DNA of 64,000 nucleotides from Paramacrobiotus metropolitanus. Taxonomy: Eukaryota > Tardigrada > Eutardigrada > Parachela > Macrobiotidae. The stretch is from NCBI RefSeq assembly GCF_019649055.1, contig NW_026570260.1, forward strand, positions 62,001-126,000. The letters are read 5' to 3'. Made by a program: the position numbers and the translations under genes. Shown here piece by piece: positions 1 to 64,000 of this stretch. Position 1 is the stretch's first letter. Each line of letters opens with the position of its first letter. The notes below the pieces were generated by a model, which saw only the letters and a program-made list of their open reading frames with translations, ran no database searches and was not told the origin of the DNA.

Positions 1-1254
1 TGTAATGAAATGAAATGCAAAATTATGCATCTTAAATTTTAAAAAGTTTAAAATTTTCCAAAATATAGCTATTATTTCATATACTCGTTTTCTAGACCAA
101 AAGCATAAGATTCGTTTAGAAATCCAAACTACCGCAAAAAAGGACGGTGTATAAATGTATAATCAATAATGTAGAAGTATTGAACATTGATACGATTAGA
201 TATAATTCATCATACGATCCATAGCTGGAAAGGCTTATTAAACCGAGATCCTGAAGCAGAATAATTACTGTTATCCCTGCACTTACCCATGAAAAGAGGA
301 AATCAATGCACAGGTACGCTTGTGGGTTTGAATCCCGCTCCGGAGTAGCAGACGTCCCACAGCAGCTGCACAACGCATCATTCAGCAATCAGATGATTCT
401 GTTTCCATCCAATAATTCCCCGTCCACAGCACTGAAAATCCCCGTTCACGTCTCTACAAACTCTACTCTCACTCGCTCCTGCAATTTATCATATTTTCAT
501 GCTATGAAGCGATGGAACAAGACAAAACAGACCTTATCGATTTCCCCGAGCCTTTGTTGACAAAATATGGCAGATTGCGCTCAAGCAGCAGCAGCAGCAG
601 CAGCCGAACTTTGACTCGTGACAATGAAATCCGACTACGCAAGAGCGATGCGTCACGCGAAATTTGAACCGAGCAACGGCTGGCCTTGGTGCTCATCCGT
701 GTGACTTCCCAGTACATTGACACGGTCTTGTACAGCTACCGGCCGAAATCAACCTGGTTTATACTTAAATCTCGATTAAACGGTGAATTTCAGTGGATAT
801 CATGGGATCCCGGTGAGCAACAGGAATTCCCGAGGCAGAAAAACAATAATATCATCGTAGAATTATTTAAAACATTAACTAAGTAATTTAATTGCATTAT
901 TAATTAGCGGTAGAACGTTAACGAATTATGATAGTTTTCAAGAACAGTACGTACAATGTACTGTACAATGTACAGTACATTGTACGTACAAAATATTGCA
1001 GATCGAAGTCGCTGAACATACCGCATCCGGGAGCTGCTTGGTATCACCCCCTCTCAGCGTTCACGAGGCATACGCCACTGGGTGGTTGATTATTTTTCAG
1101 GTTTTGCTGTTCCGTTCGGACATGTCACATGTTAGCCAGGATTCCAGGAATATTTCCAGAAATTTTTGCAGTGTGCCTCTTTGGATTACTCGGTGGTAGT
1201 TCTGGATATCCTGTTTGACCCAAATTCTTTTTATTCGACAATCGATCGACCAGG
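1..1254. other. Left-edge non-coding stretch
   Basis: I see no convincing gene in these 1.25 kb. The stretch holds an (AGC)n microsatellite at about 584-604 and a 43-bp palindrome at 947-989, listed separately. Reading frames on both strands are short, lack family motifs and lack paired splice sites. The last few hundred bases should include the promoter and 5' leader of the PM20D2-like gene, but no clear TATA box stands out. Confidence 0.6.
947..989. repeat. 43-bp near-perfect palindrome
   Basis: Two 21-bp arms that are exact reverse complements flank a single central A. The sequence is built from GTAC and TGTACA steps. It lies about 265 bp upstream of the first PM20D2-like start codon. It could form a cruciform or bind a dimeric regulator, or it may simply reflect the many GTAC-rich words in this genome. 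The symmetry is seen directly; any function is inference. Confidence 0.85.
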
Positions 1255-4200
1255 ATGGCATCCGAAAAGACTCCTCAATCGGAGCCCACTTCGTTCCCGG
1301 ATAGCGCTCCCTTCGAATCCACCGTCCGCGCCTGCATTGAGCAGCACGCCGCCAGTCTGGATCAGCTGAGCCTGGCTATCTGGGAGCGACCTGAACTATG
1401 CTTTCAAGAGTTCTTCGCCGTGCAGACCATCACGGCATACCTTGAACAAGCCGGGCACCGCGTCACGCGCAACTTCTGCAATCTGGAGACGTCGTTCTTG
1501 GCCGAGTTCCAGACGGAGGGTTTCGACGCCTCCGCCCAGCATCCCGCCATTGCGGTGCTGCTGGAGTACGATGCCCTCCCGGAAATGGGACATGCGTGTG
1601 GGCATAATCTAATTACCGAGGCGGGTTTGGCTGCCTACTTGGCGGTGTGTGAAGCTCTTCGCAGCTCCAACTTGCAGGCCAAGGTGTGTAAGTACTTTTA
1701 TTTAATCGGCGTTGGCAAATTAGTAGTACAGCTTTTTTTTAATACGAATTACGAGTATATACCGTATGCGTTTTCAATGGTCACGCCGCTCGATTCTAAA
1801 TATCAATCTCTGCATAAATAGTTTGATCTACTGCTGTTTCCTTCTCTAAAAGCTGGTTCTTCGTTTTGAGCTTGATTATCTGCGTTAGAAAACCAGATTA
1901 GGGGAAAATCACCTGTTGCCTCGTTAGTACAGTAGATCTAGGGACACACATAAGGTGAGTATATTCTCTTCTTTGACCCGGCAGTATCTTTTTCCTTTTT
2001 TAATAAATACTTCGCGGCGTTTAGTTTCTAATGAAAATGTTTTCTTAGAATTTGTGTGAAGGTTTTTGGTTAAAATCTGGTTAACTATTTTGTTACGTAA
2101 GTGAACGGCGGCGGGTTAGACGATACTTACTGTTACCTAAATTGCCTTTTCGAGATTTCAGACTGACGTGCGAATAGTAGTAAAGAGAGATAAGGTGTTT
2201 TAGATTCTGTGTATGGGTGCTCCGGCGGAAGAGGGCGGCGGCGGGAAAGTGAAGCTGGTCGAAGCGGGTGCCTTCCGGGATATTGACTTTGCCATGATGG
2301 TGCATCCTTCTCCCATCGATATTGTCGAAGTAGCGATTCTCGGCATCACTCGTGTGAGTCCCGGTTCTTTGAATTTCTTGCGGCAGTCGACGCATTTGTC
2401 TAGTTGTTTTTATTTCTGTAGAAATAAGAAAGCAACTTTGCACTTGCTTCTAGATTTTTCTGTTGTGCGTAATTTTATTACTGTTATTATCCGCAGAACT
2501 TTTGCTGTAAAGACTGTTACTCCAAAATTGGAATATTACTGCGATTTAAAGATTGTGTTTTGCAGTTAGACGTGGAATTTTTCGGGAAGGCCGCTCATGC
2601 ATCATGTGGTCCATGGGAAGGCATCAATGCACTTGACGCTGCCGTAGCAGCATATAATAACATTGCCATGCTCCGGCAGCGTCTAAAGGCGGGCAATCAG
2701 ATCCACATTGTGGTGCTGAACGGCGGTGCCAAGCCCAACATTATTCCAGATTATACCAAGTGCCAGTACATCATCCGCGCACCGACTACCGCCGCCATGG
2801 AAATTCTGAAGAAGAATGTCATGGCCTGTTTGAAAGCGGCAGCCACCGCTACCGGTACATGATTTTCGAAAGCGATTTCAGTTGTGATTGTACTTAACTG
2901 CATTGGTTTTGCTAAAATTGCAGCAGCTTTGATTGATGCCACATTTTTTACTGTTGTTTTAGGTTGCCGCTTGGAAGCACAGTTTGGAGATCCGCAGTAT
3001 GAGCCGTTGATGCTGAATGGGACGATGCTGTCTGTTTATAGACATTATGGCCAGAAAAATGGTAGGAAATGCTAGGTATTTTAAGTAGTTATTTTTTTAG
3101 TACAAAGTTTTGTTTTCTTCAAATTCAGAAAACTTAACCTTTTTAGGATTAGATCACTCCTTCACTATGTTGAAAAAATAAGACTTTGGTGGGGCAAAGG
3201 TCTAGCTTAAGCGCTAGTGAAACATTTAATAACACATCCGACATTAGGATAGCGTTTACTGTAAATACAGTATATCCAGTTTGAGTACTGCGTTGTTCTT
3301 CTGCTGCCGTTTGAAAATCATAATAGGCCGTGAATGTTCTCGTTTGCAGCACAGGTGCTGTAGCAGTAGATATGGACTGTGGCATTTTGTGTACGAGTAG
3401 CTGTTGTAGCACACTGCCGTGACCGGTTTAATAGGACCCATCACCAATGCCAGTTTGTCTTGGATGGATCAGTGTTCATGTTTTATCATAATTGTGATAT
3501 TGTTTTATCCATTCTTGATTTGTACGCCGTGCATTCAGGATATCTGGTTTTTTTGCAAGCTCTCTTCTTTGAGTGAAATGTTGCAGGAATGTTTTTCCCT
3601 GTGATGCGGCCAAGTTATGGGTCGACGGATATGGGCAACGTGTCCACTGCGATTCCCAGTATTCATCCGGCCTTCGCTGTCGGTACGTGCTTCCCATGTC
3701 CCGAAACGATCTTCTGTGCATTATGCGAAAACTATTGCATATGTGTATCTGCCGTTACGGTATCCTTAATGAAAATTAAATAATTTATGCTTCATTAAAC
3801 GTATAGCAAATTTCTGGCAGCATTACTGTAATGAGTGATGTATTCAATGATAATTGAATTTCAAGATGCTGAAAGAAAACTAAGAATCATTAGGCAATTG
3901 TGATTATGCTGGTAAGTGGTAACAAACAGGCAGTATGACTTCGTGCCGTTGGGCTATAACCGCTGAACGAAAGGGAATAACAGAAGAAAGCGACCAAAAG
4001 ACGATGACTCGAACTTTATTGGTCAAATCAAACTTAAGGCAAAATGAAGAAAGAAACAAAAATTACAACAAGAAAATTTCATTTAGTTTATCCAGCCCTT
4101 CCATCGTGCTCAGCACAGACGCCGCATTACCACGTTCAGTTTCTATCACAAACGCTGACGTAAAAATTCATGCGAGCGTGCTTCGCCGGTTTGCTGCTGA

Positions 4201-4548
4201 AGTCTTTTCCCCAGTTCTTTGACAATTGCGATTGCTGACGGCCCCCACGGGCCAGGGTTACGATTACGATAACCGCTTTGTTGAAAGCCAACAAATTGTA
4301 GTATTATTATTATTTTAGGAGAGTTACATATGATTCATACCAAGGAATTCCAAGTGGTCTCTGGCAAGCCGGAAGCTTTGAAACGAGCCCGCCGAGCCGG
4401 TTTGACCATGGCCATGACTACATTGGAGCTGATCGCGAATCCGCAGTTGCGGAAGAAGGCGCGCCAGGAATTTGAAGAGACACGCATGGGTTTTGTTGGC
4501 AACGACGTGGAATCGTCTACTGCCAAAGGAGATTTCTCCAATTTCTAA
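1255..4548 (+). CDS. PM20D2: PM20D2-like M20 family amidohydrolase/dipeptidase, copy A
   Basis: The predicted protein has 430 residues from six exons: 1255-1683, 2204-2353, 2566-2854, 2963-3061, 3587-3682 and 4319-4548. All junctions agree in phase. M20D metal-site residues are visible: GHACGHN (Cys115, His117), AEEGGGG (Glu152-153), His177 in MVHP and His361 in MIHTKEF. Vertebrate PM20D2 hydrolyses beta-alanyl and related dipeptides, acting as metabolite repair in the cytosol. No signal peptide is seen here, which agrees. The ATG at 1255 starts an open frame directly upstream of the conserved domain. A closely related copy lies at 33430-35593. Copy A carries one extra intron (3683-4318) that copy B lacks. 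The family call is secure; the exact substrate is not shown by the sequence. Confidence 0.9.
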
Positions 4549-4640
4549 AGATTTTTTAGTATATTTTTTCTACTGGTCTTTCGTGATTATTCAGCTAGTA
4601 CGGGAAAGTTGGATTGGATTGTGAGCTTCCGGTGTAGTTT

Positions 4641-4646
4641 AATAAA
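4641..4646 (+). terminator. Candidate poly(A) signal of PM20D2-A
   Basis: An AATAAA hexamer lies 93 bp after the stop codon, on the coding strand. It is the first such hexamer downstream, so it is the natural candidate for 3' end formation. No transcript evidence is available here. Confidence 0.45.
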
Positions 4647-5444
4647 TCATCTGATAATGCAGCCAGCAGCCCTATTAGCTGAAGAAGAGTTTTTATTGAT
4701 TTTGTGAAGCTAATTGGCGATAATATTTTACAAATTTCATCCTTCCAGGTATTGGTTATTTACTTGTTTACCAAATGATTTGAAAATTGCTCAGCATGCT
4801 CGTACAAAAATAAATTTATACGTTTGTAACCGTGCGCTTTTATTCAGGGCATAAATAATTATACTTTGTACTTTAGTGATGCGGGTGAGTGTGTTTAGCC
4901 GCTGAGCCTTTACGCCCGAGTAAAAACAGCTTGGAAAAAACGTTAGCTAAAGGACAAAATTTGAACACATCATCTTGCTGTTCACCTAGCGGTAGTTCCG
5001 TCAAGTACGTTTTTTCATAAGCTGCTTTACTCGGGACGTAACGAAGTCTTTATCGATCGCCACATTAGCGCCATCGTGCAGAGCATAGATACTAAAATTC
5101 AACACTACCTGTAATAACAACTGCTGATGTCGATAATTGCCGTGTGTGATGTTCTCCTCCTTAAAGAGTTTATTATTTATTTTCCGTCGGTTTTTGGTTT
5201 TATGCATAGACACCAGCGCGATCGTCTCCCCTCCCAATTACACTCATTTTATCATAGAAGTAATATATAATTGTTCGCAACCGTAAATCTTCGTATGCTT
5301 TAACACCGCTGGCCTCCGCGCCCGCACCTTCGGTGTAAAATGTAATAAGGAAACAACGACGCAATAAAGGTTGTGTTTTTTTTATGCGGCAGTCGTTGTT
5401 TCTTTGCGTTGGAAACAGGAGATGTTAGCCGTGCGTACAGAGTA

Positions 5445-5623
5445 CAGTAAAACCTGCCTACACTGAACACCTGCGGTTCCAAATTTTTCGTTTAATGTAG
5501 GCGCCTGTTCAATGTACAGGTCCACTCTGTGTTATAGTCTACGAGACGCGCCGGTTCCGTAATGACCGTTCAATGTACACCAGTGTTCATTTACGCGAGT
5601 GTTCAAAGTCACAGGTTTTACTG
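5445..5623. mobile_element. 179-bp pogo/Tigger-like MITE (Tc1/mariner superfamily)
   Basis: The ends are CAGTAAAACCTG and its exact reverse complement. Each is flanked by the dinucleotide TA, the target-site duplication of Tc1/mariner elements. After the first 12 bp the inverted repeat continues imperfectly to about 31 bp, with TGAACAC shared. The element is too short to encode a transposase, so it is a non-autonomous copy. The end sequence resembles pogo/Tigger families, which I infer from memory. Confidence 0.75.
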
Positions 5624-6275
5624 TACTAATAAGATAAAATAATTGTAATCTAACCAGTAGACCAGATTCAGCATTGTCTGAGCAAAATCGTTGCAACGCT
5701 TCAGTAGTGCATGATGACTCAAACAATTATGAATCAAATATCAATAACGATTTAGATCATGAAACAAACAGAGAACAACGGAACTGCGATGCCACATCGT
5801 TTATGAAAGGATTATGTCGACCAGGCGCAAGAGTGGCTGTTTGGAGTTCTCACACAAAGTTTTCCATTATCCGTAAATGTCAGTATCCGTTCTGTTAACG
5901 AAACGAGCACACAGTAAGTAATTTCTAACAGTAGATCAGGAAGTACTTTATATCTGACAAAGATCAGGTTTTACTGACAATGAACAAAAGACTTGCGTAA
6001 GCGTATGGATGTCAAAGTGTAGGTGCAAATGTAAACAGGGATTACTTCACTTCACTGAAACTCCAGAAGTCGTTTGGACCAGTTTTGGTACAAGCATGAA
6101 TCGTTACAACCGTCTGACCTTTAGTACTGAAGTGTGGCCCGTAAGGTCATAAATATTACAATATTATGCTTCGCTGCTGATTCTTATTGGTAAACAGACA
6201 GGCACCGCGTGGTCAACGGCTGTTTGTCCGCGAATGGTGTAAAACATAGTACTAGTACTGGTTTTACTGAGTGCT

Positions 6276-8191
6276 TTATTTTATTGTTAGGTTAATATCA
6301 TTCGTACCCCCAGAAGTGTTCGAGTGCCAGTAAGCAAAGTCGGAGTGTTTCTCATACAGAACCAAATTTCCATCGCTTTGCATAATCAGCTGCACGTCAC
6401 ACAGTCCGCGATATGTCCCTGACTCCCACTTCACCCGGTACGTGGCTGTGTCGTACACTATCAAATTCCCGGTAGGATGGACAAGCAGGCAGGTTTTTCC
6501 ATCAACAGAACAGAGTTTGTCTTGCGCGTAGAGAACGTCGTGCTGGCCTTTAACGCCCAGAATGCCAACTGCAAAAACGAGTACAGACGTAAAAAATCAG
6601 ATCTTCTAGTATATGCAAAGTGCTTGGTAATCAGTTATGGCCTTGGTTAACGTACAGCTCTGTAGTTGTGAGTCGTGACCTTTTGTCCATGTCAATAAAG
6701 CGGGTAATATAACTTGCCCAATCCAAGAGATTATGATTAAATATTGAAACCCTTACTCAGCGAACAATGCAACCGTAAATGAACGTTAACAATATAGTGT
6801 ATTCATGTAAGTACCGCTGTTGCTGACAAGTAAGGACTGGCCCGCATGTACGCATAAGGCTGTTACAATAATATACAAACGAAATCGGCTTAGCTGTTAA
6901 CTTAATTTCACTTTTCCAGGTTTGACGGTAACAAGTAACGATGAATACTTTGCAGCCTTTGCTACAAATGAGAGTTTACCTTTGGTTTGAGGCTTTCTTT
7001 CATGAGGACAAAAATTCCGTTCAGGACTGTCAAGAGACTGCTCAACTTTTGCCAGATCGGCTTGAAGTCTACGCACGGCGTCGGAGGACGTGCTGGAGTC
7101 GGAACTACATCTGTCTAGGCGCTGTGTTAATTCTTGTTTTTCGAGCCGTGCAATTCTGCTGTCCTCCTGAATGGACTTGATCTGCGCGTCAGCCTGATTT
7201 ACTTGCTGCATGAGCTGGGTCAGCTGCGCGCTGAAAGCTGGAATGGTTTCGTTTTTCAGGATTTCCATCTCACGCAGTGGATCTGGCCAGCTGTCCCTGT
7301 GTTGGCCGGATTGCATACTGACTGTTGTCATATAGTTGCTCAGTGCGGTACCGATGCGCAGCGGCAGTTTTTTTGGCTACCGGCCATTATACCCATCGCT
7401 TTAGCTAGATTATCTTGTCGGTATCTTTCGTCGGCCCAGTATGTGCTATTCCACATGGTCTCGTTATAGTCATCCGACGATATTTTGTTGTGTACCAAGA
7501 AGCTAGCCATGTGCTGCACTAAATCCTCCATGACTTTGTGCTCGATGTATTCTCCACCATCCAGTTCCTTGCTTGTAACGCACATCAAGATATCTCGCGC
7601 TATCTCATCCACGTCCCGTGGATGGAGGTATACATGGCCGCTATTGCCGAAGCGATTTTCAATAGTGTTGAACGTGGATGAGCAGAATAAATAACGTGGA
7701 ACAACATCAGCTACGGTGTTGCGGGCTTTCGGTAGCGTGAAGCTAAATGACATCATCAGTGTCGATGTGAACTGGTCACTCTGATCTTTGACTGCAGTGG
7801 CGATAATGGTGCAATGCGCAGTGTTTTGACAAGGAATTCTCCCCGTCACAGATGCCAGAGTATTGGCAAGCGGTGCCCAGTTGTCATCCACGCGAGATCC
7901 TTGAAATTCATAAGTAGAGATTAGGCGAAAGAAGGAAAACGGCATGGGAAGGAGAATGGGATGTTTTTGTTCGGTCAAAAGTGAAGCGGCTTTGTCCAGG
8001 TAAACATTGTCCCATAGCTGTATCGTAAAGGTCACCACATGTTGACCGTTGACTACGTCCAACAGTGTTTGGACTGTGTCTGGCTTCAGCGCTCCCACAG
8101 GCATAAAATAAAAGGTGTGGTCTGAATTGGCTGCATTGTACAGCGGTATGATGCGTCCGTGAAGCGGAAATGTCAGAGTTGGCTTGCTCAT
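6276..8191 (-). CDS. Chimeric protein: unknown N-terminal domain, coiled coil, bulb-type lectin
   Basis: The gene is read from 8191 downward. Exon 1 (8191-6980) encodes a roughly 270-residue N-terminal region that I do not recognise, then a heptad-rich coiled coil. Exon 2 (6568-6276) encodes a mannose-binding bulb lectin domain with the motif QSDGNLVLY and a second partial repeat HPTGNLIVY. The exons join in phase 1 if one base is added in an A7 run at about 7362-7368. As written, the frame stops at 7340 and the coiled-coil frame reopens just after it. I therefore suspect a homopolymer error or a recent frameshift. The corrected protein would have about 501 residues. No signal peptide is seen. 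The last codons and stop overlap an AATAAA poly(A) hexamer. Lectin call secure; overall function unknown. Confidence 0.7.
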
Positions 8192-8791
8192 GTTGACATA
8201 ATCTGAAAAACATCCGCATTTATTATGAATGCATTATGTATATGAAAATTTAGTTATCGAAAGTTCGTGAGGTTGCAGCCATTGCCGCTTCATAATGGTA
8301 GACTTGTTTATTCAATAATAAACAAGTCCGCCTGTACGAGGCATTGGGGAAGCTGACGTGATGTACAATACATACGTTACGTTGTGTGTCAGTAAGTTGA
8401 TTGATACAGCACATTAGTTAATTCGGCTGAATACAGTAAGGAGGTTCGAAGTATACTGTAGGTACTGCTTTTGTTACTTGTGCAATAAAATAAAAAAATA
8501 TTAAAATCCTTATGAAGCATTGTACAATAAACATTTTTCCAGTATAAAACCAATGCAATGTCACCAGCTGTTCATGACTATAAAAGTAATGGCTCCTGTG
8601 CTCTGGTGGATACCAAAATACCAAAATACGAGTGCCGTAACACGGCAGCGTGATTAAAACATGGAATCGGTAATTAACCAGAGCCTTTGTTCTTCGTTCT
8701 TTATTAATTGCAAACCAAGATGCTCATAGAACCGCAGCTTTCTTATATTAAAGACAGTCAGATCAAGACGTCTGCTACAGAAAAGCAATAA
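8192..8791. other. Intergenic, no gene recognised
   Basis: The upstream side of the lectin gene is AT-rich. A short minus-strand frame at 8418-8624 has a hydrophobic stretch but no family signature and no matching splice partners, so I do not call it. Confidence 0.5.
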
Positions 8792-9276
8792 AGACTTCCG
8801 GCGTCGATTTTCGAATTTTAAGACTGTTACAGGAGATAGTGAATCGCAAGGAGATTGTTACAGGTAGCAGCTGGCTGCAATATACGTGCTCAAATTATAA
8901 ATTATTATATCTACACAGTCAAACGGTATCAAGAGCACAATCACAGCTTCACCATACGAAAAACAGTGCATGCTATCTGCTACTAATCTAGCAATGCAAG
9001 AGTGAGAGTCTTGGCTGACATCAAAATCACAATCAGACTTCCGGCGTCGATTTTCGAATTTTAAGACTGTTACAGGAGATAGTGAATCGCAAGGAGATTG
9101 TTACAGGTAGCAGCTGGCTGCAATATACGTGCTCAAATTATAAATTATTATATCTACACAGTCAAACGGTATCAAGAGCACAATCACAGCTTCACCATAC
9201 GAAAAACAGTGCATGCTATCTGCTACTAATCTAGCAATGCAAGAGTGAGAGTCTTGGCTGACATCAAAATCACAAT
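8792..9276. repeat. Exact tandem duplication, period 243 bp
   Basis: The 242-bp segment 8792-9033 recurs at 9035-9276 with no difference that I can find by eye, giving a period of 243 bp. Such identity means either a very recent duplication or an assembly artefact. The unit is AT-rich and not coding on the plus strand. On the minus strand it contains an acceptor-like TATTGCAG near its middle. Confidence 0.9.
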
Positions 9277-9288
9277 TGTCTGGTACTT

Positions 9289-9471
9289 CTAGTTCTTACC
9301 CAACATCGTCGAGCTGCGTTTCACCCGGGCGCGACTCGATCCAGTCGTTAAATCCGAGGTGAGGTGATCCTGACTTCCGGCATGGACGCGCCCTGGTATC
9401 ATTATCAATCCAATCCATGTAATCACAAAAAGCAACATTATAAAAGTCCGTGTGTGAACAACGTACTCCAT
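9289..9471 (-). CDS. Putative small secreted peptide precursor
   Basis: A 60-codon frame starts at an ATG at 9471. It opens with a basic segment and a strongly hydrophobic core (FIMLLFVITWIGLIMI), followed by a plausible signal cleavage after RVHA. A furin-type RVKR then precedes SSTMLGKN and the stop. The GK after Leu resembles an amidation signal, so the frame as written could yield a five-residue amidated peptide. Alternatively, GGTAAGAAC provides a good donor, so this may be only the first exon of a longer gene whose next exon lies in the 243-bp repeat. I recognise no family. The signal peptide is the main support. Confidence 0.35.
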   Translation of the reverse strand: MEYVVHTRTFIMLLFVITWIGLIMIPGRVHAGSQDHLTSDLTTGSSRARVKRSSTMLGKN

Positions 9472-10651
9472 GAAATGCAGGATGGGAACGGCAAGATACA
9501 AAAACTGGCAACTCTAACAACGATACGAAAAAGTATAAATCGAAACTGCTGCGTTTCATCGGTAAAATATGAAACCGTCACGGAACTGTGTTGAAAGTAC
9601 AGTGCTTACCATATGCAGTGGTTCATACTTGCTAAATTTGCTAGTAGATGATGGTAATGCAGATATGTACTTTTCAGGTGCATAATCTGAACTTTGGGTT
9701 TTCCCGGTCCTTGTTAAGTCCACGAAACTATGCCTACCAATGATAATCAGCGATGACGCCGATGAGTGATGGCCAAATACAGTTGAAATTGTTGTATCGA
9801 GCGCATTCCCGGCATTCCATCCATTGTTTCGATAAAGCTACTTACTGTTATTTGTACACAATCGATTGATCCCAGGTTCGATCGTCTGAACTTCTTTCGA
9901 ATAGCTTGCGTTATAAAGGCAGATAAAATTATTGCCATGGAAGGGCTGCATTCTTTGTGCGGTGCGGAAATCTTTGCGAAGTGGATAATTTCGAAACCGT
10001 AATTTGTGATACGTTTGCATACATACTGAGTAAATGTACATGCAACATGCACTGTGCAGCATGTGCAAATCAACTACAAAGTACAATAGTTCTGCAGAAG
10101 AAAATCTAGTATTTCAGGCCAAATACGAGTATCATAGTAATAATACGAGTATTTATGTATAACTCACGAAAGAAATGTTCCAGGTCAACACGGATGCGCG
10201 ACCATAATAGTAAGGAAATAAGAAACTGATACAAAAATTATTTTATTAATCATGGGGAAATAGAGCAATTATGTTTGTATGTATTTTCTGTGGTAAATCA
10301 CCGTAAATGGTACATAAATGTACAAGTACTTTCTAATTTTCTATGATTGAATGCTACTACTGTTTGATAGCAGTTCCTGCACTGTGTGCCGTAACTGGCG
10401 TAACGTCGTTGTATTGATTTCATCCGTTGCTGCATTTATCAGTTTTAAATAATTTCCTCGTTACGGTGACAAGAGAGTTTACACGGATTTGGGCAATCAG
10501 AGCAAGGAATCTCGTTGTAAGCTGAATTCTAACAGAACTGCAAACTTTTATTAACATCCACATCATTAAAAGTAAGCCGGAAACGGACGACGTGTTAACA
10601 ATGAACACGCAATTATAATGCCGAAACGTTTGACAACAAAAATACGGAATT
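9472..10651. other. Intergenic, unassigned
   Basis: No secure gene is seen. A minus-strand frame at 9838-10086 contains protein-like text (PLRKDFRTAQRMQPFHGNNF) and ends near a good GTAAGT donor. I cannot find partner exons or a family, so it stays unassigned. TACGAGTAT-type words recur around 10105-10160. Confidence 0.45.
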
Positions 10652-12518
10652 TTATTTTTTGGGAATATCGGGGTTCTTGTTCCAAATATTATTCCGTGTA
10701 TCGGGAGTGCGGCACCAACCCATTCCACTCCACCAATGCCCCAGATGCGCAATGACCTTACGCTGTGGCTCACGCGTGTTGAGAATTGTGCAGACTTTAC
10801 ACCATGACAACTTGTCCGCTTCCAGTCCGACGCCCAATCGTGATGTAGCAGGGTTCATGCGCCACTGGAAGTATTTGCGGTATTCGGTGGGGTTCTGCTC
10901 CAAAAACATCAGGTAATCGGCGAGAGCTTTTGGGTTGGCAAAATCGAGAATGTTTATGAAAGAATTTTGTGGGAAAATAGCGGAATAATTCGCGCCACCG
11001 TAAACCACTGGCACGGCGCCGTGATTTAAAGCTCGATGGATTTTTTCGGTCACGTAGTCCTTGCAAACGCTGAAAAGTGTAAATATTACAAATTATTGCT
11101 CATTCCAAATATTTGCCGTTCATTGTAAAACATTGACTGATTTCGAATTATTAATTCATTGACACTTAGCGGATAAAAACTACTGGTCTGTATAATACAG
11201 TATGCTATATAAGTAATTTGACAAAAGCAGAAAATGCGGTGAATTGTAATAAACACTTTATGGTTCGACGGTATATCCCGTTAACTCTATTTCCATTAAA
11301 TAGCAATATAATATTATCGAGGAGTATGCCTTTTGAAATCTTCACCTGTTTTCAAAGGCAAGGTAAAATTTATAATTCGCCACAAGTTGATCGCAGAAGT
11401 CAGGCGTATCGGTACTGCACTGCTTTGTCCCACACTTTCCGTACACAATCACTTCGATATAACTTCCCAGCTCTTTTAAATACAAATCCCGACGACTCGG
11501 TATCCAATGGCAGTTGGAGACAAAAGTAACGGCGAAACCGGTTTTGTTGGCCAACAGCTCATAGAATTCCGGATGGGTTATAACAGTGGGGTGAAAGTGT
11601 TGGAAATAAGAGTCAGTTACAGCATCCGAATCCAACCGATACGTAAACGTCATATTAAAGAATCCCTGACGCCGATTTACGTCACCGATAGTATGGACCG
11701 GCGATTCTAATCCGAAAAAAATATAATACTGGTCTGGCGAACGCTGTGGCGGAAGATTTTCCCAAGAGAGATCTCGGATGTGAAAGATTATGGCCCCGCC
11801 GTCCAGAAATCGGCTGCGGTTGTTTGACAAGATGCAGTTGGAGTACGGACACTTTCGTATTCCGGATTCGGCTTCTTGGTACAATCGCAAAGAGGGAACA
11901 AAACCGTCACCATAAAAATTTGTCCAGAATAATATTAGGTGTTGGCGCTCGGGATATGCTGTTTGGTCCGATATGCTGTCGTCGAATGGAACAATTCCTT
12001 CCGACGTCGAATGTATTTCGAGCATGAATTCGACGGTATTGAGTATCGTATGTACAACTGCAAAGATGGTTAAGAAGAACGCGGATCGAAGTAGCACTGT
12101 TCTTAGGGTTGATGATCCTACGAAAAACGCCAGGTAACGTTTGGAATAAACCTAAATCTACAACAAATTTCAATCTACTACCGATTTTAAACAAAAAATT
12201 AGGTATGTTAATAATTACAATATGAGCACAATGACCTTAATTAATATAGCATTTTACCTTTATACCTGTATTCTGTACACGGGCAGTAAATTTCGTACGG
12301 TTAATAAAGTTATTTACTGCTATTCCTATTTATTACTAATTTTCTCAAAATAAATTAGAAAGGCTTTAGAAATCCAAAAAGCCATGACTTCGTGGTTCCA
12401 GTACAAGCAATAATCCATTATTTCCAGTACACTTACTTTTGCCACATTTTCCGAAAACTGAAGTAAATCGTTTGCCGCTGCCCGGAAACCGTGGCCTCCA
12501 AGAGTTTAAGGTAGTCAT
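10652..12518 (-). CDS. Alpha-1,3-fucosyltransferase (GT10)
   Basis: The predicted protein has 423 residues from three exons: 12518-12437, 12117-11346 and 11069-10652. Phases 1 and 2 match at the two junctions. The enzyme would transfer fucose from GDP-fucose to N-acetylglucosamine on glycans in the Golgi lumen. It shows type II membrane topology: a basic cytosolic tail, then a transmembrane helix at about residues 36-56. The GT10 donor-site signature appears as FENS then VCKDYVTEKI (about 283-295), followed by HGAVPVVYGG. The first exon is inferred from an ATG, a strong GTAAGT donor and the need for a start upstream of the membrane helix. The stop codon lies inside an AATAAA hexamer. The family is secure; acceptor linkage (core or peripheral) cannot be read from sequence alone. 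Confidence 0.88.
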
Positions 12519-12984
12519 GATGAGATATCCGGCGGGATAGCACGGTCACTCAAGAAAATAAAAATCTCAAGATTTGGATACGGGATGGAGTGGTTCAAAT
12601 TAGTGTGCCTATAAAGTGAGTTACCTGATTATGAGTGATGTACATTTGGGAATACATATTTATATTCGTAATATCATTACTAAAGTAGGAGACAGAAGCA
12701 TTCAGATTTTCTGGCACTAAGAATGCACGAAAAAAAGTTCGGTTGTTTGTCCTTTAGCAAAATACACTTTACCGATTCCCAGTAGAACAGATACTCATGT
12801 GCAGTCATTGAAAAATGTTCAGTTTTATTATTAGCAACTAACGAAAGATGGTATAAAAACGATTGCTTTATTATACACCGTCACGTTTGAAGGTAACAGA
12901 AAGCATTTAATTTCCCTATACACATACAGTACAGATATAATATCTACTTTTGATACGATATCCGAGTAGTAAGCTGCATAAAAT
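12519..12984. other. Intergenic, upstream of the fucosyltransferase
   Basis: The stretch is AT-rich with no gene seen. It should contain the fucosyltransferase promoter on the minus strand, but I find no clear TATA box. Confidence 0.5.
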
Positions 12985-13130
12985 AATCAAGCAAGCGAGC
13001 GAAGCGAGCGAGCGTTTTTAAGTTGTAGTGCGTCACGCGAAGAGCTGGGTCCCAGGGGTCCAGGGCGAAGCCCTCGTGGGGCTGGAGCCCCAATAAGCAG
13101 GCAGGCGCAGCCCCTGAAAACAATTGAGAA
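12985..13130. repeat. GC-rich hairpin cluster
   Basis: A GAGC-rich run (AGCGAGCGAAGCGAGCGAG) is followed by stacked short palindromes such as AGGGCGAAGCCCT and GGGGCTGGAGCCCC. Base composition is far above that of the flanks. Short palindromes of this sort recall dispersed hairpin repeats known from organelle, bacterial and virus genomes, but I cannot assign this cluster to a family. It sits directly before the 122-bp satellite. Confidence 0.6.
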
Positions 13131-13155
13131 GGTACCACAAAATTTATCAGTACTT

Positions 13156-14490
13156 ACCGGCCCAGGTGGAGTGTTTTGGAAGAACCGTCACACGGAGAAC
13201 CACCCGGGCATTTTTGACGAACCCGCCGTACTAAAGTATGGAGGGGCCGTAAATTTTGACCCGGTCCGGAAATTTTGACCGGCCCAGGTGGCGTATTTTG
13301 GAAGAACCGTCACACGGAGAACCACCCGGGCATTATTGACGAACCCGCCGTACTAAAGAATGGAGGAGCCGTAAATTTTGACCCGGTCCGGAAATTTTGA
13401 CCGGCCCAGGTGGCGTATTTTGGAAGAACCGTCACACGGAGAACCACCCGGGCATTATTGACGAACCCGCCGTACTAAAGTATGGACGGGCCGTAAATTT
13501 TGACCCGGTCCGGAAATTTTGACCGGCCCAGGTGGCGTATTTTGGAAGAACCGTCACACGGAGAACCACCCGGGCATTATTGACGAACCCGCCGTACTAA
13601 AGTATGGACGGGCCGTAAATTTTGACCCGGTCCGGAAATTTTGACCGGCCCAGGTGGCGTGTTTTGGAAGAACCGTCACACGGAGAACCACCCGGGCATT
13701 ATTGACGAACCCGCCGTACTACAGTAAGGAGGGGCCGTAAATTTTGACCCGGTCCGGAAATTTTGACCGGCCCAGGTGGCGTGTTTTGGAAGAACCGTCA
13801 CACGGAGAACCACCCGGGCATTATTGACGAACCCGCCGTACTAAAGTATGGACGGGCCGTAAATTTTAACCCGGTCCGGAAATTTTGACCGGCCCAGATG
13901 GCGTATTTTGGAAGAACCGTCACACAGAGAACCACCCGGGCATTATTGACGAACCCGCCGTACTAAAGTATGGAGGGGCCGTAAATTTTGACCCGGTCCG
14001 GAAATTTTGACCGGCCCAGGTGGCGTGTTTTGGAAGAACCGTCACACAGAGAACCACCCGGGCATTATTGACGAACCCGCCGTACTAATGTATGGCGGGG
14101 GCGTAAATTTGGACCTGGTCCGGAAACTTTGACTGGTCCAGGTGGCGTGTTTTGGAAAAGCCGTCACGCAGAGAACCACCCGGGCATTATTGACGAACCC
14201 GCCGTACTAATGTATGGCGGGGGCGTAAATTTGGACCCGGTCCGGAAATTTGACCGGTCTAGGTGCCGTGTCTTGGAAGAACCGTCACACGGAAAACCAT
14301 TTGGGCATTATAAGCGAACCCGCCGTACTTATCTAGAGTGAAACCGTATTTTGACCCAGTCCAAGAATTTTGACGGGTTTAGGTGGTGTGTTGGGTGAGC
14401 CGTTAACCGTCACGCTTAGAACCACCTGGTCAATATAGACGAAGCCACCGTTCTATTGTATGGGGGCGTAAATTTGGACCTGCCCCGGAA
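13156..14490. repeat. 122-bp tandem satellite, about 11 units
   Basis: Unit starts fall at 13156, 13278, 13400, 13522, 13644, 13766, 13888, 14010 and 14132, an exact 122-bp period. They are followed by units near 14253 and 14373 that are progressively diverged and slightly shorter. The first eight or so differ at only a few positions. Each unit contains ACCGGCCCAGGTGGCG and two copies of AAATTTTGACC. Decay runs from left to right, as expected if homogenisation acts mainly at the left and centre of an array. Confidence 0.95.
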
Positions 14491-17400
14491 AGTTCGTTTT
14501 CGGTCCGGAACTTAGTTTCACGACGGAAAAATAAATCACGGGAACAACGTTTAACAAAACTGAAGAACTTTTGATATATCAAAACGGCGTTGAGAATTGT
14601 AAAAGGGAGAAGGTTCAACTTTTAAAATGTTTTTTTCCGGCAAGCTTTCAGTAGGCACTTGCTTGGTTCCCAAAATGCAGAAAGACCAAGCAGGCATAAA
14701 CCTCGGCTGTATTTTAGAATCCAGCCGGCCCAATCGAGGCCAATCTACCTGCTGCTGAAACTTCTACGGCTGTGCCGTCGCCATCTCGAGACTGCTACTC
14801 ACTGATGGGTCGAGACTCCGAAAAAACTGATAGTACTTGCGTGACACGGACCAGGAAATAAAGCAATTTTTATTTGTTCTGTTATTCAAATGAAAGACAG
14901 GTGCAACATTTTTGATGCATCTGGCGACGTCCGAATCGTTGCCAGCTGCAACAAGAATGTGACCAAACGCATCACGTTCACAAGCAAACCCGATGTCGCT
15001 ATCACAAGGTATACAAGAACCTGAATTGGCGGTTTAATCTTGATCGGTGGTTGACCCACCACTAGAACCCGCAGCTCGACAGTTACAACAGTTCAAGCAG
15101 GTTTCCGATTTATTGCGCCTTTGGAGGCGGGCTTCAAACAAATTTGTGGCTGCCGATATGAAACTTACTTAAAGCCATTTATCACAATCACAGTATACCG
15201 TCACTAAAGATTAAAGGTAAATATTGCAACTTAGTATCCAATAATGCAACGTCCAAATTATGCAACGTAGAATCAAGCGATTGCAAAGTCAATCGTTCAA
15301 TTGACTCCGATTAAGTTTATCTAAAGTTGCTGAGCGAAATCGACTCCGTCCTTACCGCCGAGTCGCCAGAATGGCATCATACCAAATTGTTCTGCAGAAT
15401 TGAAGTGTGGATCGGCAGTCGATCCTTAATCTGGGTCCAGCCTTGACAAGCCCTTCGTAAAATTTTTTTGGTCATTTTAACAGATCTTTTACCGGCCATT
15501 TGATCTTGCTTTCACCGCTTTTCGGCAGGATCGGTTAACCAACTTAAAGATATTGAGGCACCACTGAACCACCAGTAAATTCGCGTCAGTGAGTATCTAA
15601 AGATTCGACCAGACAAAACTTAGAGCGATTCGTCAACAATTTTTGGAATACCCGTATCGTTTTAGTATCGAGCCGCAGGATGCAGATCCCTGCCAGGTTC
15701 CTCGAGCCAGAACTAAACTCTAGCAAAAGCTACACTCCGTTGAAAGGCCTATGGTGGTTGCTGGAGCTGCACAACATAATTATCTCACTCAAGAAAACGT
15801 GGCCGCAGCTCACAGCAGCAAAAAGCCGCCCGTCGGGATGTGCAAAACCTGGGTAACTGTGATACGACATCGAGAGACGGCTCTCCAGTCCAGCATGAAG
15901 ACTCGAGTTGAAGCAGACCAGCTACAAATAACTGCAGACAAATGCCTTTAATAACTGGTAGATCAAAGATTCGAGAAGTTGTTTTCCTAAACTCGACCGG
16001 AGTAGACAAAAATCGTCTGAGCATTGACACATGAGATCTACAAATGGCCGACGCCAACAACCGCAATAATTTACATGGAGCTGAAGCCTCCACACAGACA
16101 AAACCGAAAACAGAAAGAATGGCTTGCAAACCGTACCAGCTGCACCTATGGGGTGCCCCAGCCTATCCCGATACCAAAACCCCAGAGGCAATGGAGAAAA
16201 AAAGAAATTGAAGCATATCACACGGCTATCTCTGCTCCCCCCCAACACCCTAAAAGGAAGAAGCCATCAGGCGGGAAGACAGGCAAGAGTCCTCCACATG
16301 GAGTTTATGGAGTATGGGATCCCTGTACCACATGGCTTTGAAATTCCGCGCTTAGATTTAAACAGGCCTACCTGCCGGTCCATGGAATACCCGCACCCAT
16401 CTGGAAAACAAGATACCAGCATCGTGCAGAACATGTGGCAAAGAGGCATCTCATGAAAACGAGGGCCCTAAAAAAATTTGCCACCAATGACGAGCCCTTA
16501 TGCGCGGAAATTACGGTTCAACAGCCGGAATGAGGGGAAAGGAATAAATGCAACCCCCTTGGACGGCTCCGACTATCCCTGCTTAACGGTAGAATGCCAG
16601 ATTTGGCACTGCGATACGGATATCGTTCAAAGCATCCGTTACCTGAAGTGACGGCAAGTCGTCGTTCCCATTCCCACGGACAAGGTTGAAAAGAAAAAGG
16701 CCTACCCGGGAGACCCTTGGTATGCTAACCAGGATAGTTACCTAAGTCTACAGCCTGCCGGCTAAGGGTGGGTAACCGACACTATCGGCGATTGATTACG
16801 GGTTGCGAAGCCACTGTGCCACCGAATAGGGCACGAAAAGACCACCGCAGCCAGATAGCCCCGCCGCTAAGCGCAAAAAATTGAGTGTCAAATATTCACT
16901 ATATGCTTTGTCAAATGCAAACCGCCATTTTCAAACAAATTCTCGCGTATCTGCTCCTGCTTTTATTCATCACCGGAACCGAATTTCGTTGTTTCAAATC
17001 TTCCGCATGCCAGTATGCGCAAGAAAATCAAGAGCCACTGTTGTTTAACTGCAGTGGCTCTGACATCCCAAAATCATGGACTCGAATGGGTTTTGGAAAA
17101 GTTGGCTTTGCATTCATTTATTCGTTGTTTAACTGCCAGTTACTTTATCGTTTTCCGTCGTAAGTAGTACCTTATCGGTTATTACCATAATTACTATATC
17201 ATTTTCCGCCACCACTTACCCTTGTTTTTTCGCTGTTACTTGATTAACCACTTTTTGTTACTTGAATCATACATTTACATTTAACTGCCTTAAGCCTGCG
17301 CTTTCCGCGAAGTGAAGGCCAACTACTCTCCTTATCTCTTGCAGTCTCAGCAGAAATGCATCCCACTGAGTGGAATAGTGTTTCTTCTATATTGTATTTG

Positions 17401-19809
17401 AAATAAGGATATGTTTTATTCTCGTTTCATTTTTTCGCTTCGCGACTCTTTTTGCTCTTTCGGGACCATCCCTTACGCGCCAGGTGTAGCACTGTTTATT
17501 GGCTGGTTGCGGCCGTCAAGTTGAAGAACTGGCTCAAAATCCTAAAACATGCCGGTCAGCACTCCCTGTGACCATGATGCTTCTGGCTGCTATCCTAAGG
17601 CCGGTTTGCGCTAAGCCAGCTGTGCTTAACGATTTTTCTCTGTGCTCCGACTGCCCACTACCCCTTTGGAGCTAAGCGCGTTATGTCAGACTGCCAACCC
17701 GCTCTCGACTGCCTACTCTTTCCTGCGTGCAAAAACCGGCTTTGCTATTCTCCAAAACATTCCATTCGGCCGACCGCACTCAGAAACAAAATCTCAATGT
17801 TATAAGTCCCGTCGCCGCTAAGTTACCTGTCAGTACTGTTGGTCGTGTCCGTGGACGTCGATGTCGTATCAGTGGGCTGACCTCACTAAGCCGGCTATGA
17901 CCCGGTGTGACCCGGTAGCCTGAACATGTTTTATTTGAAAAATAGTTAACGCTACTTCTGCACAGACAGACATCTGCTTAATAATCGCTTTTTGTCTATA
18001 ACAAACAGACAAGTTTGCGGGTTGCCAGAATTGTATGAGATCATTTATCGGGTTTTGCTGTGGGTTCTTATTAGAAATTTACAGCAGACTTCATTACCCA
18101 ATAAAAGGATGTACCCTTCTATACCCTATTTATACCCAATAAAAGGATGTACAAACAAATACGGTCGTCTTATCCTGACAGTCGGTGCCAGGACCGACAT
18201 AGTATAGGACGTCTGACGTAAAAGCTTACCGATATGTCCCAGCATATGATGCAGCTGGGAACGGTAAGACAGACCCCCGCATGTTTACTGTTGTTGGTGT
18301 TTTATTCAAAGAAGTTTTTGCACAAAAAAGTCTTACACGCTCGCTCGCTTGCACTAAGGGCGGTTACGACCTTCTATACTAGTGTACTTGAATCTGATAA
18401 AATTATTTTTATTAAGTGCCAAAAAATGACAGTTCGTTACAGTTCGTCGTACCTTACATCAACCGCTGTGGCGCTCGATAGTGCAATGCGACCAGTGGCG
18501 CGTACCCACACGAAAGTGATGCGGTCAGAATGCGAACGTGCGCATTCTGGATTCGTTTATTCTGCACGATTTCTGAAACTAACGACTTTTAAAAAATCTA
18601 TGCTATATTTTTCTCCTTCAATTAAAAGCCCAGTTGGCTGAAATTCAATGGTCGAAGTCGATCGGATTTCGCGCCAGCTCCGTTGGAAAATTGAACGTTC
18701 TGCAAAGTGCTGTTAAAATGTGCGCAAGCGATGAAGCGTCCGTATCTGAGCGCATACCTGGGATGCGATTTAGAGACGACCAACTAACTACATAATAGCA
18801 ACACTCGAATATGCGCAAAGTTTAATTGGAAATATACGGAAACACGACCAAATCAGCATAGTTTTTCCGCATCACTTTCATGCGGGGTACTTAACAAATC
18901 GATCATACACACGAAACTCTTGTGTGGCTGTTGTTCGAATCCAGGCACAAACTCCCGTGTGCCAAAATTCTTGTCCTGTTACAACACATACAATGTTCCG
19001 GACTCAGCAATTCGTCGGAGGAAGCTAATTAAGGCAAGAGAAAAACCACAGCCATATTGGGCTGCCACTGCTTTATTCAACTTGTTCTAAAAACGGTTTG
19101 GTTAATTGTACAACCTCCATGTTACCAGACTACATTTACAGTTTCTACACAATTATAAGACCTTGAGAGTCTGCAAGACTATTATGTGCCAAGAAGTACT
19201 CTTGTCATGAGCAAAAGATCATAATTCAGGAATACCGTGTTTGCTATGCTGAACGCAAGGATGGGCACCGGGTTTGTTGCGTTTCGACACTGACCATCAT
19301 TATCAGTGGAAAATTATCAGACAAACGCCACCACAATACCACATTTTTTGCGTCGCATGTTGATGATTAATGCCCCATAATAACAATTTCAGCTACATTG
19401 CTACAGTATGCAACACAGCTCCACCCTTCTGTACTGCGATGGCGATGGCACAAGCCAGGAGTGATGGCTGGACTTGGGAAGTACCGTGCATGATCATTTC
19501 GTAAACATTTGTTGCACGGTGTGTAGTACTGTGTACAAGTTCATACTACGTACATACATGCAAACCATCCACCCATTAAATCGTAATAAAACAAGACCGC
19601 TATAGTTACTGGTTGAATTGCTAATCTGATGTTAATCATATGCAAAATGGTATGGCGGCTGCATAGTCACACGGTTACTGTACACATTGCCTATCGTTTC
19701 TATGTGCGATATCAAGGCATTACGAAAATCAAACGCATAAAGATGACATACACAGGCCTTTGCATATTACTAGGGCAGTATTCCTTCTACATTTTGATCT
19801 TGACACGCG
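14491..19809. other. Gene-poor repeat block
   Basis: Over 5 kb holds no intact gene that I can support. Frames are short and interrupted on both strands. Visible items are a degraded retroelement-like stretch (listed separately), a doubled 19-bp word, ACCCAATAAAAGGATGTAC, near 18096-18160, and a short imperfect inverted repeat at 18502-18524 and 18867-18890. Confidence 0.5.
14900..16860 (+). mobile_element. Possible decayed retroelement relic
   Basis: The region looks like the left part of an old retroelement. A TGGCGAC word near 14924 resembles a primer-binding site. It is followed by basic, proline-rich coding-like sequence and a short Cys/His-rich segment near 16424-16460 of the kind found in nucleic-acid-binding gag-like proteins. 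No reverse transcriptase or integrase is recognisable. It is clearly broken in many places and should be read as a fossil. The family (LTR or LINE) is unresolved. Confidence 0.25.
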
Positions 19810-19885
19810 CTTTTGATCCTGTTCTGGTAGTTCTCCAGGACAACACCACGGGCCCCGAACGCGATTTTTTCAGGTTTGCGATGCC
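19810..19885 (-). pseudogene. Fragment of a fourth zinc-ribbon GTPase copy
   Basis: Read on the minus strand, this short stretch gives EKIAFGARGVVLENYQN. That matches the EKIAVGASRAVLENYQN segment near the C-terminus of the GTPase encoded at 20575-23714. The plus-strand DNA is also similar (TAGTTCTCCAGGACA is shared). It ends quickly on both sides and has no intact frame. It is best explained as a remnant of a duplicated GTPase gene lying just beyond the 3' end of the neighbouring copy. Confidence 0.7.
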
Positions 19886-20269
19886 AAGATGTCGTTGAAA
19901 AACTTCAAACCTACTTCACTTTCTTTAGGCAAACTGCCGAGAGAAAAAACCTGGTCATATGCATGATTTTGGACCTTTTTTTAAATTTTATTTTAAGCGA
20001 GACACTAAATCACATATATGTGCATATATACGGCATATTTCCTTGAAAAGCTTTACAAATGGAGAAGAGCCCTCATAGTGCGTAAGGCTGTAGGGGTTGG
20101 AGTTCATAACTGTATGCGACAGTGGTCTGCATGCTCCGTGTTAAAGTTAACAGCTGTCCAGAATGCACAGGATGGTTTCCAACAAGCATCACGGAATGCA
20201 GCGATAAGTAACGAAATGTAATGATAAAGTGAAGCAAATGGAAGGAGATGGGCGCTGAATAAAACATCA

Positions 20270-23200
20270 TTAAAATAAGCCAAAAAATCTACCACGCCGA
20301 CCGCTGCTCTCTTGCCCAAACCGCGGTGGAGCCGGTTCCCGAGGCGGAGAGCCAGGCAACCATGGATAGCTGGGACGTCGTCCCCGCGGGACTAAGTCTC
20401 TAGGTTCCATCTCCGCGGCATTTCGACCAGACGACCGCCCTTGGAAATTATCGAAAGCATCGAAGCACTTCTGTACCAGGTTCCGTTTCGGCGGCGATCG
20501 AGGCGAGTACTTGGGAGTGTAAAAGACCTCCTGATGCTGCGACTCCTGCCCGCGCGTATCCTGTACGATCTCCACTAACTCCCGAATTTTTTGTCCATTG
20601 AGCGGCGAATTTTTTGTCCATTGAGCGGCAGCCGATACAACGAGCGCATAGCCATCGTGATTTCCTCGGCGGTGATTGGCTGTTCATGGTTACCCGCCTG
20701 CATCGCTTCTTCCAGGATTTTCCGCTCTTCTTGGTACGCGTTTAGCATATTCTGATAGTTCTCCAGGACAGCGCGACTGGCACCGACCGCAATTTTTTCG
20801 CGCTCCGCCGAAATCAGGTAACGGAGGTACTCTTCCATGGCGTCATTGTACGGCAGCATAGCGTTCTCCTTCAGGAAGTAGCCAAAACGCACCGACACTC
20901 TGCGGATTTCTTTTTCTTCAGATTTCAGGTCATTCTTGCGTTTTTCGATGTCCAGAAGCATAGTCTGAACGGCGGCAATCTGGCCGTTCTTCTGCTGGAG
21001 CATCCGCCGCACGTTTTCGTCAACTGTACGCTTTTCCACTTCGTGCACTTCGTAGGTAATATGCATATGCTTCTCCCAAATGCATCCGCAATGTTCACAA
21101 CTGACACCACCGCTTCGCTGCATTGCCGAACATTTCTGTAACTCCGGTTGCGGATACTGATTGACAGTGACACCCTCAAGAAAACAGTGATCGTGGCACC
21201 AAGTCACATAATTCGCCTTGTTACCCACCATTTTAATGCACTTCTCCGCAATACACACGGTTCTTGGGAACCCCAGCTGTGTTGCTTCTAAATCGACGAT
21301 TGGAACGAAGAGCTTTTCTTTCAACGCTTCTCGGCTGCTGGCAAACGCTCGTATCTCGGCTGCTTTATCGTCGGCCAACTGCAAGTTCAGTTGGATATTT
21401 TTCGTAATATGTGTCAACGGTTCGGTAAAGGAGAGAATTAGGCGTCGAGCTTCGTTTAAAGAGATCGTATTACGCAGCGCATGGGGTGTTCGAGTCATGA
21501 CAAACTTCAGTAATCGCTCTGTCTCTTCCACCGACTTTTCCCAGCTCTTCATAAAGTTTTCTTCATCTGTTTGCGAAAAGGTCACGCCCTGCTTCAGGGC
21601 CGCCATGAAGCGTACCGCTTCGCTATCCACACAGTAAATTGTCGCGCTGCTCAGTTCGATATCCACTCCGTTAGATTCCTTAATTCGCTTCTTCAAAATC
21701 GGAAACGTATCACCCGGACGGTAGAACGTCGATCGTGCGTTGGTAAACACAAAAGCGATATTGTGGCATGCATCACGGTGCAGATGCGTCAGCAGCTCCT
21801 TGATGCAGAAACGAAACATAATGTTCAAGCGCGAATTATTGGGTTTCAGAAGAATGCAGATGCCGTTGATTTTGTCGTAATTTGCTAGATGCTGCATGAT
21901 GAACTGGAAGTTCTTTTTATCCTGTTCGGTGCCCCGGGTGTCGCCAATGCCGGGCGTGTCAATTAGGCGGACAATTGTGTGACCTTTCTTAAAGACATAA
22001 CTGCGTGGCATCTGAGTGGCGGACTGGCCCAAAACGCTTTCTTCGTTGCTGCTCGAGCCCATTGTGACGACCTGCTCTTCAAAATGTTCGTTGAGTGTGG
22101 TGAAATGGGCGGGAATCAGATACACCGGTTCGGCGAGGGCGTCGTCCAGATTTGAATATGTTAAGAAGTTAGCAAAGCCATTGATGAACGTAGATTTGCC
22201 AACCCCCGTTTCGCCTACAGTACAGCAGAGTGGTTCTATAATTTTATTTTATTTTCTATATTTTCTGTTCTATAACTGGGTCAGATTAATCATTTAAGTA
22301 CAAAAAGCTTAAAAAGAATTAAAACCGGAGGACGATAACCAGCGCAAGACCGATGCATACCTAGAATCAGAATGTTGATTTCGTCAAAAGGCTGTATATC
22401 CAGCAGCAACCTGTCCATGACCGCCGGCGGAAATCCGATGTGCTCGTTCCCATGCACCTTTTCCCCGCAATGAAATACAAAAGCTCTTGCGGGAGCTTTA
22501 CCACAGTTGCAATAGAAGAATCCATCGAATCCGTATTCCAGACCTTGAGCACACCCTGCACATCTCCACCGGCGATTTTCGGCTGAGCAACCATGCATTT
22601 CTCGCGATCCCGGACAAGGTATCTCTACATCTCCGCGGTTTTTTGGTTTCTGCCCTTGTTCGGGAGTTTTTAGAGGTTTTGCGGTGGCTTCTGGAGGTTC
22701 TTGAGTTTCCTGCATAATGACTTCACCAACTAGCTCTCCGTAGCGGTAACACCAAACGGCAGTCTTTGTCGGGGACAGGCGTGGCGGATTACGCATTTGT
22801 GGATCTACAAATATGAACAGCGCGTTTTGGTGGTCCGGACTGTCACTGAGCCCCAGGAAGCTTTGCAAAGATTCATTCCACTTCGACGGACTGTCGATGC
22901 GATCACGGTCATCATTGTGAAAAATGTACGTAACGGAAGCGCTTTTGATCGCTACTGAAAGGTCATCGGTTATTTCTCCAACAGGAAATACATTTTTCTC
23001 TTTAAGCATCGCGACTATGCTTGCTTTTCCGGGAGTTAATTCTTGCCCTTGTATCCGTTCTGCGCCTGCATCTTCTGATTCAGTAGCCGTACTTTTGAAG
23101 ATTTTGTGTAACTTTGCCTCAGTCTGGGAAACACTTGCTCTGGGCTTTGATAGTGGCAACTCTTTCATTTTTTTATTTGCATGTTCAATTTTTGCTTCGG

Positions 23201-23714
23201 AAAGTTCTTGCGTAACTTCAGTAACCGAAGGTACCGATACTTCAGGCTCGGCAGCTGCGGCCGTTGAAGATTCCGATTCCTCGTTTGCGTAAAAGGTGAT
23301 ACAGCTCGAAAGAGGCGTACTGGGCGTGGCGACCGTTGTGCTTTGGGAATGCTGGGTGGATATTTCCTTTTCCTCGTCAGCTCTTTCAGTCTGAAAATCA
23401 ACCTCACCTTTGAGTTCCCACAGATTCTCGGAAACGGGGTGAGTGCGACGGCATTGATCCGCTTTCAGAGATTGTTCTGTCATAAACCCATCTGGTTCAG
23501 CCTGCAAATGTTGATATTTTTTTGTAAGAGCATAGATATGAAGATTATGTAATTCTTATTATAGACCAGGGATTTAGTATCAGTGCGTTAATCTAAATGT
23601 TGTAATCAATATCTGTACCTGAAGAAGGGCTGTGGGATTTTCATCCTGTGGCAGATCATCCACAATTTCAAACTCCGAAGCAGACGAATCACTGCGTTCA
23701 CGGCTCACTTCCAT
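20270..23714 (-). CDS. Large zinc-ribbon P-loop GTPase, copy 1 (C-terminus frameshifted)
   Basis: Exons are 23714-23619, 23501-22361 and 22214 downward. The frame stops at 20575, giving 958 residues. The N-terminus has the acidic motif SEFEIVDD. Exon 2 has a low-complexity linker and a zinc ribbon (RCAGC ... YCNCGKAP). The exon 2/3 junction completes the P-loop GETGVGKST. DTPGIGDT follows, then a region shared with the paralogs (FTNARSTFYRPG) and a second Cys/His cluster ending CIWEKHMH. A 23-bp unit is repeated at 20584-20606 and 20607-20629. Removing one copy would keep the frame open to 20270, matching the tail of the paralogs (FYTPKYSP versus FYSPK). The duplication therefore truncates the protein or is an assembly error. 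P-loop class secure; cellular role unknown. Confidence 0.85.
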
Positions 23715-25049
23715 TTTGACCTTTAAATTAGTCAACTTTGGACAAAAACGGATTTGTATATATAGGACAAGTGAATAAACTATTGTTTTGACAAGGAAAC
23801 TGCGTTTCCTTAGTCCTAGAGAAAGTTCTAAAATCGCTGAACCTGTCAAATGTATGCACGCGTAGTAAGTACTACGTAGTAACTAGTAGGCTCATTTGGA
23901 GAACACCGGCTATAGTGTCAGGATTGCAACTGACAGTGCGACAACATCGCGTTGCATTTACTTGATATAGTGGCGTAAAAGAAAACTCGTTTCACGATGA
24001 CAAATTATGAGATCACAGCGTGGATTATTTTGTGCTTTCGGCTTTCCAGTTGCACCTCTTTTGACGCTGCATGTTCTTGCCGTTAGTCATCAAATCATCA
24101 TCATTACGTACTTGCAGTTTAAGCGTAAACTAGAGATTAATGATACAGTGATTAATATTTAGTTTTGGCTTCGGAAACGCTAACAAAAATTCCAAAATGT
24201 AAATAGACTATTTCTGCAAATTAAGATTTGGAGCCGGTTAAAAGAGTTTTATAAACTCGTATTTCCATTTACAGTGCGTGAATTTGAAGACGAAAGTATA
24301 AATTACTACAGCACTCTAGGTGTACATACAAGATATACCATTGTCTACTATATTAAAATTATTCAGAAGTCGAAGGAGGACCAGCTCCTGAAATTAAAAT
24401 ATAAAATTAATATTACTGAAAATTTTACTTCATAAAATCTCCGAATATGGTAACACTAGTGCATAACCCCGTAAACATTTCAAGAAATTCTCATGCATTT
24501 TGATTTATCCGAGCCTTGACGCATTGCTGATCGTGCTTATTTATGGGCTCCATGGACGGTTTGAAGTGAACGCAAGTGGAACTAAATAAGAGGTGTGCTG
24601 ACCGTTGCGCAAAATTCAGGAGGTAACCTTAAACGGCGTTCTGCTTATGACCATCACAATTTTCTGAATCCAATGCAAAGTCCAGGCAGTTTGTTATTAT
24701 CTTAGTTCCTGCAGCAGTGAGTGTAGCTGCATAAGATGCCACTCCCGCCTTGACAGCAGCATGGCAAAGGAAATGATGACTTCTGTAATCGGCTTTTCGC
24801 AACAACTGTCGCTTTTCATTGTCGAAAAATGGGAAACGCATAAAATCTTTAAGACTTTAGTGAGTTGTTTTTTTTTTGTAAAAATATGGTGTACGAGGCA
24901 TTCTGTATCCAACATTAGCAAATTGATCTTGCACGTGACATGCAGTAGTAGTGTGTATGCCAGTATAATGCATCATTAGATGTTATTCATATCGTTCTAA
25001 AAACGTGATCTTGTTGAACAGGATCATGCAAAATTCTGTAAGTGCTTGG
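23715..25049. other. Intergenic between GTPase copy 1 and the astacin fusion gene
   Basis: No gene is recognised. Both flanking genes are on the minus strand, so this 1.3 kb should hold the GTPase promoter and the astacin 3' end. A palindrome-like CTACGTAGTAACTAGTAG lies near 23873-23890. Short frames near 24629-24979 are interrupted and lack motifs. Confidence 0.5.
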
Positions 25050-27672
25050 TTAACAAGCGCGTATAAAGTAAAGTACAGCATAAAAAGGCGGCATGTTGTT
25101 GTGTGGTTCGCTTCCCCCAGCTTTGGCTGTGTACTGCCATCCATCGAAGATCCCCAGTGGTTCTTTACCTTCCATATGTATATTACTACTAAATCGGTAA
25201 ACCGCGTCGTTATTAAAGGTGACGAACCGGCCGCCATTCTCTACGGCGTGCCAGTGACTAGGCATTTCCTGAATAGTTAATTCATGCGTCTCTTCGCCTC
25301 CTGTGGCGCACAAAGGATGTGCAGTTGTGCGGCCCAGCGGGAAACGCCCTGATAAGTTCGGCAAAACTCCTGAAGGAAAAAGTTTAGCCAGTTGCGGAAA
25401 ATCTTCGGTGGAGAATGTCTCTCCCTCACACCGCATCCAGCAACGCGGCAATGTCTGCGCGGTCTCCGTGGCGAACGCAACAATTGATCCGATAGGTGGC
25501 GCATTGTTGTTATCGTTACTGATGAGCATATTGAACTTCTGCAAAGTATTATTTGTTGAATCGAGGAGAATCTGTAGCCTAGCCAACGATGCAGAAGAGA
25601 CCGCTGTGCTGCCCGCTGCGGGTGTGGCTGTGATCTTTTTCTCCAAATCTTTGCTATAAATGCGCAATTCGCGCACTTCTTTCGCCACAGTACTGCAGTT
25701 ATTCTTTATATCTTGGAGCTCTTCTGTTACATCCTGTTCTTCAGTCTTTGTGCGCAGCGTCTGAATGTCCTTGCTCAACTTTTTGATCTCGTCTTCCAGT
25801 TGGCTAATGCGGCTGGCTTGTTGCGATACTTTGGCTGTCAGATCTCAAATTAAAATAGCTAGTAAATATTCTATGTGGATATTGGATTTTTCCAACAGCA
25901 CGCTACAAGTTACACTTTCATCATCTGGCGAATAATGAGGAGAGGATACCGGTTGTGGAAAAATCTGACGATTTACGATAGCTTAGTTATATGAGTGAAA
26001 ATACTTGATACAAACTAAAACTCAAATAATTGTACGCATACAAAAGCGAAAGTGTCTCAAAGCAAAAGTGCAAAAGCGTCTCCTGCGGCAACTGAATTGT
26101 GCAGAGTACAAGACATCTAAAGTCTAAACATACTGTACTACGAGTATATTCTTGTTTTCTACCTTGCAAACCACTTCCGGTGGCGGTCGAACAACGAAAA
26201 CACTTCTGAATTCTGACCACATCCAGTGTGCTTAGATTTTCGTTCTGGCCAACTTTTGCCCGTTTGACTTTCGGAACGATGGTAGGCGTGCTGTTGTCCT
26301 TGGCAAAAGCGTTGTATGCATAGTGCATTACCGACTCGTAATCATACGGTAATCCGTACGTTATTCCCGTATCATACTTTTGGAACTGCTCTCGATTATC
26401 TACAGTTTAAATCAAACATAGCAACTCCGGAAGAAGAATTGGATAACTTTGCTTTCGACGCTGCAAAATTTGTTAGGTAGCAATCTGGCTCGAAACAACG
26501 AGAGCCAAAGTATGAGAAAAGCACCAGTTTTGACTTCTATATTATCTCACCCGAGATGCCATTTTGTACTGCATACTGTACGTATTGATATTGATACTTT
26601 ACGTTGAGTACATTATTATCACCGATAAAACCCTGTTCACATAACCCTTTAGGATGTACTACTATGCATGTATACGCCTTGTTGGTTACCCTCGCTGATG
26701 TTATCCCAAATGATTGTCACATAATTATCGCGGTCGGAGCGTGATTGTTCATGGAGAAAGCCCATCGTGTGCATAAGTTCATGTTGAACATCGCCGTGAT
26801 GCTGCATGCATGCTTGTGAGAGCCAAACCTGCTGCCGGCTTCCAGTTCGTCCAATACTAGACATGCACCTAACAATAAAACCCAAGCATCGAAGGTTATA
26901 GCTTTCTTACAATATGATACTTACTAAGTCTTAGGATTATATTCAATGCGGCAAACAACGAGCAAAGCTTACTGAATGCCTCTTTGAAAAACGATGTAGT
27001 CTTCTTCCGTGGATCGGCGAACAAATTTGATACAGTTGTTGGTCAGCTGGCTGATAAGTGCCATGGACTGCACCACGAAGGCGGTTTCTTTTGTACCTGC
27101 AAATCAAAGCACACCAAAAATTTATTACTCTGTCAGCTCTATGGCACAAGTTTTGCGTACTGAATGTCGCAAATTGTTTCCGTGTGAATTCGTACGGTAT
27201 GGTATTGTTGGGCCACAAAAGTTTCGTATCGTCTACAGCGTTGGCGGCTCCTTTCGGCGTCTTTTGGTAATGAATGCACAGAAACTGTTAATACTATTTT
27301 GCGTAATAATGGACAGGTAAGGTTACGTACTAATGAGCAAAACTACCCTTAATTCTGCAGACTCGTAAGAGTAAACGCTTCCTTGCAATCTCCTTACTTG
27401 TTCCGGTTTTTCGAAGCCGACCATGTCTCCCTCCATCATGTCGCTATCATAACGTCCTTGGTGCTCTTCGCTATTTTCTAGCATATCCGGATGGATGTAA
27501 TCCCTCCAGTCTGTTGACGGAGCGACCAGATATAAGACAAGAGTGATGGTGCAACGAGTGTTCTACCAGTATAGCAAACTAGCGTTTGTACCTTACTTTG
27601 GATTAAACCGTATGCTGTGCTACAATGACACAGGAAGAAAAGTAAAGGAAAAACTGTCGACGTTGTCGGCAT
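25050..27672 (-). CDS. Astacin metalloprotease fused to coiled coil and phage-tail-collar-type domain
   Basis: Seven exons (27672-27597, 27510-27398, 27260-27161, 27096-26973, 26868-26690, 26399-26163, 25843-25050) give 540 residues, and every junction agrees in phase. Residues 1-23 form a signal peptide. A short propeptide has MEGD (51-54) where the family's zinc-switch FxGD is expected. The peptidase domain has HELMHTMGFLH (zinc ligands His167, His171, His177) and the Met-turn SVMHYAY. The last exon encodes a coiled coil (about 277-380), then a tail-collar domain (about 392-540) with LPNLSGRFPLGRT, EMPSHWHAV and PHNNMPPFYAV. That exon has no usable upstream ATG and has an in-frame stop just before its acceptor, so it must be spliced to something. 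The astacin exon end at 26163 (GTAGAA donor) fits its phase. Likely secreted; target unknown. Confidence 0.75.
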
Positions 27673-29377
27673 AATTGCAGTGTTCCTAGCTCCTAATTAA
27701 CAAGACCTTGTAATTAATGCTGTGAGTACCAGTTTAAATACAGAAAGTAGCTAAATTATCACTACTTTGGTCTCTGAATAATTTGGTCTCTCAAATTACT
27801 ACTTTGGTCTCTGTGTATTACAGAGTTTTTTGACTATGGCTCCCGGTCATAAAATTATGGGCTGCAGCTGACGACATCAGGAAGATAAATTACATTAAAA
27901 AACTGTATATTGACGAAAAATTAACACCCCGTAGTATGCCTGAGGCACATCGTTTTTGAAACCTGATTTATCTGATCACGCCTTTACAGCCAAAAAAGTT
28001 AATTTCGCAAATGTTTTCCACCGTTCAGACGAGGAGACAGCAATTCCCATCTCGCACATTACCTGGAAGGAGCAAAACCAGACATGGCTGCAATTCTGCA
28101 GTGCCATTGCCATAAAGGAGTCATCATCACGCCGGTGTGAAAATCGTAATTGTCGACTTAAAAGTTTAACGAGGTCTGTGGTGTTCGAAAAATTAAATTC
28201 GTTGTGCGCGATATTGCAAGCAATCTTGTGACAAACTTGTAATGCGTGTATGGTGTCAAACTAATAAAAGAAAAAAAAACATGACTTCTGTTCGCTCATC
28301 TGAGCTGGGCAGGTCCTCGAGGCGATATGTACTTGCACCTATTCTGAAACCAACGAAGGGGCAATAACACTGTCACAATTGCAATACGAATCGTTTATTT
28401 GCTTACTTAATATAAACCTCGCCAGTGAATAGGGATTAGGGAAGCTAAGTAGTTATGCGGGTAAGTAAGTGAACGTCCTAATTGTAGTTGTAATTTGTGG
28501 TTAAATTTTAATGAGGCCCATTTAAATTCGGCAATACGTTTCTGTATCGGGAAAAGCGCCTTTAATACTGTAGTACCAGACTATGTACCAGTATACTGAT
28601 TACTGCATGATGTATTATATACTGTACATTACTTACTTTATGGGATTCCGTCCCAACCGTTGCAGTCAGCCACTGCATTGTGTTATTAGCAACTGCGGAA
28701 CACTCAGAATGTGTTCCATAGTTTAATTTGAGTTGGAATATGGATCTGTCACTTATGCATTTCCACTGCAGTTTCTGATAGCTTTGTGATATCGCATTCC
28801 AGAACATAAATGCAGTTCAGTTTTTCGTCCGCTACAGATAATTTGTGGCCAAGATTTTCTCAGATCAGCTTAATTTTTTTTAGCAATTGCGAAAATAACC
28901 ATGAGTTCGAAGCCGAGCCATGGTATCAATCATTAATGCAACCACTAAGATAGAGTAATCACTTGTTTTTCTTGATTTCAAGCCAGAGATTTACTCATTG
29001 CACAGTAACTTTCCTGAATGCATTTGTTATGTTAACGTTCAAAAATCAAGGTTTTCATAAACACTGTGAAGCACTTACTACATAAAAGGATTATTGCGTG
29101 TCATTTAAAATGCTTCGTACTCCAGAAAACCGCATAACGGAGCCAAGTGGCTGTGTGTTTTGGCTAGACATTTTCAGCGTTCTACTTGAGTGCACGTGAG
29201 GTTTTTGCTGATGTTCCCCATAAACCAGGAATTTTTTGCCGCACAGCAATTTCCACCACGAGCACTCTACTGTCTATCATTTTTCTCATTTGTATAAAGA
29301 AACCGTAATATTATATATACTACTACCCACTTCGGTCGCCAATACAGTTCGATAAGACTAACTTTTGTGTATACAAA
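27673..29377. other. Divergent intergenic region
   Basis: This lies between the minus-strand astacin fusion and the plus-strand cathepsin gene, so promoters for both should be here. A 91-codon plus-strand frame at 27956-28231 has no recognisable motif. A possible cathepsin terminal-exon remnant at 28636-28690 is listed separately. TATATA-like sequence near 29311-29320 precedes the cathepsin start by about 60 bp. Confidence 0.5.
28636..28690 (+). pseudogene. Possible remnant of a cathepsin terminal exon
   Basis: The run ACTTTATGGGATTCCGTCCC and the codons after it (PSQPLQSATAL) resemble the acceptor and last exon of the cathepsin gene at 32268-32330 (PSQPVQSVIAS), at about 70% DNA identity by eye. 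It lies about 690 bp upstream of that gene. It could be all that is left of a tandem duplicate. The match is short, so confidence is low. Confidence 0.3.
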
Positions 29378-32330
29378 ATGAGGTCGCCAGCTACGGTGAT
29401 ACCGGTATTGCTCTTACTGGCTGCTTCTTGGTGAGAATATACTGTACCGATATATTTTCAGTTTTACGACAGTAAACTTTGACGTTGCGTTAGTACAAAG
29501 TCTAATAATTTAATGTCACTTTCGACCGCATGTGGTTTTACCTTTCCACTGCACCGATAGGGCGGACAAGCCGCGCCGTCCAAAACCCGGAACAATCCCG
29601 CTGACGCCAGAACAGTTAAAACAGCAGCCGAAATTCATCGCCACTCACCGTCATCGGGCTGTCGGTGCGATTCCGGAATGCTTCGATGCCCGGGAGAAAT
29701 GGTCGCAGTGTAAGAGCATCTCGGATATCCGTGATCAAGGAGGTTGTGGCAGTTGTTGGGTAATGATCCCAGTCGGCGCACTGTAGCGGATCTAGCTCGT
29801 AGAAGGCTGAAAGTGCTGCATATTGTAATATTTTAGGCGATGGCATCCGCCAGCGTATTGTCCGACCGGATTTGTATTTCCGAATTAGCGGCCGGTAAAG
29901 AACCCAGCCAGACGTACGTGTCGGCGTCGTACGTCGCTAGCTGCAGTTTTGAACGCGCAAAGAAGAACGGCCAATCAAAGTGAGTATTCTCATTTTTAAC
30001 TTTGTTTCTTACTGTGGAATTTATGATTTCAGCGAGCACGAACTTCGATACGAGTATAAATCAGTAGCACCAATAAATGTGTTGTTGAGATCACGAATCC
30101 CTTGTACTTTTTCAATATTACAGTATTTAGGGAAGTAGCGGTACAAGAATCTAATCGTGAACACGAAAAAACCATAATTTTCTTCGATACATTTTTGTAA
30201 TACGTGGTGATTGTCGTATTAATGACCATAGCATTTGCGAAACTTTAAACACGCGATTGCAGCTGTAATAATGGAGGATCACCGGCGAATTTTTTTCGAT
30301 GGGCAGCCACCAGCGGCTATATAACCGGAGGTAATTACAACAGCCATGTTGGATGTCAACCATACCCAGTCGCCCCAGACCAGCATGAGGGAGGCAACTT
30401 CACGTGCACATCGACATGCACCAATCCGGAATACGACAAAAAGACCGTTGTCGAAGACACCGCTTTAAGTGCGCAGCAATATAAAAAAATATATTGATTA
30501 AAAAAATATATAATCACGTTACTTTTACCAAAAGTGGCACTGTGTATTTACCATCTGGCTGTATTTTCGTAGTTGACAGTTACTACGTAAGTCCTCTGGT
30601 AGACCCGATAAGCAGCATTAGTGGTCAAGAGGCCCGAACCCAAGAAAGGATTGATGCCCAGGTTCTCCGCATACAAACAGACATTTTAGCCAACGGCCCA
30701 GTTGTCGCTTCCATGAACCCGTACGAAAGTTTGTATAAATGGAAGCCGGAAACAGGTAAGAAATTCTCCGAGAGGTACCAATCGCACGCAGAAAAGCTGA
30801 TTAAAGTATGGCTAATACTCTACTTAGCGTGAATTAAAGAGCTATATCGTACAAAATACAAATTAATAGCTTCAGCTACCAGGCATATTTAAAACCATTA
30901 CAGGTCCTTACCGAGGTGAACTTAACCAAAAGGTTAAACCAACAACCACAACCCACTCTGTCCGTATCGTTGGTTGGTGCAAAGACGATAAAGGCATTAA
31001 GTACTGGAAAATCCTTAATTCCTGGGGTACAAATTCCGGCGTACCTGGCGAAGGTGAACTTAAGTTTGAGATGGGGAAGAATGTAGCCGAAATCGAAGAA
31101 AGTATTGAGGCACCGATTGTTTCGCTCCCCAACACGTGTGCACCGATATGTCAGTCCCGCCTAACACAGATTATCCGCCAAAATCCAGCCGATTTGACCT
31201 CGCCGATTTATGCCTTCTTCGGTACATGCAGAAAAACAATTCAATGCAGAAGAAATGGCTACTGGGTTACAAATATTTTCAGGGAACTGCGTTGTAAAAA
31301 TCAGTATAAACGACGCCGGTCAGATATCTCTGGTCAATGAACCACAACCAATCGGCAAGGTTTTCGTCGCCGCTCCAGCTGGACCAATTGTTAAATGGGA
31401 TCCACACATTTTCAGTCCTCAAAAGGGCGAATTCTGGATTATTAACGTATGTATATTTGTGTGACTGAAAATGTTGATTGAAAAATTCCTCGGTTATTCA
31501 GGTTACCGGAAGGTCAACTCTGCCTACGCAGACAAAAGCTCAGTTTAAACATTTCGCTTTAAACGTTTTCTAATGCATACTGATGCATACAGTTCAGCTA
31601 TAAATGGACGCTATGTACAGGTTTTAATATTCCTAAGTTTGTACATCCTAAATTTGTTGCAATGTAAAGCCGAATGCTTTTTCAGCCTTCCGGTCAAGCA
31701 GGTGTCTGCACGCCAGTGGCCGGCTCCTCCAAGTTCGACTGTCATGTCGGCTCAACTGACGGCAACGCAACAGCTTCAACCGTGGTGGGCAAGGATCATT
31801 GGCAATTCAGTAAGCCACTCTTGCGCTAAGATTTTCTGTGGGATCCGATGGATTGCTACGTTGTTAACGTACTGACAATGGAATTCGCATTTAGAGTCAA
31901 CGCAACTGAACAATTTCAAGTACATCTTCACATATTCCCCGGATTTCACTGTGGGGAGTCTGAACATTGGCAACAAATTAACCAATCGGTTCACTATTGT
32001 TGACACCTTCTTAAATATCGACGGCAGTACGATTTTGGTCTGTGGTTTGGATAAACAAGAAAAACCAGCCTGTTCGACCATGAACATCGCCACTAAGGAG
32101 GTCAGTAGTTTTGACAAAAAAATCGGTATAATTGTAACTGTTACGTTTGATCTTGTAGTAGTATACGTAAGAATGCAGGATGTATAGTAAAGTTTTAAAT
32201 CGGTAATTATAAGTAGCAAAAGTCGCGGTGTAAGTCTTAAATACTGTGCAAATACCACTTTAGGTTACTCCATCCCAACCTGTGCAATCGGTTATTGCAT
32301 CCTGTCAACCGCAACCCTAGAGACCTTTGA
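29378..32330 (+). CDS. Cathepsin B-like cysteine peptidase with long C-terminal extension
   Basis: Proposed exons are 29378-29430, 29561-29759, 29837-29979, 30263-30468, 30573-30755, 30904-31221, 31250-31446, 31502-31564, 31686-31809, 31895-32100 and 32274-32330, giving about 582 residues. A signal peptide (residues 1-17) precedes a short propeptide. The papain-fold catalytic residues are Cys83 (RDQGGCGSCW), His279 (THSVRIVGW) and Asn300 (LNSWGT). The SHVGCQPY segment places it near cathepsin B. The occluding-loop region lacks the double His of cathepsin B, so dipeptidyl-carboxypeptidase activity may be absent. About 250 residues after the peptidase domain match nothing I know. The frame changes near 31222-31249. 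Either a 28-nt GT-AG intron lies there or there is an indel. Exon 31502-31564 uses a weak donor. Peptidase call secure; tail exons less so. Confidence 0.75.
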
Positions 32331-33309
32331 GCCCTTTCTTAGTTTCTGTTGAACAAGATATAAAGATCAGTAAACGCATTAAACTGATTCAGTTGTTTAG
32401 TCACACTTACGGGCGACTACATGAGAAATGTATGCGTTAGTGTGCAGCATATGCTGAATATATTCGACTGCGACAAATTAACTTGATAATTAATAATTTG
32501 AAAGCTGAGTGCGTTCAGCGAACTGGGATCTGGGCATGTATTTAATAGATACAGTACTAAAATCCAACAGCTGTAAAAAAGCGAATGAAAGAATCGAGTG
32601 CATGGTAGCGTCTCTAGCATTGTGTGAGATAAGAGGTGCTTTACACATCTCCATAAATAACTTTAATAGCACTGTTGCCGCCGCTAATGTGGGTAACAGC
32701 GCTTCGGATGCTCAGACCAAGCCGACGCTTTAGAAAAAAGCAGCATTATATAATGGACTACTATTGTCTCAGTTCGTTTCAAAGCGTTAACGTTCCATAA
32801 AATACGAGAAACAGTTTCAGAGGGCAAACTTAGCACAGATCTCTAGAGCAGCGCTGCAGGAGTTGATTTCCGTTTGTACGCGGCCCCTTCGGCGCTGTTT
32901 TGTAACGAATTTGTCTAACCACGCTTAATGTCAGTTTGCCAACCGGTAAACCGGCCGTAAAACAATTGTATGCTGTTAAGCCGGAGTTTTACTAACTCTC
33001 GATATTCCTCGTTTACGTTTACAAGGTGGGTGCAATCCATTTGTACGTAAATTCAAAGACTACTTCCAGTAAAAATGGTTACTGGTATACGCTCTGCATG
33101 GGTGGCAATATTAATACCTGCTCACAGACAATCAGACAACGTAATGGATAATACCGCTAATGATAAGACGCCGTTTGCTGATACAGAATCTGATAATCAA
33201 CTGCGCTAACGCACACATCTCACTTCTAGAATGCTGATCGTACTGTACATATACATATACAGGAAACTGCATTACACAGTGTGTACAGAAACATAATTAT
33301 TAGTACGAG
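32331..33309. other. Intergenic, no gene recognised
   Basis: These 980 bp lie between the cathepsin and PM20D2-B genes. Short frames are present but none has motifs or splice context. The right end leads into a TATA-type promoter. Confidence 0.5.
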
Positions 33310-33315
33310 TATAAA
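33310..33315 (+). promoter_or_regulatory. TATA box of PM20D2-B
   Basis: TATAAA lies 120 bp upstream of the start codon at 33430, within ACGAGTATAAATGC. Transcription would begin about 30 bp downstream and give a leader of about 90 bases. The spacing is reasonable for a core promoter. The start site is inferred. Confidence 0.5.
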
Positions 33316-33429
33316 TGCTTGCCCAGCACACTTTGTACTCTCGCATTTGTTTCCTGCCGAAAAGTGATATCATATTGGTAAGTGGTTGTAAGTGGTAAAC
33401 ACTTAGCACTTAAATAACTCTCCAAGAAA

Positions 33430-35593
33430 ATGTCGGAAAATCCGCCTGTTGCTCTCCAATTCAAATCCTCCGTCCAGCAAGCGCTGCAGGCGCACTTCGA
33501 CAGCCTCTGCAAGATCAGCCACGAGATATGGAGCCACCCTGAAATCGGTTACCACGAGCACCACGCAGTGCAACAGTTAACGGAGTACATAGAAACGAGT
33601 GGCTATACCGTGACGCGAAATTTCTGCGATATTAAGACATCTTTTTTGGGAGAATTCTGCACTGGCGGCTTCGATCCCGCCCAACACCCAACGGTGGCAG
33701 TGCTGTGTGAGTACGATGCCTTGCCGGAAATCGGGCACGGATGTGGCCACAACCTGATTGCCATTGTCGGCTTGGGGGCTTTCCTGGCGGCAGCGGAGGT
33801 GCTCAAGACAGCCGGCACATCTGCGCAGGGCAAAGTACGAAGTGCCGTAGAAATCATTTGTGAAAGATATTTTCGTCTTTGTTTTAGTATACAATCGTGC
33901 TGCTAAACAATTTTGCAAACGTGTGAAAACCGGAATTATGAAACTGTTTGTCGAATAGATTGTCTGTATGGGTGCTCCGGCGGAAGAACTGGGAGGCGGG
34001 AAGGTACTTCTCGTGGAATCAGGCGCCTTCAGTGGTGTCGATTACGCTCTGATGAGCCATCCAGCGGCGGTGGACGTGCTGGAACCAACAATTCTGAGTA
34101 TCGATCATGTACGCGATTTATTGTTAGTTACAGTTCAAATGGTTTAACACAACTTTAATCGTAAACCGTATAATTCGTAAGTGGTTCACGCGTAGACTGC
34201 ACGCGTGCGCTGCTATGTACAACATACTACTACTACTATGTACAATATGGGACACCGTATTAACATGTAAATACTAAATATGTACAAGTACACACTCCAT
34301 GTACCACTAATAGTGCTGTGTTTATAACATTAACCGGACTAGCATTCATTAGTATCCACTGGACCACTAGCTTTTTATTTAACAGCACTATTTAACAGCA
34401 CTACCAGTGCATTCATCGTTGCTATTAAATGCAGTGGAAAGCGGAATTCTACGGCAAAGCCGCACACGCCTCTTGCGGTCCATGGGAAGGAGTGAATGCG
34501 CTGGATGCGGTGGTTGCCGCTTATAACAACGTCTCTATGTTGCGGCAGCAGCTGAAACCCGGCCATCAGATCCACATGATCATTACGCACGGCGGCGCTA
34601 AACCGAACATTATCCCGGATTACACCAAGGCCGACATCTACATTCGAGCACCCACCAGTGCCGATGTGGAAGAGTTAAGAAGACGTGTGGCTGCGTGTCT
34701 CCAGGCCGGAGCAGAAGCAACAGGTTGGCTTGCAGATACATGAGCTCACGAACGTTCTGCCTAGATCGACAATCATTTCCTTCATAGAACCGTATGACAT
34801 ACAAACCGAACTGCATCCTTAGATTAGTTAGGTCCAGACAGTAAAGCCGGCGCACAAAAAGTGCAGCAAAATGAAAAGAACTTCAACGGAACAGAAAACT
34901 AAAGCATTATATGCAAGTACAAATACAATTACCCTTAAGCAAGCGCATTTGAACAAGAGAAGTCCTGCTTAGGTTGCCGAGTGGACTACGGAATGAATGA
35001 TCTAAGCTATTCTGGCTTGATGAGCAATCAAAAGCTACTGTCTATCTACAAATACTTTGGCGAGAACAACGGTAAGTATAACCCACTACTTGCGTGTCCT
35101 TATCTTTAAATTTAGTTAAGCTTACATTGAATTGATTATAGGCATGCGCTTTATGACGCTGCCGCCTGGCATGTACGGCTCCACCGACATGGGCAACGTC
35201 TCCACCACCATCCCCAGCATTCATCCCACATTCTCTATCGGTGACTCACACTGCAACATGCTCCACACCAAAGAATTCCGCGACAGCGTAGGCCAGCCGG
35301 TTGCCCATCACTTTGCCATGAAATCAGCGACTGCCCTGGCTCTGACCGCGCTGGAGCTCTTCAGTAATCCGCAGTTCCAAAAGGACGTACGAACAGAGTT
35401 CGACGAACGTCGACCGGGATTTATGGGAAAAGCGCCCGAGGGGACAGATTCGACGGATGGTGGAGACAGGTCCTTGCAGCTGCCCAGTGGCTTCAATCCC
35501 GGACGGCGCCGGTCTAGTCGGCAGTTCCTGATCGAAATGGGTCTGCTGAAGCCGATGGCGCTGGAGGAGAAGAGAGGCAGCATCCAAGAATAA
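33430..35593 (+). CDS. PM20D2: PM20D2-like M20 family amidohydrolase/dipeptidase, copy B
   Basis: Five exons (33430-33834, 33959-34108, 34435-34723, 34973-35071, 35142-35593) give 464 residues, with all phases matching. The metal-site motifs match those of copy A: GHGCGHN, APAEELGGG, a His in MSHP and MLHTKEF. Exons 2, 3 and 4 have exactly the same lengths as in copy A (150, 289, 99), so the genes are duplicates. Copy B has no intron at the position corresponding to 3683-4318 of copy A, and its C-terminus is longer by about 30 residues. It lacks a signal peptide, so it should be cytosolic. One Gly of the AEEGGGG motif is replaced by Leu, which might alter substrate preference; that is inference. 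Confidence 0.9.
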
Positions 35594-36669
35594 TTTGGGT
35601 CCAAAAAAATAACCGAATGCAATGCAACGCAGCAAAGGTGGGTATTATACAGCTCGGAAGGCAAAAATAAGCGAGTGCGACGGTGTACGTCTTAGAATTA
35701 TGGAACTGCATTGCTCAAACGAAATAATTTATTTTCACGTTTTCCTTGCACGATGCATCAGCTAATGGAAAAGCGCGAGTAGATTTAGGAATTATGGTGC
35801 CTGTAGGAACTATGAATAAGACTGATTGACCGTAGAAGCGTAGATGATTCTGACTATAAATAAAAAAGTGCGGATATTTTTATACATAAAACGAGATTAT
35901 TGGAAACAGAAGAAACCGGCTTTAGCCATGATCTGTGATCCTGTGAATCAATAAGTGACCAATCCAACCCCACGCAGTGATCCACACCAAGCCGTTCCGA
36001 TAAGCATGGTTTTCATCTTGTACAGATATAATCATAATGTAAATGTTTGTATTAATTTGCTTCTATCACCGCGAACATTGTATCCTCGGATATTAATTTT
36101 TAATTGCGGGTACCATTATTTAACACGTATTGTTTTGTAAGTGCTGTAATGTTCCTCTTTTACAGCCATGCAGTTGTCTAAAACATGCGCAGAGTTTACA
36201 TGCATATTTCTGTCAGGCTATAACCGGTGCATTAAACCGTAGCGTAAAATTAGGCTTCTGGATCCTGTAAGTACTAACAGAGTAGCGGTTAATGCTTTAT
36301 GCGAAATAACCGGTTTCCATTCAGCTGATTTCTCTTGGAAAAGCGCCATTCATAGTCAGTCATACATTAGTTGCAAGTACGCTGATGAGCAACAATACCA
36401 GTAAAAAAGTACCGTAGTTATTGGTAAAGCAAGTGTTTGAGACCATAATATTTTATTGCTCTACTGCAAAGCAAACACTGTAGCCAGCAAATGCCGGCAG
36501 TCGTTCAGCTGACTGGGTAGCAATGTGTAAATAACGCTTCAGGTTTGTGTTCTGGCTACAGGTTTGTGATACATGCGGGACTAGCGTTCTGTCAGGCTTC
36601 TATCCCTAAATCTGGTACTCACCGTATGGGGCTATAGACACCGAAGAACCATACTTTTCCGGTGAGAAT
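35594..36669. other. Intergenic between PM20D2-B and the phospholipase
   Basis: No gene is seen. The candidate poly(A) signal of PM20D2-B is at 35859. A 10-bp inverted repeat (CTGTAGCCAG and CTGGCTACAG), about 70 bp apart, lies around 36478-36563 and could be the trace of a small MITE. Confidence 0.5.
35859..35864 (+). terminator. Candidate poly(A) signal of PM20D2-B
   Basis: AATAAA lies about 270 bp after the stop codon on the coding strand. It is the clearest hexamer downstream of the gene. Confidence 0.35.
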
Positions 36670-38646
36670 ATGGACCCGAAACCATTGCTATGGTTTCATT
36701 TTTATGTTTGCCTTATTGGAGTATCGTCGGCCGGGTTTTTGGATAGAGTCAAGCAGAAACTGGGTATTGGAAATGACAGAGGGAGCAGTAACAGCGACAA
36801 CAGCGGCACCCGTGTTTCCCAAGGCGCCTTAACTCCCGTGATTATCCGTAAGTCAAGACGGAATAACGTTCGCTTCATTATTTGTGACCCAGTTAGCGTT
36901 TACTTTAGGGCTGTTTTCATAAAGAATAACTGTACACTGGCTCCTTTCTAAACAACTTACTGAGAGCGTGCTAGCCATAAACATAGTGTTTTTGTTTTCC
37001 GCACTGCAATATAATGCTTACCGCATTTTGTATCATCACAGTGCCGGGTGACGGCGGCAGCCAACTTCAAGCATGGTTAGAACGGACGTCGGTGCGCAGC
37101 AACATCTGTCCTATGAGAACGAATGGTTGGACCCACGTATGGGCAGATCTGGATATGCTCATCCCCGGATTGGTTGATTGCTGGGTTGACAATTTAAAGT
37201 AAAACCTTTCGCTATAACGTCCTGTGGTTATCCGATTGGCGATTAGATATTCACTGTATGACTATCGTTGCAATTAAATAGGTTGATTTACAACAATATC
37301 ACCCGAAAGACGTCCAATCCTGAAGGCGTGCGGACACAAGTCCCTGGATTTGGGGACACCGACTCGATTGAATACCTAACCGGTAATCAGTTACCTGGAT
37401 CCAAGTATCTCGCCTACATCGTGGATATGCTGGTCGACAACGGGTACAAACGCAACGTCTCGGTGCGCGGTGCTCCGTACGATTTCAGGAAAGCTCAAAG
37501 TAGGCAAACCGTTTCCTGAATGCTCTCGAGCACTGTTCACCAGTACTGATTTTGGTTTGTTGCAGATGAGCAAGAAGAGTACTTCATTCTTCTAAAGAAA
37601 TTAGTGGAAGACACGTATGCCGCCAACGGCAACCACAAAGTGACGCTGATCGGGCATTCGCTGGGCTGTCTGTTCTCGTTGTACTTCCTTAACCATCAGA
37701 CACAGGAATGGAAGGATAAATATATTAATGCGTTCATTGGGATGGGTGGACCATGGGGCGGGGCGGTGAAGCCTATCAAGGTGATTGCCACAGGGGATGA
37801 TTTGGATATTGCTATCGTCAGTCGCAGCAAGATTAAGGATATTCTGCGTACCAATCCCAGTGTAAGCCATACCGGTGATTAGGACAGCGCACTTGCGCAT
37901 TAAATAAGTAACTCATCAGTTAGCAAACAGTCATGGTTTAACCTATAAGTAAAAGTTTGGTGCACCGTCCTATTCGGTTCTTGCAGGTCGCTGCGCTGTT
38001 ACCGTCAGATAAATTCTGGGCCAAGAATGAAACGCTAATCTACACCCCACAAAAAGTTTACAATCTGGGCAATTTAAGGGAATTCTTCTATGACCTGGAC
38101 TTTCCTGAGGGCTGGGAATTCTACCAGGATACCAAGAATCTCGTATATGACCTTATTCCACCTGGAGTAAAAGTAAGCGTTCAAGAGAAATTGTTGATTA
38201 TTAGTTTGTTTCTTGTCGGTTGAGTGGTTTTCGGTGTTCTGTTGACAGAAAGTGATTGGTAGTTTTAAGATTTCAAAAAGAAATGTGGTAGTACAGAGCA
38301 TAACGTGAACCTTGTTGTGTAGACTACTATGCTGCTATGTGTATCGTAATCTATGGCGTGGTGATTTCAGACTTATTGCCTTTCTGGTACCGGCACGGCG
38401 ACACCCGCAACGTATGTGTACAAGGAAGGCGGCTTCCCGAAAAAGATTCCCATGGTGATCTCGGAGGATGGCGATGGCACGGTGAACCGGCGCAGTTTGG
38501 ACGGGTGCGAACGATGGAAAGGCAAGCAACGCGACGAGGTCGTCACTAAGACATTTCCCGGTGCCGGCCACCGACAGATGACACGCGACAAACAAGTCCT
38601 GGACTATATTCGGGAAATACTCTTCGATTACCAGATAAACGGCTAA
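36670..38646 (+). CDS. PLA2G15: Group XV phospholipase A2 / LCAT-like acyltransferase
   Basis: Six exons (36670-36847, 37042-37198, 37282-37499, 37566-37861, 37987-38172, 38371-38646) give 436 residues in consistent phase. A signal peptide is present (hydrophobic to about residue 20). The LCAT/PLA2G15 entry motif reads IILPGDGGSQL. The triad is visible as Ser216 in GHSLG, Asp380 in DGDGTVN and His412 in GAGHRQM. The segment VRGAPYDFR, conserved in the family, is also present. In vertebrates the enzyme acts in the lysosome, deacylating phospholipids and transferring acyl groups to ceramide. The length and motifs fit a full enzyme. Family secure; the split between PLA2G15 and plasma LCAT rests on overall similarity from memory. 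Confidence 0.88.
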
Positions 38647-39274
38647 CACAGTATCACAGAATCACTTGATACAGTAGATACCTTTGTGCACTCTACAGTC
38701 TACAACTGTTGCATGAATAATTTATAGTCAGCCGCATAGCGCAGGGGACAAATGTTAGAAGATGATAACGTAATTTTTTTTTATGAACCAACAAGTACTG
38801 GGCACTTGTATGCGGTAGCCAGGACTTCTTGTGGTAAGCCGTGTACGAGTTAAACAGTTTTGCGCTTTTTCTTGCTTTTTATGCGTGGAACGCTTTTTCG
38901 CTTGTTAGTAAGGAAACACAGAAATCTAATGTATCCAACTCACCCAAACCCGTAAATGGAAAGTGCCGACTGTTGCGCTGCTCGGAGCAAATACTTTGAA
39001 CTTCTTCGCTGATATGTATCAGCTCTTCCGCCGTGCTAGCCGTAAAAGATGTGATCAATCCTTATGACCAAATATCCGTAATCAGTCGTCAAAGCTGGTC
39101 AAAAACAATGCGTACTACATTAAAAACAGGACGAGGAGCTGCTGTTTTTTGAAGTTGACTCTATTCATCTGTTTCGTGTTATCATCCGGCTCCCAAACAG
39201 GGTCGCCTTTTATTTTCCTGCCCAAATCAGAACTGTTTCTGTTATTTTGTTCTAAAGCCTATCGCGTGCTTGCT
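38647..39274. other. Intergenic between phospholipase and first astacin-LRR gene
   Basis: No gene is recognised. A TAGCGCAGGGGACA word near 38737 resembles a tRNA A box, but no cloverleaf or B box follows. The astacin promoter should lie in the right half. Confidence 0.5.
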
Positions 39275-41644
<2,370 letters not shown>

Positions 41645-42433
41645 GTCTGCACATTATTAAGCTCAACGGCAATCTGTTATGACATTCAGTATCAGTATCT
41701 TTCATATCACAGAGACAGTCCTTCTGAACAGAATTGTTTTTATCTATTGAGCTTGCAGTAAAAATGTGTAATGCCAAATACATCAACGTTGTCTGCACTA
41801 TCTGTAGGAAAATATCTTTTTGCTGCTACTGTATACACTAATTTATACAGCATATGTGGGAATGAAAAAATCAAGATTAAGTTTGTTTTTATGGCTTCGA
41901 CTCACAAATCTACGGAAGTAACAAATGTGAACGGATATGGGAAATCATGTTGCCCTGCGCGCTATGTGCTCCGGGCAGTGAAACCTTCAGATGGAATCAT
42001 TCAGGCACCGATGCCCCGATAGCTGCCGGTGGCGACAAACTACGGTTGCTGCTGGGTTTATTTCAGCGTCAAACGGTTTGTTCCTCGCGGTGGTCGACAC
42101 GGCATGTCGTCATATATTTATTTTGAAGTTGCCATGCCTAGGGTTGACACAGCACGCTAGGAAGTTCATATCATTACAATGATCTTCGTTAGCTGATTAT
42201 CTCAGTGATCGCTAATTAGAACTGAGATCACAAAGTCAAGTTAAAGCCCAGTTTCCGTTGTGCGTGCAACTTATGCGTACCGATTAACGACGGCTAAACT
42301 TAAAGCATGTGAAATGTAAACCAGAGCAGCCAGAGCGTGCGCTTTGCGTTTTTGTGGCTTTTAGTATTGCCCTTTAAGTAAGTCAGCGAAATTCTCGTGT
42401 AGTCTAACCGTTCCTCGAAAAAACTGGCACAAG
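41645..42433. other. Intergenic between the tandem astacin-LRR genes
   Basis: No gene is seen in these 790 bp, which separate the 3' end of copy 1 from the start of copy 2. Short frames lack motifs. No clear TATA box is visible close to the copy 2 start. Confidence 0.5.
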
Positions 42434-45233
42434 ATGAGTGTCGCCATATTGTATATTGAGATAATTCTGTTTATGTTGGCTTTACACCGCAATGGATTGT
42501 GCCGAGGTATGTGCAGACGTTTGCTGAATGTAATCCCATAATCGTATTCACTTTGCACCACATTTATTGTTTGCGCGCATTTGCGAATTTTGTTTACAGC
42601 TCAAAGGCAAGAGTAAAGTATACTTCTATTCATTGTGTTAAGTTTCATCTACGCAGAGAACACACCGTAGGATAGTAACACGTAAATTTGTGCGTGTGTT
42701 TCACTGATCTTTAGCTCTTATCGTCAAACGGAAATCAGTAGCACTGATTTTCAGGATTGGATTCGCCGGATTCGAGCCATTACGGCGAGGACACCGACAA
42801 CCAGGAGAATGAACTTTTCCAAGGCGACATGCTGGGAATATACGGCAATGAATCAAAAAACGATGATGTAATGATTCCATTTCGGTACATGTGCAGCTAA
42901 TGGGTACGTACATCAAATCCAAAAAATTTGACATTTTGTCCTGCAGATGCACGATAATGTGCTCAATTCGGAAAGGTCACGCTGGCCCAACGGAATCGTT
43001 CCATTTCAACTAGAATCTGCGCTCAGTAAGCTGCATCAGCAAACCAGTTGTTAATTTGCCCGAAAAACTATGAGATGCTATGATTCAAGTCTGCGCTGTT
43101 TACTTAGGAGTCAACAGATCTTTAATTCACGCCGCCATGGCGATAATTTCCCAGAAGACCAGCGAGTGCATTCGCTTTGTTCCGCGCTCAAATGAACCGG
43201 TTTTTTTGCGCATATTACCGGCACCAAGATCAACGTATGGATTCGATTTTCTACTTTGAAAAACCTTTTCTGAAACAGTTCAACCGTTAAACCAATTAAC
43301 TAAGCGGTTTACTATGGCCTTTTGGGCTCTTCCTGTTTGTCACAACTTCTTTTGTACTTCTGCCTGGTTATGGGCACCTGTTCCGTTCAAAGGAGATTGA
43401 ACCTTATTCTGGGACAAAAATGTGCTTGATGTGCAAGACGTCGTTTGTGTGTACAATAGATGTTCTGCCGAGGTCGGATATGCCACCAGTAGCCGACGAT
43501 TGCAATTGTCACCCGAGTGCTTGTTGCACGATGTCATCCACGAGCTGATGCACATTCTGGGCTTCTTCCACGAACACACACGACCTGATCGCGATGAGCA
43601 TGTGCTCATTCATTTCGACAATATTAAAGCCTCTAAGCGCGGTGAGATTGTCATTTTATGTCACTAAAAGATACCGGTTTGCTCGTCATGATGCGGTTTT
43701 AAATACGTATCCTTATTCTTAACAGCGGCCTACGATGTGGACTATGACAAGCGAACTGATTCCGACACTCTGCAATTGCCATACGATTGTCGCTCGATTA
43801 TGCACTATCCGCCGAGCAATGCACGCTACGCTAAAGATCCTAACAGGCCGGTCATGTCGGCAAAGCCGGGCAGCACTTGCAAATTGGCCCCAACAAATAA
43901 TATGGTGCTCACAGACCTGGACGTACAGAAACTGTATACTGCCTATAAATGTCAGGAGCGTAAGTACTGTATACTCATACCATACTGTAACCTCTCTGCT
44001 CATACTATGCCAGTGTGCCATATATTCGCTCGAAATAAACGATCATTATATCTCTATACGTATACAGTATGGAATGGCTAAAAACTGCAGTTCTATTGAA
44101 AAGGGCGATTGATCGGCTCCTTTCTCGATTGCTCCACATCAGATTTTGCAAGAACAGCAGCTGTATATTATTATACGTCAGTTTGCTCCTACACAATGCA
44201 TGCTGATCGTGATCGCGTAGTTATCAAGTCAAAAGAGTCCGACAACAGTAGATCTAGAATTTGCGTCTTATGGCATATAGATTGTAGCTACCTTTATTAC
44301 TACTGCCATAATATCACCAAACACACATCTTGTTTTTAGCGATAACGTGCCACTACTCGTACTAGACTCACTTTTTTTATTGCCCGTGTAGGAGTGTTAT
44401 ACTGCAATCTCAGCGTCGGCCAGTGTCATGTGTATCGCGAAACGCTAACCACCACGGAAAAATCCAGCTGGCTGAGAATATATGCCGCCATGAACAAGTG
44501 TCAGGAGAAGGCTCCCCAACGAATATCCATCTACTGTTCGGCAGCAGCCACAACCGGCGACCTTCAGGGTATCGGCAACAAACTGCAGCTGAAAACTGAC
44601 GTACCGGCTTATTCTGCTTACATCGCCGACGCAGTCATCAGCAAAAGTAAGTTCCTCCAACCGATCAAAGACAAGGTCATACAACTGGGGATAAACAACT
44701 GCCAAAGCGCATCCACCACGTCCAAACTACGCGATGCAGGTTTAAATGATTTACTGGATTTTGGATTATTCTTTTGTTACAAACAAGAAATTCAAAAAGC
44801 GGATTTTGAATATAACTCCAAACTGAAACGATTGGTCTTTCACTCGACTACAATGACGAGTATCGAAGTCAACGCCTTTGATGCTCTGACGGAGCTGCAG
44901 CTGTTCCAGATGGAAGAATACTGGAAAGCCCGCGAACAAGTGAAGGTGTCACACGATACGGAACTGCGACGGCATTTACAGTTAATTCATTGTGACTGCC
45001 GGTACCATTGGCTGCGCAGTTGGTTGGCCAATAAGCCGCGCTTATTGAGCGAAAGGTCACTGGACAGCATTGTACCGAGTGATCGGGGGGCCATAAAAGT
45101 GGGAGAGATATACATTCCGGTGAGCTGTACAAATGTGCAACAATCGGTGAGGAATTGGAAGTTACACGAGACAACGCGGTATTATAATAAAAAACGCGAA
45201 CCATTTGCAAAAAACGCCGAAGTAAGTTGCTGA
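42434..45233 (+). CDS. Astacin metalloprotease with C-terminal LRR/LRRCT region, copy 2
   Basis: Seven exons (42434-42506, 42755-42867, 42947-43025, 43108-43234, 43460-43641, 43726-43959, 44392-45233) give 549 residues in phase. The layout mirrors copy 1 exon for exon, with exon 5 identical in length (182 bp). A signal peptide, a propeptide switch [12 protein letters not shown], the zinc site [11 protein letters not shown] and SIMHYPP are all present, so catalysis looks intact. The last exon carries the same Cys-rich segment, an LRR ([19 protein letters not shown]) and [13 protein letters not shown]. Exon 6 is seven codons longer than in copy 1. The exon 4 donor (GTATGG at 43235) was chosen by phase and homology. 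The pair clearly arose by tandem duplication and has since diverged substantially. Confidence 0.87.
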
Positions 45234-45875
45234 TGCTGAACAAATCACTGGAAACCCATCTGTATAAGACTGATCTTCGATGTTTGTCGTTATAGTCCTA
45301 ACTTTCTTAAACAAATTTATTTTTCTTGCAAGCGTGCGGATTGCAGTGCTCGTTAAGGGATAAAATGATATCGCTGACTTCTGAGCTGTGGTTCGAACGG
45401 AACTCAAAGAAGCATGTTTATCAAACAAAGACACACGCAAAAGCCATAGAAGCCATTACGCAACCGAAAACTCATCGCTGTTTTTAATGAGTAAGTAATC
45501 GATTAAACAAAAGTACGGCAATTGGCAGCAGTTTCAAAATCAACTAGTTACAACTAAAAAGCGGTAAAATTTAATGTAAGTCGTTATGCCAATCAAAACT
45601 TCAAGACGCAATGGAGAGATTAAATGATAAGTAAACACACGTTAAGTACAGGGCGATCAAATTTGCAGACACAAAAAATGAAATTCAATGACAAAGGTCC
45701 GGTTACGCAGAAATGGTTTACTTAAGTCGATCTGGAGTGCCATGCGGCACCACCCACCAGGCGAGTCACTAGAATACAGCGAGCTACCATTCTGTAAAAA
45801 TTACTAAAAAGTCGACTTTCCAAACTTTGTTATGATCATCATGCGATGGTTACCACAAAAACACTGCTGGACATT
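45234..45875. other. Convergent intergenic region
   Basis: This lies between the 3' ends of the plus-strand astacin copy 2 and the minus-strand GTPase copy 2. No gene or structured repeat is seen. It should hold both 3' untranslated regions. Confidence 0.55.
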
Positions 45876-48800
45876 CTACCACAAATACTTGCGAAGGAAT
45901 TCCCGGACTCCGTATCGGCTGGACGAATCGACTTCCATCTCCCGTGATGGCGATGGCGTACGACTTCGCATACGACGAGGCGGAGCACGCGACAACGGAG
46001 CATGCACCACTGGCGGCAGCGCAAACGCTCCACTCCACGGCACACGTCCCACTCCAGATGGTCCTCCATACTGCTCCATGCGACGGTCCTCATCGTACTC
46101 CATCATCCGTTGCCAGTCGAACGCACCGCGACCATACGGGCGCTCCCCTTCGTGACGGCCATAGTCCCCGTAGTCATAGTCGAAGACATCCATCAGACGC
46201 TGCATGCCATTGCGCTTTTTGGCCTTCCTCACGTTCTTGGGATGCTTGGGAGAATAGAAGATCTCCGAGTGGCGCTGCTGCTGCCCATGCGCACCCTGCA
46301 CCACGTCCACCAAATCCCGAATGGTCTGTCCGTTGATGGGCAAGCTGTACAGTGACCGAATGGCGTCCTTAATGTCTTTCGCGGTGATTTGGCGATCTTC
46401 ATCCTGATTCTGCATAGCATCTTCGAGGATGCGTTTCTCTTCGCGGTACGCATTTAGCATTTTCTGGTAGTTTTCCAGATTGTCACGGCTGGCCCCGATG
46501 GCGATTTTCTCATACTCCGCCGAAATCAAATAGCGCAAATACTCTTCCATGGCATCGTTGTATGGAATCATGGCGTTCTTTTTCAAGAAATAACCGAACT
46601 TGGCCGACACTTTCCGGATCTGCTCTTCTTCCGCCGTCAAATCCATCTTGCGCTGCTGCAAATCATGCAACAACAACTCCACAGCAGCGATCTGTCCGTC
46701 CTTCTGGCGCAGCAGATCCTGAATATTCGGATCAACCTCTTTGATCTCCGTTTCCTGCAGTTCGTACGTAATGTGCATATGCTTCTCCCAAGAGCACTGG
46801 CAATGTGCACACGATAGACCGCCCGTTGGACTCATGGCTGCGCAGCTTTTCAATCCCGGCTGCGGATACTGATTGGGCACAATCCCGGTCAGATAGCAGT
46901 GCTCATGACACCAGGTGATGTAGTTGACTTTTTGCCCCACCATCTTAATGCACTTCTGCGAGATGCACACCGTCCGCGGGAATCCCAGTTGCACCGGCTC
47001 CAAATCCAGCACTGGGACGTACAGTTTGCGTTTCAGTTCTTCCCGGCTGTACTTGGTGGCTTTGATCTCGTCGGCTTTGTCGTCAGCCAGTTTCAGATTT
47101 AGCTGGATATTTCGTGTAATCTGGGCCAACGGTTCCGTAAAAGACAGAATCATGCGCCGCGCTTCGTTTAAAGACAGTGTATTTTGCAGAACATGCGGTG
47201 GACGTTCGGAGATGTACTTGAGCAATCGTTCAGTCTCTTCCACAGACTTCTCCCAACTCTTGATGAAATTATCCTTCTCAGTTTGATCAAATTCCACCCC
47301 CGCCTTCATTGCGGCCATGAAACGTACGGCTTCGCTGTCGACGCAGTACACCGTGTCTTTGTTCAGCGTAATGTTGACACCTTTGGAATCTTTTATCAGT
47401 TTCTTCAGAATCGGCATTGTATCACCCGGACGGTAGAAAGTCCCACGTGCATTGGTGAACACGAAGGTGATGTTGTGACAGGCATCGCGATGCAGGTGCG
47501 TCAGCAGTTCCTTGATACAGAACTGGAACATGACCGTCAGGCGCGCACTGTTCGGCTTCAGCAAAATACAGATGCCGTGCAAACTGTCGTAATTGGACAA
47601 ATGTTGCATGATGTTGACGAAATTCTTCTTGTCCTGCTCCGTTCCGCTGGTGTCGCCGATGCCGGGTGTATCGATTAAACGAACCAGAATGTTGCCCTTC
47701 TTGAAGACGTAGCTTTTGGGCATCTGGGTGGCTGACTGACCGGTCATGGTGTCCTCGTTCTCCGGTGCGGCCAGCGCTTTCATGAAGATGATTTTTTCAT
47801 CGAAGTTTTGATCCATCGTAGTAAACTGGGCTGGAATCAAATACACCGGTTCGGCTAGAGCTTCGTCCAGGGTGGCGTAGGTGAGAAAGTTGACGAAACC
47901 GTTGATCCATGTCGATTTTCCCACACCGGTCTCACCTACAAAAGTAATCTGTTATGTAACGATTGGTGTTGTTGATGATGCTTTGCTCTGCTTATCTTAA
48001 TCGTTCTTAACTGACAGCGCCTTTTGCCGGCAGTACCTTGCGGTTAATTTACATGTTACACAGAACAGTAATCAACGTCATTAGTAAACTAGCCATAAGT
48101 CTTACGCATTTCTACTGCACTATGAATACGAGTAGTACTTGTTCTACTTGTACTGCATCCCAGCTTGAGCGACCCAACTTCAAGTACACTGTACTGTATA
48201 CTCACCGCTCGATACTGTATACTGTACCGCTCTTGCAATTCAATGAAAAGTACGATGTAGAAATATTGTAAAACAGAAACTGTAAAACAAGTATGTCAAT
48301 GTTATTGTAAACATCGGCAATGACAATGAAATAATAAATGTATGACAACGAAAAGACTGTGGAAGTGCTAAGTAGTGCAACTGCAATAACGTTCTTTATA
48401 TACCGCAACCGATAACGATTATAACGGAAAATTTCGTATTTGTTATTTTGCAATTTTGAATTTAAAGGTAAAATCCAACTCAGTTACTCCAGATATTCAA
48501 TAATAATACGAAAAGCGAACAAGTCATTGTCAATAACAACAGTACGTTACAGTACAAGGCAATCCAACATTAATAAGATCTGCTGTAACGGCTCTAACTA
48601 AACTTGAGTGTAATTGCAAAAGTTTAATACAGTAATACTGAAAAGGTCAACCGCACTGACTTACCAAGAATCAGAATATTGATTTCCTTGAAGGGCTTCA
48701 CGGTTTTCAGCACCGCCTTCACATCACCGAAACCAACATAGTCCCGCCCATGCCGCGTTTTCCCACAGTTGAATACGAAGGAATCAGCTGGCGCTTTTCC

Positions 48801-50629
48801 ACAGTCGCAATACAAATACCCATCAAACCCGTATTCCAGGGCCTGGCTGCACTTGGAACACTTCCACCGATGTAGTTCTTTTTCCTCGCTGCAGTTCTTT
48901 TTGGCCGCCAGTGGGCACGGAAACTCAGCATTCCCGCGCTTCTTGGCCTTCTCACTCGGTTCCGTATCCAGCAGTGACTTGGCTGTGGGCACATGGATCT
49001 CGCGCTGATCCAACGCCAGGATGTTCTCGCAAATCAACTGCCCATGTTGATAGTGCTGCAGCAGATTTCGCGACGCCTGCTCCGCATCAACGCCGGGCGT
49101 GGCGCCATGACCCCCCATACACGGATCGACGAACACAAACAACCACTGTTCCTTCACACCAGAATGCATCGCCTGGTCCATCAGGCTGAAAAACGCTGCC
49201 AACGCATGGCTCCACTCATCAGGATCATCCTGTCGTGCCGGTTCGCTGGACTGCAGCACGTACACATTGGCCACTTTGCGCATTTCGGCCATCAGTTCCG
49301 CAGAGATCTCGCCCAGAATCAGTACTTTATGAGTGCGCAGGATGTCAAAAGCTGCTTCTTTTCGGTAATGAAACAATTCTGGTGGGAAGCCGGCAGATCA
49401 AGATTGACAATACCGAGTGGGTGTGGCATCAGTGCACGGGATTGACCGCCGGTAGGGTGATCTGGTTGTTCGTCATCGCTTTCATTTAAGCCCATCAGGT
49501 TATCCGCCGGTTTCTCGAGCACCTATGAAGGTCCATCAACTTACTTACTATGACTTTTACTTCGACTTTTACTTGACTTTTACTTTCTATGATGCTACTG
49601 TACATTATGATTCCTTTACTGAAAATCGATCGCCACATAAACAAGCAATGTCGTATTACTTTAAAAGAGAAAATAACTGAAGAAATGGTATGCATACATC
49701 TACTGATTACGTGCACTGTGATAAGTAAAAGTAAGCAGTAAACGTCAATTGCCAGCTGCCACAAATTTTTTAATACGTACAATAATACTTACAATACTTA
49801 AACGCACGATACGAAAATGTGCAGTACTATCAATTTTGCATGAAGCGATAAGTTAAGTACTTAGTACGACTAATTTTGCTGGAAACTCAAGGTGCCTTTT
49901 CTGATTTTTAGTGATGCCTTTTCTGATTTTTAGTGATACGAAAAAGCGTTGCAGCAACCGCAAAACAAGGTATTTATATTTATTGTAAGTACGTAATGTC
50001 GTGCACCCCAAGGCAGTTTTAAAAACTTCTATATTGTTATATTTTTTCGGAAGTACACGGTCCTTGCACGTGGCCATGTACGTACCCTTTCCGCACAATC
50101 TTCGATCGCTGATTGGTCGGTACGATTAACTGAGCGGCTTCCTTTGGGACGCCGACGTCCATCCAGGGTTTCTCCAATGGACACAATAGCGCTGTCGGCT
50201 GCCATACAGGACGAGGGGCTGATTTCCACGACGCTGACTTCTTCATCCATACCATTCGTGTTATTTGCGCACTGCAATTTTGGCATCGAAGCTATCGTCA
50301 CAATCAAAATAATTATTATGAAGTAATAAATCGAAAATAATTAATACGAGCTGCAATACTGCAGCAGTAAAAAAATTAGAAATTTCTCACAAAATAAAAT
50401 TTACAACAAATCAACCAGTCGTAATACTTTTATTTATCTTTTACTGTATTAAAATTACCATTGTTGGGCCCACTGCAAAACTACAGTAACTGTAATGAAA
50501 TTGTAAACGACAACTTCCTTTGTCGGCGTTTGCCATTGAACTTACGCGTTTATCTTCAGAAACCTCAGGCTGGGATATTTCACCATCCCTGTCGTCTTCT
50601 ATCACTTCAAACTCAGCTGATGAGGACAT
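45876..50629 (-). CDS. Large zinc-ribbon P-loop GTPase, copy 2
   Basis: Exons are 50629-50546, 50271-50086, 49522-48665 and 47935-45876. The first encodes MSSSAEFEVIEDD, the acidic motif shared by all three copies. Exon 3 carries a conserved region and the zinc ribbon (WKCSKCSQ ... YCDCGKAP). Its last codons and exon 4 form GETGVGKST. Exon 4 has DTPGIGDT, FTNARGTFYRPG, the second Cys cluster (CISQKC, WCHEHC, CAHCQCSW) and a long C-terminal helix-rich part. Exon 3 is one base short of the phase required. Homology to copy 3 moves between frames near 49350, at a T4 run where ITEKKQLL passes to FDILRT. This is either a sequencing indel or a damaging mutation. Corrected length would be about 1,062 residues. 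It likely binds GTP in the cytosol; role unknown. Confidence 0.82.
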
Positions 50630-51788
50630 TTTTTCCGAGCTGTGACGCTGATAAGGAAGCGTTCAGCGTTGCCGTTATGCTTGTACAGTAGTTGTTTAGC
50701 AATCGTTCGTTCCTCGGACAGGCGCCCAGCTAATGATGCATAACCGAACAAGAATTGATACATTTGACAGCTATTTCGACAACTTGGAAAAATTTAACCA
50801 AAACCATCCAACGCACTGATACCGTTATGAGCGTTACCGGTTATAATGTTATTGCACGTGCTGTTATGAGACTTATGACTGAATTCTCAGATTCTGTGTT
50901 TTGTATTCGTAAAAAAAAAATAGCATATGCATGTAGCAACTACAAAGTACTAACAATAATTATATCGTACAGTCTGAGAGCACGGATAAAATATTGTAAA
51001 CAATGTTAAAACTTCTCAGAACATGTAGACATATGTCAGATTAGTCAGAAAACCGCGACTAAGAACCATATATTCGTGGTTACCAAAGCAAGGGCTAGCT
51101 TTGTTTCCGTTACAGCTAGCTTCTTCCTTTAAACTAACTTACTACTAACGCGCTGCGCTCCGGTCTACCAATGCACAGTTCGGTACATTTTTCCTAGTTT
51201 TTACTTACTTTGATTGTTCTAGAAATTCATGAACCACGGTAGTACGTGATGGAACACAGGAATAGCAACTAAAACAGCCTGCATAGATCCGACAGTAAAC
51301 CTCCAAAATACAGTACAATGGATAAGAATTATTGAATTATATTCAGCTGATTAAAGTAAACAACAAACAAGCCATTTGGTTTCACTTACAGACTTACTTA
51401 AATTCGCCGTGATGGCACTGGCCCTCAGATCGAAGTGATCCACGATTTCTCGGTCTTCACTTAGAGTCCCTGATGCATGGACCGCATGAATTTTATCCTT
51501 CCAAGTTCCAATATCATGATGTCACACTTTGCACAGGATGAGGTCAGAGTTTCGATAGGTCATCCCGCAACCCGGTGTGATTGGCTGGCCAAGTGAGTGG
51601 GTGGTGCATTCGCTAGCGCAGCTTTGCAACATTTAAATACGGACAGCTGATACGAGTCAGAGAGGTTACAGTACTTATGGCTAATGGCTATAGTGTGCCT
51701 GACTAAACAGCAAAATTGTGCGCTCTTGTGATTCCGACACGTTAAGCGGCCCCAGTGAATCATTGGAGCCTACAGTAAGCTTGCTGAC
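50630..51788. other. Upstream region of GTPase copy 2
   Basis: No gene is recognised. The right part precedes the MITE at 51792. Short frames such as 50755-51009 and 51560-51763 lack motifs. Confidence 0.5.
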
Positions 51789-51791
51789 TTA

Positions 51792-52514
51792 CCAGTAAAG
51801 TTGAAATCAGCGCATATTCACCAAAATATTGAGACTTACATCACTAAGTAGAATAAAATGTGCTGTATTTAAATAAATTTTTTATTTTCCGGTGAGTATT
51901 ACTATTTTCTGTAATAATCATCTAAAGTAAGTATGGGAGAACGTTCGGTGACGTCTACGCGCGCACATCAAATATGCCGCCCATCGCGCACCTGAGATAC
52001 CGATCTTCACTCCGATCCTGAGCGCTGGCCTGCCTGTACGGCAGCTGCGTTAGCGACAAAAGAATAATTTTTATTCGCTCCAGTTTTCGTTTTACATAGA
52101 GCGCCGACGCATTGCTACTATTTTCATGATTTTTAAATCTGGAATTCTCTGGACAGCAGTTTTTCTGGTTCTACGAAAATTATGCCGTTCAGTGCTCAGA
52201 AGATACAGCTGACTTCGCTTCAGCTCGCACTGAATCCGCGGATATGATCTGCCAACTGATAACCCTGCGATGCAGCATATCCGCGATCCGAGTTAAAGAA
52301 GATCCGTATCTCAGATGCGCGATGGGCGGCATATTTGATGTGCGCGCGTAGACGTCACCGAACGTTCTCCCATACTTACTTTAGATCATTATTACAGAAA
52401 AATAGTAATACTCACCGGAAAATAAAAAATTTATTTAAATACAGCACATTTTGTTCTACTTAGTGGTGTAAGTCTCATATTTTGGTGAATATGCGCTGAT
52501 TTCAACTTTACTGG
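51792..52514. mobile_element. 723-bp foldback MITE, PIF/Harbinger-like
   Basis: The two ends are inverted copies of one another for about 215 bp (51792-52008 and 52298-52514), differing at only a handful of positions. The element starts CCAGTAAAG, ends CTTTACTGG and is flanked by TTA on both sides (51789-51791 and 52515-52517). A TTA 3-bp target duplication is the mark of PIF/Harbinger elements. The roughly 290-bp centre has no transposase frame, so it is non-autonomous. The high arm identity suggests a young insertion. Family assignment rests on the target duplication alone. Confidence 0.85.
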
Positions 52515-52517
52515 TTA

Positions 52518-54029
52518 GCCGCATTTCGTTCCCTGTTCGTCTTGTACGCCGTGCTGTGGCGTGCACCGCGTGATTCACAGTGTCTGCTCGCTGCTCGCGG
52601 CACACTTCTAAACAACAAAAATTAATACCTTATTTAAAAATTGTTTTTATAGTTTGTGGTTTTTACCTTAGTACTAGATTGCGTCAGAAGTGTTCAGTCT
52701 AAACGGTCTAACAGTTTGACCGTAATTTTTTTAAAAAATATGCCATCAGCACGAAAGTACAAGGGCAGCGATATCAGTACGCGCAAATATAGCATTTGAT
52801 TTGAATTTTGAAGGTGAGCATTTCACTGCATTTGCCATTTCGTAACTACTTTGCGTATTTCTTATTACTTGCGCGTGGTTCGAACTTCGAATGTTCGTTA
52901 TTGACCAGACAGAAGCAACTGCCGATGCACACTGGAATAAACTTTTACAGAATACAACAGTCATTAAACTTCCATAATAATTTCATATCAAATCAATTAA
53001 AATAATCGTGTTCCAAAAGCAGAAAACAGTTTCATTACCATTTCCGCATGTACCGTATTTTGAACCAATGGTCTGTTCAGGGGCTTTGGCCGTCGGATTC
53101 TTACAATGGCTGCACCGCCAGGCACTTGCAAATTTTAGGTTAAATATGTACGACGACAAGCGCAGTATTGCAGTGTGTCATGCTTCGATTCCCGCCCGAC
53201 GTTAGACCCGGTTCAATAGGAAATTAGCGATTTACTGCACTCTGGAATCTGTTTCGCCGGTTTTTGCACCACATGATGCGTATTCGGTTTGTGAATGATC
53301 CGGGTCTACACTCGTACGAGTGCAATAACTGTTAAGCTTTTCAGCATGGGCTTCTATGGCCTAATTCACTATTACCTTGTTAAATACATATTGATACGAG
53401 TATGTACAGTACAGTACAGTACAGTACATTCGTCATGCACCCGTGTAACGTACGTACATTCAGTACGAGTAGAGCTCTGGTGAGTCTTGTCCAGTTGGGC
53501 AACGGACTGCGATCACGTTGATTTATTGAACTTCTTTTGTATACCAGACTAGTAAGTACTAGTACCAAAAGTAAGTTCAGTTTCTAAATGTTTGGTTACC
53601 TAACTTAACTTCATCCTCACAGTCATTTACAGATATTATCATCATATATGGAGAATTTCTGAATTCTTATCCAGTGAGTTTTATCCTTCCTAGCTGTTTA
53701 CAGTATTTAAAAAGAACACGCATCCTTCGCGAATTTTTGCGTGCAAATTGACGTAGTTAGCTTTCCGTTAAGGATACTTTTACCTAATTGCTCGTGTATT
53801 GTTAGTAGAATTGCAACAGATTGCTCTGACTGGTGAGTGTAATAAGTGATAACAACTGTTACTAATAATTACTGTTTTAATGAGTAACAATAAGCCAGTC
53901 TGTCAGGCTATCAACCAGTTTCTGAGTGTCCTCATATTGCGGTCCGTACGTGGCACGGTAACAGGATCAGCGCCATCCGGTAGCCAGTAGGTGTAATCAG
54001 CAGGTGCTTTCAGGCTTGACATCCAGGAA
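52518..54029. other. Intergenic upstream of GTPase copy 3
   Basis: No gene is seen. The stretch contains a (GTACA)5 microsatellite at about 53404-53428 and the 14-bp palindrome CACTCGTACGAGTG near 53310. A GCTTCGATTCCCGC word near 53185 looks like a tRNA B box but has no matching A box or stems. Confidence 0.5.
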
Positions 54030-57000
54030 ATGGCATCCCGCATGTCTCCAGTTGCAGAATCTGAGTTCGACATTCTGGATGACGCTTCTGACGAGGAACT
54101 CGCCGCCAGTCGTCTTGCGTCCAGCACAGCATCGGCCGATGGTTTCCTCATGGAAGACGTCGTAAGTCTCCTTGTCATCATATGCCTTACGATTGATAGT
54201 TTGTTTCGTTTTCCTTTGTTGTATGGCAAAATGCCCTGCACGAAAATTGCTGAAACGTTTTTGGTTCTGATTTAGCAGTTTAAATACTCGTAGAATTTTG
54301 GTTATGATTACTGAAAATCAAATATAGTATGATCATATAATATCAAATATAGTATGTATGAAAGAGTCATGATTACTGAATATCCTCGCGGTTATTGGCT
54401 CTTCGGTTACCCGCTACTTTTCCTCAATATTGAACGTTGTATGTGATACGATATTTAATTATGTGATTTTATAAAAACAGCCACAACGATACAAATACTG
54501 TCTTGAGAAATGCTGTTTGCAAATCACAGTTATTTTCAGTTTGGGCGTTGCTCATTCTGAATGGAGACTTGACAAAATTTTCGAATATCGAAGAACTTCG
54601 CTGATTATTCAAGCGTTTACTGCAATCGTTTCATGAAAAACGGTTGAAAACTAATACCAGAATGATAACAAGTTGATTTTATGATGTGCAGGAAGGATAT
54701 TCGCGCGTAGTTAAGCCGCTGACCTCCGTGGCTCTACCAGCGGTGGAAATTTCTTCTGTTCAGGTCGACGCGTCTACGCCCGCGCCGCAACCACCGGGGC
54801 CATCCAAGTTAGCTGCAGCTAACACCCAACCAGCCACTAGCAACCAGCCAGTTGTTCCTTTCATCAACACACAACCGCCCCCGGCGGCCGACCACCCAAT
54901 TATTCCCGTAGTGAACACCCAGCTGTGCGCTACCGATCCATCTAAACTTCCGGTGGTCATCGGCGTCCCCGATCTCTCCTCTCATTCGCCTATCTTGACC
55001 ATCACCGACAAGAACGAGCTGCTGGACATCCTGCGCACACGCGCTGTCCTCATCCTGGGCGAGATCCCGCCGGGCTTCCTCAAGGACATCGAGAAGGTGG
55101 CCGATGTGTACGTCCTGCACAGCAGCGAACAGGCGCGTCACCGCAATCCCGAGGAGTTCAACAACGCCTTGGGAATCTTCCTCAGCCTGATGGAGGATGC
55201 CGAGAAAAGCCAGTGGTTTGTCTTTGTGGATCCATCCCTGGTCGGGTATCCGCTGGATCCTGGTCCGGAGGACACGGTCATCCAGTACTACCGCAACGGA
55301 CAGCTGGTTACCGGGGATCTTGTGCGCAATGTGCCCGACGAGAATGCGGTGTGCGCGGTGGCCAAAGCAGTTATTGCGCCGGTGAAAGCGGATAAACCGC
55401 AGAAACGCGGAAGTGTGGTGCTGCCGTGTCCCGGGGCCAATAAAAAGAGCTGTCAGATGATGAAAAAGACGTTTGAGTGGAAGTGCGGAAACTGCAATCA
55501 GGTGTTGGAGTATGGGTTTGATGATAATTTCTACTGCGCGTGTGGAAAAGCGCCGGCCGAGGCATTCGTTTTCCAGTGTGGATCGCCGAAGCACGGCTGG
55601 GAATACGTCGGGTTTGAGCCGGCTGATTTGCGCTGGGTGTTAAAGGAGATTCAGCCGTTTGAGGAAGTCAACATCCTCGTTCTCGGTAATTGCATAAAAT
55701 GCTTGCTTGAACCATTCATTATACGTGCACACGACACACTGCGTTTTAATATGGACTGACGTGTGTTATTAACCGAATAGGCGAAACTGGAGTGGGAAAG
55801 TCAACGTGGATTAATGGTTTCGCCAATTTCTTAACATACGCCCACCTGGAAGATGCTCTGGCCGACCCGATATTCCTCATTCCCAGTCGCTTCACGATGA
55901 CTGACAAGAGCCTGGAGGAGAAAGTGGTGTGCATGGGTGGGGCAAATGCCAACGAGCCGGAAACCGGGCAATCCGACACGCAAATGCCGGCCAGCTACGC
56001 TATCAAGAAAGGCAGCACCGTTGTCCGGCTGATCGACACCCCCGGCATCGGAGACACCCGCGGCGCCGATCAAGACAAGAAGAACTTCCAGCTGATCATG
56101 CAGCACCTGGCCAACTACGAGAAGATCCACGGGATCTGCATCCTGCTCAAACCGAACGATTCCCGACTGACTGTGATGTTCCGCTTCTGCATCAAGGAAC
56201 TGCTGACACATCTGCACCGGGACTGCTGTCACAACATCGTTTTCATCTTTACCAATGCGCGTTCAACTTTTTACCGCCCGGGCAACACGTTTCCCATTCT
56301 GAAGAAATTGCTGAAGGATTCTCAGGGTGTTGATATTGCGCTGAATGAAGATACGATTTACTGCGTGGATAGTGAAGCGGTGCGCTTTATGGCGGCATTA
56401 AAGGCCGGAATTCAATTCAACGACACGGAAACGCAGAATTTCTTTAACAGCTGGGAGAAATCGGTGGAAGAAACAGAACGCCTTTTGAAATTTGTTGCCT
56501 CCCGAACCCCACATATCTTACAGAATACCATCTCTTTGAACGAGGCACGCCGGATGATTCTGTCGTTTACGGAACCGCTGGCCCACATCACCAAGAACAT
56601 TCAGATTAATTTGCAACTGGCGGAAGAGAAAGCCGAAGAGATCCGCGAACGTGAGTACTCTAAACGCCAACTGAGCCAGCAGCTGTATGTCCCGGTCATC
56701 GATCTGGAATCCGTCCCCTTGGGGTTTCCGCGCACTGTCTGCGTCTCGCAGAAATGCATCCGTGTCGTCGGGCAGAAGGTGGATTACGTTACTTGGTGCC
56801 ACGATCACTGCTACCTCAAGGGTATCCAACAGGAGCAGTATCCCAATCCCGGGTTGAAGCAGTGCGATGCCATGATGCCCAGTGGAGAAAAGTGCAACCA
56901 TTGCGCATGTTCCTGGGAGAAGCACATGCATATCTCCTATGAAATGCGAGAAGTGGAAGTTAAGGAGGTAGATGAACGTGTGCAGAAGCTGCTGCGTCAA

Positions 57001-57690
57001 AAAGACGGGGAAATTGTGGCAGTCGGGGTGTTTCTGGACGAAGTGGAGCAGCGAAAGTTGGCTTTGCATCGCGAGGAAAAGGAGATCCGTCTAGTGGCGG
57101 CCAAATTCGGATGTTTCTTGAAACGCAACGCCATGATTCCGTATAACGATGCCATGGAGGAGTATTTGAATTACTTGATCTCCAATGAGAAGGAAAAGAT
57201 CGCTGTCGGTCTGCCGCGGGATCATTTGGTCGGGTACGAGCGGATGTTGCGGGAGTATCGTGAGGAGAAGCAGTTGTTAGAGGAGTCGATGCAGAGCGGG
57301 GAAAAAGAGCATCAGCTGACAATGGAAAATATTGTGGAGGCTATTCAATCTCTGTACGGTCTGCCCATCAATGGACGGCGAATCCGCAGTTTTGTGGAGA
57401 TGATGCAGGATGTGCGCAAGCAGCAAACGCAGCATAACGAGATGTTCTACTCGCCAAAAATCTCACGGGTGCGTATCAAGAAGTACCGGGATGAGGACAT
57501 GTATGGACGACGGCGTGTCAGTTTAGCTCCACTGCAGTATGATTATTCTCCGTATGGGATGCATGTGCGCCGGTCGGGGTCACCGTCGCGTCTGCCGATG
57601 GCTAGCTCGCCGCGAGACGGTGGTGGAATGTTCAATCAGCTGTGGCAAGGAGCGATGGGAAGGTTCTGGCCGGGACGCGGGAATTACTGA
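54030..57690 (+). CDS. Large zinc-ribbon P-loop GTPase, copy 3 (intact)
   Basis: Three exons (54030-54161, 54692-55685, 55781-57690) give 1,011 residues in perfect phase. A second in-frame ATG at 54042 may be the true start. The N-terminus holds ESEFDILDD. A Pro-rich linker follows, then a conserved region (LLDILRTRAVLILGEI) and a zinc ribbon with Cys309, 312, 326, 328 and 340. The P-loop GETGVGKST is at 376-384 and DTPGIGDT at 461-468; TNAR near 533 lies where a G4 motif might be. A second Cys cluster (Cys696, 701, 715, 719, 737, 747, 750, 752) ends in CSWEKHMH. A long charged region and a Pro/Arg-rich tail follow. This is the only undamaged copy, so it is the best reference for the family. 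Function unknown; immune or membrane-remodelling roles are speculation. Confidence 0.9.
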
Positions 57691-60320
57691 GGTAATACTA
57701 CAATCGAAAATTTAATTTCACTTGTGATGAAGGGCACTTCCATTTGCTTCATTTTCTATGACACGCATTGAGGCGAATACGTGCGGCTTTAATTTACTTC
57801 CCTCAAATGATGATTTAGAAATGCGAGCAAAGGCTGCATCGCTCGAGAAAATTTAGAAGTAATGTAAAGTAATAGTGTTACAGAGCAGCATCATACGGGG
57901 AAATGTTTAACTGGGATGTTTTGTAGGAATGAGACAAAGGAAATAATGAGCCTATGGCGAAGGGACCGGAAATTGAATTGCGCTTCTCACGCAGAAACCG
58001 TGTTTGTGGAATGGCGTAGATCAGAGCGTTGGTTAATCTTTTACTGAATATTAATAATTGTGTCTTTCGTTGAGGATTATAATTGTGTGCTGCATCAATT
58101 TCCGGTTAAAATGGTTGTGATTATGTTACCAAATTTGTGCAATCTGTGTTTTTTTGTAAATTTTCTAAAATAATATTTAAATAATATTTGAAATGTACGG
58201 TAGCGGTGACGGTTGGTTTCCTTCCGTTAAATCTATAACGATTTGATGATGCGTTTGATTGATTTGAATATTGAAAAAATAGCCGCTTGTCCGAGACAGT
58301 GCAGTTGGTGTAGACTGTGTCACAAACGGATCACTTTCTAAGCAAGATAGCTGACGATGCTGTTATTTTACTATTATGTATGGTAGCATCGGTCGGCGCT
58401 TGGCAGAACCACAAGAGAGCTGTAAATTTACTGTACTGACGTTGCTGGATTTTAGAAACAGTTACCATACGTATGGTTATCATGCAATCCAGGATAACCG
58501 GAAAGTATTAAAAGGGCTCGAACTAGTGCTTCTTTGTACTTCCCTATATACTATTGACCTTGAAGTTTTGTTTCACACTTTTGCTTTCGTGATCAGTAAT
58601 TTGTGCCTATATTTTTTTAATAATTAATTTTTTTGTATTTTTTTAAAAGTTTATTGGTTTACACCTGTTAACTTTAAACTAATTTTTATGTAGAATATAC
58701 CGCGTGATGCACCGCATTTCTGTATTTAAGTCAGTATCCAAAACACGGTTTGAAATCGCTGCACACGATTTTTATTAACTTTGGTTTCAGTTTCCGGTAT
58801 ATAATTATTAAAATTAATTACGGTAGAACTAGAGGGCAACGAATTAATTTGCTCATCATGACGTCGTGGTTATGCTACACTGTCGTTCCATAAAATGGTT
58901 GAGCTGTAAGTTGAACGAACGTGGCGTGTCAGGCAGGACAATGCGGTAATTTGCAAATCCCCGCGGAGTATATCAGGTTATTAAGCGGCAACCCAAAGGA
59001 CGTAATTGAATTCGGTAATATACGAGTGCAAAGGCGCCGGTCCGGAAATTCGAATGCGACACTATCTTGATCCTTATACCGCTTTGGGCCAATAATATTT
59101 ACTGTGTCGACAGGTAGAGATGCCGCGCGCGGATTTGTTATCAAACAAATGAACATGTGGTCTCGTTCACAAGGCTCGGAGTGTTCTGAACAAAGTAACG
59201 AGGGAACGGGCTTCCGGTGGGTTGTTACGCGGCCAACTGACACACTTTCTTTCATTACAGACAATTGTGGTTTTATTAAAAATGAAAGTACAATAAGCAA
59301 ACGATCGCTAATGTGCGGTGCGGCTTGAAACTGGCTATATATGTTGTCAGAATTTGATGCCAGCATGTTTTGTTTCCTTCAAAAAATACAAATAAAACCC
59401 ATGTTATATCTTGCCATTAGACGAGCAGGATTATACTAAAAACGAAGGACAGAAATTAATATGCAAGGTATCGTATTTTCTGCAGGTTGTCGAGAAACCT
59501 CTGCAGAATCTCTCGCATGTATGGAGTTTTAGGTTTGCATATTTTTTGATAGTACGAGAAGTTAGTTCTGGTTCGCTTTTGGAAGTCTTGGATGCTTTTT
59601 TGAATTTGTTATGCGCTTACTGTAGTAAAATTGATCTGGATTCTATGTAATGTAGCTTGCAAAAGGCGCTTTAGGTGTACTTGTTTATAGAATGGGTGCA
59701 AGGAAATTGCTGTAAGCCTTAATTTAGCAGCTCTGGTGCAGCGTATACGCAATCCGTGCACGCCACATCAGTCTTTATGACTTATAATGCATAACTCTGA
59801 TCAACGGATAATATGGCAAATGAATCCGTCCAGCCACATCCGCTGCTGACCATGACCCTGGCGGTTAATCCCATTAATTTCTACACCTGCGCCCGGCGCC
59901 GGTTCCGTTGACCCAGTTGGGCATGGTACGGATTGTCAGGATTGATATGTTGTTTCGCCTGTTCGCTCTTTGACCCATCAACGCGCGAAGGTGGTGCTTA
60001 CCTGTCGCCGGAAGTGAATCACGTAACCGACCTGTAATTCACTTTCGTTCGATACTAATTTAGTTGTGGAAAATGTCAAATCAAAATAAAAGTGTACGTA
60101 CATTATGATTAAATTGTTGTTATCAGCGTCAAGTTCTTGATACAAATCAATTTTTATCCAAACACGATTACGTTTGTTGCACAATATGTAAGATGAAATC
60201 GTTGCATCGATGTGTCTCGAAATATGACTGCAATCATAATACTCGTACTTTAGCAAATAACAAAATGATTTGTGTAAGATAAGTGTTTTAAAAATATCAA
60301 ATTGTTATGGGAACAGTATT
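57691..60320. other. Long intergenic stretch
   Basis: I see no supported gene in 2.6 kb. A 145-codon minus-strand frame at 58929-59366 has no motif, and its composition does not resemble the confirmed genes. A short GC-rich patch at about 59810-59940 contains a 32-codon plus-strand frame starting MANESVQPHP, too short to judge. Confidence 0.45.
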
Positions 60321-60698
60321 ATGATTATTCAAAGTATTCATTCATTGGCCATTCTCCCGAAGATGTCTGTACAACGCTTGTGGTACTGTACTTATCGAAC
60401 ATCGAGCAACCTTTGGGGTGTTTATAATTGTAGGAAGCACAAAGTGGGAAATTTTGTAGTAGTTCTTTTTCTCGTTGCCTCAGTGTGTATCGCACTACTC
60501 GCCATCAGTTCTAAAAAGCAAAACCAAAAGCACATAATCTCTAACAAAAACCGAGAGCTGCAAAGTCGTAATGGCCTTAAAGATTCAGCAGCTGAGAGGT
60601 CATTAATACATTGTCCATTTCCAATTAGAATCGCGGTGAATGGTGATACAGTGTCGACACGAACTCGCGTATTGATCCAGGCAAAACACAACACTTAA
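60321..60698 (+). CDS. Putative small type II membrane protein
   Basis: An open frame with in-frame ATGs at 60321 and 60363 encodes about 111-125 residues. It has a basic N-terminal segment, a strong transmembrane helix (VVVLFLVASVCIALLAIS) and a polar Lys/Asn-rich lumenal part. This is the layout of the start of a Golgi type II enzyme, but no catalytic domain follows and no splice partner is evident. It may be a short orphan gene, the first exon of a broken glycosyltransferase, or chance. The hydrophobic helix is the only positive evidence. Confidence 0.3.
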   Translation: MIIQSIHSLAILPKMSVQRLWYCTYRTSSNLWGVYNCRKHKVGNFVVVLFLVASVCIALLAISSKKQNQKHIISNKNRELQSRNGLKDSAAERSLIHCPFPIRIAVNGDTVSTRTRVLIQAKHNT

Positions 60699-61198
60699 CC
60701 GCTTATATACACGCATTACGCCAAAGGGACACCCGTAATACATTAGCCAAGTGATGTTGAAGTGATCCTTGCGCTGATTGGCTTAAGTGCTTTCCTATCC
60801 TGTACGCGTGCATGCCGTACACGCGGTACGGCTACGCGCGCATCCAGTATCCCGCATCAAAAGGATATTCAAGATATGCTGTACTGTTTCTTGACCGACT
60901 GTCACACTTCAGTGTACAACACATGCACCTCGCGTATGAGTAGCCGGCAGTATGTACATGTACGACCCGGACCGCCGTAGTTTTGGTATCGTTGGCGGGA
61001 TGCGGACACAAATCCAGGATGCATTTCTTGGCGCCATTCTGACAGGTCTCACACTCAACAGATTAGTGAGGCATGTGTTTGGTCAAAGATTAGTTGAGTC
61101 AACCGAATATATCGACATTTGCATACTTGTATCCATTGGCTTTTGTTGTCAAACGGATATTCATTGTGATTGTGCACGGCTGGACGCACTGTGCCAGA

Positions 61199-64000
61199 AT
61201 GGACTGCGGATTCAACATTAACCATGTGCTGCCGGATGAAATGACCATCGTTGATGCCGATGCTGACTTCTGGAAAAACACATCCGTCGGTGGCGGCAGG
61301 CAAGCATTATTCAACAGTAGCTACGTATACATTGTCGGTACTCCGACTCGAAGAAGTAGGGATTAGCAGATTTCTTTTAATTGTTATTGTTATTAAGAAA
61401 TACATGCATATGTTAGCCGCAGCTGCATTATCGCCATATTTAAGGTTTTACTGTTTTCTTGTATTTGAACCGTTTGATTGTGTGCATTTTATGAGCAACC
61501 GAACATCGTTCCCTCAGTATTTTTTTATTTCGTTGTGAAAAATAAAACATCTGTTGTCAATTATCAAGAAGGTACGGTACCAGTGTCGTTCTCTAGCGAA
61601 GAGCAGCTGTGTATAATACGAGTTATAACGACAAAATCAAATGTCTTAATATTGCAAACGCTAGCATTAATAATTTGTATTGTTAATTTATTCCGCAATA
61701 ACAGCACAGATACAGAATTCGCACGAATGCGCGAAGTATTGACAAGTGAATAAACATACTCTCCTGGCATCCTGATTAACCCAGATTATTTGCGGGTTAT
61801 TGCAGAGAATTCCTGCGCCAGGAGATCACAACCATTATCGATCGAATTGGCGAAGCATCCGCGCAGGTATGCTCGTTTGTTAATATTTTGATATTTTCTC
61901 TCGTTTTCATTTAAGGACTGTAATATTTTTATAACGATTTTGTGGACCAGCTTTTAATTTGTAATTTAACAGAGGTCATACTAGAGTAGGGTACGTTTTC
62001 TCCAGTGGCCATCCTAAGCTGGGATATCTATATAAAGTACCAGCTGCATTAGGTCAGTAAATAATACAGCAATTGAATTAATGCTTGGTGAGCGCAGTTG
62101 AGCAGCGATAAATGTGCGAAACTGCTCCGGCACTTACAAAAGTCGCCCATTTTTCTCAGCTGATTTCCATTTTATTACCAATAAAGCGGAAAAAGCAGGC
62201 CAGTTGAACTGTTGTGCATCCTTTAACAATTACTGCACGTCTCCCCAAAAGACCAAAGCGATCAGAATGTGTAGCACGGACACTGGAGCTCATCATTCTG
62301 TTGATAATCATTTGGCCCCGTGTAATGGGGGTCATTCTCGTTTCAGCACTCGCATAACGTGCAATCACCAATAAGACCCGCTATTTAACCAGCCCTCCTC
62401 ACCAGCGCCGCCAGGGGAAAGGAAGCTGGCTAGTTCGCCGGTTGTACACGCCACATGCTACCGTCGCCGGGGCATCCCATTAACCTACTTGCCGGCATTC
62501 TCTAGCTCAATAATTTATCCCAGTTGGCGCTCTACAGAACTACTGTTGGGGTGTCGTGTAGCGTGTGCAATTATCCACTGATCGATTTATTGTGGCGAGC
62601 GGCGTTGTGGTCCGGGAGGGATGTAAGTTTGGAAAAGGGAATGGGCAGGGAAAAGGTAGCCAGTGGGGCTATGCATCGATCAGAGGCTATAAATGTATTA
62701 GTGTTTACTCATTATGGCCCGGGTCATGAATGATGAGTAAGCAATGGGATCAGCTTGCACTATTCATGATTCCGGGGATGGTTTATGCCAAACTGCTTTA
62801 ACCGCGTATGGAATTATTAATTGCATTATTACCCTTTGGGAAATGTGTGCTGACTTGCTGAGGCAGCCACAATACTGAAAAGGGGAAACCAGCTTAATTT
62901 TCAGGCGTGCAGCTACCTAGTGACTCACGACAACGTATTCGTCATACGGAAATTGTTGCCAAAATTTTCAACAGACAGCAGTAATAGTAACTTTAAAAGT
63001 GTTAGAACTTGCTAAATTATCTTAAGGTACTGTATGTTCATGGGTGACTACGTACGAGCCGGTTTCCAAATTATATATAGTATTTTATTATCCTTTTGGA
63101 TGTAGCGCGACATTTTGGATGTGATAAATTTTTACCTACTGTACGTACGATGCGTAACGAATAATTCGATTGTGTTGTAGAACCAAGGTCTTTTGTCACC
63201 CATCACCAGCAGCGCCAAACTGCGCGCGTCCAGTCACAGGCTATATATCATGAAGGATGCGAATGCCCATCAGTATGTCCAAACTTCCGATCTGTCTTTA
63301 TTTAAATTTGGATTTCTTACACAATTTTTAAGCCGGCACTTTATTAAACCTCTCTTATTGATGTTGTTTCCAATCCAGTTCCAGTTAATTATACGCTGTT
63401 GTAGATATCGCGGTGGCGTTATTGGTTACGTCAAGGTGGCCCGGAAGCAGCTAGTCATATTCGATAGTAAAGGTCAACGTAAACAGTACGAGCCGGTGTG
63501 TGTGCTGGACTTCTTTGTTGACCCCGGCTATCAGCGTCAAGGTTACGGGACAAAGATCTTCAAATACATGATGCAGGTATTACAAAGCCCCGCCTAAAAC
63601 ACGTACTCGTATATACGCCGAAAGTCTTCTACCGCTTCAGCATACCGAACTTCCGACAGACGGTCGAAAGGGTATTAGCACGAACCACTTTGTGACTCTT
63701 TGCTCAAGGATTAGTCTCCATTGCCGTCTTTAAGAGCCCAACGTGATCGCATTTCCGGTTTCCGGTTAAAGCGCTTTCGTGGCAGATTTTACAGCATTTT
63801 CGGTGCAGCGCTTATATTTGACTCGGCGAAGCTGACAGATGAATTGCCTTTATGCATTGCAGCGCGAACACGTCGCCTCGGCTGCTGACCTGGCCATCGA
63901 CCGTCCCGGCGCTAAATGCCTGTCGTTTTTGGCCAGAAAGTACGGCCTCACTGACACCGTCAAACAACCGTCGCATTTTGTCGTATTTAAGGAGTTCTTC
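61199..64000 (+). CDS. ATAT1: Alpha-tubulin N-acetyltransferase, 3' end cut by the window
   Basis: The enzyme acetylates Lys40 of alpha-tubulin in the microtubule lumen. Exon 1 begins at 61199 (MDCGFNINHVLPDEMTIV); its end, somewhere near 61290-61350, is uncertain because several donors fit poorly. Later exons are clear: about 61806-61866 (EITTIIDRIGEASAQ), 63181-63272 (LSPITSSAKLRASSHRLYIM), 63405-63576 (GGVIGYVKVARKQL, then VLDFFVDPGYQRQGYG with the acetyl-CoA-binding RQGYG and the family's conserved Asp) and 63863 to the window edge (LAIDRPGAKCLSFLARKYGL, then HFVVFKEFF). The intron 61867-63180 is 1.3 kb, long for this window. The catalytic core appears complete. A disordered tail, usual in the family, would lie beyond 64000. 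Confidence 0.88.

Follow-up and report, generated by a model that had tools for sequence, protein, structure and literature searches.

The collar tips of phages form trimers, hold a metal via an HxH motif and bind surface sugars or proteins; in the fibres of T4, the tip folds around the metal held by this motif. Multidomain astacins (M12A, PF01400) are composed of a signal peptide, a prodomain and a catalytic domain followed by extra C-terminal modules, and astacins are defined by the zinc motif HEXXHXXGXXH together with a Met-turn containing tyrosine (PMC9848320, in the part of the review available). That review also gives FXGDI as the prodomain motif, describes how, in the zymogens of animal astacins, a prodomain aspartate blocks the zinc, and cites more than 100 downstream domains for helminth astacins, not all of them named (PMC9848320). 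Chimeric genes arising by horizontal gene transfer (HGT) are an established class in arthropods, according to the accessible sections of PMC13389597. The collar domain is also carried by virophages (PMC12724248 and PMC3671162, each as far as available), and LPS binding has been proposed for virophage DSLV2 in the available part of the former (PMC12724248).

Within the window, i.e., the whole 64-kb stretch of DNA that was analysed, the sequence supports a seven-exon model in which a single gene would encode an astacin whose C-terminal part is a coiled-coil-like stalk followed by a genuine tail-collar/tip domain (hereafter the collar astacin). The seven minus-strand exons, running from 27672 to 25050, join in phase, as had been claimed in the original prediction, to give an open frame of 540 codons plus TAA, and all six introns (64-319 bp) are bounded by GT..AG. 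Exon 1 (27597..27672) holds the start codon and a hydrophobic leader that reads by eye as a signal peptide, and exon 2 (27398..27510) encodes the prodomain. The catalytic domain, as delimited by Pfam, begins in exon 3 (27161..27260), continues through exon 4 (26973..27096) and exon 5 (26690..26868), the latter carrying the zinc motif HELMHTMGFLHE, and ends in exon 6 (26163..26399), which also encodes the SVMHY turn, a linker and a phase-1 donor. The last intron, predicted at 25844-26162 and found at exactly these positions, is in phase 1 and separates the protease from exon 7 (25050..25843), which encodes the coiled-coil-like stalk (residues ~277-385) and the tail-collar/tip domain (~391-540). 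The protein order is leader, prodomain, complete astacin domain, coiled-coil-like stalk and Phage Tail Collar domain, and animal-type and non-animal-type parts lie within one open frame of what is a gene model rather than a transcript. Neither AATAAA nor ATTAAA occurs between the stop codon and 24000, no second copy of the collar exon was found within the window at E 1, and a search for mobile-element repeats between 24000 and 29500 found no direct repeats and one weak 23-nt inverted pair. The tRNA and Rfam searches returned no matches.

The protease part was assigned by Pfam Astacin (PF01400), which matched residues 79-268 with an E value of 2.9e-54 (184 bits against a cut-off of 22.5; profile positions 2-189 of 189). 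Both the zinc motif (of the form HEXXHXXGXXH) and the SVMHY turn, a SIMHY-type Met-turn with its tyrosine, are present, and the astacin domain is intact, as had been predicted. Furthermore, alignment to 3lqb places cysteines 118, 139, 158 and 267 at the positions of the disulfides C42-C198 and C64-C84, with residue 158 off by one. The prodomain carries MEGDM, which is aspartate-switch-like; the Gly-Asp of FXGDI is kept, but the Phe and Ile are not, and the strict form of the motif is absent. Among solved astacins, 3lqb (E 3e-36) and 3vtg, the high choriolytic enzyme (2.3e-33), are closest in sequence; in all, 17 distinct sequences pass E 0.001, one of them crayfish astacin.

A profile search of the collar region against the tail-collar family upheld the original assignment of this domain: Pfam Phage Tail Collar (PF07484) matched residues 395-445 at E 3.5e-8, above its curated cut-off (33.7 bits versus 24) and over the full profile (1-57 of 57), and the motifs LPNLSGRFPLGRT, EMPSHWHAV and PHNNMPPFYAV are all present. 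Exon 7 also matched tail fibre families in PHROGs, with values down to 5.9e-16, whereas NCBIfam gave coiled-coil-type matches only, all below their cut-offs. Together, the motifs and the Pfam and PHROGs matches place the collar astacin far beyond chance. When eight tail proteins (seven from phages and one encoded on a Ruegeria megaplasmid) were aligned with the window collar, the likeness to a phage tip spans the whole ~150 residues, beyond the Pfam core, and 13 columns are invariant, including HxH and H.N..P. A larger alignment of 36 sequences, made of exon 7 and 35 of 168 loci (46 loci having been looked at), retained 10 invariant columns, including C415 and His473/His475 in the 540-residue numbering, and HxH was invariant in 36/36. 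When the profile of this alignment was searched against the PDB, 11 sequences were matched at E 0.01, 10 of which are phage tail fibres or similar proteins: 8kec (4.1e-19), 9nxk (3.5e-13), T4 gp12 with related sequences (3e-12 to 9.1e-9), the Bizionia C24 protein (3.1e-7) and T4 gp37 (0.0043) were among these. The remaining match, at 0.0075, is an unrelated antibody chain.

The coiled coil that had been predicted between astacin and collar is seen as a coiled-coil-like stalk in open frame, and the AlphaFold2 model of exon 7 (mean pLDDT 74.8, pTM 0.45) places helices at exon residues 2-33, 39-72 and 83-107. In this single-chain model the collar core is well modelled (block means of 88-95 at exon residues 131-160), and the tip half is weak (53-66 at exon residues 181-250). 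That the stalk trimerises the collar is plausible; however, the first heptads, read by eye, carry Ile in the a and Leu in the d positions, a pattern that under the GCN4 rule would suit a dimer, and a trimer is therefore not assured. Foldseek against the PDB gave three of 255 matches at E <=0.001, all of them tailed-phage structures (the T4 gp37 tip at 6.1e-5, and the T4 baseplate and a Pseudomonas phage fibre at 8.7e-4 each); with TM values of 0.33 or below and rmsd of 13-49, only parts superpose. Against BFVD, 54 of 360 matches reached 0.001, and those named among the matches listed include collar, tail, baseplate and microcystin-dependent proteins of tailed phages or unnamed viruses, as well as proteins of Orpheovirus, Cafeteria roenbergensis virus, Terrestrivirus and Fadolivirus.

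The nearest relatives found for the collar are tail proteins of phages, prophages or plasmids, at ~34-44% identity. Searched by tblastn at E 1e-5, exon 7 matched 154 of 50,697 phage records (8e-15 being the best among the matches listed) and 12 of 72,556 plasmid records; a query of 148 collar-region residues matched 281 of the same 72,556 at E 1e-3. The collar core alone matched 267 records of the phage collection at E 1e-3, and its top-ranked row is an Arsenophonus nasoniae record, a tail-collar fibre protein with 44.3% identity over 61 residues (E 4e-9); the same match recurs on an Arsenophonus plasmid, amid phage tail genes. The tip half alone matched 173 records at E 0.01, the matches listed being Streptococcus and Microbacterium phages at 38-41%. 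Scans were performed with a three-sequence alignment, a nine-sequence alignment being too diverse for this purpose. In bacterial and archaeal genomes, 103 of 235 pattern matches were confirmed, the best 80 at 25-41% identity, and in viral contigs at least 405 were confirmed among at least 600, the best 80 of which were kept; a narrower scan of viral contigs confirmed 30 of 84. Exon 7 used as a single-protein query against viral contigs yielded seven pattern matches and no relatives.

A tree was built from 168 loci, reduced to 133 whole-domain open frames and then to 104 rows including the window (one per locus, with identical copies dropped), the window row being the sole eukaryote. In this tree, the window collar pairs with locus L089 at 96/92, on an end branch of 1.49 and in a bootstrap that had not settled. 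L089 lies on a phage-type contig and encodes a stalk, collagen-like by eye, and a collar, and its neighbours look by eye like genes for phage tail and lysis proteins; the HNN motif kept by the window collar is missing from L089, and the tip motif GG..H.N..P is common to the window collar and the eight aligned tail proteins but not to L089. Given these rows, the searched set places the window collar closest to a phage, which is not to say that it was taken directly from one. The earlier claim of horizontal transfer is supported insofar as the searchable relatives are phage, prophage, plasmid, bacterial and archaeal, but not as a direct transfer: the domain occurs in viruses of eukaryotes, too, and with a comparison set of phage, plasmid, viral-contig, bacterial and archaeal sequences, direct transfer is not separable from an older origin or one in a eukaryote virus.

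Base composition at third codon positions (GC3) is 0.53 in the stalk, 0.48 in the collar and 0.53 in the astacin exons, and that of five phage or bacterial rows is 0.14-0.18 and 0.89-0.90. The host-like codon choice was reached by 0/500 random recodings for the astacin, 0/500 for the stalk, 11/500 for the collar and 33/500 for the leader and prodomain. As a test of origin, codon usage was rejected: two GC-rich phage or bacterial rows (0.189 and 0.195) scored above the host genes (0.100), and three AT-rich rows fell far below them. The values largely track GC and are proof of neither origin nor age.

Two further astacin genes lie in the window, both on the plus strand. The first (39995-41644) has its last catalytic exon from 40420, a phase-1 donor at 40625 and a single last exon at 40782-41644, and the second (42956-45233) has its last catalytic exon from 43692, a phase-1 donor at 43960 and a single last exon at 44392-45233. 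In both, the phase-1 intron lies one or two codons past the last catalytic cysteine; in the collar astacin, it lies nine codons after Cys267 and is likewise followed by one large last exon. The last exons of the two sister genes encode ~280 residues each with 55% mutual identity and are weakly LRR-like, a label that comes from Pfam LRR_8 (E 0.016) in one exon, with no match in the other, and from inspection by eye; the predicted fold of this module has a pLDDT of 34.7. The sister astacins are perhaps a second unusual astacin architecture. A match in phase alone is weak evidence, with one chance in three per gene; the same phase at nearly the same place, followed by a different module, makes last-exon swapping the simplest account of the fusion. 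With three astacins in the window sharing a phase-1 junction and two different last-exon modules, the locus suggests a route of capture.

The remainder of the window was also surveyed. Adjoining the collar astacin, a papain-family (cathepsin-like) protease gene lies at 29514-31337 (+), identified by Pfam Peptidase_C1 and, for its N-terminal part, by eye. Three copies of a pair consisting of a large, intron-poor GTPase and a DUF7656-type frame are found at 20578-23555 (-), 45879-49397 (-) and 54677-57687 (+); the GTPases match MMR_HSR1, one of them also weakly AIG1, and one of the three DUF7656-type frames is below the cut-off. A short frame at 6279-6596 (-), near a coiled-coil frame at 6900-7376, has a weak B_lectin (bulb-lectin) match (E 0.00074, below cut-off). 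Two similar plus-strand genes at 1219-2859 and 33418-34740 are M20-type amidohydrolase-like by eye, and the one frame of this pair that was scanned had no Pfam match at E 0.01. Genes for a family 10 fucosyltransferase at 10655-12151 (-), an LCAT-family protein at 37550-37879 (+) and a Mec-17-type acetyltransferase at 63181-63594 (+) each fit an animal genome. The assignment to an animal is based on the introns, the astacins and such neighbouring genes.

We consider it probable that the gene encodes a secreted astacin zymogen with a stalk and a phage-type tip, formed by a swap of the last exon, in which the tip has its ultimate source in a tailed phage or prophage and tethers the protease to a target surface. 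The collar module would have been added at the phase-1 intron by last-exon swapping, and its source in a tailed phage or prophage may have been reached via a virus of eukaryotes. The stalk would oligomerise the protein, and the tip would fold around a metal held by HxH, as in the T4 fibres, and bind a sugar or protein at a surface, microbes or food particles being the likeliest targets; the protease would then be held on its target once the prodomain is cut off. The stalk that L089 likewise has before its collar speaks for this explanation. Counting against it are the pyrimidine-poor last acceptor, the lack of AATAAA or ATTAAA after the stop down to 24000, the weakly modelled tip half with the low TM of its Foldseek matches, and the absence of HNN from L089. 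A more specific proposal, that the animal acquired a phage's receptor-binding tip, perhaps from a phage infecting one of its symbionts, and joined it to a secreted protease through a last-exon swap, appears unlikely to us in this full form; as regards a symbiont's phage, the top collar-core row is a record from Arsenophonus nasoniae, an insect symbiont. Overlapping with the probable explanation, and a rival to it only with regard to origin, is the reading that the fusion is real but that the collar has long been present in animals or was acquired from a virophage, a giant virus or a related element of eukaryotes, with no direct transfer from a phage or bacterium in this lineage. We give this reading substantial, though minority, weight: virophages carry collar proteins (PMC12724248 and PMC3671162, in the parts available), the structure matches include collar proteins of giant viruses, the closest phage or bacterial sequence shows low identity, the window row sits on a long branch (1.49), and GC3 is host-like at 0.48-0.53. 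The pairing with a phage-type contig at 96/92 speaks against this reading, though in a bootstrap that had not settled.

Two other readings concern the gene itself. Astacin and collar could be separate products, an astacin-only form arising when the last intron is retained or the astacin ends early, and a collar-only form starting at M382 or in an unseen first exon. The last acceptor is weak, with few pyrimidines, and if the last intron is retained the frame stays open for 58 more codons before a stop, giving no collar. Exon 7 also contains in-frame ATGs, the first of which, at 25529, is M382 in the context TTCAATATGC with an A at -3; it lies directly before the collar, so that a collar-only product of 159 residues is possible. 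The original prediction, that the collar exon has no usable ATG and cannot stand alone, was thus only partly right: an in-frame stop just before the acceptor is present, as a TGA overlapping it, but M382 lies downstream. We nevertheless regard separate products as improbable, as the frame from the acceptor to M382 is open and codes for a regular stalk, the phases of donor and acceptor agree, and both neighbouring astacins likewise run into one large last exon. It is very improbable that the gene is an artefact of assembly or contamination or is decaying, because the seven exons are without frame damage, the catalytic motif and the key residues of the collar are intact, and stalk and collar resemble the astacin exons in GC3, unlike the five phage or bacterial rows. 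Furthermore, the best phage identity of the collar core, ~44% among the matches listed, argues against a fresh contaminant.

Compared with described systems, the collar astacin shares its signal peptide, prodomain, catalytic domain and extra C-terminal module with the multidomain astacins; however, none of the 31 entries in the Figure 1 legend of the astacin review has a collar, and the word 'collar' is absent from its main text (PMC9848320). Like the HGT chimeras of arthropods, it joins animal-type and non-animal-type parts in one frame, and the main text of that report does not contain the words astacin, phage, collar or tail (PMC13389597). The collar core, HxH, C-terminal tip motif and pre-tip stalk are as in the phage collar/tip proteins (PF07484), for which the tail protein of phiExGM16, the minor tail protein of Microbacterium phage Honk, the tail-collar fibre protein of Arsenophonus nasoniae, and T4 gp12 and gp37 served as comparators; these are parts of virions, whereas the tip in the window ends a spliced animal protease gene, at ~34-44% identity. 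The collar proteins of virophages and giant viruses, compared via structure matches and descriptions, place a like domain in viruses of eukaryotes, but they are virus proteins and not proteases, and the window gene is a protease. Among the literature matches listed, all from open-licence papers, no report described a collar joined to an astacin or the transfer of a collar gene into an animal. Some other animals do have annotated collar proteins, and the novelty of the architecture would fall if it occurs among these. Acquisition of recognition modules is a known trait of astacins, as HGT chimeras are of arthropods, and an astacin bearing a phage tail tip would combine the two, with the host-recognition part of a phage serving as the targeting head of an animal enzyme. 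If the capture of a phage tip is true, the protease would be aimed at particular bacteria, or at their glycans, by the phage's own recognition head.
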